NCBI RefSeq assembly: GCF_018446385.1
Contig: NC_056001.1
Location: forward strand, 108,912,436-108,976,435
Reading direction: 5' to 3'
Length of the DNA: 64,000 nucleotides
From: Zingiber officinale
Taxonomy: Eukaryota > Streptophyta > Magnoliopsida > Zingiberales > Zingiberaceae
Positions 1-64,000 of this stretch are shown piece after piece; positions within the stretch are counted from its first letter, which is position 1, and the number at the start of each line of letters is the position of its first letter. Position numbers and translations under genes: made by a program. The notes under the pieces are model-generated. The model worked only from the letters and a program-made list of their open reading frames with translations, was not told where the DNA came from and made no database searches.

Positions 1-1357
1 GTCATACTGATCAGAGTTATCGTTCTATCTCCCACTCGGCTTTACTGCCATCGGAAGGCTACCTTTTATCCGGCCGGACATGCCGTCCGACAAGCAAGGA
101 AGACGATATGTACTGTTAACCCAATCACACGTTTTCGTAGGATGGTCGTTCGAACGATCAAGTCTGATCGGCACGCCTACTCGGACAACTCTTCTGAATC
201 CGGCCTTTGATCACTTTGACTTTAACCTTCACGTCAGCCACTCTTCCTAACTTTGACCCATCTTTAATGGAACCCCTCTTTATCATCGCATCAAAATACA
301 ATTTAAACTTTAATAAATAATCCTCTATATTTACATATTTATAATTATAATTTTAAAACTTTAATTAAAAAAAATATAAAATTATAAAAAAAAGTTAATA
401 AAATATTAAAAATAGTTTTTACTCTTTTTTAATATCTTCAATTTTTTAATATTTAATTATTAAAGAATAATAAATAAAATTAATAATAAGAATTAATTTT
501 ATGAATAAAAATAAAAAATAAATAAAAATCACAATGATGCTGATTTGATCAAACGAACCATGGAACTTATTGCACAAACGAACGGTACGCATTCTTATTA
601 CGCACACCTACCCACACAGCTGACGATTGGGGCTAACCTTTGCACCCTATCTATACCAAACAGATTGCCTTCTAGACGGGGCAAACCTTCTAACGAATGA
701 GATTTAATCCGACTGATTAAATATTTTCAGTTTTAATTTTTTTTATCAAACCAAACACCACTAATTTATATTAGACATTATTTATTTGAAGCAAAAAGGA
801 TTTCCTGCTCCTGGCTGACACCAGTCAACAGCCTCTTCTCAGAGTTAGAAGCTGGAAAAAGAGCAGTATTATTAACTCACAACTTACTCCTCAATTTTGA
901 ATTTTTTTTTTTGTCTTTCTTTCTAGATTAGATAATTATCAAGTAAGAAGCTGTCTTCTGCTCCATGTTAATAACTCATGGAACTCACAGGACTCCTAGG
1001 GCTCCCAAGTCCTGCTATTGCTGTCTCAATCTTTTCCTTCAACTGTTCAGTCCCCATTTCATCACCCTGCATACAGTTAGATGTTCATCAGATAATTCTC
1101 AGTGAGACAAACAGGTCGTTTCCATAATGTTCATGTGAATGGCATTGATTTGGTGTCAACAGATTCATGTGCTAAATGAGTTAAACATGCTGAAATTGTC
1201 ATCTTTCAGTTTTTTTTTTTTAATGAACATGTGCTGAGGAAAAGAGAAAAGTGGATCTGATGATGTGTATAAAAAGGCAGCATGTTTCTCGAAGGCAAGG
1301 CACCTGCAATTAACGGCACCAAGTTCATTTTTCTTTTTTTCTTAGATTTGAGAAAAT
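1..1357. other. Intergenic region with an LTR-like GC-rich edge
   Basis: No gene is seen. The first ~290 bases are GC-richer and resemble the LTR style of plant Ty3/gypsy elements, but no terminal dinucleotides, primer site or coding region are present, so the assignment is weak. Positions ~300-540 are extremely A/T rich. The stretch next to 1358 would hold the 3' UTR of the minus-strand bHLH gene. Confidence 0.35.
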
Positions 1358-2379
1358 CTACCAGTTTATGAGATCATGCAGCGACGTCATGGTAGGAGGA
1401 AAAGGGGGGGATTTGAAATTGTTAGTCACCTCGACGAACAGAGTATGCAAGAGGCTGCCGGAGACGCAGGTGATGTTGGCCGTGATGATCTTGAGGTGGA
1501 GGGACTCAAAGAGCTCGCAGAGCTTGATCATGGTGTCTCTGTTTTTGTTGCAGGTGATGCTGATCACCATCGTCTTCTCCCCCGCTTCGCTCACTGTGAG
1601 CTGCGTTCATGGCCACCAAACGGATCAGTTTCTGAACAAAAAGGTACCTTTTTTTTCAATGATTGATCAAGAATTTGGAGAGAGAATTTACTTCGATTAC
1701 TTGGATCGGTTCCGACGCAGACATCCTCTTCTTCTTCTTCTTCCTCTGGATCAATTGCAGATCATCGTAGAAGTCGAGGTCATGATCAGTTGAAGCCCTG
1801 TCTTGATTCAGCGATTCAAGCGCAGATATCTCAGCTTGCATCTGCCTCTCTTGGTCTTGGAGCTGCACGATGTAATCGATCGCGTCCTTTATGATCGAAG
1901 CCTTGTCCATCTGATCATTTCGATTTACATGGATCAGATCCAGTAGAATTCGATCGAAAAACATCATCTTGCTGGTTTGCTGCAAGTAAAGTAGTAATCA
2001 CCTTGGTGATGTTGGGGACGACGCTGCGGAGGGCGTAGAGCTTCTCGTTGAGCTTCTTCCGGCGGTTCCTCTCCATGGAAATGCTCTTCGCAGTGGCGGC
2101 AGGAGACGTGACGCCGCCTTCCGGGGAGCTGGAGTCGTAGTAGCCACCGGAGATGGCCTCCTCGAAGCCCCAACTGCACAAGAAACCAGAGCAGAAGGCA
2201 GCTCTGCGAAATTAGCTCAGAAGGCAAAAACAAAAGCTACAAAGAATTGAGCAAGAAACTCATGTCTGCCAACAAATTGGAGGAGCAAATCGAGAAATGA
2301 AGTCGTACCCCTCGAGTTCCTCGGAGTCGATGAAGCGCTTGGTTTCCCAGTAGTTGCTGTATTCCCCGTCCATATCCAT
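1358..2379 (-). CDS. bHLH transcription factor, bHLH35-like (subfamily with C-terminal ACT-like domain)
   Basis: Four exons on the minus strand: 2379-2309, 2173-2002, 1910-1692 and 1600-1358. All introns are GT-AG, and the joined coding length is 705 nt (234 residues). The start [14 protein letters not shown] matches the acidic YWET opening of Arabidopsis bHLH35-type proteins, so the ATG at 2379 is preferred over upstream in-frame codons. Residues ~54-105 form the bHLH domain. The basic region has [12 protein letters not shown], keeping the E and R residues that contact an E-box, although the usual preceding His is replaced. Helix 2 begins [18 protein letters not shown], with the exon 2/3 junction just before MDKAS as in the family. 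The last ~80 residues (from [17 protein letters not shown]) resemble the ACT-like dimerisation domain of these factors. It should be a nuclear DNA-binding dimer; target genes cannot be read from the sequence. Confidence 0.88.
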
Positions 2380-2447
2380 GGTTTGTGCTGTCGATTGGGG
2401 AAGGAGAGAGGAAGGAGAATTGGAGGGAGTGAGATGTGATGGTGCGC

Positions 2448-2455
2448 TATTTATA
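2448..2455 (-). promoter_or_regulatory. TATA box of the bHLH gene
   Basis: On the minus strand this reads TATAAATA within CTATAAATAG, about 70 bp upstream of the ATG at 2379. Such spacing suits a plant TATA box with a short 5' UTR. The left end of the large MULE begins ~150 bp further upstream (2609), so the element sits in the proximal promoter. Confidence 0.6.
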
Positions 2456-2579
2456 GACGAAGGAGGGGAAGGGAACTCCGGAAGGCGATGAAAGGGAAAG
2501 TAATCGAGCTTCCGAGATACGAAGACCACGAATCCGCGTCTCTAAAAACCACGTGCGTGACTTATGAATAAAAGGGGTA

Positions 2580-2600
2580 TTATATATATATATATATATA
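2580..2600. repeat. (TA)n microsatellite at left MULE end
   Basis: A run of about ten TA units stops eight bases before the outer end of the left inverted repeat. A second TA run directly abuts the right end (11517-11532). This suggests insertion into or beside a TA microsatellite. Confidence 0.85.
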
Positions 2601-2608
2601 CCCACACA

Positions 2609-3035
2609 GAAATATTCCGCTGCGGAACGTTTCTTCAATACTGCTGCGGATCTGTCCTCGTGGCAAGTCCGTGTCACTTTTTTTTGTTAGAGTATATTAA
2701 TTTTTTTCCAATGTTTTCCGCAGCCCTAATTTCTCCTTCGTCCTTCCTCCTTCATCGCGACGCGGCCGCAGAAGAGGAACATCCATAGCCGCGAGGAAAC
2801 TACACAGATTTCTCCTTCCTCCTTCCTCGCAATGCGGCTACAGAAGAAGAACACCCACAGGCGTCTTCCTCCTTCGCCGCGCCAAGCTACAGCAAGGGTT
2901 TCCACCCCTTCCTCCTTCGCCGCGTCAAGCTGAAGCTAGGGTTTCTGCCCCTTCCTCCTTTGTCGCGACGCAACCGCAGAAGAGGAACACCCACAGGCGC
3001 CTTCCTCCTTCGTCGCGCCAAGCTGAAGCTAGGGT
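2609..3035 (+). repeat. Left terminal inverted repeat of the MULE
   Basis: Matches the reverse complement of 10868-11516. After the palindromic tip comes a T-rich spacer (ATGTTTTCCGCAGCCC), then GC-rich units containing GCGGCCGCAGAAGAGGAAC and TTCCTCCTTCGTCGCG, and the inner edge AGCTGAAGCTAGGGT (3021-3035). The left arm has fewer of the ~70-bp units than the right arm, so the arms differ in length. Confidence 0.85.
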
Positions 3036-4089
3036 TTTTCTGCACCTCACTCCCCTCCATTTGTTCTCCTTAACGGTACAACCCCTTCTCATTGCTTGGG
3101 TTTCTGTTCTCTAATCATTTTTGACCTATAGTCTTGGTTTTCTTTTCAAAAATCGCTTGTGACCTATCTTGAATTTATGCATTTTGTAATATATAATATC
3201 TTGAATATTTGTCTGGGAGATATTGATTAAACCCTAAGTGATATAGGATTCATTAAAGATATTTTAAACTGCTTGGTGTGTGTATATAACTGTTTGACGT
3301 CACTTTTTTTTTTCTCTTGCCCTCTATTGTTATAGGACTTCATATTTCATCTCTTACACTGTATTGATTTTAACAGTAAATTATGAATGATCTTTGGGGA
3401 AGGGGTTGTACTAGTGTTCCTCACCTATATTGTAAAAATGGATTTGAGTAGGTTGTGCATTAGAAAAAAAACATGATCATATCCTTACCAAACACCTTAT
3501 TTGAACCTCAAAGTACTTCGAAGCCTTAAAGCACTTTGCTAAAGATCTCCCAAACTCACCTGTATACTAGTTCCTAAAGCTGTCTTATACTTGTGAAGTT
3601 CCGATTGATGGTTTTATGGGTCTACAAGTAACCAGTTGCTTTCTTATTTTTCATCTTTTTGGAGATTGAGGACTAAACTTTGGGAAATAAAGGGTAACAC
3701 CAGTTTTTTGCTCATCAAGATTGACAAAGGAAAAGAGTAAATTTTAGGCATAACTGCATAAGATTTATTAGAATTTTGGAATCAAGAACTATACCTATGT
3801 GAGGGAGATATTAATTAAACCCTAAGTGATATATGATTGATATTATAAACACTGTAATCTATTCTAATTTCTTGTAAATTGGATTAATTTTGTCTCACTG
3901 CAAACATTGATATTTAGGTATTATAAAATATGATGTATCATAAAATTTAGGTATTTTAATGCAAATTGTGGCTACTTTTAATGTAAATTGGTCAAATTTT
4001 TCATAAAATTGTATGATTTCTCATTACTTAAGCAAATTGCTATTGTTTAGCTTAATTTAGTCAAATTTTATTTTTTAGGTTGTGCTTGA

Positions 4090-4458
4090 ATGACATCATC
4101 AAGTAATAACAACATCAACCATACCAAATATGAAACTGTGTGATGCAGGGACTGCGGACTAAGAGCATTGGTGCTGGTCTCTAGATCGATCAAGAACCCA
4201 GGGAGACTATATTATGGATGTAAGCATCATGGATGGTTAAAGTGGGTGAGGTCTGATACTGAAAATGAATACACTAATGATATACATTTTAGGATGTTGC
4301 CAAGAGTGGAGTCAAGGGTGGGGAGTGAACACATTGCTTATCCTGGACATAATATGGGAAATTGGAATGTACCGTTTATGGTCTGGATATTAGTGATAGT
4401 GAACTTAATTCTTTTGGCTATATACTTGTTTTGTTTGTTGGTTGGCCTAGTTAAGTAA
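4090..4458 (+). pseudogene. zf-GRF domain small membrane protein inside the MULE
   Basis: From ATG 4090 the frame gives a Ser/Asn-rich N-terminus, then a GRF-type zinc-finger signature (CGLRALVLVSRSIKNPGRLYYGC, residues ~22-44, with the CG start and the NPGRxYYGC core) and WLKWV. It ends in a hydrophobic helix at ~residues 98-119, with VWILVIVNLILLAIYLF visible. GRF fingers bind nucleic acid and occur in many short plant proteins with a C-terminal membrane segment. An in-frame TGA at 4141-4143 precedes the finger, and one of the Cys residues expected in the second half of the finger is missing. Either the frame is dead, or a splice (an AG acceptor lies at 4147-4148) removes the stop. The region upstream (3036-4089) could hold a 5' exon, but none is convincing. 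It may be a captured host gene. Confidence 0.6.
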
Positions 4459-4972
4459 TACTAGTATTGTAATGTGATAAAGAAATGCAATTATGGATGA
4501 TGTTGATATTTTTTTTTTATAATTTATGGATGGATATTAGTTTTGTGTTATGCTTATTACTAAACTTGTTGAAGAGATGAAATAGAACCAAGGTCTATCC
4601 TTTTATTTATGGATGTTTATGTTTGTCATGAACATCAAAATATTTCAATGGAACTATGGAATTTCAGAACAGAAAGCCCAAACAAACATATTTATCTCAG
4701 TTTCAAATATACTTTTGTAACGCAATGCCATATGCCTCTTATTGTTTACTCCATCTAGCAAGTTTTTTTTACATGAAAAACCCAATAAAATGGTTACGGA
4801 AATTTACCAAAGAGCGCATGTAAAGATCTAAATTTACCAAAAGGCATACGCTACTTTGAAAAGAAGTACGGTTTTGAAACATGCTAAAGAATCAAAAAAT
4901 AGTTGGAACAATTGAAAACACGAACCAATCTTGACCAGGGAACATTAAAAGGAGCCGAACACAGAGCCATGG

Positions 4973-7443
4973 ACAACATCCTCTGAGCCACCGCCGGATA
5001 TCATCACCAGCTCCACGATCGGAATTCGAACGAAGAGAAAGGAAAATCGACAGTACAAGGATATCTTGTTTTTCTGTTGTTAGGCCTGATATGAAGAGAT
5101 ATCAGGCCCAACATAATAACAAAAGAAAAAGGAAAAAAGAAAAAAAAAAGATTTAAGTTTTTCAAAATGTTTATGTTTGTCATGAACATCAAAATATTTC
5201 AATGGAACTATGGAATTTCATAACAGAAAACCCAAACAAACATATTTATCTCAGTTTCAAATATACTTTTGTAACGCAATGTCATATGCCTCTTATTGTT
5301 TACTCCATCTGGCAAGTTCTTTTTACATGAAAAACCCAATAAAATGGTTATGGAAATTTACCAAAGGGCGCATGTAGAGATCTAAATTTACCAAAAGACG
5401 TACGCTACTTTGAAAAGAAGTACGGTTTTGAAACTCACTGATCAACCTAGAGACCTTAGATTGCAGCCATTTCAGGTCCTATAGATTTCTAAAATTGCAA
5501 GGAATCCAAATGTACTCTTCATTGCTATTTTCGGCATTCCTAGTGGTAAACCAGAGGTTTTGAAAAACCTAAATCTCTCTTTCTTTCTTTTTTCCCTTTT
5601 TTCTTTTTTTTTCAAGGGCATGATATGGGGAGATATCAGGCCCACGTTGGGCCTGATATGAAGAGATATCAGGCCCACGTTTGGGCCTGATATCTCCCCA
5701 TATCAGGCCCTTGTAAAAAAAAAAGAAAAAAGGGAAAAAATGAAAAAAAAAGAGATTTAGGTTTTTCAAAATCTCTAGTCCCCACTAGGAAGCCAAAAAT
5801 AATAATGGAGAGCATATTTGGACTTATTGCAATTTTAGAAATCTATTGGATTTGAAATGACTGTAATCTGAGCTCTCTAGGTCGATCAGTGGGTTTCGGT
5901 CAAAATCCACTGACTTAGAGAATTCGGATTGAGCCCATTTCAGCTCATGTGGATTCCTAATGCTGCAAGGAGTTCAAATATGATATTTATTATTTATTTC
6001 AACTTCTAAAAGATCTTAAAATATAAAAACCAAGAATCAGCAAAATAATTCCTATACATTTTAGGTTTTTCAAAACCTTTAGTCCACCACTAGGAATGTT
6101 GGAAATAATAATGGAGAACATATTTGAACTCCTTGTAATATTAGAAATCCACAGGAACTGAAATGAGTGCAATCGGAGCTCTCTAGGTCCATCAGTGGGT
6201 TTTGACCGAAACTCACTAATCGACCTAGAGACCTCAGATTGCAGCCATTTCAGGTCCTGTAGATTTCTAAAATTGCAAGGAATCCAAATACTCTCCATTG
6301 TTATTTTCGGCATTCCTAGTGGTGAACCAGAGGTTTTGAAAAACCTAAATCTCTTTTTTTTTTCTTTTTTTTGCAAGGGCCTGGTATGGGGAGCTATCAG
6401 GCCCATGTTGGGCCTGATATGAAGAGATATTTGGCCCAATGTGGGCCTGATATCTCCCCATATCAGGCCCTTGCAAAAAAAAAAAAGAAGAAAAAAGGGA
6501 AAAAAAGAAGAAAAAAGAGAGATTTAGGTTTTTCAAAATCTCTAGTCCACCACTAGGAAGCCAAAAATAATAATGGAGAACATATTTGGACTCATTGCAA
6601 TTTTAGAAATCCATTGGATCTGAAATGACTGTAATCTGAACTCTCTAGGTCGATCAGTGGGTTTTGGTTAAAACCCACTAATGGACCTATAGAGTTCCGA
6701 TTGAGCCCATTTAAGTTCTTGTGGATTTCTGATACTGCAAGGAGTTCAAATATGATATTTATTATTTATTTCAACTTCTAAAAGATCTTAAAATATAAAA
6801 AGAAAGAATTAGCAAAATAATCCCCATACATTTTAGGTTTTTCAAAACCTTTAGTCCACCACTAGGAATGTCGAAAATAACAATGGAGAGCATATTTGAA
6901 CTCCATGCAATATTAGAAATCCACAGGAACTGAAATGGGTGCAATCAGAACTCTCTAGGTCCATCAGTGAGTTTTGATCGAAACTCACTGATCGACCTAG
7001 AGACCTTAGATTGCAGCTATTTCAAGTCCTGTAGATTTCTAAAATTGCAAGGAATCCAAATATACTCTCCATTGTTATTTTCGGCATTCCTAGTGGTGAA
7101 CCAGAGGTTTTGAAAAACCTAAATCTCTCTTTTTTTCTTTTTTCTTTTTTTTCCCTTTTTTGTTTTTTTTTTTGCAAGGGTCTGATATGGGGAGATATCA
7201 GACTCACGTTGGGCCTGATATAAAGAGATATCAGGCCCAACGTGGGCCTGATATCTCCCCATATCAGGCCCTTGCAAAAAAAAGGAAAAAAGGGAAAAAA
7301 AAAAAAAAAGGAGAGAGATTTAGGTTTTTCAGGTCTAACAACAGAAAAACAAGATATCCTTGTACTATTAATTTTCCTTTCTCTTCGTCCGAATTCTGAT
7401 CGTGGAGCTGGTTATGACATCCGGCGGTGGCTCAGAGGATGTT
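4973..7443. mobile_element. Nested foldback element with ~115-bp ends and repeated internal hairpins
   Basis: The left end (ACAACATCCTCTGAGCCACC onward, to ~5085) is matched in reverse complement by 7328-7443, giving inverted ends of ~115 bp. Between them, ~700-bp blocks repeat. Each contains a core of three or four hairpins of the form GGGCCTGATAT-NNNN-ATATCAGGCCC (cores near 5080, 5630-5710, 6375-6475, 7180-7275), flanked by T/C-rich and A/G-rich arms that pair with each other. A second palindrome sits on CTCTAGGTCNATCAGTGGGTTT. A segment at 4612-4885 is repeated at 5167-5435, so the left side has also been tandemly rearranged. Reading frames here are by-products of the repeats. No transposase is present. 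Related sequence lies at 50684-53600. Confidence 0.75.
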
Positions 7444-8315
7444 GTTCTAGTGTTTTGCTCTAGTGTTTAAGAATTCACTAATCAGATACATATACATTCT
7501 TTTTAATAGTGTTCTAGATAGAAAGGTTATATTCTTTTGCATTTACACAAGATCAGAAGATAGACATTCTTTCTCCTTTGGGATTCTTTATTTTTAATTT
7601 GATGCTGAGACTTAGCATATATACAATTACAGTAATTCAAAAGTGGTCATAGATTAGTGTTTCTCGGTAGATTGTTTGTAGCTATTTTGATTACAAGTTG
7701 AAGATGTGTACTTTATTTATTGATCATTTATTACCGTGCAATGTAACTGGAGTACAACAGAATAAACTCTCTCACAAGCACTATGCCACCTTGCACAGAA
7801 TAAACTCTCTCACAAGTACTAAAATTAATAACCATGATATTGCACTAACAATTATCTCAACAAACAAAATAACTCAATTACATCTACTAAATCCAAATAA
7901 AATACATGGTATCAATTGTCCAGATTGTGACTGTGACTGATACAAGTGTGCATTAGTTGCTCTCAAATTAACATCGACATGTCATTCTGCTTTTCTGAAC
8001 AAAGGTTTTCTATCCCGGGCAATCTAGCTGCAATCTTCCGAAAGAGAGCCTGAAAAAGTATGTATTCTGAAACAGTATGCGTTAGAAATATGCATTCTAT
8101 ACTAGATTCTTTAGAAGTATGCATTCAATACAAAAAAATGCACTAAATCAATCAAACATACAAATAAAGGAAATAGATGAATACTAACCATAGATAATTA
8201 CAACATCCTAGCGCATGTTACTAGAACTTGTAACAATAAAGATAATTTATTAATCTCATTTTCTCAATACAATAAATCACTATAATTTAACAAATTAAAA
8301 CTTTGATAGTACCCG

Positions 8316-10669
8316 CTATAGATCCCAAATCAAGTTCATATGTGTCGTCAAGACTGATATGATTATTATTTTCAATCGATCTGATAATTGACACATTATC
8401 ATATAATAAATATAATAAAATAAATTTATTTGCAAGAAAACATATAAAAAAATGAAAAAAATGAATGACACAGACCCTTGTTGTAAATTGGGACAGTTAC
8501 GCTTGTCATGTGATACTCCTCGTTGTCCACATCCACGACAAAGCCTAGAATTTGATGTAGATTTCTCCTTTGATGATTTTAATCTCTTCCCACATCCTTT
8601 TATTCTTACTATAGAATGATCAATAATACCAAGGCTCTCATCAATGGATTTTTTTCTTTGACTTCTATCACTGCATATTGTACTAATGGACATCTCTTGA
8701 ATTTTATTGTAGATACAATCGAATTGTTCATCCAAGAAGATTGTCCTTTCATTACTCAAAGATGCATCATCAACTAACATGGAAGCTTTATAGGATAACC
8801 TCGAATGCCTCGACATCAAATACCTTTCTGAATCTGGATCATCAATGACATTTTACTCCCCTAAAGCATATATTGCTCCAACTTTTGCATCTCGTGTCCA
8901 TCATTTGAGTATATACGTATCAGGCAAATGAAACACTTGGTTGATACGAAAAAAAGCTAACATATGTCTGCATGGAATGCCCTCAAACTCAAATTTTATG
9001 CAACTACACGATATGTAATCCCTTTGTTTGTCATGCGTGAGCACTCTTTATTTTGAAGAAGAACTTTGAAATTTCATCACGTGGTAAACCGCTGAGGCAA
9101 CTCCTGTAAATGACTGTTGCACATAATAACTATGACTCTCGATCACTTCACTTTGAAACTTCAGCCATTTCTTTTTTGTGTACAGCTTAACCATTTGAGT
9201 TTCCATTGGCCAACTTGTATTAACCCTGGGCTGCTCATTCATATCAATATGGTCCGCAATTAACTCATTGTGTCTTTGATGTCTCAATGCTCTATTAAAA
9301 CATGTGATAAAATCCATTAATGAGTTCTTATTTGAGATATATTTCTTGAAAAATGCATGTGAGCCTTCAGATCTTTGGCTACTTGACATTCCTGCAGAAA
9401 ATACATGACTAAAATATGTTGGCACCCATCTGTGTCTCAATTCATACATCAAGGACAACCAATCATTTTTCTCTAAGTTAGCATCCTTGATAGTCTCTTC
9501 CCATGACTTCTCAAAATCATCAGGTTTTGTAGAATTTACAATGACGTTCTTTATGCTGTGATAGTGATTTCGAAAAGTCAAAGGGTCTAATTTATCTGGG
9601 AATTTATTCAATATGTGCCATAAACAATATCGATGCACCATTTGAGGGAAACTTGTGCAATTGCTTTTGTCATAGCAGGATCCTGATAAGTGATGATAAT
9701 GTTTGGTGCACCTTTAGGCATGGCTTCTGAGAACTTTGTAAGAAACCAAACAAAAGACTCAGTTTTCTCATCACTAAGAAACCCACAACCAAAAAGAATT
9801 GTCTGATGATGATGATTAACCCCTACAAATGGTGCCAAAATTAAGTCATATTTGTTAGTGTTATATGTCGTATCAAATACAACTACATCACCGAATACAC
9901 TGTATGCCCTCCTTAATATATGATCAGCCTAAAAACACCTACTAAATCTGTTATCTGAATCTATCTCATAATCAAAGAAAAAAGCTGAATTTTTCTCTTG
10001 CTCGGATGTAAAAAACTCTATCAATGTTTCGGCATCAATACCCTTTTGTTCGTCTCTTAAATTTTTCTCCAAATTTCTAATATCTCTTTCTGTGCAACCA
10101 GCTCCCTCAGGCCCTCCATACTCTATCTCCAATATTCGCATTTGCTGACAAGTTGGTACATTGGCCTCTGAAAACTGTTTTGTCAATGTTTTCTTTGCTG
10201 CTGAAACATTACGATGTGACCGTAGCAAATGCACCTTTGATGGAATCGAGAGTGGATGATTATGAGTTTCTATGAAGTTACTGACAACTCAATTATGTCC
10301 AGTCTGTTTCTTTGCAAATGCAATATTCGACTTACAACCTGTTCTAACTGCGCCACGTGCTCTTTCCCTTGATACATGATCAACTTTTGCATGTTTATTC
10401 TACCGCATTAGATATGTATGACCCTCTTTAAAGCAAACAATTTGTTTCCACGTTACTTCATTTGTTATCTTATTTTTCTTGCTTGTGTTTATCATTGAAC
10501 TAAATCCAGCTTCTCGTGCATATTGGTTATAGAACGAATATGCCTCCTCTAGTGATGAGAATTCCATTCCAATTTTTGGCTTTCTATCATCTACAACTTG
10601 GGGAATAAATTCTTGATCATCAACTCTATTTTCTTCCATTTCTGAGAGTCCTCGCATTATATTTGACAA
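8316..10669 (-). pseudogene. FAR1/FRS-type MULE transposase, decayed
   Basis: Minus strand. Near the N-terminus is the FAR1 DNA-binding domain (MEFSSLEEAYSFYNQYAREA, ~10580). The MULE transposase core follows (VVVFDTTYNTNKYDLILAPF then GVNHHHQTILFGCGFL, ~9780-9900; YQDPAMTKAI and HRYCLWHILNKFP, ~9600-9690). Then come a SWIM zinc finger with CSC...CRHM (~8958-9022) and a CCHC knuckle CRGCGQRGVSHDKRNCPN (~8487-8545). This order is that of FAR1-related proteins and their transposase ancestors. It is broken: in-frame stops lie at about 10400, 10287, 9929, 9048 and 8856, at least two at positions where the family has Trp (FWADHI, HNWVVS), and there is a frameshift near 9640. Domain order is otherwise intact, so decay is fairly recent. 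The plausible ATG is at 10657. Confidence 0.85.
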
Positions 10670-10867
10670 TAGATAAGTAGATAAATAAATAAAAATTATA
10701 ACTTATTTTTTATAAAGTAAAAATGGCAAACAATTTGATAGAGAAAAGTTCTAAATTGAATAAGAATAAATAAATAACCTCTATCTCTGTTGCATTGAAA
10801 AACTAAACAAGTCCTTAAAGATGTCCTCTAAGTTAAACACAGCAAAGTATAAGTCCTTCAAGATGTT

Positions 10868-11516
10868 ACCCTAGGTTCAGCTTATCGCGACGAATGAGGA
10901 AGGCGCCTGTGGGTGCTCCTCTTCTGCAGTTGTGTCGCGACGAAGGAGAAAGGGGCAGAAACCCTAGCTTCGGGCGGCCTGTGGGTGTTCCTCTTCTGCG
11001 GCCGCCTTGCGACGAAGGAGGAAGGAGGAAGGAGGAAGGAGGAAGGAGAAATATGTGGAGTTTCCTCACAGTTGTGGGTGTTCCTCGCAGCTGTGGGTGT
11101 TCTTCTTCTGCGGCCGCATCGCGACGAAGGAGGAAGGAGGAAGGAGAAATGAGGAAGGAAGAAGGAGAAATCTATGGAATTTCCTCGCGGCTGTGGGTGT
11201 TCCTCTTCTACAGCCGCGTCGCGAGGAAGGAGGAAGGAGAAATCTATAGAGTTTCCTCGCGGCTGTGGGTGTTTTTCTTCTGCAGACGCATCGCGAGGAA
11301 GGAGGAAGGAGAAATCTGTGGAGTTTCCTCGCGGTTGTGGGTGTTCCTCTTCTGCGGCCGCGTCGCGATGAAGGAGGAAAGACGAAGGAGAAATTAGGGC
11401 TGCGGAAAACATTAGAAAAAAACTAATATACTCTAACAAAAAAAAAAGTGACACGGACCTACCACGAGGGCAGGTCCGCAGCAGTCCGGAAGAAACGTTC
11501 CGCAGCGGAACGTTTC
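10868..11516 (-). repeat. Right terminal inverted repeat of the MULE with ~70-bp tandem units
   Basis: Reverse complement of 2609-3035, expanded by extra tandem units. Units beginning near 11058, 11175, 11249 and 11320 each read TTTCCTCGCGG(C/T)TGTGGGTG, then TTCTTCTGC, CGCGTCGCGA and a GGAAGGA run. The GGAGGAA repeats create several long but meaningless open frames on both strands. The tip at 11492-11516 is a near-perfect palindrome. Confidence 0.85.
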
Positions 11517-11532
11517 TATATATATATATATA
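11517..11532. repeat. (TA)n microsatellite at right MULE end
   Basis: About eight TA units lie immediately outside the right MULE terminus, mirroring 2580-2600. Confidence 0.85.
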
Positions 11533-13540
11533 GATAATTTTATTATTCCGTATATGTGCACATCCTAATTTTTTTTATTTAAAAGTTTTTTTATTCTTAA
11601 TACTATAACCTAACTTATAAATTTTAAAATTTTAAAGATAAAATTTTATTGACACAATCTAAAATAAAAAAAAAATAATCAAGATGCCTCATATCATCTA
11701 AGGCAACTCAACATACGAGGGACGCCCAGACCCCCACAGTTTAATATTATTGATTAATTGAAGAGCTTAATAATAGATTCAAGGATGAAACCATCTAATT
11801 TTTTAAACTATATTGTGCTTTGGAATCTAAAGAAATTTAAATTTATTAATGTTGATCACATCTATAGATTTATTGAGAAATTTTATCCTTTTATTTTGAT
11901 CACAAGATTTGCACTTGAAAATGTAATTGGATCACTATAAATTTGATATTATTGATCATGAAAAATTTTAGAATTTATAATTATTTCTAAATTATGTCAT
12001 AAATTAGTTGAAACAAATAAGTAATTTTTTTTCTGATTTATGATATTTTATACATAATAATTATATTATTTACTTATATATTAAATTTAATATATCTATT
12101 TAATTGACAAATTTATTCACCTTATTTTAAGTCAACAACATAACGAGTATTTTACATCATAAAATTTGTTAACCAGCTCCTCATAATAAAATGGAAGAAT
12201 TTTTAATAGATTCTATAATTAATATACGTTAGAGTTGATTGAAAAAATTAAAATCAATATGATAATTAATATTTTGATTTTAAGAAAAAAAATCTAAAGT
12301 ACAACTTTAATACTATTTTTTCCGTATTTTTAAATATATTGAATATTGAATAAATTTTTATATTTTTATAAAAATAATATTGACCGTCTTTATATTTTTA
12401 AATTAATTAATTAATTATATCAATTATAATTCACCATGAATCTTACATAATTTAAAATCTGAGGTACGGCCGAGTAAAATAGATACAAATTTGGTGATCT
12501 TCAAATTCATTTAATTGACTTTTATTGACTTGTAAAGAGTTTTTTTTCTTTCTTTTTCTACTTTGGAATATATGCTGTCTTACTTTTTATCTGTTGGTGT
12601 CGTGGCCACTGTCCGCACGCGAATCACAATGTGCTATGCGGGAATTAGCTTAAGTCAACGCAGTCGATTGAATGGGAACAGTTGAATAAGTCTGCCGTCG
12701 TCATATATCGTGACGTCACTCTGAGGTAGACTGCACACTGTTCTACCAATAGGGGATTTTTTTGACTTTGACCGTTGCTTTTAATAGTTGGATTGTGCTG
12801 ACGTTGACTTGCAAGCAATGGTGTGACACTCTTTATTCTTCAAGGACCGGGGCGCGCATTCCCACACATGGTGTGTCGAGTTAAATAACAAGTATTGATT
12901 TTAGAAAAAAAAAAATACAATTGAGTATTTTTTTTAATATTTAAAATTGCCTAAATAATTTCACGTGTCAATGCGTCACTAAATATTTGGAGCCGCGTCA
13001 AATCAATTTTTAAGCACGTCAAAGGTGTGACGATAGCCATTTTTGGCATCTACCAAATAGTCACGTGTCCAATAATTAATAGGTCCCGCGTTTTCTAATC
13101 AAATGTCGAAGCGTAAAAGAACTATCCGTCGCGTGCATGTTTTGATTTATTTTGATGAGTAATAAAAAAAAAATTATAAGACTGAGATTGATCATATTAA
13201 AAATAATCAATAAAATAATCTAGATTTATTATTAAAAGCATAAAAAGGAAGCGGCATCTTGTTTATGTAGTTGCTGAGTATTTTAAATACGATGTGTTTA
13301 CTCCGACGGAAGAGAGAGGAAACTCCTACGGAAGGGAGAGGCAAGGGTTCAAAAGTATGAATTTGTAAGCTTTCTTCCTAGTTGATGTTCAGGAGGGAGC
13401 ATGAGCGGATAAAAATTAAGTTAAAATAATGGTCGGTCCATTTTTAAAAAGGTATTAAAGTATTATAATGATCAGTTCTATTTTGGTATCACCTCAAGAT
13501 TCATGCACAGAAAAAAAAAATACATTATAAAAGAAAGTTT
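11533..13540. other. AT-rich intergenic region with an orphan promoter-like motif cluster
   Basis: No gene is recognised. Between ~12500 and 13140 base composition is more balanced and cis-motifs crowd together: repeated TTGAC W-box cores (e.g. ~12525, 12763, 12803), a TGACGTCA palindrome at 12711-12718, and two CACGTG G-boxes at 12962-12967 and 13062-13067, exactly 100 bp apart. No coding sequence follows that would use them. Confidence 0.4.
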
Positions 13541-14220
13541 TCATCTATAAGCGAAGGCACACGAGGCTACGCTTATACATTCATTTCTATGATTAGTCAC
13601 TGACTTGAGCATCCGAGTATCTACGCCGGAGACCCCTGTCTAGCCCGGTTGCTAACGCTCTTCTCCCCTACTCTCTTTTCTTAGCATGCATGATTGATCA
13701 GTGTGGCCAGTTTCTCTCGCGGAATCTTTTCACGGTCAACATCAAAGTCACGCGCCTAGTATTTCATTTCTCCTAATTTTAGACAAAATCAAATTTGGTT
13801 ACTGTCTATGAGAATCTTTGCCTGAACCTGAAATGTGGAGATGAAAGATACTGGATGACTCACTACAGTTACCTTGTCGCAAGAAGACTTGGAGCTACTA
13901 ATAGCAGCTCGATCGCAGAGATTAGTACAACAATAACAAGCAGCAGCAGGAGGTCCTTTGCCGAACGACCCAGTGATATCAATGACAGGCCCTCATACCT
14001 AGCGGGGAACTCGAGTGGAGGGCCTGACCGAGTTCCCAACATCTCCTCCTCCAACCGGCTTCACGCAAGTGCCTGTGCAACTAATCAACTTGCTGCTCGT
14101 GCCACCCTCCTCAATTGTGAATCATGGAGCATTGTTCCGCACAAGGTGGTGCAAAGGCTCACCTCGGGCTCCAATTATCTTCTAGATGCGAAAGGAAAGA
14201 AACAGGATCTATTGTAGAGC
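13541..14220 (+). mobile_element. Ty3/gypsy-like remnant (LTR 3' end and start of gag region)
   Basis: The stretch GACTTGAGCATCCGAGTATC...GCCGGAGACCCC near 13600-13640 matches the style of the 3' end of plant gypsy LTRs. It is followed near 13785 by a degenerate junction of the kind seen intact at 58225 and a 140-residue open frame of uncertain gag origin. Only a fossil fragment remains; it is old and broken. Confidence 0.4.
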
Positions 14221-14289
14221 ATCAATAGATGACCCTTTTTGTTTGCATGTTTTGTTGGTGCATTGTTCCGCACAAGGTGGTGCAAAGGC

Positions 14290-15190
14290 TCACCTCTACC
14301 AAATTTGTGGTACATGTTTTGTTGTTACTAAATCTTTTTTGGCTCAATATATTCCTTAGTAAAATGACCATTTTTGTCACAATTATAGCAAGTCAACTTC
14401 TTTTAGATTTTTGTCCATACTTCTTTCATTTAAAATTCTTCTTTATTGGGCCTTGTCCAACCGTGCCAGTGACACCAGCTTTTTTTCCCTTTCACTTTCC
14501 TTTCTTGAACTATGTTTTCTTATTCTTAGATCCAAATGCTCCAACAAAATCTTTAGCTACAAAAATTTATCCAGAAATCCTTGTGGATTCAAGACTCTCC
14601 GCTTCTAGTTCAACATGGCGTGAGGCATTAGTAAAAGTCTTGATACTTTTACTATAAGTCATATTTTATTTCATCATCTCCCAAGAATCAAAAAGGGAAT
14701 AGATAACTACCTATATTGTTCATCAGTCAACTCAGGATTAGCAACTTTTAGCTCCTGATTCATATTAGTCATTTCTCTCAAATGTTGGGCTATGCATATA
14801 TTCGGATACTTTTTATAGTTGTCAAACTTAATTATCAGCTAACAAAGTTTCCTCAAGCTAACTCTACTATATTTATCTCTCAGGGCAACCCAGACTGCAT
14901 GAGCTGAAGATAATGACTCATACTCAAATACCAAATCATCCACTATCAAATTAATCAATACATCCTTAGTAGTATAGTCCTTTTTCTTTCATGCATTATA
15001 GGCATCAATATCACATTTATGTTGTGTTGTAGAACCATCAGCAAGTTCTTTCATAAATTGATTCACAACTTCTAAAACTTCTTATTCCTTAATAATACAT
15101 TGTATCTTGAGATATATGTCATATCTAATAGTTATCCTCATATAGTTTCTTTATCATATAGTTTCTTTATCTTATTGAGTTCAGCTATGA
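14290..15190 (-). mobile_element. Ty1/copia-like gag remnant
   Basis: Read on the minus strand, this stretch holds gag-like sequence ordered from ~15060 down to ~14350. It shows a UBN2-type portion with VWVALRDKYS and HLREMTNMNQEL, then a zinc-knuckle-like CYNCDKNGHFTKE near 14370-14400. No LTRs or pol are attached. Broken fossil with several breaks. Confidence 0.55.
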
Positions 15191-15663
15191 TATTCTTAGT
15201 TACCATAATTTATCATAAATAAACACATTATTTAGCTATTCAATGTAATTCATATATATATAATTTGTGATTGACTCAATATAAATCTAAGTTGATTTAC
15301 CAAATTAAATGGTAATTAATTATATTTTTATTCATCATTTGTATGATATAATCTAATCAACATTGATCAATTATATTATACACATCCCATTAAATAAATA
15401 CATCATCATATGAACTCATCATTTAAATGAACTAATCATTCTTTAAAAATTGTTAACACATAACATTGTTTAAGTTTGTCAACACATAACAAAAGATTAG
15501 AACTAATCTAAAAAAGTAGATAGGTCACTACTACTCCCACTAGAAAAGACGCTAGTGTAGTAGTAATCAATACAATCCCTATCTTCCTTGGTTTAGTTAA
15601 GGCAATCTCAAGTAAATCAGTTTTGAAATTCTCTATTGGATCCACATGAGAATCCTCTTCTGA
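15191..15663. other. AT-rich stretch, nothing recognised
   Basis: AT-rich sequence between the copia-like gag remnant and the inverted-repeat element. I see no gene, structured repeat or clear element end in it. Confidence 0.4.
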
Positions 15664-16126
15664 TGTAACGATCCGGCCCTTTGGCCTCTTGGGCGGCCCT
15701 TGCGGTGGCCCTTATGTCATCGGCCCATTTGGCGACCTCTAATGTTGTCGACCGATGACCCTTTGGCCGGTTACTCACTAGGACTTTCCACCCCTGGCAG
15801 TGGATTTTTGTCTTCCCCAGAATTCGAACTCTAGACCTTCAGGCTTAAGTAGTAGAGTTTATGAATCCTGGTAGCGAAGTGAGCGGTCGCTCACTTAGCT
15901 ACCAGGATTCATAAACTCTAGTATTTAACCCTGGAGGTCTAGAGTTTGAATCCTGGGGGAGGCAAAAATCCACTGGACAGGGGTGGAAAGACCTAGTGAG
16001 TAACGGCACGGCCAAAGGGTCATCGGTCGATGACATGAGAGGTCGCCAAATAGACCGACGACATAAGGGCCGTCAGTTGGGTCACCGTAAGGGCCGCCCA
16101 AGAGGCCAAAGGGCCGAGTTGTTACA
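15664..16126. mobile_element. Inverted-repeat (foldback) element, copy 1, TGTAACG...TGTTACA ends
   Basis: The two halves are reverse complements over ~190 bp: TGTAACGATCCGGCCCTTTG on the left, and the same theme inverted (GGGCCGAGTTGTTACA) on the right. The centre holds a second perfect-looking hairpin around 15860-15925 (AGTTTATGAATCCTGGTAGC and its complement). It has no coding capacity. A close relative sits at 34714-35104. Target duplication is not clear at this copy. TG...CA ends recall LTR-type integration, while the inverted architecture is that of a foldback MITE. Confidence 0.8.
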
Positions 16127-17260
16127 ATAAAAAGGTGCCTTTTATCTTGAGTGGCACGAGGCACCCCAAGTGCCATTGCGCTTCGTCTGTTCGAGTCAGA
16201 TTAAGTCAGATTCTTTAAATCAAAACCAAGTCCAAGTCGATTCAACTCGGTGCTGACTTGATCAATGTACCCACTCAGCAAACTCGAGTCACTCAGTTTA
16301 AGGATAATGTTGACTCTTCGAGCCAGCCAAGTTCGAATGGCTAGCTTGGTCCTATGTTCTTATAAGAATTAATCTAATAAGAACTATTCCAATGGGGTCT
16401 TTGCCCAAACCCAATTTTCGAGCCAAGCCCAATTAATGATTCAAGCCTAATCGATCCAAAGCATGGAGAACAACAAAAATTTATTTCAACATGGATTAAA
16501 AAAAAACTAACATTTTTTTCTAACATATGCTCTACCAACATGCATTAATTAAAAAAAATGCTAACTTTTTTTTTTACAGCGGGAGATGTGGGAGATATTT
16601 TAAAGAGACAGTAAATTATTATTATTACTTTTTTAAGAATATAAGATGAGTCTGTTCTGAAGAATTATAGATATGGATTGAATAGAAGATTTTAATGGTA
16701 AAAATTTTATATTTGGATATATCTTCTTACTGAATAATAATATCATCTCATGAAATAGAAAAAAGTAGATTTGTGTAGTCTTATTAATAATGGAAGTTAA
16801 GTATGTGACTTGTACATCAACGTGTAAGAAATTGTCTAGTTAAAAAGGTTCTTAAAATATCTAAAGATGATTAAGGATAGTGAAAATCCTATTACAGTAC
16901 ATTGTGATAATTAAGTTATTATAATTTTTTCTAAGGATCTCAAATTTATAGTAAAGATAAATATATAGAAATTAAGTATAATATTATAAAGGATATTATT
17001 AGCAAGAAGAAGGCAAGCACGACGGTCACTAGTTGGCGACGACGGTCACTAGTTGTCGTCGCCAACTGCACACGAAGGATAAGATCTTCGACAGATCACT
17101 ATTAAGTGTTTACAATTTATAGATTTCATTTTTTGTATTTTCATTCTTTAGAATCAACATTTTAAAATTCTTGGTGGCAACGCCCCATGCAAATAGGAGA
17201 TACATCATATGCGAGTATCATGATGAACAATTTGGAGTAGTTTCATAATATAGTAGACTT
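16127..17260 (+). mobile_element. Ty1/copia-like RNase H remnant and flanks
   Basis: At ~16690-16990 the plus strand shows the C-terminal pol pattern of copia elements: SGYIF-like, MEVKYV-like and YCDN-like signatures, in the right order. A purine-rich GGGAGATGTGGGAGA tract (~16580) recalls a polypurine tract. Positions 16180-16480 are LTR-like in composition (repeated GAGTC/AGTCG motifs). It is strongly degraded with many breaks; no whole element can be outlined. Confidence 0.5.
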
Positions 17261-17462
17261 GTCCCCTCAGTCTCCTCAGATGAGTCTAGTGGTCAGCGCA
17301 TGAGGTGTTGTCACAATGAGGTCTGGGGTTCGAATCTCGATAAAGCCGAAGTAAATACCTTCCTTATGTGTTAGTCATTATTCCAAAGACTAGTAATCGC
17401 CCGTGATTTATCTCCTCCGTGTTAGTCTTGAGACGAATTGACAGAGACGCGGGAGACGAGCT
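17261..17462 (+). mobile_element. tRNA-derived SINE, copy 1
   Basis: Pol III-type promoter boxes are visible: an A-box-like TAGTGGTCAGCGCATGAGG (~17287) and a B-box GGTTCGAATCTC about 45 bp later. A body shared with 49686-49880 follows (TTCCTTATGTG, TCCGTGTTAGTC, GAGACGAG). Two copies ~32 kb apart that share both boxes and body make a SINE family likely. Confidence 0.7.
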
Positions 17463-17937
17463 GCCACAATGATATACCAGACTTGCATGCAAATCAATTG
17501 AAATCCAAGATATACCTGGCTAGAGTGGATGAGCGAGTCAGGGATGCTCTATTGTAATTCTCGGGCTTTCAAATAGACATCTTACCATTCAGATATTTGA
17601 GTATCCCATTAGTGTCAATGAAACTCAGAATTTTAGATTACACGCTAGTAGATACCATTATCAGTAAAATCAAGTCCTGACCATGCACAATACACACTTT
17701 CGTATGCGGTAAACTAGAGTTGATAGCATCAATCTTGCAGGGAGTTGAGTGTTTATGGTTCTCTATCCTCTCACTATCACATGTCATCATTGATAGAATC
17801 TATGTACTATGTAGAGGGTTTGTATGGATAGCTAGTCACCCCCATATCTTGGACATAAATTTGCAAGCCGAATGAGGAAGGAGGCTATGGACTTGGAACC
17901 TAAAGGAATGGAACAAGGCTCTACTGTCCAGAGTCTT
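17463..17937. other. Unassigned repeat-derived sequence
   Basis: No gene is seen. The sequence probably belongs to an older LTR element interrupted by the gypsy-like LTR that follows, but its family cannot be named from what is visible. Confidence 0.3.
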
Positions 17938-19423
17938 ATGACATATCCAGTGATCCCGTCCGAAGGCTGAGTCGGACGAAGGCTGGTCGCGACGGCCTGG
18001 TTGCTGACGGAAAGTCGTGGGTGATTCGGCTCCCACGGGCGGCTGACGATGCTGCAGGTCCCTGCACACACTCAGGCGATCCCCCTCCTCACGTTAGAGA
18101 CCAGAACCCAGGGAAAAAGTTCCCGGATCATGCCCTCCGACGCTCAAGTCAGGTACTTTTTCCCCAGAAAACGCAAAGAGACAGAAAAAACTGACTGAAA
18201 GTGAAAAGTTGTGGAAAAAAAGTGACGAGAGAGTGCTCCCCGCGTATGAAGAAGCCTCTCCTTTTTATGCCCCCTTCTCGCTTCTAGAACCTGTCATCCT
18301 GTCAGAAAGCGTTAGACGCTGGGCTTTGTCGTGTAGTCTCGGACACCTGTCGTGCTGCTATTGATCGTGAAAGCATCTTCTTGTTTTCGAAACCTCCGCC
18401 TTTACACATGAGTTTTGTCTTGTAATGAAGGTCATCTGTCAGACTGCTATTGGTTGTGAAAGCATCTTCTCATTCCGAAACCTCCGCCTTCGCACGTATC
18501 GCTGGTATGTAGTGATTACCCCTTGACGGGAAATTGTGATTCCCCGACTCCCGCACGGCTTAGCTCATCCGATCTATTGTGGCCTGCATCTGCCTCGCAT
18601 CCTCCGATCAGATCCAACCTCTAAGCATCACCTGCCAGTCGGGCTGACTCTGAACAGCTCTGCCAATCCCGGTCTGTACCCTACGCTTTGTATTTCCTGG
18701 CCCTCGACCGCAGGCCTGTAGATCGGGTCATCTCTAAACAGTTCTGCCGATCCCGATCTGTACCCTGCGCTTTGTATTTCCTGGCCCTCGACCGCAGGCC
18801 TGTAGATTGGGCCATCTCTAAACAGCTCTGCCGATCCCGATCTGTACCCTGCGCTTTGTATTTCCTTGCCCTCGACCGCAGGCCTGTAGATTGGGTCATC
18901 TCTAAACAGCTCTGACGATCCCGATCTGTACCCTGCGCTTTGTATTTCCTGGCCCTCGACCGCAGGCCTGTAGATCGGGCCATCTCTAAACAGCTCTGCC
19001 GATCCCGATCTGTACCCTGCGCTTTGTATTTCCTGGCCCTTGACCGCAGGCCTGTAGATCGGGTCATCTCTAAACAGCCCTGTCGATCCCGATCTGTACC
19101 CTGCGCTTTGTATTTCCTGGCCCTCGACCGCAGGCCTGTAGATCGGGTCATCTCTAAACAGCTCTGCCGATCCCGACCTGTGACTTGTACCTCGCCTGTC
19201 GTCTCCCTTTGTCTTCCTACTGCTTTGCCCCTTCGATCAACAAGTCTGCCGGGCCTCTGGCCATCCCCTATGCTCGATTCTGACTGCCCCGTCAGCTTGA
19301 CTATTGACTGCCAAGTCACCTTGACTATTGACTGCCACATCATCTTGACTTTTGACCGCTATATGACCTTGACCCTCCTTATCCTTTCCTTTTGGGCCCC
19401 TCCATTGTCAGCCGTATCACAGG
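17938..19423 (-). mobile_element. Ty3/gypsy-type LTR (minus orientation), probably solo
   Basis: Read on the minus strand it opens TGTGATACGGCTGACAATGG (19423 downward) and near its end carries CCTGACTTGAGCGTCGGAGG followed by TTTTTCCCTGGGTTCTGG, the arrangement of gypsy LTR 3' ends in this window (compare 58085). No internal coding region is attached on either side, so a solo LTR is the simplest reading. It contains the 84-bp minisatellite. The right-hand boundary is clearer than the left. Confidence 0.55.
18640..19180. repeat. 84-bp tandem minisatellite, about six units
   Basis: The phrase GCAGGCCTGTAGAT recurs with TGTA at 18717, 18801, 18885, 18969, 19053 and 19137: exact 84-bp spacing. 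Each unit includes CTAAACAGCTCTGCCGATCC and TTTGTATTTCCTGGCCCT. Since 84 is a multiple of three and the unit lacks stops in some frames, long repetitive frames open on both strands. These are artefacts, not genes. Confidence 0.95.
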
Positions 19424-19823
19424 ACATGCAAAACTCATTGTGAATTAAGTGGATTCATCACACAGACATGAGGCATGCAGACCTATGGATTTGATAGGTT
19501 AAGTGTATTAACTCACCATTGATTAAGAAGTTGTTGCACATCAAAAATGAGATATACTAAGCAGAGATAGGTAAAGAGGTTGATAGAGCTTATAAGTATT
19601 TCATGAGGATAGAGACTAGATAACCATGAATCAAACACTGTGTGAAAGTTGTATGTCTAGCTTATTAACGCCTTCACAATTTAACTGCTAGCTAATGGGA
19701 GCTGGCCACCAGAGACCGCTAGCTTGCCCAATCACAAACAGGGAGAAATGTCAGAGGCTATTTCACTTGCAAAAGGAGATGATTTTCCATTCAGATGCTA
19801 TGGACTCCTCCTGATTCGCTACA

Positions 19824-20096
19824 TGATTTCAATATCTTTCATCTAATAAATTCATTCAAAAAAAATATTATCTAAATTATCTCAATTTCGTATATAAATT
19901 ATAACTTTTTTATTTTTATTTACTTTATCAATGTATTTTATTAGATTTTTTTTCCAAGAATAAAATATTTAATTAGATACATTGATAAAGTAAAAATATA
20001 TTAAAAATAATAATTGAGATACGGAATTAAGATAATTTAGATGATAATTTTTTCAGTTAAATTTATTAGATAAAAAGCGTCGAAATCGTATAATAG
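19824..20096. mobile_element. MITE with long inverted repeats
   Basis: GATTTCAATATCTTTCATCT near the left end is mirrored by AGATAAAAAGCGTCGAAATC at the right. ATTATCTAAATTATCTCAAT is mirrored by TTGAGATACGG...AGATAATTTAGATGAT, and ACTTTATCAATGTATTTTAT by its complement. The whole ~270 bp folds into one long AT-rich hairpin with no coding content. Confidence 0.7.
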
Positions 20097-20270
20097 ACTA
20101 AGAGGGCACTAAGAGATTTGAATTTCTAAATTGGATGACTTCTTACAAAAGAATATTTAATTTTTAAGCAGCAATATCGAGACACTCAAATTTTGACGAG
20201 GGTGAGACACTTGGTAACACTTGGTTATAATGCACATATGATTCACCATATAATATATGGATGATTATTA

Positions 20271-21098
20271 GGGTGTGTTTGGTTCAAATTATCATGTATA
20301 ACCTTAGTTATGTGATTACCATGTAATCACATAACCAAGGTTATGGGGAAGAAAACATAACCAAATGTTGTTTGGTTCAACCTAGGTAATGTAACAAAAA
20401 CGTGTTTGTTTGAAGGTTTTAATGAATACCCTAATTTAATATTTTACCGTATTACCCTCAGTTACAAAACCAACTATACATAATAATAATATTATTATTA
20501 TTATTTATTTTTTTTATGTTTTTTTACTTTTCTTTTTCCGGTATATTTTTTTACTTTTTTATGTGTTTTTTTATTTTTTACATTTTTAAAATTTTAATTT
20601 TTATTTATTTATTTTATTTTTAATTTTTTTATTTTTAAAATTTTAAAATTGTTAAAAAAATTTAAAATTTTAAAATTGTTAAAATTTTTAATTTTTATAA
20701 ATTTTTAATTTTTTAAAATTTTTATTTTTTATTTTTAAAATTTATATTTTTTTAAATTTTTTTTATTTTTTTAATTTATTTATTTTTTTAAAAATACATT
20801 TTTAAATTTTAAATTTTTTTAAACATTTTTAATTTTTTTTTTATAATTTTTCTCTTTTTTTCATGTTTTTTTCTTATCGGAGGGTATTTTTGGTAAAAAA
20901 AATTCGTTAACCCCGGAATCAAGAAAAATCTTAGTTTTCTAAGGTTTTCTGATTCCGGGTTGCATGACCTTTTGCTGACATGTCGGGCATGGAACATTAT
21001 TAGGGAATCATCGAATACCTAAACCAAACAAGGTTTTTGTTGATAACCTTGGATGGATAACCAAGGTTATCAAGAATAACCCCGAACCAAACGCACCC
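20271..21098. mobile_element. Tourist/PIF-Harbinger-like MITE with TTA target duplication
   Basis: Terminal inverted repeats are GGGTGTGTTTGGTTC on the left and GAACCAAACGCACCC on the right, flanked by TTA at 20268-20270 and 21099-21101, the 3-bp target preference of PIF/Harbinger elements. Inner inverted blocks include ATAACCAAGGTTAT on both sides. The centre (~20480-20870) is almost pure A/T. It has no transposase, so it is non-autonomous. Confidence 0.85.
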
Positions 21099-21101
21099 TT
21101 A

Positions 21102-24012
21102 GGATGGTCAATTTGAATTGAGTTCTTTAAATTAATTCAGCTAGTTAAATAATTTAAGTGAATTGAATTAAAATTTTATTAATCTATTTAAAAATAAGTC
21201 TAAGTGGATTGATTCGCTCAAGTTGTGAGCCTAGGCGGGCCTCACAACCCGACCCATGGCTGACTTAGGTTGGCCCATGAATTGAGAATTATTTATTCAA
21301 AACTTATAATTAAAATGGAAATTCAATAGGCTCATGAGCTTCGTCTATTTAATTTACAACTCAAACTTAAAAATTTACCATTATTATATATATTTTACTT
21401 TTTAATATACTCATGAGTTAACTCACCAAACCGGTAAGCCACCTAAGATTCGATTGAGAATTTCCTAGTCCAATAGGATGGTAGCCCGCCTCACCTATAA
21501 TTACAGATTGACCCGTTTGACATGTAAGAACTAGAAACAAAACTATTTTTGAAAGGTAGAGGATGCATATAGAGAGTACGTATAAGAAAATTCAGATACG
21601 TATAAAACTTTGAACATCTATTCAAATTTATACTCTATCCTAGAAGGTTGAAGATGAATATTGTACATCTCTGTTTTTACTGATTAAATATATAAATATT
21701 TACTTATTTAAAAATAATTAAAAATTATAATTTGTCTAGTAATAGAAGGATTTACTATTTAATTTTTAAAATAAACGTGTGGTTGATTGCTATTTTTCTA
21801 TTGGAAAGAGACATATGTCTACCAAAGCTATGTCTTAAAAATAATTAGAACATGTTCATGCTACATCATGATTCTATGAAATTTTTAGACATCCTTAGGA
21901 AAGTGATTAAGATATAGAATATTATCATATAAAATCTTGGATATAAACTCAGTATATCTTAGCATATCTTCTTTCGTATCTTAATTATTTATACTAATGA
22001 CTAGTAGTCACCATTTATCTCTCCCAACTCTTTTACCATATGATTCTATGAAATTTTTAAAAATATGTTGAGAGATTTACTTGGTTTATTTTGATATAGA
22101 AAGGAAAAGTCACACGATTTTTATTTGATTCCATCTGTTTATTTATTTTAGCAAAATATTTATAATATCAATTATAAAATGCCAATAAAAAGAATTTAGG
22201 TAGTTGGCGTACATCCAAATATATTTTCCATTGACTCAATTTGTAAAAGTATTCTTTGTTCTTTTTTTAATAAAAAAAATGTGGGTTTTGGTCAGTCAAT
22301 AAACGTCACAAAAATTATATTTACTGACCGAAGATTGCTCATAAAACAAGCTAATTAAAGAAGCTTTTGGGAGACGTGTAGTAAATTTATTAAAAGAGAT
22401 TTGATTTTATTAATATATTATTATAATCTAATCTTATCAACTTGTTTTAAGTCAAACTAATTTGTTTGAATGCCATTATCTTAAACCATATTATTTATTC
22501 CATTTTAAGTACAAATTAATTTGTTCAGAAATCAAATTATTTAGGTCAACAATTTTTTTTTTTACCCCAACAATGGTGCAGCGATATTTTTTAATTTTAC
22601 AAATCCCAATTTCAAAACATTAACAGATAAATATTTTTAATAGGCTGTTGATTTAAGAATACTAAGCTGATGAGTCGTTTGCTACGTAATACTTCCCGAT
22701 TTATCTTGATAGTAGGTAGAATTAAATTTATCTAAGCTCATCCATCAAAGCAGATAGATTTTTCAGGTTGAAAGACAATGAATGATAAGAGTCTTGAGCC
22801 AGTGGAGCAAAGAGCATAACCTCCATGGACAGAGAAGAGAATCCAAGCAGAGGAGGAAGCTTTGAAAGGGCAGAAGGACAAGAGCGTTGCATGACTGTCC
22901 TGTCGTCCTGCTGAATTGCCCACAAACCCTCCAAGTGCACTTAATTCCTCTTCTCTTTCATTGTTCCCTGTCTCATTCTTCCCCTTTGCGTCTTCCTTTG
23001 AAAATCACGATGCCAATGAACGAGAAAGGTGGAAAACCCCAGAAAAATAATCTATCAAGTTCTCTCACTCTTTCTCCTTGCCAATGGAAAGGACATGAAT
23101 AGAGTCCACTCTGCTTTTTATCTGATTTATGTCTGTTTCTGCCATGGCAATTCTGATTCCGTGCTATTAATTTTTTTTCTTTTTTGTTTCAGAAGCTATT
23201 CATTATTTCAATGAGTTATTGAAACTCCGCTGGAGCTCAAACTTGGAGTAAAATTGTTTTACAGCGAACTATTCAACAGCATTTAACTAGATTCTGGTTT
23301 TCTTCTTATCATCTCAATGTAAGATTTTTTGAGAGGTTGTGAAATAAAAAAAACTGAACAAACAAGTTTGAATCATTGTGAGCATAAGATTAAAGGTTTT
23401 TATTTTAAGAACAATAGTGAAATTTCAAGACTACTCTTCTCTCTCAAAATTTAGAATGTGGGTGGTGCCATAGAAATATTAAATTAAAAAAAAATAAACA
23501 AGGGCGATTTGATAGTGTAGAGTCCATGGAAAAAGTTATTGGAAGGTTTTTTAAATGAAAAGAGCAGTGGAGTTTTTAATGTTTTTAATGAGGCATAGTA
23601 GGGATAAAAAAAACACTCATCTAGAGCTTTGAAATTGGAGATGCCCACTCTGAAAAAACAGAGATGGGAGATGCCCTAATAGATTTTTTAACTCTTCCTT
23701 GGGAGTCATCAAAAGGAAGTTACTAAGAAGAGAAGAAAAAAAATTGATTGAATCATGTGATTTTTAGGGTTCAGGATGTAACCGTTATAAAAAATTTTCA
23801 AATACTCTGAATATTTTATGTCATTGTATATGAATTTTTATCATTACTTTAAAATTATTTTTATCATTACATGGTTAGAGTTTTAAAACTATTTAATTTT
23901 TTGCATGTTGATGTTAAAGTATATTATCTTTTATTTTAAATGAATTTTATTTAGTTAAATTTAGAGAAAAGCTGTGATTAAAAAACCTACATTGGTTGTA
24001 AATCAAATCTTT
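21102..24012. other. Intergenic, no convincing gene
   Basis: Mostly AT-rich sequence. Short open frames near 22730-23210 on both strands have no recognisable domain and overlap each other, so none is called. A degraded MITE-like inverted motif (GAGATGCCC) is repeated around 23635-23680. Confidence 0.4.
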
Positions 24013-24192
24013 TGTCCTCAAATTTTTCTGTCCCCGTGTCCCCTGCCGATCGGACGGACCAAATTACATCTTAAGGCATCATGACATCTTTAAGATGTGT
24101 GCAGTATCCTCGTGATGTGTAAGACATCCTTGAGATATAATCTGGTCCGTCCGATCGATAAGGGGACACGGGAATAGAGAAATTTGGGGACA
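24013..24192. mobile_element. 180-bp MITE (TGTCCCC-type inverted repeat)
   Basis: TGTCCTCAAATTTTTCTGTC at the left matches the inverse of AGAGAAATTTGGGGACA at the right. CCCCGTGTCCCC...GATCGGACGGACCA pairs with TGGTCCGTCCGATCG...GGGGACACGGG. The centre repeats CATCTTAAG/CATCCTTGAG themes. It is a compact near-complete hairpin with no coding sequence. Confidence 0.8.
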
Positions 24193-24343
24193 GATGGTTG
24201 GGCATGGACAATTCTAGCATGAACACTTTGCTCTCAGAGTTAAATTACCATGTCCCAGGAGTGAGTTTATTGAAATGCATACAACATTTCATTGATTGTT
24301 GACATAGAGTGTTGGATTTGAGCAGGCAAAATGCAGGGAAGCA

Positions 24344-24344
<1 letters not shown>

Positions 24345-24374
<30 letters not shown>
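24345..24374 (+). repeat. (CTG)10 trinucleotide microsatellite
   Basis: Ten uninterrupted CTG units in non-coding sequence. Confidence 0.95.
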
Positions 24375-24377
<3 letters not shown>

Positions 24378-25449
24378 TGAGTTCGTTCCTTCTCATCTTT
24401 TCACTTTTCTTTCTTCCTGAAAGGATATTTTTCACTGCCTTTCTCAACTACAGTACTTTGATTCTTTCAAACATCACGAAACTAAATAATTATGAAGCTG
24501 GAAAATAATGCACGGCCCGGGACGGGAGGAACAAACTCGATTGGAAACGATAAGCCTGCAAGAAATACGAATGGTAGGAACAAGCAGCATCTTTCACAGT
24601 TCCCAATACAAACTCAAAGGACATCGGTCAAAAAGCTACCTTTTGATCACAAGAAATGAGTGGGAAAATAATTTGCACAGGAACGTAACATAAGCTTGAT
24701 ATTTCACTTCACAGTCGGGGGACAGTGGATTATCCTGGAAATTATGTTTGTTTCATTCAGACAAATTAACTTCTGTTGTCGAGTTTGAATGCAAATCTGT
24801 ATCTTGTTCATCATTTCATTTCTTGCACGTACCAAAGTGACGCATGTCGAGCAGACATGAGCATGCTTTTCGGTACTTAGGGAGAAGGGAGAAAGAAGGC
24901 AGCAGCAGCGTCTCTGCAATTGTCGTTCCAACGAGACAGGGAGAGAGCAGTCTGGCGGCTGCTCCAAAGTGAGAAAAAGAGGAGACATCGGTACACAAAT
25001 ATTTATGTGTTTTTTTAGCTCAGCAAAAAGTTTCAAAAAATTTCCAACCTTTTATTTCCTTCCTTCCTTCCTTCTCTGATTGATTCTTTGAGGGTTTTTG
25101 TGTGTTCACAAGCACACTGCATCGACATTTCTGAGATAGATCGTGCCATGCAGTACTGCTTTTGTATGGATTTTTAGCAGAGCAGGGCTGGGGGTGGTTC
25201 TTCTGCATTTTATTGGATCTACGAAATTAAGAAGCACTGTGTAGTAATCTATGTATTTTTTAGATCCGCTCAGATAAAAAACACGTTGACAGTGTTGTTG
25301 CAGAATCTTAAGCGACCACAGGAAGAGACGAATTAATTAAGCCAAATGGAGGCGCGGAAAATGAAAGCGAGGAATCAGAATTGGGCAAAAAGGCGATAAC
25401 GTTCGCGAGAGAGATTAATCACAGTAACCGGAGAAGCTAGTGCGCAGTG
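24375..25449. other. Intergenic, no gene supported
   Basis: Overlapping short frames at 24704-25208 (minus) show no domain, signal or family resemblance. A short (CTTC)n tract occurs near 25060. Nothing else stands out. Confidence 0.4.
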
Positions 25450-25566
25450 GGAAGAAGGACACGGGGACCAGGGATTTACGCCCTGACTACCTCATGATTC
25501 GAACCTACAATCTCATTGGGTAATCTTCTACGCACTAACCACTCCGGATAACCCTGGAGGATGTAA
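25450..25566 (-). mobile_element. SINE-like fragment
   Basis: On the minus strand: GGTTAGTGCGTAGAAGATT (A-box-like), then GTAGGTTCGAATCATGAGG (B-box-like) about 40 bp later, followed by GGGCGTAAATCCCTGG. The spacing suits a tRNA-derived SINE head. Only one copy is seen here, so support is moderate. Confidence 0.5.
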
Positions 25567-25759
25567 TCAGAACACAAAACTACTGTAACAATCATACTTG
25601 GATTAATTTGGGTCTGATCGCGGACTACGGATCAGTAGGGTTTGGAGCCGAAAAGGGCCCCAAAATGACCCCGTTTAAAGGCCAATGCGTCAAAATTATT
25701 AATTTTGTTGGTTCAAATACGAAAATAATCTTGTAGAGACATATTATTCAACCTAATAC

Positions 25760-27095
25760 AAGTATCCAAACTCATAATTTCGGAGGAACTAAAGAAAATA
25801 TTTTTGAAAATCAAAATGATCCAACGTCAACTAAATAAATATTTTAAATAATCTTAAAACTAACAAAATCTTTTACACTAGAAAAAAATCACAGTATAAA
25901 TTTCCAAAAGTGTAATCTCATAAGAGCACCTATAATGTGATACATTAATGTGTTAGGCTATCTGCAATGCTGTTAATATTCCAACATTAATATCTACATA
26001 GATGTACTATAGATACACTATAGCATTTAACACGGTTAAGAAATTGAACGCGTTAAATGCCTACGGATTGAAATATATATATATATATATATATATAATA
26101 CTATATTGCTATTAACACGTGGCACGTTAATAGCGTTGTAGATGCTCTTATAACACTCCTTGATATTAAAATTAATGTGAACGAGTGTTATAAGACCTCT
26201 TCGCTTGAACGCGTTCAAGGTCTTCCTCCGAGTCCATTGTAAAAAAAACGATTCTAAATCGGAACGATCGTTTTGTTACTTGCAGAATCATAGGATTGTA
26301 AGATACTATCATTCGGATCACGATTCTAGAAACCACGCCAGCAACCACAACATGAGAAAAAATAAAGGCCCGAGAGAGATGATGACGACGTAATTAGAAG
26401 TGTAAGGAGAACTCATCATACTTTTTCTCATCAGATTCAACTTTCTTTCACATCTAATTTTTTTTATTTTTCTCTAAAGGAAAAAAAGAAAATTTAATTT
26501 ATTCTAATAGAAAATATTTCACTAATCAAATATTATTTTTAAAAATAATATTCATATTTATACTCATTTTCATTCCATTATACTATTATACTATGATTCA
26601 TATCTCCATTCTAATTCCTAACAAATAATCAAACGTCATTTAAGTATCCAAACTCATAATTTTGAAGGGAGAAATTAAAGAAAATATTATTGAAATAAAA
26701 AATGGTCGAACGTCAATTAAATAAATATTTTAAATAGACTTAAAACTGAAAATTTTTTAATTTTGTAAAAGAGGAAAATAATCTCAGATATAAAATATGA
26801 ATTTTTAAAAAGACTTTAAATAATATTTTTTTAATTTAATCCTAGTAAAAAATCATGGCCCCTTCTTTCGGAACCTATCGAACTTGCTCCCACTCCACTG
26901 TAAACAACCATTCTAAACACTTCCAGATCATTTTGTTACTTCCAGATCGCAGGATTCTAAGATCCTACCATTTGGATGACGATTTTGGAAACCACGGCGG
27001 CAACCACAACAGAAAAAGAAAAAGAAAAAAAAAAAGCCTGAGAGAGATGATGATGATGTAATTAGAAGTGCATGGGGAGCTCATCATGCTTTATA
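25760..27095 (+). repeat. Direct duplication of the region upstream of the SMXL gene
   Basis: AAGTATCCAAACTCATAATT occurs at ~25760 and ~26641, followed in both by AACTAAAGAAAATATT-like and AACGTCAA(T/C)TAAATAAATA sequence. Downstream, the tract with AAACCACG, AACCACAACA, GAGAGAGATGATGA and GTAATTAGAAGTG occurs at ~26330-26400 and ~26990-27070. The first copy is ~230 bp longer, which the MITE at ~25925-26160 accounts for. The second copy ends ~80 bp before the start codon. Confidence 0.8.
25925..26160. mobile_element. MITE inserted in the first upstream copy
   Basis: GGCTATCTGCAATGCTGTTA near the left end mirrors TAGCGTTGTAGATGCTCT on the right. It contains an (AT)n run at ~26071-26098. The second duplicate copy lacks it, which serves as an internal empty site. 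Confidence 0.6.
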
Positions 27096-27179
27096 ATGCT
27101 CTGATCACAACGACTCTCTGTTCTTGCGCAAGCTCCGGACTCTCGAAGATCCATCAAGGAGCAATAGGAGATGGTGTTT

Positions 27180-29337
27180 ATGAGAACTGGAGTGCGTGCA
27201 GTTCACCAGGCCCTCACTGCTGAGGTCGCCTCAGTTCTCAAGCTCTCCCTCGACCTGGCGGCGAGGAGAGGCCATGCTCAGGTCACACCCCTCCATGTTG
27301 CTGCCACCCTCATCAGCTCCTCCTCTGCCTCCTCCGACTTACTCAGGAGAGCTTGCCTCAAGTCCCAGCCGCACCGCCCCTCTGCCTTCCACCACCCTCT
27401 CCACTGCAGAGCTCTTGAGCTCTGTTTCAATGTGGCTCTCCACAGGCTTCCCGCCGCCACCTCTCCCTTCTCCGGCGCTCTCCTACCTTCCCCTCCCTCC
27501 CTCTCCAACTCTCTCATCGCAGCCATCAAGAGGGCCCAGGCCAACCAGCGAAAGGGCAGCATTGAGCTCGACCAACAGCAGCCTCTGTTGGCCATCAAGG
27601 TGGGAATGGAACAACTCATGCTCTCCATTCTCGACGACCCCAGTGTGAGTAGGGTGATGAGGGAGGCCGGTTTCTCTAGCAGATGCATCAAGAGCCATCT
27701 CGAGGAAGATGCCTATGCTTTGAGCCAGTCCTCGCCGTCGCTGAGTGAGGACCTGAGGATGGTTATAGAAGCGATGCTCAGGAAGCAGGGGAGCACCAAC
27801 ACCGTTGTGGTGGGGGACTCTGGCTCTTCGTTGGAAGGCCTTGTGGCCGAGCTGATGAGGAGGTTTGGCAGGAGTGAGATCCCCGACGAGCTCAGACACG
27901 CCAGTTTCATGAATCTACAACTCTCCCCTTCCCACCTCCGGCTCATGCGTAAGGCCGATGTGGAATCGAAGGTATCTGATCTCCGAAGAACCATCAATTC
28001 TCTAGCATCTGGTAGAAATGGCATCATCATCTACGCAGGCGACTTGAGTTGGGCAGTGGATGATGAAGCAACGGAGCACATGGTTGCTGCGATGGGCAGC
28101 CTGCTCTCTGAGTTCAATAGCAGCGCAAAGAACAGGGTCTGGCTGTTGGCCACCGCAAGCTACGGCACCTACCGGAAGTGCCAAACAAGGCAGCCTTCTC
28201 TCGAAATTCTATGGTCCCTCCAAGCTGTGGTGGTTCCCTCAGGTTGGCTTGGCTTGGGCCTCCAAGCCTCCAGGTGAGATATCAGTGATCGAAATCTGAA
28301 AGATCTCAAACAACACTAGATTTAATAGACTAAATGCATCCATTTTTCATGTTTGCAGTAGCCTCGATTCGAGGGTGTCAAATATCTGCCAACTCCCCGT
28401 TGAACTACTCGATCTGCAGCGCCAACTGCAAGAGGAAATCCCTTGGCAATCGAACAGCATTCCTGCAATCATGAAAGCATTGCATGACTGTTCTACAGGC
28501 GATAAGGTCATGGCACTGCTGATTAAAGGGAGCGATTACATCGCCAAGAGAAGAGTAGCATTGGTCATGGCCAGGTCCATTTTTGGCTCGACGGATAAGC
28601 TAATACGGATTAAGCGAGATGATTCGTGCTGCAAGATCGTCATGGGTGCCATAAGAAGGGCGGCGCAGAAATGCATAGTCTTGGTGGAGGATATCGATCG
28701 AATGAGCGATCATTTCGTTAAACCATTCACAGATGCCTTAAAAGTTGGATCTTTTAAGGACGGTTTAGGAGAAGAAGTTTGCTTAGCTGATGCGATCTTC
28801 ATACTGACAACTTCTCAGGTGACCAGATTAAAGAGTGCTAATGACGTCAGTAGGGATGAAGATGCATCATCATCCAGTGATCTTGAGAGGAGTTCGAAGA
28901 GGCTGCGGACAGAAGATCACGGCCGTTTCGATCTTAACTTCGAACCGTATGTTAACGTAGAGGAGGAGACTGAATGCATCAGCTTCCATCTCCCACGGGA
29001 GCTTCTGCAAACCAGTGTTCAGCTCAGTTTAAATGCCGGGGTGGGTCAGTACCAGGAACTGAAGGTCAGTCTTCTCACAAAGCTCCATCGAGCGTTCGAG
29101 GAGATGCAGAATGGAAAGGTCAGAAAGGGGAATCTGGTTGTCGATCCAGAAGTGGCAGAGGAGCTAATGCAGGCGTCTGGTTTCTTCCTCGAGAGCTTCT
29201 TCGAGAAGTGGGCGAGAGAGGTGATCCGTGCGAATCTACAAACTGCTCGAGATGGCGGCGGGAACGTGAGGTTGAGTTTGCAAGGTAGAGAGAGACTCCA
29301 AAATGCATGGTTTCTTGGCTTCCCTGCTGCCAAATAG
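27180..29337 (+). CDS. SMAX1-like (SMXL) Clp-ATPase-related protein, shortened
   Basis: Two exons, 27180-28273 and 28359-29337, with a GT-AG intron; 690 residues. The start is placed at the second ATG because family members begin MRTG; an ATG nine bases earlier (27171) is in frame. Residues 1-~185 are a double Clp-N domain (AVHQALTAEVASVLK, RRGHAQVTPLHVAATL, RRACLKSQPH). Next comes a D1-like region with VVVGDSG (~205) and GIIIYAGDLSWAV, ending LEILWSLQAVVVPSGWLGLG. Exon 2 holds a D2-like region (QEEIPWQSN, KGSDYIAKRRVALVMA, Walker B-like IVLVEDID at ~471-478) and an EAR-type FDLN motif at ~555, which in SMXLs recruits TOPLESS corepressors. SMXL3/4/5/8 relatives usually run ~850-1000 residues; the linker between ...ASSSLDSRV and the D2 region is largely absent here. 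The RGKT degron of D53-type members is not seen, so it is more like the strigolactone-independent branch. Likely a nuclear repressor. Confidence 0.82.
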
Positions 29338-29711
29338 GGTACAATACAATGTGGATGGCAGTAATATTTAAGTTGTAACATTTTGTTTACGTAAAAAATT
29401 CCACTAATATCTAAATCGAGTCTTTCTAATGGGTCGGATACGAGTCAAGTCGGCTCCTCTCGCGCTCTATATCAGATTGATTGTTATCGGATCGGCCGCT
29501 ATTGGATTAGCTAGGTCAAGTAATGTAGGGTCCCGAGACACCCGATGAGAACACGTTCAGCTTCATGAGAGGTCTCCAATGGCGGTGAATGTATTCAAAA
29601 ATATTGAGAACATAGGAAAAGAGATAGAAGGGAGGTCAAGGTGGACCTTGTCTAAACCCTTTGATACTCAAATCAAGTCCCTCCCCGATCACAAGATAAA
29701 GAAGAAGATAA
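29338..29711. other. Intergenic, probable LTR-derived flank
   Basis: No gene is seen. Repeated GTCGGAT/GATCGG words suggest an old gypsy-type LTR fragment that the next element interrupted. Confidence 0.35.
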
Positions 29712-32700
29712 TGTTGGTGAAGGAAATAAGCGACGATCGAACCTGTGTTTTGATTATATCAAAAGGTCCAAAGTGAAGTTATTTTGTTATCTAATATGTT
29801 TGAATGAGTTTGCAGGAAAGTTCTAAGTGTACTTAAACAAAAGTCCTATCTACGATTAGGCAGGTGGAAAACCATAAGGGGTGGTAACCCTAGATGAGGA
29901 AAAGTTCTAGCTGCGGTTAGGCAAAGGGAAAACCCTAGGGGGTGGTAACCCTAGGCGAAAAATCTTGGCGGGTTGAGAGCTTGGGGCAAAATCCTAGCGG
30001 GTGGTAACCCTACGTTGAAATCCTGGTGTCGCGAACCGGGTGGAAGACTAGATGGGTCGTGGAGCGGATGTCCAGCATGAAGACCGGAAGCTTCGGACGC
30101 TGAGCAAAAGTCCAGTTGGTCTGGAGGATCAATTGGTAACAAGTAAACTCTTCTGAGTGGAGTAGGTGAGGATGTGTTCCCCGGTGAGGGAACAGTAGAT
30201 GTCGGTTCGACCTAGGATTTTCGATTGAAATTTCGAAGTCAAAACTGGACAGTCCGATGACTGTCAGATATTTATCTTAACCTTATTGTATTATGTCTAA
30301 TTCTGTTTTGCAAGATATATTTTATATTTTGAACTAACACATCTTGCAGGGAACAAAAAGATATAAAGCCTCGGATGAACAGTACCAAAGGCCCCCTCCA
30401 TGGAGCTTGGAGGTACCTCGGGTGCACTAGCCGAACACCTCAGCGCAACAAGGTAGAAGGTGCCCTCTATGGAGCAGAGGGCGCCTTAGATGCTGAGCAG
30501 AGGGTGCCCTCTATGGAGCTGAGGGCGCCCTGGATGCAGGTGGAGGGCGCCCTCCATGCGGTTGGAGGCGCCCTCGGGCAGATAAGCGGTGAAGAAGTTA
30601 GGGCTTATCCATGCTGTGGAGGCGAGGTTAAGGGCGCCCTCCACGGGCTACTTAAGCCTAGTTCGAGCAGCAGCAAGGGTACAACACAATTTGACAACCC
30701 TTCTTTCGTGTGCTGCTCAAAGAATGATCCAGCGAAACTACAACAAGTCTCGACAACCAGAAGCTTTAAGATTACTGTTTTCGTTGACGGTATAATTTCA
30801 TTACTGTTTAATATTGTAAATCTGAATTGTAACCTTCCGAGCTTATAGTGATTACCCAAAGTAAACGCTCAACGAGTGTGGGCCTTGGAGTAGGTGTCGC
30901 CACAAGCTCCGAACCAAGTAAAAGAAACTTGTTAGCGATTGCGTTGGTTTCTTGTCTTTATTCCGCTGCATTATTCTGAGTTTTCCGAAACGAACGAAAT
31001 AGCCACGAGCACTATTTACCTCCCTCTAGCGCTTTCGATCCAACAATTAGTATCAGAGCGGGGTCGCTTTGAATTAGTACAACTACCGTTCGAGCATTCT
31101 TATTCATCGCTTTTTCGTCCGTTTTTGTTAAAAATAACTGTTTTCAAAATTGTTTTCATTTTTTTCCCCTCCAAAACTGTTTTCGAAAAATTCATTTTCA
31201 TCTTTTCACCGTTGGTCAGCATTAGCGAAATATCACATTTTCAAAAGTTTGAAATAATATTTTTTTAATATTTTATTATTTTTTCGAAATTAGTGAATTG
31301 TTATTTTTATCTTTCTCCTGCACTACTAATCCAAGACTAAGTCTTGGAACATTTATTTTTCTTTTTCTTTGTGTGCGAGATTCCTTTTTAATGGCCTACC
31401 AAGATGGGAAATGCACCGCATGCCTACCACTCTTGTCCAGCGAAAATTTCGGATACTGGAAAGACCAGATGGAACTCCAACTGAAAACCCAAGTGGAGAT
31501 ATGAACCATAGTCTAGATCGGATTTATTCTCCCCACTAAAGAATGTGTACCCATTGCCTGTGACAAGTGGGATGCACAAACAAGAAGAAAATTCGAGGCA
31601 AATGCAAAAGCAACATATACTCTCCTATGCGGACTAACAAATTTAGAGCTTGATCGAGTTGGAAAGTTCAACAATGCTAAGGAGCTTTGGGAGAAGGCGA
31701 TAAAGCTTCATTAGATTCCTTCAGAACCAGAAGACCAAGTTGAACCTGAGTTCGAATCAGAGTATGAATCCCCAGAGTTAGCCTCCGAACCAGACTCAGA
31801 AGAATCGGATCAGACCAATTTCATAGCACTGATGGCCAAAGAAGAGATAGTTGAATCTGAGTCTAAATTCGAGATGGCAACAGTCAAGGGGGAGAATCCT
31901 ATCATGGATCTAAAAAGTAAAATTGTAAATTCAAATTGTAAATTTCACATAACCTATTTTAAGTGTAGGGAGAGAGGACACTATAGAAACAAGTGCCTTA
32001 CTCGTAAGATTCGGTCGGCACAACCGGAGAAGAAGGAGAAATTGATTCAGAAATGGAAGAAGCACATTGAATGCTCCAAGTGCAAATGAATAGGTCACTG
32101 CAAAAGTAAATGTCCAGAAAGAAGACCCAAAAATTAAGGGGGGAAAATCAAGGTAAGTAAATTTACATTACATGAAAATCTAATTTTTGCAACACATGTT
32201 TGTCCCCTAACTAATTCTACTTACTCTAGTATAGATTTCTCTAGAAAATTAGATAGCATGCTAATAATACAACGAATAAATTTGATTCAAATCTAAATAA
32301 GAATAACTCAAAATTATTTAATAAACATAAGAAATTAACTTTTAGAAAATTAGAGAAACAAAGTAATATTTTAAAAAATAAAATATATAAGTTAGAAAAT
32401 ATTATTAATAATTTAACTAATCCACAAGATCTAGACTTGGTTACAAGTCTAAGGTAAAACTTAAACCCTACAAACCAAGCTATAATCAAGTACCTTTTAA
32501 TTATAAAACAAACTTAAATAAGATCTAACCTAAACTAAAATCTAATCTAACTTAAATCTAACCTTAAATTCAATTAACTTAGATCTAAACTAAATTAAAT
32601 TAAAACTCAAAAGTTAACTTAAACTTGTTAACTTAACTAATAAATTGCTTGACTTGGTTGATCCATGACCATTCATATGTTAAATTGATAAATGTCAATC

Positions 32701-35700
32701 ATGATTATTAATTGTATAATCTAGAATGGTTAGATAAGTATCTAGGCTTGATTCACACTTGACTAGTTAGACCTAGGGGGTTCAGAAAGAAAATTAAATA
32801 TGCAATTTCTTTGAAAGACTTTGTCTATAAGTGGTGGATGATCTCATACCCAAGAAGGCCTAGTGCCTCGCCACAACCTTGAAGCCAATCATTGAAATAG
32901 TTATTTAATTGACTAAGTCAACTGTAAAACTTGAGTCTAACTCAAATGTAAATCAATCCTTAGATGATAATTTAAATTGAAAATTAAATTAACCATCTTA
33001 CAAATCTATTAAGGCTTCCTGATTGAAAATATAGAAAAGAGTGAGATGGACCTAGGTTTAAAGTAATTAATCACACCCAAGTTAATTAAGTTAACTTAAT
33101 TAATTTTAAAATCATAATTAATTTCAAAAAGTTAATTATTATTAAGTTCAAATCATAATTAATTTCAAAAGGCTAATTAATTTTAATCAAAGTAAATTAT
33201 AATTATTTTTTTATATAATTTCAAAATCATTATTTACAAAAATCAATTTTCAAATCATAATGATAATTAAGTTTCAAATCATATTTAATTTTTGAAAATC
33301 TTAATGATAATTAATTTTTAAATCATATTTAATTTTTCAAAATCTTAATAATAGTTAATAGGTAAGATTATAATTTCAAACTTAATTAATATATTTTCAA
33401 AATATTCAAAAAAATTAAATGTTTACTCATATTTTAAATTCAAACTCATTGGAAATTCAAACTTAGATTTTAAATCTCAATTTCAATATTTTTAATATTG
33501 TTAAAATTGAAATAAAGTTAACTCTGTCTCACACTCACTCATAAGTTGAGCATGCTTGATAACATAAAATGAGTGAGATGGAAAATTAGGAAAATAAATA
33601 TAAATAATAACATTTATATTTTTTTTAATTTACATACTTGGACTCTAGAACCCTCAAATATTCTTAGTATTAATTAAAGGGGAGTGCAAAGACATTTAAA
33701 GACTTTAATTTTTATTTTTATTTTGTTAAAACATTGTTTTAGTTAAAAAGTTCAAAATATTTCTGAAAAAGGAAGTTTTTTTTTAAACTAAGTATTTGCT
33801 AAAGTTTTTTTTTATCAAAATAGTTTTAAAGTTAAGTTTTTATCAATTTTTTTTTGGCTAAAGCTTTTATCAAAAATTTTTAAGTACTCCTAATTAAGTT
33901 TTTAAATTTATCAAAGTCTTCTTAAAAGCTAAGTTTTTAATTAATTTATTTTGAAAACTAAGCTTTGTATCAAAGGTTTTTTAAAGCTAAGTTTTGAAAG
34001 TACTAAATTTATCAAAGTATTTTTTTTAATATGAGTATTTTCAAAACTAAAAATTTAGGTAAATCATCTTTGGAAAGGCTATGGCAGTTTCAAAATTTAC
34101 GTTTATCTAAGTTTTTTTTTTTGAAAAAACTAAGTATTTTAAAAAATTCTCTACTTTAGCTAAGTTTTTTAAAAGAAATTATTTTCAAAGCTAAATTTCA
34201 CTGAGTGCTATCCTTCAGGGGGAACTTAAAGTTAAAAAGAATATTCTTTTTTATAACCCTCTCTTTACTTAGTATGATTTTTTATTTATGTCAAAAGGGG
34301 ATAGAGAAGTCAAAGTTAAGAAAGTCAAAATATTTTTTTTTAAAAAAAAAAGCATAAGGGGAAGCACAAAGTTTTTTTTTTTCAAAATTATTGTATTTAT
34401 GCTCATGATACTTATGCTTAAATTCTTTCATTTTATTGTTATGTTTTACTTAACTTTGAACTGTTTGCCATAATAAAAAAGGAGGAGATTGTTGGTGAAT
34501 GAAACATCCGATGATCGAACCTGTGTTTTGATTATATCAAAGGGTTCAAAGTTAAGTTATTTTGTTATCTAATGTGTTTGAATGAGTTTGCAGCAAAGTC
34601 CTAAGTGTACTTAGGTAAAAGTCCTACCTACAGTTAGGCAGGTGGAAAACCCTAGAGGGTGGAAGTAGGTGAGGAAAAGTCCTAGCTGCGGTTAGGCAAA
34701 GGGAAAACCCTAGTGTAACGACCCAGCCCTTTGGCCTCTTGGGCGTCCCTTGTGGCGACCCAACTGGCGGCTCTTATGTCGTCGGCCCACTTGGCGACCT
34801 CTCATGTTGTCGACCGACGACCCTTTGGTCGTGTCGTTACTCACTAGGATTTTCCACCCCTGGCCAGTGGATTTTTGCCTACCCCAGGATTCGAACTCTA
34901 ATCCTCCAGGCTTAAGTACTAGTGTTTGAATCCTGGGGGAGGCAAAAATCCACTGCCAGGGGTGGAAAGTCCTAGTGAGTAACAGCACGGCCAAGGGTCG
35001 TCGGTCGACGACATTAGAGGTCGCCAAATGGGCCGACGACATAAGGGGCCGCCAGTGGGTCGCCGCAAGGGCCACCCAAGAGGCCAAAGGGCCGGGTCGT
35101 TACACCTAGGGGGTGGTAACCCTAGGCGGAAAGTCTTGGTGGGTCGAGAGCTTGGGGCAAAATCCTAGGGGGTGGTAACCCTAGGTTAAAATCCTGGTGT
35201 CGCGAACCGGATGAAAGATTGGACAGGTCGTGGAGCGGACGTCCAGCATGAAGACCGGAAGCTTTGGACACTGAGCAAAAGTCTAGTTTGTCTGGAGAAT
35301 CAACTGGTAAAAAGTAAACTCTCCTGAGTGGAGTAAGTGAGGACACGTTTCCCGGTGAGGAAACAGTAGGCGTCGGTTCGACCTAGGATTGCCTGTTGGA
35401 AATCCGAAGTCAAAACCAGACACTCCGATGACTGTAAGATATTTATCTTAACCTTATTGTATTATGTCTAACTCTATTTTGCAGGATATATTTTATATTT
35501 TGGACTAACATATCTTGCAGGGAGAAAAAAGATATAAAGCCTCGGATGAACAGTACCCAAGGCGCTCTCCATGGAGCTTGGAGGCGCCTCGGGTACACTA
35601 GCCGAACACCTCCGCACAGCAGGGCAGAGGGCGCCCTCTATGGAGCTGAGGGTGCCCTGGATGAAGGTGGAGGACGCCCTCCATACGGTTGGAGGCGCCC

Positions 35701-36206
35701 TCGGGCAAATAAGCGACGAAGAAGTCAGGGCTTATCCACGCTGCGAAATCAGCGGGGTTATGGGCACCCTCCATAGGCTTGGAGGCACCCTCTACGAGCT
35801 ACTTAAGCCCAGTTCGAGCAGCAGCAAGGGTACAAGACAATTTGACAACCTTTCTTCCGTGTGTTGCTCAAAGAATGATCCAACGAAGCTGCAACAAGTC
35901 TCCAACAACCAGAAGCTTCAAGATTACTATTTTCGTTGTCGGTATAATTTCATTACTGTTTAATATTGTAAATCTGAATTGTAACCTTTCGAGCTTATAG
36001 TGATTGCCCAAAGTAAACGCCCAACGAGCGTGAGCCTTGGAGTAGGAGTTGCCACAGGCTCCGAACCAAGTAAAAGAAACTTGTTAGCGATTGCGTTGGT
36101 TTCTTGTCTTTATTCCGCTGCATTATTCTGAGTTTTTCGAAATGAACGAAATAGCCATGAGCACTATTCACCCCACCCCCCCTCCTCTAGCGCTTTCGAT
36201 CCAACA
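29712..36206 (+). mobile_element. Ty1/copia-like LTR element with gag but no pol
   Basis: LTRs lie at 29712-31045 and 34490-36206, with ends TGTTGGTGAA...GATCCAACA. The 3' LTR is longer only because of the inverted-repeat element at 34714-35104. After the 5' LTR comes a primer-site-like TAGTATCAGAGCGGGG (initiator tRNA-Met type). Before the 3' LTR is a purine tract AAAAAAGGAGGAGAT. Flanking 5-mers match at four of five bases. Gag-like sequence spans ~31390-32140 (FGYWKDQMELQL, two CCHC knuckles near 31960 and 32075). No protease, integrase or RT is seen; 32150-34480 is AT-rich non-coding. It is broken, with about four or five breaks. The LTRs differ by roughly 5-8% by eye, so insertion is not recent. 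Confidence 0.8.
34714..35104. mobile_element. Inverted-repeat (foldback) element, copy 2, nested in an LTR
   Basis: Ends are TGTAACGACCCAGCCCTTTG and the inverse ending GGGTCGTTACA, with arms of ~190 bp as in copy 1. The host LTR is interrupted between AAAACCCTAG and CCTAGGGGGTGG, while the sister LTR has the uninterrupted AAAACCCTAGGGGGTGG at 29930-29946. This gives an exact 5-bp target duplication CCTAG (34709-34713 and 35105-35109) and exact element ends. No coding sequence. Confidence 0.92.
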
Positions 36207-36585
36207 AATAAAAGAGAAGTAGACAAAAAGGGAATAACATGTTGTGCATGTACCTATACCTGGGTGAGTATGCACCTTTTTATATTGTCCTAAGAGGGTA
36301 GGGATAGTCCTTACCCAACACTCCGTGTACATCTTGTGCATCAGCCTCACATGTCTGGATCATGTTTGTATGATACTTGACACATTCGTCAATGCATTGG
36401 GAACGTGTCTACACCACATTTCCCACACGTCTAGGTTGGACTAATATTGCATGGCTCCACCTTCTGGCTTAGTCTTGAGCCTAGTGGGATTGATTCAAGC
36501 TTGATTGGGAGTCGGGTTGACTTGTGTTGAGCTCAATTATGAGTTGAATTGGCTAACTCGAGCTCTACCAAGTCAGTTTGGTTTG
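36207..36585. other. LTR-like flank, no gene
   Basis: Contains repeated GACTTGAGCT/GAGTTGA words like those at 16190-16320, suggesting an old LTR. It is interrupted by the hAT element that follows and appears to resume at 38032. Confidence 0.35.
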
Positions 36586-36593
36586 ACTTGAGC

Positions 36594-38023
36594 TAGGGTC
36601 GACCTTGACTTTTGGGGGCTCTTAGGCGAAAAGAGAAAAAGGACCTCTATACTAACGTACATTTTGAATATAATTTAATAGAAAAATTTAAAAATCAATA
36701 TATTCATTTAAAATATGATAAATTCCATACAAAATTTATTTCTCAAGATTCTTCAAAAAGTGCAACAGTATACAAAATATGTTTCCTAAGCTTCTCCAAA
36801 AAGTATAATACCTACAAATACAAAAAAATAAGTATGAAATAATTATTAAAAAAATATATATCTTATAATATTTTGAGAAGCAAAATCATCAATAAGGTCT
36901 TCAAAATTAAATTTTTCTACATAAAATTGTCAAGTAATTTACATTCAAATCATTATCATCATTTTCTCTCAATTCTTCCTGCTCATTCATCATTTTCTCT
37001 TAATTCTTCCGGCTTATTGATTGCATGATCATTTAATTCTTCTTAAGTCCTCGATTGCTGCTCATTTGTTATATGAACATTTAGTTCTTCTTGACTTTCT
37101 TCTTATAATTCATCTACTGAATCTTCAATTGAAGAGCTAGCTTTAAAAAACTTACAAAAAGCACCTTTATAAGTTTTAATAATCTATTCCACTCTTTTTC
37201 TTTTGTTTCTTTTCTAACTCCAAGATAGATATTTTTTTAGAAACATGTTTGTACTATAAATTTCAAGTGTAAAAATAAAACACACAAAACTAGCAACAAA
37301 GCTAACAATGAAACAAACACAAGCAGTGCAAATAATAGTCAAAGAATAATAAAACCTGGTTTGTGTTTGAAGCAATCGATATAATCTATTTGATGATTAA
37401 AATTAGGATGACTTATTTAAACTCTTTTAAATCTATAAGAAAAATCATAAAATATTGACTCCAATATAATATTAAAAATTAATATTGAATATTGACAATA
37501 AGAAAAAATATAGATAAATAGATAACTTATTTTATAAGTTTATATATTGATGAATGATGATGTTGGTAAAACTAAAATTAATAATTTTTTAATTTAATAA
37601 GAAGAGATTCAGAGGAAAAGAAGGGAGGAAATTAGCGTCCAGAATTCATACTTTACTCTTTAGAGTCTTATGACTTCTATAAACAAATTAATGAAAAAGA
37701 ATTGTACAAGAAATAAAATATTAGAAGGAGAAAAAAGGATTTTACGTTCCTTCTTTTTTTTCTTTCTTTTTTTTTTTAGATTTTTTTCTTAAATGTTAAT
37801 AGAAAATATATTTTTTTTGGTCCTTTATTTAAAACAATTCAACAATATATATATTTTTAAACCTTTATTAAAATAATCTAATCAAATATATTTTTTTAGG
37901 TTTTTATTAAAACAATCTAAGTATATATAATATATATTATATATGCATGTCGAATTTAGGGGCTCTTAAAAATCAATGGTCTTTGGCCATCGCCTCGGGT
38001 GACATGCCTCAGGGTCAACCCTG
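36594..38023. mobile_element. hAT-type transposon, non-autonomous
   Basis: The left end TAGGGTCGACCTTG and the right end (inverse) CAGGGTTGACCCTG are short inverted repeats of the hAT type. Both ends continue with an inner GGGGCTCTTA motif (left ~36617; a copy also at ~37960). The flanks are ACTTGAGC (36586-36593) and ACTTAAGC (38024-38031), an 8-bp target duplication with one mismatch, as expected for hAT. The interior is AT-rich with only a 76-residue frame of unknown kind. Confidence 0.78.
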
Positions 38024-38159
38024 ACTTAAGCTCGATTGTAAGTCAGACTGATTTGACTTAACCAGGACTAACTTAGTTACCGAGTCTTATGTAGGATCAA
38101 ACTCAACGCTAGAAGAGGTGAATAACATTACAAATTTTACGAACTAATAACTAAAATAA

Positions 38160-38401
38160 ATAAATAAATAGAATAATAGTACAATGGAAATAAATACTAA
38201 TCTAACAATTTATTAGTTAAATAAAAATATATAAATTAAGTACAATTAAATAAATATAGAAATATATTAGTTAAATCTAATCTAACAATTTATTAGTTAA
38301 ATAAATAGAATAATAGTACAATGGAAATAAATACTAATCTAACAATTTATTAGTTAAATAAAAATATATAAATTAAGTACAATTAAATAAATATAGAAAT
38401 T
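38160..38401. repeat. Tandem duplication, ~100-bp unit at 137-bp spacing
   Basis: GAATAATAGTACAATGGAAA begins at 38171 and again at 38308. The following AT-rich ~90 bp (with TTAAGTACAATTAAATAAAT) is identical in both copies to the eye. Confidence 0.9.
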
Positions 38402-39244
38402 GAGATGCAGTAGTAATAATAATAATTTGATTCTTATTTGTAAATTTATTCGAGATGAAAACGTCTTGTAGAAACATAATCTAAACATTAAGGCCTTATT
38501 TGGTACAGTGGATTAGGATAGGATTACAAGTTAAATCCATATTTGATTGGTTAAGTTAAATCCATATTTGATTGATTTTTAAAAAAGACAATGATAATTG
38601 TAAAGCCTGATTAAACTACTGTATCAACTGGAAAATCAATCTCACTTCAAAGGAGGTATTAATAATCTCAAATTGAACATAAAGCTTGATAACTAATTAA
38701 AAGGGTGTTTTTATCCTTATTTTATGCTTTCCTTGCTCTAAAAATTACTAATATGGAGATATTTTAGGCATATAATTAATAATCCGTACTTTTATCCTTA
38801 CCATAAAAATCATACCAAATAAAAATAATTTTATCATAGTTTACTAAATATCCTCATTAAAAGATTATTATCATGCAAATTTATGCCCTCAGTAATCCTA
38901 TCACACAATCAAATGCTATCTAAGTATAATAATAAACATAAGGCAATACAAAAAAAATATACTCACTTGGAAAAGGATAAGAAAATTAATAATTTTAATT
39001 TTAATCATAATATCAAATTTTTAAATTAAATATTGTGCTCTCAGTAATAATATCCTTGTAGAGTATAGTTTCTGTTCTCAGGACGTAGCATAGCTAGGGG
39101 AGCGTGATTTCATAATCGAGAGGTCCAGATTCAATTGTCGAAATGATTTTTCTGAACCTGCGTAGTTACTGTCTCCCTCGAATCACTTGAAATCCAATTA
39201 GATCGGCTTCTAATCTGATTTGGGGAAAAAGTCATTGTTGGTTG
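38402..39244. other. AT-rich intergenic with MITE-like and SINE-like fragments
   Basis: Positions 38490-38925 open with GTGGATTAGGATAGGATTAC and close with GTAATCCTATCACAC, a possible degraded MITE. At 39080-39210 TAGCTAGGGGAGCGTG and CCAGATTCAATTGTC recall A- and B-box spacing of a SINE, with weak matches. No gene is present. Confidence 0.35.
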
Positions 39245-42200
39245 TGTTAGATTATATAACTTAGATTATATAATCTATTAGAATTATTTGTTATAGCCTT
39301 AAGGGCAATTTGGTCTTTTACCTTTTCAGTTTAGGATTTAGATATAGTCTTTTACCTTTTAAGTTTATGGTTTAGATTTTTTCTTGTAATTAGCTATATA
39401 AGGCCTTGTACTCTTTATTTCTCAATTTAATTTAGATTCAATAATATGACTAGTTTTTCCCTTATCTTATTTCTTACATGGTATCAGAGCGATTTTCCTT
39501 CTTTAACCTAATTTTTTCTGCCGCCCCCTATTATTGCTTCATGTTGCTGCTGGCGTCTCCTATTGCTGCTATTGATTTCTGCGCCGACATCTATTTTCTG
39601 TCCTGCTGCTGTTGATTTCGACGCTGACATCTATTTTATATCGATTGCGCCGACGTCCTATGTTGCCGATTTCTACATTTGACATCCTTTTCTGTCTCAG
39701 ATTCTTTGTGTGACCACGGGTCGTCCTGATATCAGTTTTTGCAGATCATACAAATGTATATCCTTACAGTTTGGTTATTCTGAGAATTATTTGCTCTGTC
39801 ATCATGTCTGGTTGTGCAGATGCTTCATGGAAATCTGATTCATATTTGTTTGAGCAGTTTCAACAGTTCCTTGCTTCACAACCCTCTGTCAAATCAGCTT
39901 CCTCTCATATAGGTTTGTCGTCGTCAAGTATTTCAAGTATATCTTCATCCTTATAGATTTTGGATTCTGGTGCCTCCCATCATATGTCATCTTTTGTTTC
40001 TTTTTCTCCCACTTCATCTATATCTATTGTGACTACTGATGGTACTCCTATGTCATTAGTAGGTGTTGGTTCAATTGTTATATCTTCTTTATCTCTTACT
40101 AATGTTTATTATATTCTGAGTCTTATTTTAAATCTTGTTTTTGTTAGTCAATTATGTGAGTCTTGATACCTAGTCTCTTTTTCTTCATCCAATTGTTATG
40201 TACAGGACCCGCAATCTCAGAGGCTAATTGGGACAGGCCATAGGCAAGGAGGACTCTATATTTTAGATCAACTCAAATTACTAGAAGTTGTAGCTTCGAG
40301 TGTGGATTTATCGTCTTTTCATCTAAATCATTCATCTTCTGATTTTTATTTGTAGCACTCTCGCTTAAGTCATATTTTAGCGCCTCGTTTGCAGTTTTTA
40401 GCCTCTACAGGAGCATTAGGACCTTTAAAAAGTTCTGATATTTCTGATTGTGTGGTTGTAAACTGGCCAAATTTTCTGCCTTACCATTTTCTAAAAGTCT
40501 TTCTTTTTCTTTTGCTCCATTTAATCTTATCCATTCTGATATGTGGGGACCCTCTCCTATTCCTACAAAAGGGGGGTCAAGGTATTATGTTTCATTTATT
40601 GATGATTGCACTCGTTACTCTTGGGTCTATCTTATGAAACACAGGTCTGATTATCTTACAATTTTCAACAACTTTAGAGCTCTTGTGAAAACTCAACATT
40701 CTAGTGTCATAAAGTGTTTTCGTTGTGATTTGGGGGGTGAATACACTTCGAATCAATTTTCACATTTACTTGCTTCTGATGGTATTATTCATCAAACCTC
40801 GTGTACAGATACTCCTGAACAAAATGGCGTGGCTGAATGAAAACATAGACATCTTATTGAAACAGCCCGTTCATTTTTATTGTCTGCCAATATTCCTAAT
40901 GCCTTTTCGGGGGAAGCAATCCTTACTACTGCTCATGTCATTAATAGAATTCCAACATCACACAATTCAGGTTTGTCACCTTTTGAAAAATTGTATGGGT
41001 ATGCTCCTGTCTATTCTTCTTTGCGTGTTTTTGGTTGTACTTGCTTTGTCCTTCGTCCACATGCAGAGCGTAATAAGTTAGTCTCTCGGTCTGCTCTTTG
41101 TGTCTTTCTGGGTTACGGTGTTAGTCAAAAAGGATATCGTTGCTTTGATCCCGTTAGTCAAAAATTGTATGTCTCTCGTCATGTTGTGTTTCTTGAGCAT
41201 ATTCCATTCTTTTCTATTCCGGCTAGTTCGCATAATATGACAAAGTCATATCTGCTTTGCATTGATCCTTTCAATACTGATACTGAGGAAGATTCACCCA
41301 CAAATCCTACTAGTAGTTCAACTGAATCTGGTACTTTGGTTCCCAAGATATCTGCTCCACATGTTCCTCCTTCTGCCACTACCCAATTATCTCCTGAGGT
41401 TGCAGATGATCCTTCTCTCCACCGTCGTTAATCCACTCGTGTTCGTAAGTCTACTAAACTACCGAATTTTGCTTACTCTTGTTATTCCCATTCTTTTGCT
41501 TCATTTGTTGCATCTATTCATTGTCTTTCTGAGCCTGAGTCCTATAGAGAAGCTGTTTGTAATCCACTTTGGCAGAGTGCTATGACTGAGGAACTAACTG
41601 CTTTGCATCAGAGTCATACATGAGATACGGTTCCATTGCCACCAGGAAAACATACTATTGGTTCTCGTTGGGTATATAAGATCAAAACTAAATCTGATGG
41701 ATCTATCGAACGATACAAAGCTCGTCTTGTTGCTAAAGGATATTCTTAGAAGTATGACATGGATTATGAAGAAACATTTGCTCCTGTTGCAAAAATGACA
41801 ACTGTTCATACTCTGTTTGCTGTTGCTTCTGTTTGTCGATGGAGAATATCTCAGATGGATGTCAAGAATGCATTTTTAAATGGTGATTTTCATGAAGAAG
41901 TTTATATGACACCTCCTCCTGGTATTTCACACAAACCTGATGAAGTTTGCAGGCTTCGTAAAGCGCTTTATGGTCTCAAACAAGCACCTCGTGCTTGGTT
42001 TGAAAAGTTCTCTACAGTTATTACTTCGTTTAGTTTTCATCCTAGTAATCATGATTCAACATTGTTTATCAGATGTACGAATGCAGGTCATATTCTTTTA
42101 TCATTATATGTTGATAACATGATTATTACTGGTGATGATTTTGATGGAATTGCTTCCTTGAAGTCTGAGTTGGCTCATTGTTTTATTATGAAAGACTTGG

Positions 42201-42929
42201 GTATACTACGCTACTTTCTGGGCATTGAGGTTGCTTATTTCCCGAAATGTTATCTTTTATCTCAGTCAAAATATATATTTGACCTGTTTGAGCGTGCTCG
42301 TCTTACTGATAATAGAGTTGTTGATACTCCTATTAAGACTAATGCTCGATATTCTCCATCTGATGGCTCACCTTTGTTGGATCCTAGTTTGTACAGAACT
42401 ATTGTTGGAAGCTTAGCTTATCTCACCGTGACTCGTCCAGATATTGCGTATGTTGTTTATATGGTTAGTCAATTTGTTGCTGCACCAACTACAGTTCATT
42501 GAGCTGTTGTTCTTCGTATTCTCAGATATCTTTGGGACACTCAATTTCAAAGTCTTTTATTTCCTTCTACGTCATCTCTTGAGCTACGTGCATACTCTGA
42601 TGCGGATTGGGCTGGTGATCCTACAGATCGCAAATCTACCACTGACTTCTGCGTTTTTCTTGGTGATTCCCTGAAGGCTTCTGGCTGTAGCATCTTAAGT
42701 TTCAGGGGAGATGTTAGATTATATAATCTATTAGAATTATTTGTTATAGCCTTGAGGACAATTTAATCTTTTATCTTTTCAGTTTACGATTTAGATATAG
42801 TATTTTATCTTTTCAGTTTATGATTTAGATTTTTTTCTTATAATTAATTATATAAGATATTGTATTTATTTCTCAATTTAATTTGGATTCAATAATATGA
42901 TTAATTTTTTTGTTGTCTTATTTCTTACA
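39245..42929 (+). mobile_element. Old Ty1/copia retrotransposon
   Basis: LTRs of ~234 and ~218 bp (39245-39478 and 42712-42929) begin TGTTAGATTATATAA and end TTTCTTACA. The primer site TGGTATCAGAGCG follows the 5' LTR and a purine tract AGGGGAGA precedes the 3' LTR. Flanks are GGTTG/AGTTG. Parts in copia order: protease (LDSGASHHM, ~39960), GAG-pre-integrase and integrase (~40340-41440), reverse transcriptase (~41600-42500, with WRISQMDVKNAFLNGD and LYVDNMIITGDD) and a short RNase H portion. Gag is not recognisable. It is broken, with several breaks; LTRs differ at about one site in eight by eye, so it is old. It lies ~310 bp upstream of the beta-COP start codon. Confidence 0.88.
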
Positions 42930-43241
42930 AGTTGAACTCAATTGAAATAAAAATAAGGAAAAAAAAAAACAAAGAAAGGCGTCTTAGCGTTAGATCCACC
43001 TAAAGTCTAAAGTCTTCCGCTTCGCTTCTCACTCTCCTTCGTCGCTTTCCGACCACCGTCCCATCGCTGGCGACCCAAATCTCCACCGGAATTCGTCGGC
43101 AATTTCGTGCAGGAGCCATTTGATCTTCAGATCTCACCCGTTACCTGCCTTTGTTCACTACCCTCAGTTCCGACCCGCCTGCTCCAACACGGATCTAGGG
43201 GTTTGAGGAAATTTCCCGGCGAAGTAGGCGTCGGAGCAAAG
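42930..43241 (+). promoter_or_regulatory. Proximal promoter and 5' UTR of beta-COP
   Basis: Beyond the copia LTR the sequence turns C/T-rich and GC-rich (TCTAAAGTCTTCCGCTTCGC, CTCACTCTCCTTCGTCGC), typical of a housekeeping plant leader. No clear TATA box is seen. The reading frame is open upstream to 43107, but family alignment places the start at 43242. Confidence 0.5.
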
Positions 43242-46200
43242 ATGGAGAAGTCGTGCTCGCTGCTGATCCACTTCGACAAGAGATCTCAGGCGATGGCCAA
43301 CGAGATCAAGGAGGCTCTCGAGGGCAACGACGTGGAGGCCAAGATCGATGCCCTGAAGAAAGCCATCATGCTCCTCCTCAACGGCGAATCCCTCCCCCAG
43401 CTCTTCATCACCATCGTCCGCTACGTCCTCCCCTCCGAGGACCACACCGTGCAGAAGCTGCTGCTCCTTTACCTGGAGATAATCGACAAGACGGATGCCC
43501 GTGGCCGCGTGCTTCCGGAGATGATCCTCATCTGCCAGAACCTCCGCAACAACTTGCAGCACCCTAATGAGTACATCCGCGGCGTCACGCTGCGCTTCCT
43601 CTGCCGCCTAACTGAGCCTGAGATCCTCGAGCCGCTTGTCCCCTCCGTCCTTACCAACCTCGATCATCGCCATCCCTTTATTCGCCGCCACGCGCTCCTT
43701 GCCATCGCTGCCATCTACCGCCTTCCGACCGGGGAGCAGCTGCTTCCTGATGCACCTGAACTGATCGAGAAGACCCTGTCCTCCGATCAGGACCTCTCTG
43801 CCCGACGCAATGCCTTCCTTATGCTTGCCTCGTGCGCCCAGCCGCGGGCGGTCGCATACCTCTTGTCCCAAGCTGACCACGTCGCCAACTGGGGCGACCT
43901 CCTCCAGATGGCCGCTCTGGACCTCATCCGCAAGGTCTGCCGCGCTAACCCAGGGGAGAAGGGTAAGCACATTAAGGTCATCATCTCCCTCCTCAGTTGC
44001 CCATCTGAAGCAGTAGTCTACGAGTGCGCCAGCACCCTTGTCTCCTTGTCATCGGCCCCCACAGCCATCAGGGCTGCTGCTAACACCTACTGCCGGCTCC
44101 TACAATCGCAGAGTGACAATAATGTGAAACTCATTGTGCTTGATCGTCTCAACGAGCTGAAGACGTCACATAGGGAGATCATGGTGGAGATGATTATGGA
44201 TGTGCTCCGTGCACTATCAAGTCCGAATCTTGACATCAGGCGCAAGACGTTGGACATTACCCTTGAGCTGATCACCTCGAGGAACATTGACGAGGTGGTG
44301 CTCACACTCAAGAAAGAAGTTGTAAAGACCCAGAGCACTGAACTCGATAAAAATGGGGAATACCAGCAGATGCTAGTGCAGGCTATCCATTCATGCGCGA
44401 TCAAGTTCCCTCAGGTTGCTAGTACAGTCGTTCATTTGTTGATGGATTTCCTTGGAGATTCTAATGTGGCTTCTGCTATCGATGTTGTTCTCTTCGTGAG
44501 AGAGATAATTGAGACAAACCATAAGCTCAGGGTTTCGGTAATAACTAGGTTGCTTGACACGTTTTACCAGATTCGTGCTGCAAGAGTTTGCTCATGTGCT
44601 CTGTGGATCATTGGTGAGTACTGCCTTTCGCTTTCAGAGGTGGAGAGTGGAATTGCTACAATTAAGCAGTGTCTCGGAGACGTTCCCTTCTACACTGCCA
44701 CTGAGGAAGGGGAGACAGCTGATGCTTCAAAGAAACTCCAGCAGGTTAATTCTTCTGTTACTGTCTCTTCAAGACGGCCTGTGGTTCTTGCAGATGGCAC
44801 ATATGCAACACAAAGTGCTGCCTTGGAAACTGCTTTGTCAGCGCCAACAGTTCTTCCTGGATCTTTGGCTTCACCTGGAAATCTTAGGGCATTAATCTTG
44901 TCTGGCGACTTCTTTGTAGGAGCAGTTATTGCTTCTACTTTGACTAAGCTTGTTCTGAGATTGGAGGAGGTCCAACCATCAAAGGCTGAAGCAAACAAAG
45001 CATGCACTGACGCTGTGCTAATCATGACTTCTATGTTGCAGTTGGGGCAATCATCATTTCTTCCGCACCCAATTGATAACGATTCGTATGACAGGATTGT
45101 GCTGTGTATAAGGTTGCTCTGCAACACTGGTGATGATGTGAGGAAAATATGCTCGCAGTCATGTCGCCAGAGTTTTGCAGCAATGCTTGCAGAGAAGCAA
45201 TTCCAAGAAAATGAGGCGATTAAAGCTAAGGCCCAGATTTCCTATGCCCAGCCTGATGATCTTATTGATTTTTACCATCTGAAGAGTCGCAAGGTAATCA
45301 CTTCAGATATATTTCTCTTGATTGACAATGAAAGATCATCTACATTCTCTTGATAAGCTGAGTATTATAAAACTTTTCTTTTAGCCTAAGAAGCAATCAA
45401 CTACCAAACATGACTATAGAAGATCTCTTCATTTTACCATTTAATTTTATTCTTATTAATGCTACTTTTTGTAAATAATTCCTTATTGAACAATAGATTA
45501 TAAATATATGAAAATCTTACAACAATTCCATATCTATTCATCTTAGATATTCCTTTACCGTTTTTTTTCCTTTACATCTCATTTACGTAGTTTTAGTTCT
45601 TTTAAATTAAAAACCTTTAGTTCTTACTGATATTCAAGTTTCTGAGTTTATTTTATTCTCACAGTTAGCAAAATATTGGTAAGCAAATGACATACACCAT
45701 GAATATTTATTTTCAAGGTTTCTTAGGCTTACACCATGTACTTAAACATGCCTGAGCTTGGTTCATTTGTCACTGATATCGAAAATTTTCTTTAGCATAT
45801 ATATTACTACAAGGATGATGATAATTTCTTGTTAGTGTTGTTTCATATAGTTGGCTTTGACCATGTGAAATTTGAGTTTCGGGTCAACATGTATGTTTTC
45901 ATAAATGGACAGTCCAAGTTTATGTGATTGATTAATTGACTTTGTTCCTGCACTCGTGAAAGTTTGAATTTTTTATTATATACCTTCATGGGTATTGTCA
46001 TTAAGTGACTTTGTTATTGCAGTAACATGCGATAGTATGAAGTCACTCCCTACTTAATTCAATTGTAGATGCATGCCCAACAATCTTTTCGAATTCAACC
46101 TAAAATGCCTGTCACTAACTGAAAGTATTATTGTTTGAAAAGGTTTTATGTTACTATTTCCTACATTAATAATTCGTCTTTGTTTTCTGAAGAGCTGAAT

Positions 46201-48416
46201 GTTTGCAATAGTTTTGTATTAATTTGAGAAATAAAATAGCTACCAGTTGTCCTTTTATCTGCACAGTCTGTTAGATCTACATATTTCATATATAAAAAGG
46301 ATAAGAACCCACAAAACTCTGGTCCTATGATCATCAATCACAGCCAAACATTTGACATATGTTAATTGTGAAGTTTCTTTGTTTAGCCATATGTCATTAT
46401 TTCCTACATTTATGAATTCATCTGTAGTTTCCTTGGAAGAACGAATGCACGTCAAAACTTTGTATTAATTTGAGAAATAAGAATAGATAGCAGTTGTCCT
46501 TCTATTTGCACAATCTGCTAGGTCTACATTTTTCAAACATAAAAGGATAAGAACCCACATAAGTCTGTTCCAGTGATCATTCACAGCCAAACATTTGGCA
46601 TATCTTTCTTTGATTAGCCATTTTAGGTAATTTCTTTGCTAAAGTTGTTGTAATTATGATACAACAACAACCAAGTCTTATCCCACTCGGTGGGGTTGGC
46701 TAAAAGTTGTTGTAATTATGATCTTGCTTGTAAATCATTTTTGTCTCCTAGTTCTTGACATGTAATATTAGATTTTTTTTTTTGTCTGTGTTCATGCTGG
46801 ATATTTTAGATTGATTCTATACAAAACAAATTTAAAAAACACTGGAAGTTATTGATATGTTCTAAATTGTTGCTATAACTATAAAAATCTTTACCTTCAC
46901 TTTTATTCTACTGATTGATGTTTACAGGGCATGAGCCAGCTTGAGTTAGAAGATGAAGTTCAGGATGACTTAAAACGTGCAACTGGAGAATTTATGAAAG
47001 ATGGTGATGATGCAAATAAGTTGAACAGAATTCTTCAACTCACTGGATTTAGTGATCCTGTCTATGCTGAATCTTTTGTGACAGTTCATCATTATGATAT
47101 TGTCCTTGATGTCACTGTGATTAATCGAACAAAGGAAACCCTTCAGAACCTATGTTTGGAGTTAGCAACCATGGGAGACCTCAAGCTTGTAGACCGGCCA
47201 CAAAATTATACTCTAGCTCCAGAGTCAAGCAAACAAATCAGAGCTAATATAAAGGTCTCTTCCACAGAAACAGGAGTGATATTTGGCAATATTGTCTATG
47301 AGACTTCAAATGTGCATGAGAGAACTGTTGTCGTCCTCAATGACATCCACATTGATATCATGGCTTACATATCTCCTGCTACTTGTAGTGATGTGACATT
47401 CAGGAATATGTGGGCAGAATTTGAGTGGGAAAACAAGGTAATTATTTCTCTTCAAGTGATATCATTGATTTCTTAATTATGCATCTACTATTATAATTTA
47501 CCGTGTTTACACTTTCAAGATACAGATATTGATTTATTTAATTTCTGAATGATTGCATCTTATTTCACTGTTAGGGACACACACTTATGATGATTCATTT
47601 CGTGTGAACAATTGCAACTATCAAATTTTATCACATAGTTCTTGACATATTTCACATATCCTGAATTTTTCAATGATTGACTCAATGAAAGTTAGGTCTC
47701 AAGATTTTTTTTATTCTAGTATTTGTGGGAAGAGTCTAATTTTTTTTTTCTTTGACAAGATTTAAAAATCTTGTGAGGTAAAATTTTCTTGATGTTCATC
47801 CTAATGCTGAAGTGTATTTGTCAAAAGGGAAATGCTTTTTTCTAACCTCCAGTTTTTTATTTTGAGATCATAGTTTGTAATTTTGATGAATTCTCGGCAA
47901 GATCCTTGTCAGTTTTAGTTTAATTTATGCATTGGGATTATTTATTAACTGATAATTTGGTTGAGTATATGCTGTCATGTCTGTTTGTCTAATTGCTTGT
48001 GTTACGTTGGCATGTGAACAAATTATTTAAAATTACAGGTAGCAGTGAACACAATAATACAAGACGAAAGGGAGTTTCTGAATCACATCATCAAGTCAAC
48101 AAACATGAAGTGCCTCACACCTCTGTAAGTTGTTTTGGAACATGAATCATTCTTACTGGTCATTTACTATGAAAGATATATCTTTTACTTCTTTTTATTC
48201 TATTTCAGATCCGCTCTGGATGGGAACTGTGGATTCCTTGCTGCAAACTTGTATGCAAAGAGTGTGTTTGGAGAGGATGCTCTGGTCAACATAAGTGTAG
48301 AGAAGCAGGCTGATAGGAAGCTGAATGGTTACATCAGGATCAGAAGCAAGACGCAAGGCATTGCCCTTAGTCTTGGAGATAAAATCACCCTCAAACAGAA
48401 GGGAGGCAGTAACTAA
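43242..48416 (+). CDS. beta-COP: Coatomer subunit beta (beta-COP)
   Basis: Four exons: 43242-45293, 46928-47437, 48039-48124 and 48209-48416. All introns are GT-AG; 2856 nt, 951 residues, close to the ~948 of Arabidopsis beta-COP. It starts [13 protein letters not shown], the conserved opening, which decides the start over the longer open frame from 43107. Residues 1-~540 form the adaptin-like alpha-solenoid ([47 protein letters not shown]). A linker follows ([20 protein letters not shown]), then the coatomer beta C-terminal appendage ([33 protein letters not shown], ending TLKQKGGSN). As a core subunit of the COPI coat it pairs with delta-COP and acts in Golgi-to-ER and intra-Golgi vesicle traffic. 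The first ~900 nt are markedly GC-rich and the later exons are not. It appears intact. Intron 1 (1634 bp) carries a tandem duplication and a tiny retroposed insertion. Confidence 0.97.
46151..46640 (+). repeat. Tandem duplication inside beta-COP intron 1 (~246-bp unit)
   Basis: TTGTATTAATTTGAGAAATA starts at 46214 and 46460. Flanking phrases such as AAAAGGATAAGAACCCACA, CACAGCCAAACATTTG and TTTCCTACATT recur at the same spacing. Copies differ by scattered substitutions, so the event is not recent. Confidence 0.88.
46661..46702 (-). mobile_element. 42-bp 5'-truncated LINE/SINE tail with 20-bp target duplication
   Basis: On the minus strand it reads CCAACCCCACCGAGTGGG, then ATAAGACTTGG and a (TTG)n tail, the common 3' tail of plant RTE-type LINEs and their SINE partners. 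The 20 bases from AAAGTTGTTG to AATTATGAT occur directly before (46641-46660) and after (46703-46722) it. Extreme 5' truncation with a long target duplication is typical of LINE-type retroposition. Confidence 0.8.
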
Positions 48417-49685
48417 TGAGCATGAGCACCAAATCCTATCTTGTTCAATCCCTTTGAAAAAGTTTTTGGTGTTCCTGTCAGTTTTTCAAGCGGTTTTCTT
48501 GCTCCTTGCCTTACAATGCCCTTACCAGTGGTAGTCTCAGCAGCTCTTGGCACTGCTTGTAGTGTAAATGTACACACGGATTTGATATTATGCTCAATCC
48601 ATCGAAAGCCCTTGCATCTACTATTTAATAAAGCATGCAATCGTAAGTTTTTCATGTCGTCGAAGAAGGGTTTTTGTTACATTATAAGTCTGTTGGAGTT
48701 GAGCTACAGGCTACATGCTGTTGTTTCAATACTCTTAAAACACAAAGGGTCTTGCCTCCTACCACCGGCCTCATGATTCATAAACTTTCCAGGTAAATGG
48801 TTATTTCTACCTGATCATGAATTCAGTATATACTCAGCATTTCAAGTATACAAACTGCTATTTGTTCTTTGATACAGAAATATATCCCCAAAGATTATCA
48901 AAGTTATCTGAAGTCTTGTTGGTATTGGTATTGTTTGATAACTACAGAGGTTCTTTTGGTATTCACAATTCTGTAATTTATTTTTTGAGTGTTGGTAATT
49001 TCAATCACTACTTACTGATAATCATAGTTTTACTTGTTGAACTTAAAATATTGAGTTGATAGATCAATATAGTACCTTGTTTAGATGTTTCTTTTTTGTA
49101 TAACACTTCTATTTTTTGCCGTCAAATTTGACTTGTACAATTTACTTCAAAATCTAGCATTTAATTTTGGATGATAACATGAATCAATGATGGTTTTTGG
49201 GCCATGAATCGATGATGGTAGTAGATTCCTGCAGATATCAAAATAGAGTGTTGTGCTATGTTGTCTTGTGGAACAAACTAGTTTAATTATTATCTTTAAT
49301 TATATATAAATCAAACAGGCTTTGATTAGATTGCACTAGGTTTTCTTCTAAATCAATCATCATGACCCACCCTATAATAATCCTGTTGTCTTGGGATTTT
49401 ATCCGGAGCTATAGTGTCATTATAGGATATCTGATTATGATGTTGTTATCTATTGACTGGGATGTCAGGTTCGAACCTCCACTTGCGCAAACTATTATCA
49501 ATTAAAAAGTCTCCATTTGGGGTAATGTTAACTGAGGCGTCGAGTTCGAGCCCTCTTATCAACTTTTTATCTGTCGGATACGTGGTACTGAAGCTCCTCA
49601 AAAAATCTCTTCGGGGTTTCTAGGGTATGGGGCTGCGAAGCGGTGGGCCCAGTCATGTTAAAAAGTTTATCCTACCTTAGTTTTT
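48417..49685. other. beta-COP 3' UTR and intergenic sequence
   Basis: The 3' UTR starts after the TAA at 48416. Open frames at 48441-48776 and 48817-49059 have no domain and are taken as UTR noise. Around 49465-49640 two B-box-like words (GGTTCGAACC, GAGTTCGAGCC) suggest degraded SINE fragments. Confidence 0.4.
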
Positions 49686-49880
49686 TGTCCCCTCGGATGG
49701 GTCTAGTGACTAGCGTATGAGGTGTTGTCATCATAAGGTCTAGAGTTCGAATTTCGATAAAGTCGAGATAAATGTCTTCCTTATGTGCTAGTCACTATTC
49801 TAAAGGTTAGTAGCTGTTTATGATTTACCTCCTTCGTGTTGGTCCTGGGATGAGTTGGTGAGAGTGTTGGAGACGAGCGT
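49686..49880 (+). mobile_element. tRNA-derived SINE, copy 2
   Basis: Same family as 17261-17462: GTCCCCTCGGATGGGTCTAG, A-box-like CTAGCGTATGAGG, B-box-like GTTCGAATTTCG, shared TTCCTTATGTGCTAGTCA and the final GAGACGAGC. The two copies appear about 80% alike by eye. Confidence 0.7.
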
Positions 49881-50683
49881 ATTCGCTTTTTTTATCATTA
49901 TGATAGGATATTCAGATTATCATCTAGGTATTTATGATTTCATGCATAGTTATGATATATTTGAAGAATTTTTTTCTTTAAATGAGAAATGTAATAAAAG
50001 AATATTGGGATTTTAAATTGATTACCGCTTGTATTTCAATTTATGTTGATAGTTAATAGAAAATTTATATGGAGTCCGGTCATTATCCGGAATAGTCAAT
50101 AAGGATTATCATTTATTTATTGTCTTGGAATTTTAAATTACATTGTTCTCAGAACCTGGTCGGTTATACGTTGAACTAGGTCGTCGGGCTAGGGTGGTTC
50201 ATTTAGGTTTTTAATTTCTTTACAGATGTAAAAAACTTTTGTTGGTGGGTTCAGATACCCGTTGACTCGGATTGTCGGATGGTTTGGGTCCATTTAACCA
50301 TTGGTTGTCGGATTCGAACCCAAGTCTCACAATGAGAGCTATGGATCCTAACCATCTACACTGTTAAAATTTTATATGTTAATTAATTATTTAATAGCTA
50401 ATCAAAAATTTTCTTTTAATATATTATTATTCTTAATAATGGAATCGGCAATTTACCAAACGACATGTAGATTTAATATTTATTAAATAATGCACCTTTT
50501 AAATGTATGTATTTTCCATTTTATCTTTCTAACAAATACCTTTTCTTTTCTATGTATATTTCACTCTCTCTTCTATTCGTTTCTTTTATACATGCAACCA
50601 ATTTTATTTTTATTTTTCCGTTCCTCTCCTCTTTCCTCTTTCCTCTCTTTTTTTTCATGCGTGCATGTATAACATAGGCCTGA
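49881..50683. other. AT-rich intergenic, no gene
   Basis: Around 50150-50350 are GTCGG-rich words and a B-box-like GGATTCGAACCC, repeat-derived but unassigned. Short frames at 50490-50827 are pyrimidine-rich noise. Confidence 0.35.
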
Positions 50684-51359
50684 TATACAAATCATATCAG
50701 ACTCATGACGTTTAAAGATTAGTTGATTTTTTGATAACATTTTAATACATTTAGATAAATCGAAATAATCAATAAATAGCATATTTGAATTCTTTGTAAC
50801 ATCAGAAATCGATAGAAATTGATTCATTATTTATTTTGGTTTCTACGAAAGTGTAAAATTATAATAATGATGAATCGACAAAAATCCTCATGTGTGGGCC
50901 TGATATGAGTCTTATCAGGCCCAACGTGGAATTTTTTTTACTGATTCTTTCTTATTATATTTTAACATCTTCTGGAAGTCAAAAAAAATAATGGATAGCG
51001 TATTTGAACTCCTTGCAACATCAGAAATCCACAGGAATTGAAATAGACGTAATTGGAGCTCTCTAAGTCCATTAGTGAATTTTGATCAAAATTCATTGAT
51101 GGACCTAGAGATTTCCGATTGCACGCATTTTAGTCCCTATGGATTTCTAAGGTTACAAGGAGTTCAAATATAATATTCATTCTTTATTTTAACTATTCAA
51201 AGATATTAAAATATAATAAGAAAGAATTGACAAAAATTTCTGCTATTCATTATTTATTTTAACTATTCAAAGATATTAAAATATAATAAGAAAGAATTGA
51301 CAAAAACCTCTACGTTGAGCATAATCTGTGGCTCAACTTAGGCATGATATAAATTAGAG

Positions 51360-52110
51360 TATATAGGATATAGAGTATAGGTTTAGGGTTCAATTTAACT
51401 AATCTAATTAATTCAATTTAACTGATCTAAATTAACTAATTAATTTAATTCAACTAATATAATAATTAGATTAGTTAAAAGAATTAATTAGATTATTTAG
51501 ATTAGTTAGATTAATTCAGTTAACTAGATTAGTTGGTTAGTTTGTTTAATTAGATAAGTTAAAATGCTAAGTTTAATTTGGTTAATTAGAATAATTGAAT
51601 TAGATTAATTAAAATAGTTAGATTGATTAGGTTAATTTGATTAGTTATGTTAAGTTGGTTAATTAGATTAATTATATTAAATTAATTAGTTTAATTAGGT
51701 TAGTTAAGGTAATTACATGGATTAGATTAGTTAGTTTAATTCGATTAATTAGATTCAATAAATTGAATTAATTGAGGGAGAGCCTTGACGTAACTATAAA
51801 ATTATTATTTTGTGACCAAAAGATCACAGATTCGAATCTTGAAAATAACCTCTTGCAAAAAGTAAGGTAAGGCTGTGTATAATGGATCTTTCTCCGGGAT
51901 ACCGTATAGCTGGAGCTTTGTGCGCCGGGTTACCCTTTTAAATTGAATTAATTAGATTAGTTAGCTTAATTGGGATAATTAAATTAATTACATTAATTTT
52001 TAAATTAGATTATTTAGATAAATTAAATTGAATTAATTAGAATAGTTAAATTAATTAGGGTAGTTTGGTTAATTAGACTATTTAATTAGATTAATTAAAT
52101 TAAAATAACT
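51360..52110. repeat. Low-complexity (AATTAGATTAGTT)-type tract
   Basis: A degenerate array of AATTAGATTA, GATTAGTTAG and AATTAATTAGAT words, interrupted by the Au SINE at 51774-51939. No coding content. Confidence 0.8.
51774..51939 (+). mobile_element. Au SINE
   Basis: Starts GAGAGCCTTGACGTAAC and continues with TGTGACC, GATCACAGATTCGAATCTTG (B-box), CCTCTTGCAAAAAGTAAGGT, AAGGCTGTGTATAAT, CTTTCTCCGGGATACCG and GGAGCTTTGTGCGCCGGG, ending CCCTTTT. This is the order of the widespread plant Au SINE. A 14-bp target duplication AAATTGAATTAATT flanks it (51760-51773 and 51940-51953). Confidence 0.93.
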
Positions 52111-52761
52111 TCTTAATATCATAATTTCATTACTAATAATATGAATCATATTAGGTCCAAGGAGGGTTCTTTTTACTAATTATTTTTTTATTATATTTTA
52201 ACACATTATAAAGTCAAAATAAATAATAGATAGTATATTTGAATTCCTTGTAACATTAAAAATCTACAAGAATTGAATGAATGTAATCAGAGCTCTCTAG
52301 GTTCATAAATGGATTTTGGTCGAAATCCATTGATAGACCTAGAAAGCTCTAATTACATTCATTTCAATTCCTATAGATTTATGATGTTGCAAGGAGTTCA
52401 AATATACTATCAATTATTTATTTTGGCTTCTAAAAGGTGTTAAAATATAATAAAAAATAATCAGTAAAAAATCCCATATGTTGGGCATGATATGAATCAT
52501 TTCAGGCCCATCTAAGTTGGGTTTGATATGATTCATATCAAGTTCACAATTGGGATTTTTGTTGATTCTTCCTGATTAAATTTTAAGATATTCTAGAAGC
52601 TAAAATATGATGATGCTTAACAAAAAAAATATTTTTTTTTTTTGAAAAATTGAATATTAGTAACGTATTTACCACCTACATGATGTGATTTCAGATCGGA
52701 CTAAAAACATAATTCACATAAATCACATCTCTAATAAAAAAAAATCCTTTGCATAAAAATT

Positions 52762-53262
52762 AGATATACCTATCAGCATCTTTGTAAAGAAGAAAATTTT
52801 TCCCACTTACATCACACACATTTATAGAAATTCTCTGTTGAATTCCAACAAATTGAGAATCTTGAACTCTCTATGTCAGAATAAAATATCAAATCGATAA
52901 GATCTTCATAAAAAAGAAAACTTATTGATTAAAACATACAAACTGAATTGTTACTTCTCAATAAAATCTTCAGAAGATGAATATTTCTCCCTAATGAATA
53001 CATTAGATTGAGTCCTCTTACAAAACTCAAAGCCAAATTCCCTAGCAGCAACAAGAAATGCAACTTCATGTGGTAATTATGTTTCATAAGTAAATTCACC
53101 AGTTTTCTCATCTGGTTCAGGAATTGCACTGTGACGCAATGCAAAGATCATGAAGAACAGAAGAATGATATCAATTGTGGGGGTTTTTTTGCCCAATTTC
53201 CATGCATAAGCTTGTCATCTTCAAAACTAAAACCTTTAATCACAGGTTTTCTTAAATTATCA
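52762..53262 (-). pseudogene. Fragment of a P4-type phospholipid-transporting ATPase (ALA family)
   Basis: Minus strand. IKGFSFEDDKLMHGNW (~53240) is followed by ILLFFMIFALRHSAIPEPDE, KTGEFTYET, LPHEVAFLVAAREFGFEFCK and RTQSNVFIREKYSSSEDFIE. Then comes a short intron (GT at ~52970, AG at ~52895), EFKILNLLEFN, and degenerate VCDVSGKNFLLYKDAD. These match, in order, the nucleotide-binding region of plant ALA flippases ([57 protein letters not shown]). It is dead: the frame shifts after NWAK, a stop replaces the residue after TYET, the SKRKRM segment after LLEFN is lost, and a further stop follows KDADRYI. Retained intron structure means it came by DNA duplication, not retroposition. It sits between hairpin-repeat blocks. 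Confidence 0.8.
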
Positions 53263-53763
53263 CTTTTGAAATTTATTAGGTCCACGTGAGCCTGATATGA
53301 TTCATATCAAACCCAACGTGGAGGTTTTTTACTGATTCTTTCTTATTATATTTTAACATCTTTTAGAAGTCAAAATAAATAATGGATAGCATATTTGAAT
53401 TCCTTGGAACATCAAAAATCTATAGAAACTAAAATGAGCGCAATCAGATCTCTCTAGGTTCATAAGTGGATTTTAATCTCTTTAAGGGGTTTAAATATAT
53501 TATCCATTATTTATTTTGACTTCCAAAAGATGTTAAAATATAATAAGAAAGAACTAGTAAAAAAATCTCCACGTTGGGCCTGATATGATTCATGATGTGA
53601 CGGTGAGGAGAAGCCCACCTGTCATGGTTCAATGGCCACGGTGGAGGTCAAAGTCAAAACGGTCAACGTCAGGGTTCAGAGGCTCAATCGCGTTGCTCAA
53701 GCAAGAGGGGGCTACATAGGTCGATCGGAGGAACTGCTATCCGATCGATCGTTTGGAGGAAAC

Positions 53764-56700
53764 TATTGGTCCCTTTGGAGGTCGGCAAGAAGAGAGGGGT
53801 GAATTGCCCTGAAATAAAAATCTAACCTTTCTCGAATTTTCAACTAATAACAGACACTTGTAATAAAAGAAACAGAGACTAATTAAAGAAATCAGACAGA
53901 AGAGATTTACTTGGTTTGCAATCAGAAGATTGCTAATCCAAGACGAATACGATGCACTATCTAACGATCTCCTTCGGGTGGAGTAGCCTCTTTACAACGT
54001 TGAGAGCACAGACAGAAACGTAAAGCACTAAGAAACTGATTACAAGTGAGTTAAATGATCTGTGCTAATCAGTGCTATATTTATAGTACTGGTCGGGACG
54101 CCCTGAAGAGTCCGGGCCCCTGGGGGTGATAAAATTTTATCTCCCAACGATCAGATCAAGTCAAAACTCGATCTGGTCAAAATCTTCGCTCCGGGTTTCG
54201 GGCGCCCCGGAGGGGTCCGAGCGCCCCGATCTGCTCCGGGGCGCCCCGTATCCCAAAAGTCAACTCTAGTTGACTTTTTTCATCCGGTAGCTCTGCTTCG
54301 GTTCGGCTCGTCTCGGTCCAGGTCTTCAACTTCGGTTCCGCTAGCTTGGGTGATCTCGGCCATCCGGAATATGGCTCACCCGAACCCAAGTTTCGGTCTT
54401 CTCCTCGAGCAGCCTTCCTTCCCGGTTTCTCGTCCCTCGAACGCTGCGCACGTTCTTCTCATCCACCGGTGTACTCTTTCGCGGTTACCTCGTCCCTCGG
54501 ACGCATCGAGCCCGTCGGCTCTCTCCCCGTGTCGTCCTTCTCGTTAGCCGCGTCTTCCACTCGACTTCCTGTGTTCCTAAGCTCCTGCACACTTAGACAC
54601 AAGAGTTAGACAAAACAGGACCTAACTTAACTTGTTTGATCACATCAAAACACATTAGGGTTCCAACAATCTCTCCTTTTTTAATGTGAGCAACCCAAGT
54701 TAAGATAGGGTAAACATATGCAATAAAAATAGTTAATATGCAAATAAGTCCAAAGATTTTTCAATATTTAAAATATATACCTCCCCTAGACTTAACATTC
54801 TTATCCCCCTTTGATCACATAGAAAATAGGGTTCCTTTTAACAAGTTTAAGGTAAATTCTAACTTAAAAAAAAATGAAGTTAGAAAAAAATTTTAATAAA
54901 AAATTCTAAGGAATCAAATTTTAAACACTTTCTTAACATAAATCGAAGTTTTCAAACAAAATTTTAAGAAAAAAATTATAACGTAAAAATTTTCTAACTT
55001 AAAAAAAAATTCTAAGTTTTTGAAAAATTTGAATATTTTTTAATATATTTTCTAAAACAAATTGAATAACTCTTTTAAAGTATTATTTGCAACAGAAACA
55101 TTTTCTAAGTTAAACAAAATTTTCAAAATAAATGTTTAAAAACTTTAAAGCATTATTTAACTCTAACTTTAATACTTTTTCCAGAAAGTTAATTAAATAT
55201 TTGATTTCAGTATTTTGGCTTCCAGGTCGTGGCGAGGCACTAGGCCTTCTTGGTTATTGGAGCAACAACCACTTCCTTAGACAAAGCCTCATAAAGAAAC
55301 TATCTGTTTAACTTTCTCGCTGAAAATGCTAAGTTTAATTTTAATTCAAGTTAAACATATTTCCGGAACCCAATAGAGGTTCTTACCTACAAGATTAATT
55401 AAATATTTTCTAGGTATATAGGCTTTTGATATTGTTCTGATTTGACTTTGATGAAACCTATAGTACCAATTTAAACCTCTATAATTTCTAAAAGTAAAAA
55501 TATTTGAGTAGGTAGAGTTTTTCAATTTTTCAATTTCTTCTTTTAATTTATCATTTCCAAACCTTATTTTATCAAAGTCTTCTATTAGACAAGATTTTGC
55601 TAAAGTTCTTTTTATTTCTAAGTTTTCATTTTTTAATTTAGTATTTTTACTTTTTAACTTAAACATGGATTTTGCCATAGACTTAATTCCAAAGTAATGT
55701 TGATCAGGGGGTAAGAGACATACCTCACTTACCATATCAGACTTGAAGCCTGAATCTCCCCCTACTTCGCTGCTCTCATATGAGGTCGCTCCCCCTTCAT
55801 TGATGCTGGGTTCCGATGTACTTTGTCCTTCATAGCTTGCCATCAGTGCCAGCCTGACATATTCTTGAATCTCGGACTCAGATGATGAAGTGTCGTCCCA
55901 AATAGCTTTTAGGTTCTTATGCTTCTTGGGAATCTTGCCTTTGTCCTTCTTTAGTTCTGGGCAATCCTCTTTTAGGTGTCCTTCCTTTTGACACTGGTAG
56001 CAACGCATCCTTCTTCTATTTCTTGGATTCTTTTTATTTTGCATTTCTTTAAACTTATTAGATCTAAAGAACTTTTTGAAATTTCTTACCATATACGCTT
56101 CCTGATCCTCTTTTGAGTCTGACTCGAGTTCATCTTTCTTGGTTGCGTTTAGTGTCATTATTTGACTTGAATCCTTAGTTGTTCCTGCACACCTGGTTTC
56201 ATGTAATTCAAGAGTAGAAAATAATTCTTCTAAGGTACTTACCTCCAGGTCCTTTGAAATATAGTAGGCGTCAACGATTGATGTCCATTCTGGAGTTCTA
56301 GGAAACGCATTGAGTGTGTAGTGTATGGTGTCCCGGTTTGTTACCGTTTCACCGAGGTTCTCGAGACCAGTAATCAATTCCTTTACCTTCGCGTGTAGAT
56401 CGGCTACCTTCTCACCTTTTTCCAGACGGATGTTCGTCAGTTTGTTCCGGATGATGTCTCTTCTATCCAGTTTTGCTTCGGATGTCCCTTCGTGGAGTTC
56501 CAGGAACTTCTCCCAGAGTTCTTTGGCCGACGAGTAGCTTCCGATGCGGTTGACTTCTTGAGGTGGCAACACACTTAGCAGGTGATATTCCTCACAGTTG
56601 TTCGCTACGGAATCATTCTGCTCATTCTTTGTCCGCTGGCTCTCTTCTTTTTCTTCTCCATTCTGATTCGTCGGAGCTACAAAGCCATACTTTATTATTA

Positions 56701-57750
56701 ACCGAATTTCGAAATCAGTTTTTAGGAATACCTCCATACGACGCTTCCAGTGTGTAAAGTCCCCCTCGAATTTCGGTGGAACAATGCTTGGTTCGACCAT
56801 CTTGTTGCTTCGATCGGCGGTTAGTCCTCCTGAAGCGCCTTGCTCTGATACCACTTGTTGGTCCCTTTAGAGGTCGGCAAAAGGGGAGGGGTGAATTGCC
56901 CTAAAATAAAAATCTAACCTTTCTCGGATTTTCAACTAATAATAGATACTTGTAATAAAAGAAACAGAGACTAATTAAAGAAATCAGACACAAGAGATTT
57001 ACTTGGTTTACAATAAGAAGATTGCTAATCCAAGACGAATACGGTGCACTATCTGACGATCTCCTTCGGGCGGAGTAGCCTCTTTACAGCGTTGAAAGCA
57101 CAGACAGAAACATAAAGCACTAAGAAACTGATTACAAGTGAGTTAAATGATCTGTACTAATCAGTGCTATATTTATAGCACTGGTCGAGGCGCCCTAAAG
57201 AGTCCGGGCGCCTTGGGGGGATAAAATTTTATCCCCCAACAATCAGATCGAGCCAAAACTCGATCTGGTCAAAATCTTCGCTCCGGGTTCCGAGCGCCCC
57301 GAAGGGGTCCGGGCACCCCGGTCAGCTCCGGACCCTAAAAGTCAACTCTAGTTGACTTTTTTCGTCCGGTAGCTCTGCTTCGGTTCGACTCGTCTCGGTC
57401 CGGGTCTTCAACTCCGGTTCCGCTAGCTTGGGTGATCTCGATCATCCGGAATAGGGCTCACCCGAACCCAAGTTCCGGCCTTCTCCTCGAGCAGCCTTCC
57501 TTCCCGGGTTCTCGTCCCTCGAACGCCGTGCACGTTCTTCTCGTCCACCGGTGCACTCTTCCGTGGTCACCTCGTCCCTCAGACGCACCGAGCTCGTCGG
57601 CTCACTTCCCGTGTCGTCCTTCTCGTTAGCCGCGTCTTCCGCTCGACTTCCTGTGTTCCTAAGCTCCTGCACACTTAGACACAAGGGTTAGACAAAACAG
57701 GACCTAACTTAACTTGTTTGATCACATCAAAACACCTTGGGGTTCCAACA
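53764..57750 (-). mobile_element. Gag-only Ty1/copia-like element nested in the gypsy LTR
   Basis: LTRs of ~900 bp (53764-54668 and 56856-57750) are flanked by a perfect 5-bp target duplication GAAAC. In minus orientation the primer site GTGGTATCAGAGCAAGG (initiator tRNA-Met type) follows the 5' LTR and a purine tract AAAAAAGGAGAGAT precedes the 3' LTR. The internal ~2.2 kb holds one gag frame and an AT-rich tail (54670-55340), with no protease, integrase or RT. It looks whole for a non-autonomous element. LTRs differ by roughly 5% by eye. They carry GC-rich GGGCGCCCCGG modules. Confidence 0.9.
55346..56800 (-). CDS. Gag-like protein of the non-autonomous copia-like element
   Basis: An open frame of 484 residues from the ATG at 56800 (MVEPSIVPPKFEGDFTHWKR); the frame stays open upstream into the primer site. 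It has the layout of plant copia gag: DUF4219-like N-terminus with YWK-like FTHWKRRMEVFLK, UBN2 region (AKELWEKFLELHEGTSEAKL, LHAKVKELITGLENLG), then one CCHC knuckle CYQCQKEGHLKEDCPE (~residues 280-295) and an acidic, coiled-coil-prone C-terminus (KNTKLKNENLEIK, DKLKEEIEKLKNS). It would form particle-like assemblies around element RNA, but replication needs enzymes from another element. Confidence 0.8.
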   Translation of the reverse strand: MVEPSIVPPKFEGDFTHWKRRMEVFLKTDFEIRLIIKYGFVAPTNQNGEEKEESQRTKNEQNDSVANNCEEYHLLSVLPPQEVNRIGSYSSAKELWEKFLELHEGTSEAKLDRRDIIRNKLTNIRLEKGEKVADLHAKVKELITGLENLGETVTNRDTIHYTLNAFPRTPEWTSIVDAYYISKDLEVSTLEELFSTLELHETRCAGTTKDSSQIMTLNATKKDELESDSKEDQEAYMVRNFKKFFRSNKFKEMQNKKNPRNRRRMRCYQCQKEGHLKEDCPELKKDKGKIPKKHKNLKAIWDDTSSSESEIQEYVRLALMASYEGQSTSEPSINEGGATSYESSEVGGDSGFKSDMVSEVCLLPPDQHYFGIKSMAKSMFKLKSKNTKLKNENLEIKRTLAKSCLIEDFDKIRFGNDKLKEEIEKLKNSTYSNIFTFRNYRGLNWYYRFHQSQIRTISKAYIPRKYLINLVGKNLYWVPEICLT

Positions 57751-60122
57751 GAAACAACGTCTAGTCAGCTCGATCGGCAGAAGAGCGGGCCTAGCAAGTC
57801 ACCCGTCCGGCTCAGAGTATGCCATTGACAGTGAATAGTGAATCGATATAATAAAAGAAGAAAAAAATGGATACTTCATACGATGAAGAGAAAACAAAAG
57901 AGAACACTCCATCTATCATTGAATGCGGAGAAGTCAAGACAAAAATGTCTTCTGTCTGCAATCAATATCATTAAACAAGGGCATATGAAGGGTTACTAAA
58001 ACAGGTATAAAAGAGTATGATAGGTATGAAGAAAGGTAACTTTTGATCTCTGCCTCTATTATTTTCATTTCCTCTCCTTCTGTTTCTAACTTGAGTGTCG
58101 GAGGGCCAACGCCAGAAACCCCTTCCCTAATTTGGTTTGTTTTGCAGATAGGAGCGAGATCTTCATCCGGTCAGTGGAACTGCCACCTCCCCGACTTTCC
58201 AACTTTCACGCTCTGGGACAGGATCATTTTGGCGTCATCTGTGGGAACGTAGTCTACATCCGAACGAGAAGATGGAAGACGCTGGATGGATCACAACGGT
58301 GACGCTAACTCAAGAGGAACTCGACACATTGATACAAGCTCGAGCAGCAAAGATAGTGGAACAACAGCAACAACAAGTATTGGTTGAGCACCAACCGGTA
58401 TTATCCGAGCGTCAAGCATAGGAGCCTGCAAACTCCACGGCAGGCCACCAGGATGAGCGAGAGGACCGAGACATTCGGGAACAAAACAAGAGGTCGATTG
58501 ACACCTATAGGAAAGCCCCTCATGCACCGGTCCCATTCATCAAGCGTTGTTATGGCCTCTAGCGGAATAGAGGGGCCGAGCGAAAAGAGATTGGGGATTA
58601 TCTTCGGATTAGGCACCCGCTCGAGACACAAGGAAAGGGAAGGCACCTCGAGAGGATGATTAGCTCGAACGGGTCAATCAACAATTTTCGAAGGGAATTC
58701 TAAACGATCCTCTATCGAAGCATTACACTCCACTAACGATCGGGAAATATAATGGAGCGACCGACCCCAACAACCACTTGGCCAAGTTTGATAACGCGGC
58801 CACACTTCACCAGTATACGGATGGGGTGAAATGTCGAGTCTTCCTCACCATGCTATCTGGATCGGCGTAATGTTGGTTCAAACGGTTGCTGAGTGGCTCG
58901 ATCCATGTCTTCAAGGACGTTTAAGCGGCTTTCCTATATCACTTTCCTAGCAGTCGCCGCCATCAGAAGACGAGTGTGAATCTATTCTCGTTGAAGCAAG
59001 GGTCTTGAGAGCCATTAAGGGTCTATATCCAGCGCTTCAATTAAATGGTGATGGTCATCCTGACGGTCTCCTCGGACATATTAGTAAACGCCTTCACCCA
59101 AGGGCTCACCGAAGGAGAGTTCTTCCATTCGCTCCTACGGAGACCGCCGAAGGACTTTGGGCACTTACAAAAGAAGGCCAATGAATACATCAACGTGGAA
59201 GAAGCCCAGGCGACAAGGAAGAATGAGACGCATGCTGAGCCGATAGGAGTATCTGAACGACGTCAGCCAAGCAGCCATTAACCTCCCAAGGGGCCTCGCC
59301 GCCCAAGACACATGTCGTACAACATGTGGTGGCCGCTCGTCCAAAGGCTGAAAGAGACAAGGTGTGGATGTCGATGTTCTACTCCTTCCACCAGTCGGCG
59401 ACGCACAACACCCAGGACTGCTATTACCTCGCAGCCAGCAAGCCAGCCCCGCGGGGATATCACCGTCGATCACCATCACCTGATTGGTGACAAAAGCACA
59501 AATCAATTGTTCGAAGAGAGGGAGAAAGGGCAATGCCTGAACCACGCCACCATCAGCCTCAGGGTCAAAACGCTCGAAGTCCCGCTCGAGGCTTCGTCGA
59601 GCGGAACGAACCATCGGCACGGGAGGAAGAGAATCAGAGTAACGTCGCTGGGGGGAGAGATAGGTATGATCGCAGGAGGACCGACCGACAAAGATTCTAA
59701 TCGAGCAAGGAAGTCACATGCTGGGCGACTCGAGATACATGCTATTGGCTGCAGCAAGGAAAAAACTGAAGGACTTGAAATCAGCTTCGTCCCCAAAAAC
59801 TTGGAAGGAATAAGATCCCTCACGACGATGCATTGATTATCCGAGCGGTAATTGTCAATTATACAATTCTCGAACTTTTGTTGATACAGAGAGCGCGGTG
59901 AACATCATATACAAAAAGGTATTCGATCAGTTACAAATCGACCGAAATGAACTACTGCCGATGATAACCCCGCTCTACGGTTTCACAAGCAACGAAGTGT
60001 TGTCGATCGGTCAGACCAAGCTAGCCATTTCACTTGGCGAGGAGCCTTTGAAGAGGACAAGGACCACAAACTTCATTATGGTAGATGCCCCGTCAGCATA
60101 CAATGTTATATTAGGTCGATCA

Positions 60123-61310
60123 TGTTGGTCCAATCGACCTATGCTTGATCGGTATGATCATGGTTTTAATGTGCGTGTCAAAGAGTTTAAGTTAGACTTT
60201 CATATGTGTTTGATATGTGTGTTTGGGTCTTGCAGGACTTGGTGAAACACACATGAGAAGTTTGGTACAGCTAAGCTTGGGAAGCTCATCCTAGGGCTCA
60301 GATCCTTGAGTCAATGAAGGATGGTGTAGAAGACATCCGAGGGACCGCTGGACGAGAAGCAACGGAGTGGAGCTGAGGGAAGCGGACTTCAAGGCAAGGT
60401 GAAGGATGGCACGGAGAGGAGCCGCGGGCTCGGGTGCATCTGAGGGACGAAGGCCGAGGAACAGGACTTCAAGGGAGACTCCGAAGAGGATGAGTGTGAG
60501 TGTGTAACAAGGTGCAGTCCAGTCGGTTGCAACTTTTAGCAGTCAACTGCATCAGTCGACTGCATGTTTTAGCAGTCGACTGCATGTTTTAGCAATCAAC
60601 TACACCAGTTGACTGCATGTTTTAGCAGTCGACTGCACCAGTCATTTTGCTGCTTATTTAAGTATGTGAACGTTGGCGTTTCAAATCTCGACAAGTAATG
60701 ATCATTAATCGATCATTAAACGTTATTCATTGGTCAGAGCACCTATATTAGGAGGTTGCGATCATGAGAAATATTCACACAAAAAATTAAAGTTCTCCAC
60801 CTATATTTCCCCTCCTCCTTCTTTGTTGTACATCTTTTGCTCGACGGTGTACCCCTAATAGTAGTTGGGTGTGTCTCAGTTCGCTGTGACCACCCGTGAT
60901 GTGTATCATGATTAACCGTTATATCCTACGAAACATACGACCTTAGAAAATCTTGAAGTACAGTCAGAGATGGGGTGAATATGTTTCAAGAAAATTTCAT
61001 CCATCACATGCCTCGGTCCACTCTGCCTCTTGATCTGCTCTGCCTCTAGGCCGCTTTGCCCTTGTCTACTCTGCCGCTCTGCCTCTAGGTTGCTCTACCT
61101 CTCGGTCGCTCTGCACTCTGCACTCGGCACTCGGTGCTCATCCGCTCGGCCACTCTGCGCTCTGCACTCGACCACTTTACGTTTTGCACTCAGCTGCTCT
61201 ACACTCAGCTGCTCGACCATTTATCCACTCTGCACTCAATCGTTCTGTACTCGACCGCTCTACATTCATCCGCTCTACAATCTACACTTAGTACATAGTA
61301 GAAACCAACA
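60123..61310. mobile_element. LTR-like sequence truncating the gypsy remnant
   Basis: The gypsy protease similarity stops at 60122 where TGTTGGTCCA begins; a matching ACCAACA occurs at 61304-61310. Flanks do not match, so the right end is uncertain and the LTR may end earlier (~60960). It contains a short AGTCGACTGCA repeat array and, at 61020-61280, CT-rich CTCTGC/GCTCGGC words. No coding region. Confidence 0.4.
60518..60650. repeat. Short AGTCGACTGCA repeat array
   Basis: About six copies of a ~22-bp unit, GCAGTCGACTGCATGTTTTA with small variants. The core TGCAGTCGACTGCA is a palindrome. Confidence 0.8.
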
Positions 61311-61820
61311 TCCGCTGATAATTTAAAATTATATAGTGAGGTTATCTGAGCAGATAAATTAAAGTTAATTAGATAAAATTTTAATTCAGTTAATTCTTTA
61401 AATTTTTCTACAGATATATTGGATCCGTTGATTCACTGTCGTCGGGTTTATAAGTATCTGCTCAATGAGTGTTTCTTAAAGATATTAGAAGAAAATGATG
61501 GCCACATTTCTCATGCACTGCCATCGCGCCCACTGTAAACTACCCACTGTAAACTACCGTTCTCAGCTGATAAAGGTCAACGACAGCAGCAATTGGGTCA
61601 GCATCTTTTGACTTTAATGACCGCGATCTCAAATCTATCTCCTATCCATCTCACCCTCTCCCAACCAGAGAGTAACATTTCCTTGAATTTTCCTAGTTTT
61701 TTATTCAGCGAACATTCTTGATGCATCACAACACTGAGTCATGGCAAATTCTAAGGAAAAAACTTCAAAATAATAATAATAATAATTTAAAAAGGAGGCG
61801 CAGAGGATGTAGGTTCGGCA
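61311..61820. other. Intergenic; 3' flank of the WRKY gene
   Basis: No gene is seen. Sequence next to 61820 would be the WRKY 3' UTR. A direct repeat CCCACTGTAAACTACC occurs around 61530-61560. Confidence 0.4.
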
Positions 61821-62931
61821 TCAGCCGGCGACGGCGGTTCCGTCCGTCGGAGTGTGGCTGTGCTCGCCTTCGTAGGTGACGATTAGTATTGAGGAATCGT
61901 CGAGTGCCCGCTCCACGTGCTTCCTCGCCGGGCAGCCGCGCAGCGAGCTGCACTTGTAGTAGCCCCTGAAATATGAATCATAAACAGAGTTAGATCGGAT
62001 TGCAGCTCTTTGATAGAGATCGGACGGGTTTAAGAGGAGTTTACCGTGGGTAAGGTGACCCCTTGATCGGCTTCTGCCCGTACTTGCGCCACGAGAATTC
62101 GTCCGGCGGGATGTCCGCCGCCTTCGAGCTTATCGCCGGCACACGTATTGTCCTCTTCACTCGCAATTTCCTGCTTTAAAAGATACATAATTGAACTGGA
62201 GATCGATGTGTAAGGATTTGCTTAGCCTCTGTTTGTTGAATTCTTTACCTTCGTTTGGAGCAGTGGCAGGGGTCGCCGGAGACGGCGTACTTTCCGTCGA
62301 CTTGCCCGGAGTGAGAGTGTTCGTTACCGTGCTCAAGGCAAATCCGCTTGAGCGAAGACGAGGGCGGCGGCTTCCTGGTAGAAACAGAGGCGGTTGGAAG
62401 AGGGAAGAGGAGGGAAGCGCTGTCGCGCTGGCCGCGGCCTTTGGAGACGCTGCCATCGCCTGTTACGGACGACACGAAGGAGGACGTCGCGGAAGACATC
62501 GGCGTCGAGATGCTAAACCGCTCCTTCTCCCCGTACTGACCGAGCGGCGAGGCTTCCCCGCCGGCCTCCGACTCGGTGAAGTCGAGAGTCAATCCTCGGG
62601 GAGGAAGCGCGTGCTGAGGTGTCTTGACGGGCCGGAGCGGCATGGGGGCCAGGGACAGCGTCTTCCCAGCCGCCTCTAGGATCGAAGACTTCCCGGCCGA
62701 CGAAGGGCCGCGGCGGAAGCGGGCGTGGCCGGTGCGGTTGAGGATGGAGATGACTTTCTTGAACTTGGAAACGGCCGCATCGGTGATTCCCCGGCAGTCG
62801 ACCTGCTGCTGCTGCTGCTGACCGGAGAGTTGCCGGATGAGGTTCTCCACGGAGCGCAGCCCCGCAGTGGCCGCCTCTTGGATTGCCATCTGGTCGTCCA
62901 TCTTGGCGTATCCCATCAGACCAACGTCCAT
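61821..62931 (-). CDS. WRKY transcription factor, group IId
   Basis: Three exons on the minus strand: 62931-62249, 62170-62045 and 61975-10 bp, i.e. 61965-61821; 954 nt, 317 residues, GT-AG introns. Residues 51-66 ([16 protein letters not shown]) form the calmodulin-binding C-motif and 69-72 are HARF, both hallmarks of group IId. A six-Gln run lies at 38-43 and a Ser-rich region at ~145-160. Residues ~218-235 are the plant zinc-cluster segment ([18 protein letters not shown]). The WRKY domain has WRKYGQK at 255-261 and a Cx5C...HxH finger (C275, C281, H305, H307). The intron within the WRKY domain (after YPR) is at the family-typical place. The protein should bind W-boxes in the nucleus and act in defence or stress signalling with calcium/calmodulin input, by analogy with WRKY7/11/15/17. 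TTGAC cores upstream allow auto-regulation. Appears intact. Confidence 0.95.
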
Positions 62932-62991
62932 GATTCGCCTTCCAAGCCAGCATCCAAGTGAAGAGATTAACGAAGGCGGGCAGGAGGATTC

Positions 62992-62997
62992 TTTATA
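62992..62997 (-). promoter_or_regulatory. TATA box of the WRKY gene
   Basis: Minus-strand TATAAA about 60 bp upstream of the ATG at 62931. W-box cores (TTGAC) lie further upstream on either strand near 63052, 63214 and 63560. Confidence 0.6.
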
Positions 62998-62999
62998 GC

Positions 63000-64000
63000 A
63001 CCTTCGAATCTACCCCGACGGAGGAGGAAGACGACCACCCGTTTAATTGGAGTCAAAGCCACTTTTTTCTCGTGATGGGATTTTATCCCTAATCGGAACG
63101 ACATTACTTTTCCCTGAACGGCTAGATCTCTTTATCCTACCCAAATACCCACTTGCTTACCGTGATCATGATTCGATGCTAAATGGCAAAAGTGGATAGA
63201 GAGCAGCTGTATCGTTGACCATGGATGGATTGGTGGTGAATTCGATTTATTATTAGATTTATTAATGCGGCAGAGCGCCAATATTAATTGGATTCGGTAG
63301 ACGTGACATCGCATGTTGTAGTGGGTGTTGGAGGAGGGAGGACTTTTGCGGGCAAAGTAAAGGCCGCCGCGAGTCAGTGACAGTGGGTGCGTTCTCACTT
63401 CTCAGTGGCCCACCCGTCAAGAGCCAAACGTGCCCAGGCCATACCAAATTTACCCAATTGAATACCAACTCAATGTGTGGAGGTTGATCCATAGGTAAAG
63501 GCTTGGGTGTAATTTATAGAGATAACGGACGAAAGCGCTGTATTGGGCAGTTGTCCGTGCTGTTGACTCTGTAGATCATTATGGGTCGTTGGATCAGAGA
63601 TGACTCAATCTTACCGTCGATCATTGAGATAAAATTTGAAAATTAAACTATTTATGTTCTGTTGCTGGAGTTTCAATACGTGTCTACATCATATCCGTCG
63701 GATCTGTCTACCTTGTGATTTGGAGATCACCGTCCGATTCGTGAGATGGAAATTTTCATTTACCCGATTCAATAATAATATCTCACTCTTAACAAAAGCT
63801 CCTCTTTGCATTCACTGCGATTCTCATGGATTCCTTCGAGAACCTCCTTCCTCTCTGCTCTTTGAATTGAACCAGCTTCCCACGACGAGCGTTCGAGGTT
63901 CCTCGTGATCGGCAATGTCGTACGTCGAGCAAACATTCTCGATCTCGGACGTCATGAACTCATGATGGAGAGGGCCTACATCTTCCACCTCCGTGGTTAA
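63000..64000. other. Upstream region of the WRKY gene; no further gene seen
   Basis: Composition becomes more balanced toward the right edge and short frames occur (e.g. 63636-63908), but none shows a domain. A gene could begin beyond 64000. Confidence 0.35.

Follow-up and report, generated by a model that had tools for sequence, protein, structure and literature searches.

The hairpin block at positions 4973-7445 of the window, the 64,000-nucleotide stretch of Zingiber officinale DNA analysed here (C16:108912436-108976435), is best read, with a probability of about 0.82, as a rearranged copy of a non-autonomous, Mutator-like foldback family nested in a larger FAR1-type MULE. We coined the label F for this family, which owns the hairpin array. 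The genome searched comprised 3,090,333,446 bases in 211 contigs.

Anatomy of the hairpin block

Ten 28-bp hairpins of the form GGGCCTGATAT-N6-ATATCAGGCCC were identified in the block with a scan that tolerated at most 6 mismatches across the 22 stem bases: a hairpin on its own at 5082 and nine grouped into three equal clusters, at a spacing of about 33 bp within them (Table 1). The cluster loops read GGGGAG, GAAGAG and CTCCCC in clusters 1 and 2, and the middle loop of cluster 3 is AAAGAG. Because the outer loops in a cluster are mutually complementary (GGGGAG ... CTCCCC), each cluster caps a larger palindrome whose arms are pyrimidine/purine, as exemplified in cluster 3 by the arms at 7140-7221 and 7228-7309 (82 nt, 87%). 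The hairpin clusters (H) alternate with CTCTAGGTC palindromes (P), located at 5875, 6181, 6643 and 6953 with a half palindrome at 5444, in the order H-P-spacer-P-H and with a module period of about 775 bp (778 and 772). The inverted ends of the block, at 4973-5089 and 7329-7445, are 117 nt long and 93% complementary.

Altogether, 51.5% of the block lies within 12-mers whose reverse complement recurs in the block. The same measure had a mean of 1.3% and a maximum of 4.0% in 100 dinucleotide shuffles, and a mean of 4.8% and a maximum of 27.5% in 57 other window stretches of equal length. The inverted-repeat content is far beyond chance, bearing out the foldback architecture of serial hairpins and palindromes that a preliminary description had proposed. 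The same description had expected transcripts of the block to fold as long dsRNA, and this is also what RNA folding predicted, with z = -15.1 for 5060-5760 and -42.3 for 6540-7445 (shuffles equally good, 0 of 20 for each). No known RNA family matched in the window at gathering scores, and no tRNA genes were found there. The repeated structure is not confined by the left border originally drawn at 4973, since 4613-4880 recurs at 5167-5434 (96%), with one copy outside the block and the other inside.

Table 1. Features of the hairpin block, its borders and its carrier, in window coordinates.
Feature	Position	Strand	Remarks
Carrier left terminal inverted repeat, including TA-run edge	2589-2860	+	90% over 274 columns to 11263-11536
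Tandem-doubled stretch: carrier sequence, F terminus, host fragment, single hairpin	4613-5166	+	268 bp, 96%
Left F terminus	4797-4859	+	meets carrier sequence at 4796/4797
Host fragment A (upstream of GRAS-domain gene)	4854-5059	+	4973-5059 is most of left end
Single 28-bp hairpin	5082-5109		loop GAAGAG; hairpin scan
Hairpin cluster 1, three hairpins	5616-5710		repeat analysis and hairpin scan
Two CTCTAGGTC palindromes and intervening spacer	5789-6310		centres near 5900 and 6205; palindrome search
Hairpin cluster 2, three hairpins	6377-6470		repeat analysis and hairpin scan
Two more CTCTAGGTC palindromes and intervening spacer	6557-7085		centres near 6668 and 6978; palindrome search
Hairpin cluster 3, three hairpins	7178-7271		arms 7140-7309; repeat analysis and hairpin scan
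Inverted duplicate of part of fragment A	7359-7445	-	most of right end; 7359-7438 host-aligned
Host-derived fragment B, probable	7458-7764	+	adjoins block; 86% C16:40435851, 85% C15:49672652
Carrier transposase gene, broken	8901-10702	-	FAR1, MULE and SWIM pieces in different frames
Carrier right terminal inverted repeat	11263-11536	-	adjoins TA run; pairs with 2589-2860

The carrier MULE and the borders of the block

The block sits inside a larger Mutator-like element of about 8.9 kb (about 2589-11536), classed as a MULE by its long terminal inverted repeats and by a MULE-type transposase, which is present in pieces. Pfam detected PF10551 (7.7e-22, 9608-9928), PF03101 (7.5e-8, 10400-10702) and PF04434 (7.5e-8, 8901-9047) in this stretch, which is interrupted by stops and frame changes; the scan of the two longest transposase frames returned nothing at 0.001, and the domains came from other frames. 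Both carrier borders are located in TA runs, where the target duplication (8-11 bp expected for a MULE) is unreadable. Genome-wide, the carrier left terminus (2595-2720) gave 38 matches, and the transposase stretch 9450-10250 is present at least 40 times, with 93-97% identity in the copies other than the window's own, among the best 40 of 1,226 candidates. The transposase-bearing segment 8001-10693 recurs at two further loci (L056 and L057; 94%) with the same two borders and in different, mutually similar surroundings; judged from this likeness, another, commoner MULE group may have the same transposase as the carrier.

Several features lie elsewhere in the window. Open frames matching the SMAX1 nucleotide-binding domain (27168-28277) and the adaptin N-terminal region (43011-45353) represent typical plant genes, pieces of copia-type reverse transcriptase and gag occur at 41750-42502 and 55346-56866, respectively, and an 84-bp tandem repeat at 18648-19181 (6.4 copies, 94% matches) is open in several frames.

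The preliminary description had taken the block to be bounded by inverted ends of about 115 bp, which would make it a self-contained foldback element moving as 4973-7445. Such ends do exist, and their complementarity together with their recurrence in 10 other chromosomal copies or halves speaks for this reading. However, no target duplication is visible at 4972/7446 when the sequence is read directly, the ends consist mostly of host DNA (see below), and in 20 of 21 retrieved loci that have an inverted end (L009-L029, counting the two in the window) the sequence continues into the window's carrier flank, mostly at 94.6-98% identity. The ends therefore do not mark the boundary of an element, and a self-contained element is hardly credible, being largely refuted. 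The one exception, L015 on C3, is without carrier flank on its left side, and at L013, about 21 kb distant, the carrier sequence resumes, suggesting that an insertion or rearrangement took place later; L026 on C2 has the right flank only.

A mere local rearrangement, named in advance as the outcome that would speak against an element, is contradicted by the segment beside the block: among 56 matches to 7440-7960, ten places hold 356-521 of its 521 bases at 89-100%. These are on C2, C3, C4, C7, C11 and C18, with two each on C15 and C16, and they do not amount to ten independent loci because those on C15 are probably allelic to those on C16. The contigs seem to pair as homologues, and the two composite copies on C16 and on C15 are 1.4 and 1.5 Mb apart, respectively. 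When the flanks of the C11 carrier copy are joined, all 591 bases match C12:35221749-35222329 (91%); by sequence, this appears to be an empty site, as expected of a carrier that moves as a unit, and we call it only related because the region is locally repeated.

A genome search with 4960-5120 clarified the composition of the inverted ends. It returned 54 matches, comprising 21 of at least 82 bases, all at composite copies, 31 to the hairpin part only, and 2 at a host locus (L030 on C16 and L031 on C15, which are probably allelic). Downstream of the host locus is an open frame encoding a GRAS domain (9.9e-26). The locus matches 4854-5059 in the case of L030 and 4868-5059 in that of L031, and 7359-7438 in inverse orientation; the alignment to fragment A is gapped, at 73% with gap columns counted. 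By these alignments, most of both ends, about 87 bp of each 117-bp end, is host-derived, the left end being mostly copied host DNA and the right end mostly its inverted duplicate. Fragment B (7458-7764) is a probable second host-derived piece, and its matches on C16 and C15 are located 38 and 76 kb from the host locus of fragment A.

Family F and the origin of the window copy

The genome-wide search with the hairpin core, which had been proposed as a check, identified 5,512 sites without stem mismatch in 3.09 Gb when the loop was left free, and 0 with the reversed control. The P core occurred at 2,953 + 2,968 sites within 2 mismatches and the F terminus at 124 + 132 sites within 3 mismatches (256 in total), with controls at 0 in both cases. 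Free-standing F termini read CGGCAATTTACCAAA... and are composed of repeats of about 30 bp. Both termini were recognised by pattern in 3 of the 7 fetched free-standing loci (L045, L070 and L072), which show long inverted termini and internal palindromes, and one terminus only in L044, L046, L047 and L071. Exact 9-bp target duplications were found in 2 of the 4 copies examined, L070 (TTTAATTTA) and L045 (AAAATAATT); that of L072 is ambiguous (poly-A), and the truncated right end of L044 is unreadable. The L070 site is empty on C4, with a single target copy in which one base differs (97% over 449 columns), and this empty allele on the homologous chromosome confirms the L070 target duplication.

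F is thus a mobile family, haplotype-polymorphic at least at L070 and with a target duplication typical of MULEs, and on the basis of its termini, 9-bp duplications and empty allele it looks like a non-autonomous foldback MULE. Its termini are other than the inverted ends of the block, so that the latter do not serve as termini of the hairpin family either. A minimal search for a transposase gene bearing F termini found none, and none of the fetched F insertions is in a TA microsatellite. The loops vary among F copies, with GATTCC and GGAATC present in L070 and L072. The same window contains a second F copy at 50443-53600, partial and more diverged, with a left terminus (CGGCAATTTACCAAACG), several hairpins and palindromes; a search for its right F terminus found none.

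The junction between family and carrier is located at the left side of the block. A query with 4600-4860 splits in two: the part up to 4796 matches block-less carrier relatives (five listed, 92-95%), and from about 4794 onwards the query matches F termini (17 among the matches listed, these being the best 40 of 346 candidates). The F left terminus is found in the window at 4798 and again at 5352 (5352-5355). The second copy of the doubled stretch is 5167-5434, cut short at 5434, and in the C7 composite copy 360 bp of it survive, some of them from the host fragment. On the other side, no convincing right F terminus was found in 2581-11540, the match at 8492, over 17 bases and with 4 mismatches, being taken as chance, so the window copy does not show the two F termini and target duplication of a foldback MULE. 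Since it has no recognisable right F terminus, it now probably travels only with the carrier. The segment 7446-7919, at the right border of the block, found no counterpart in the right part fetched from the C8 relative, which weighs against the reading proposed here.

Alternatively, the array could have belonged to the interior of the carrier MULE from the outset, the free-standing F copies being escaped fragments of it. It occupies the same place in the composite copies, and the C8 relative also holds other F copies. Yet in four fetched carrier relatives the match breaks off at 4791-4796 and similar other sequence follows, without the array; F has termini, duplications and an empty allele of its own; and F-type cores number in the thousands, whereas carrier termini number in the tens (the 38 matches above). 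We consider an origin within the carrier unlikely, and read the array as a nested copy of F.

The array has continued to change. The five other composite copies (L039-L042 and L048) contain 8-11 hairpins, compared with 10 in the window, and where the window copy has one hairpin in the first cluster, L039-L042 have two. The variable hairpin number and the tandem arrangement of modules at about 775 bp are what would be expected if the array were chiefly satellite-like DNA, spread by recombination and replication slippage without transposition. This is very unlikely for a family whose termini recur at 256 sites and in which L070 stands out as a discrete insertion, having both a 9-bp duplication and an empty allele, and the reading of F as a transposing family is retained. 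The C15 composite (L039:4688-8884) carries an insertion of about 4.2 kb inside its middle hairpin cluster, with none in the window copy. This insertion has direct repeats of about 1.03 kb (94.8%) and a 5-bp ACGTT duplication, is LTR-retrotransposon-like, and resembles 54-57.7 kb of the window, the site of the copia-type gag.

Arm-to-arm conversion within palindromes was considered as a driver of array change and rejected. Arm identity was 0.808 within palindromes (61 palindromes), 0.826 between palindromes of the same locus (0.856 in the best orientation) and 0.813 between loci (0.836); the arms are no more alike within than between palindromes, which argues against conversion, and whole modules seem to be copied. 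In the hairpin stems (111 hairpins from 13 sources), 9 pairs had changed on both sides, 8 of them to complementary bases, and 4.65 double changes were expected if independent. This pairing is a weak signal, as the copies are related and the hairpins were chosen by consensus similarity.

From this anatomy and from MULE biology as given in the cited passages of PMC4486113, PMC5907723 and PMC3310237, we infer how the window copy may have arisen. F would move by cut and paste, with a MULE transposase acting in trans on the repeated termini. Template switching during repair at the palindromes would lead to host capture, inverted duplication and array growth, and transcripts of the arrays could enter dsRNA silencing. 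F insertion, capture, inverted duplication and right-end loss would have followed one another in an order that we can only suggest. Foreign DNA beside or within hairpin clusters is present in the window lineage, in L070 and in L072. In L070 (1141-1591) and the middle of L072 it lies inside hairpin clusters, with a right junction common to both, and in L070 it is edged by 20-bp near-perfect inverted repeats. It is conceivable, although rather doubtful, that F modules are built and rebuilt by template switching at hairpin tips, where foreign DNA would also be captured and inversely duplicated at its borders, so that one family would combine transposition, array growth and capture.

Comparison with known systems

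The window illustrates in detail how a foldback family with thousands of hairpin cores can nest in an autonomous-type MULE, next to copied host DNA, and the paired haplotypes of the genome make insertions directly visible. The hairpin arrays are candidate sources of dsRNA and silencing signals, and F has enough copies to put this to the test. In its main text, the paper on the ginger genome (PMC8342452) makes no mention of mutator, MULE, DNA transposon, foldback or inverted repeat. In the indexed portion of the open-licence literature, the hairpin stem sequence appears as text in 7 papers, none of them on a plant transposon by title, and no description of the hairpin-triplet and palindrome architecture was found.

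MuTAnT of Medicago (PMC4486113) resembles F in its repeat-built foldback arms, 9-nt target duplication and relationship to MULEs, and its preference for TA microsatellites resembles that of the carrier. MuTAnT elements are mostly a few hundred bases long (144-bp terminal repeats in a 292-bp element), whereas F, compared by description, measures about 2-3.8 kb, has serial hairpin clusters and palindromes, and was inserted outside TA microsatellites in the copies fetched. FARE of Arabidopsis (Windsor and Waddell 2000, via PMC4486113), foldbacks with long palindromic repeats at both ends that are now placed with the MULEs, is similar by description. Among animal families, Tetris of Drosophila virilis (PMC4079207), a foldback transposon that gave rise to satellite building blocks, and the foldback transposon Tm1 of root-knot nematodes (PMC3169594) can likewise be likened by description.

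The SaTar / AgS-MULE elements of guayule and rice (PMC5907723) are also MULEs associated with TA and other microsatellites, and their non-autonomous members are thought to be mobilised in trans. Their arrays are arranged end to end, whereas F is nested inside its carrier. MULEs with multiple long terminal repeats (PMC3310237) share tandem-doubled terminal sequence and the acquisition of host sequence with the present case, but the piece doubled here lies within the carrier and contains an F terminus flanked by carrier and host DNA. There is precedent, taken one by one, for foldback and TA-associated MULEs, for host capture and for doubled termini, whereas the serial hairpin/palindrome architecture looks new.
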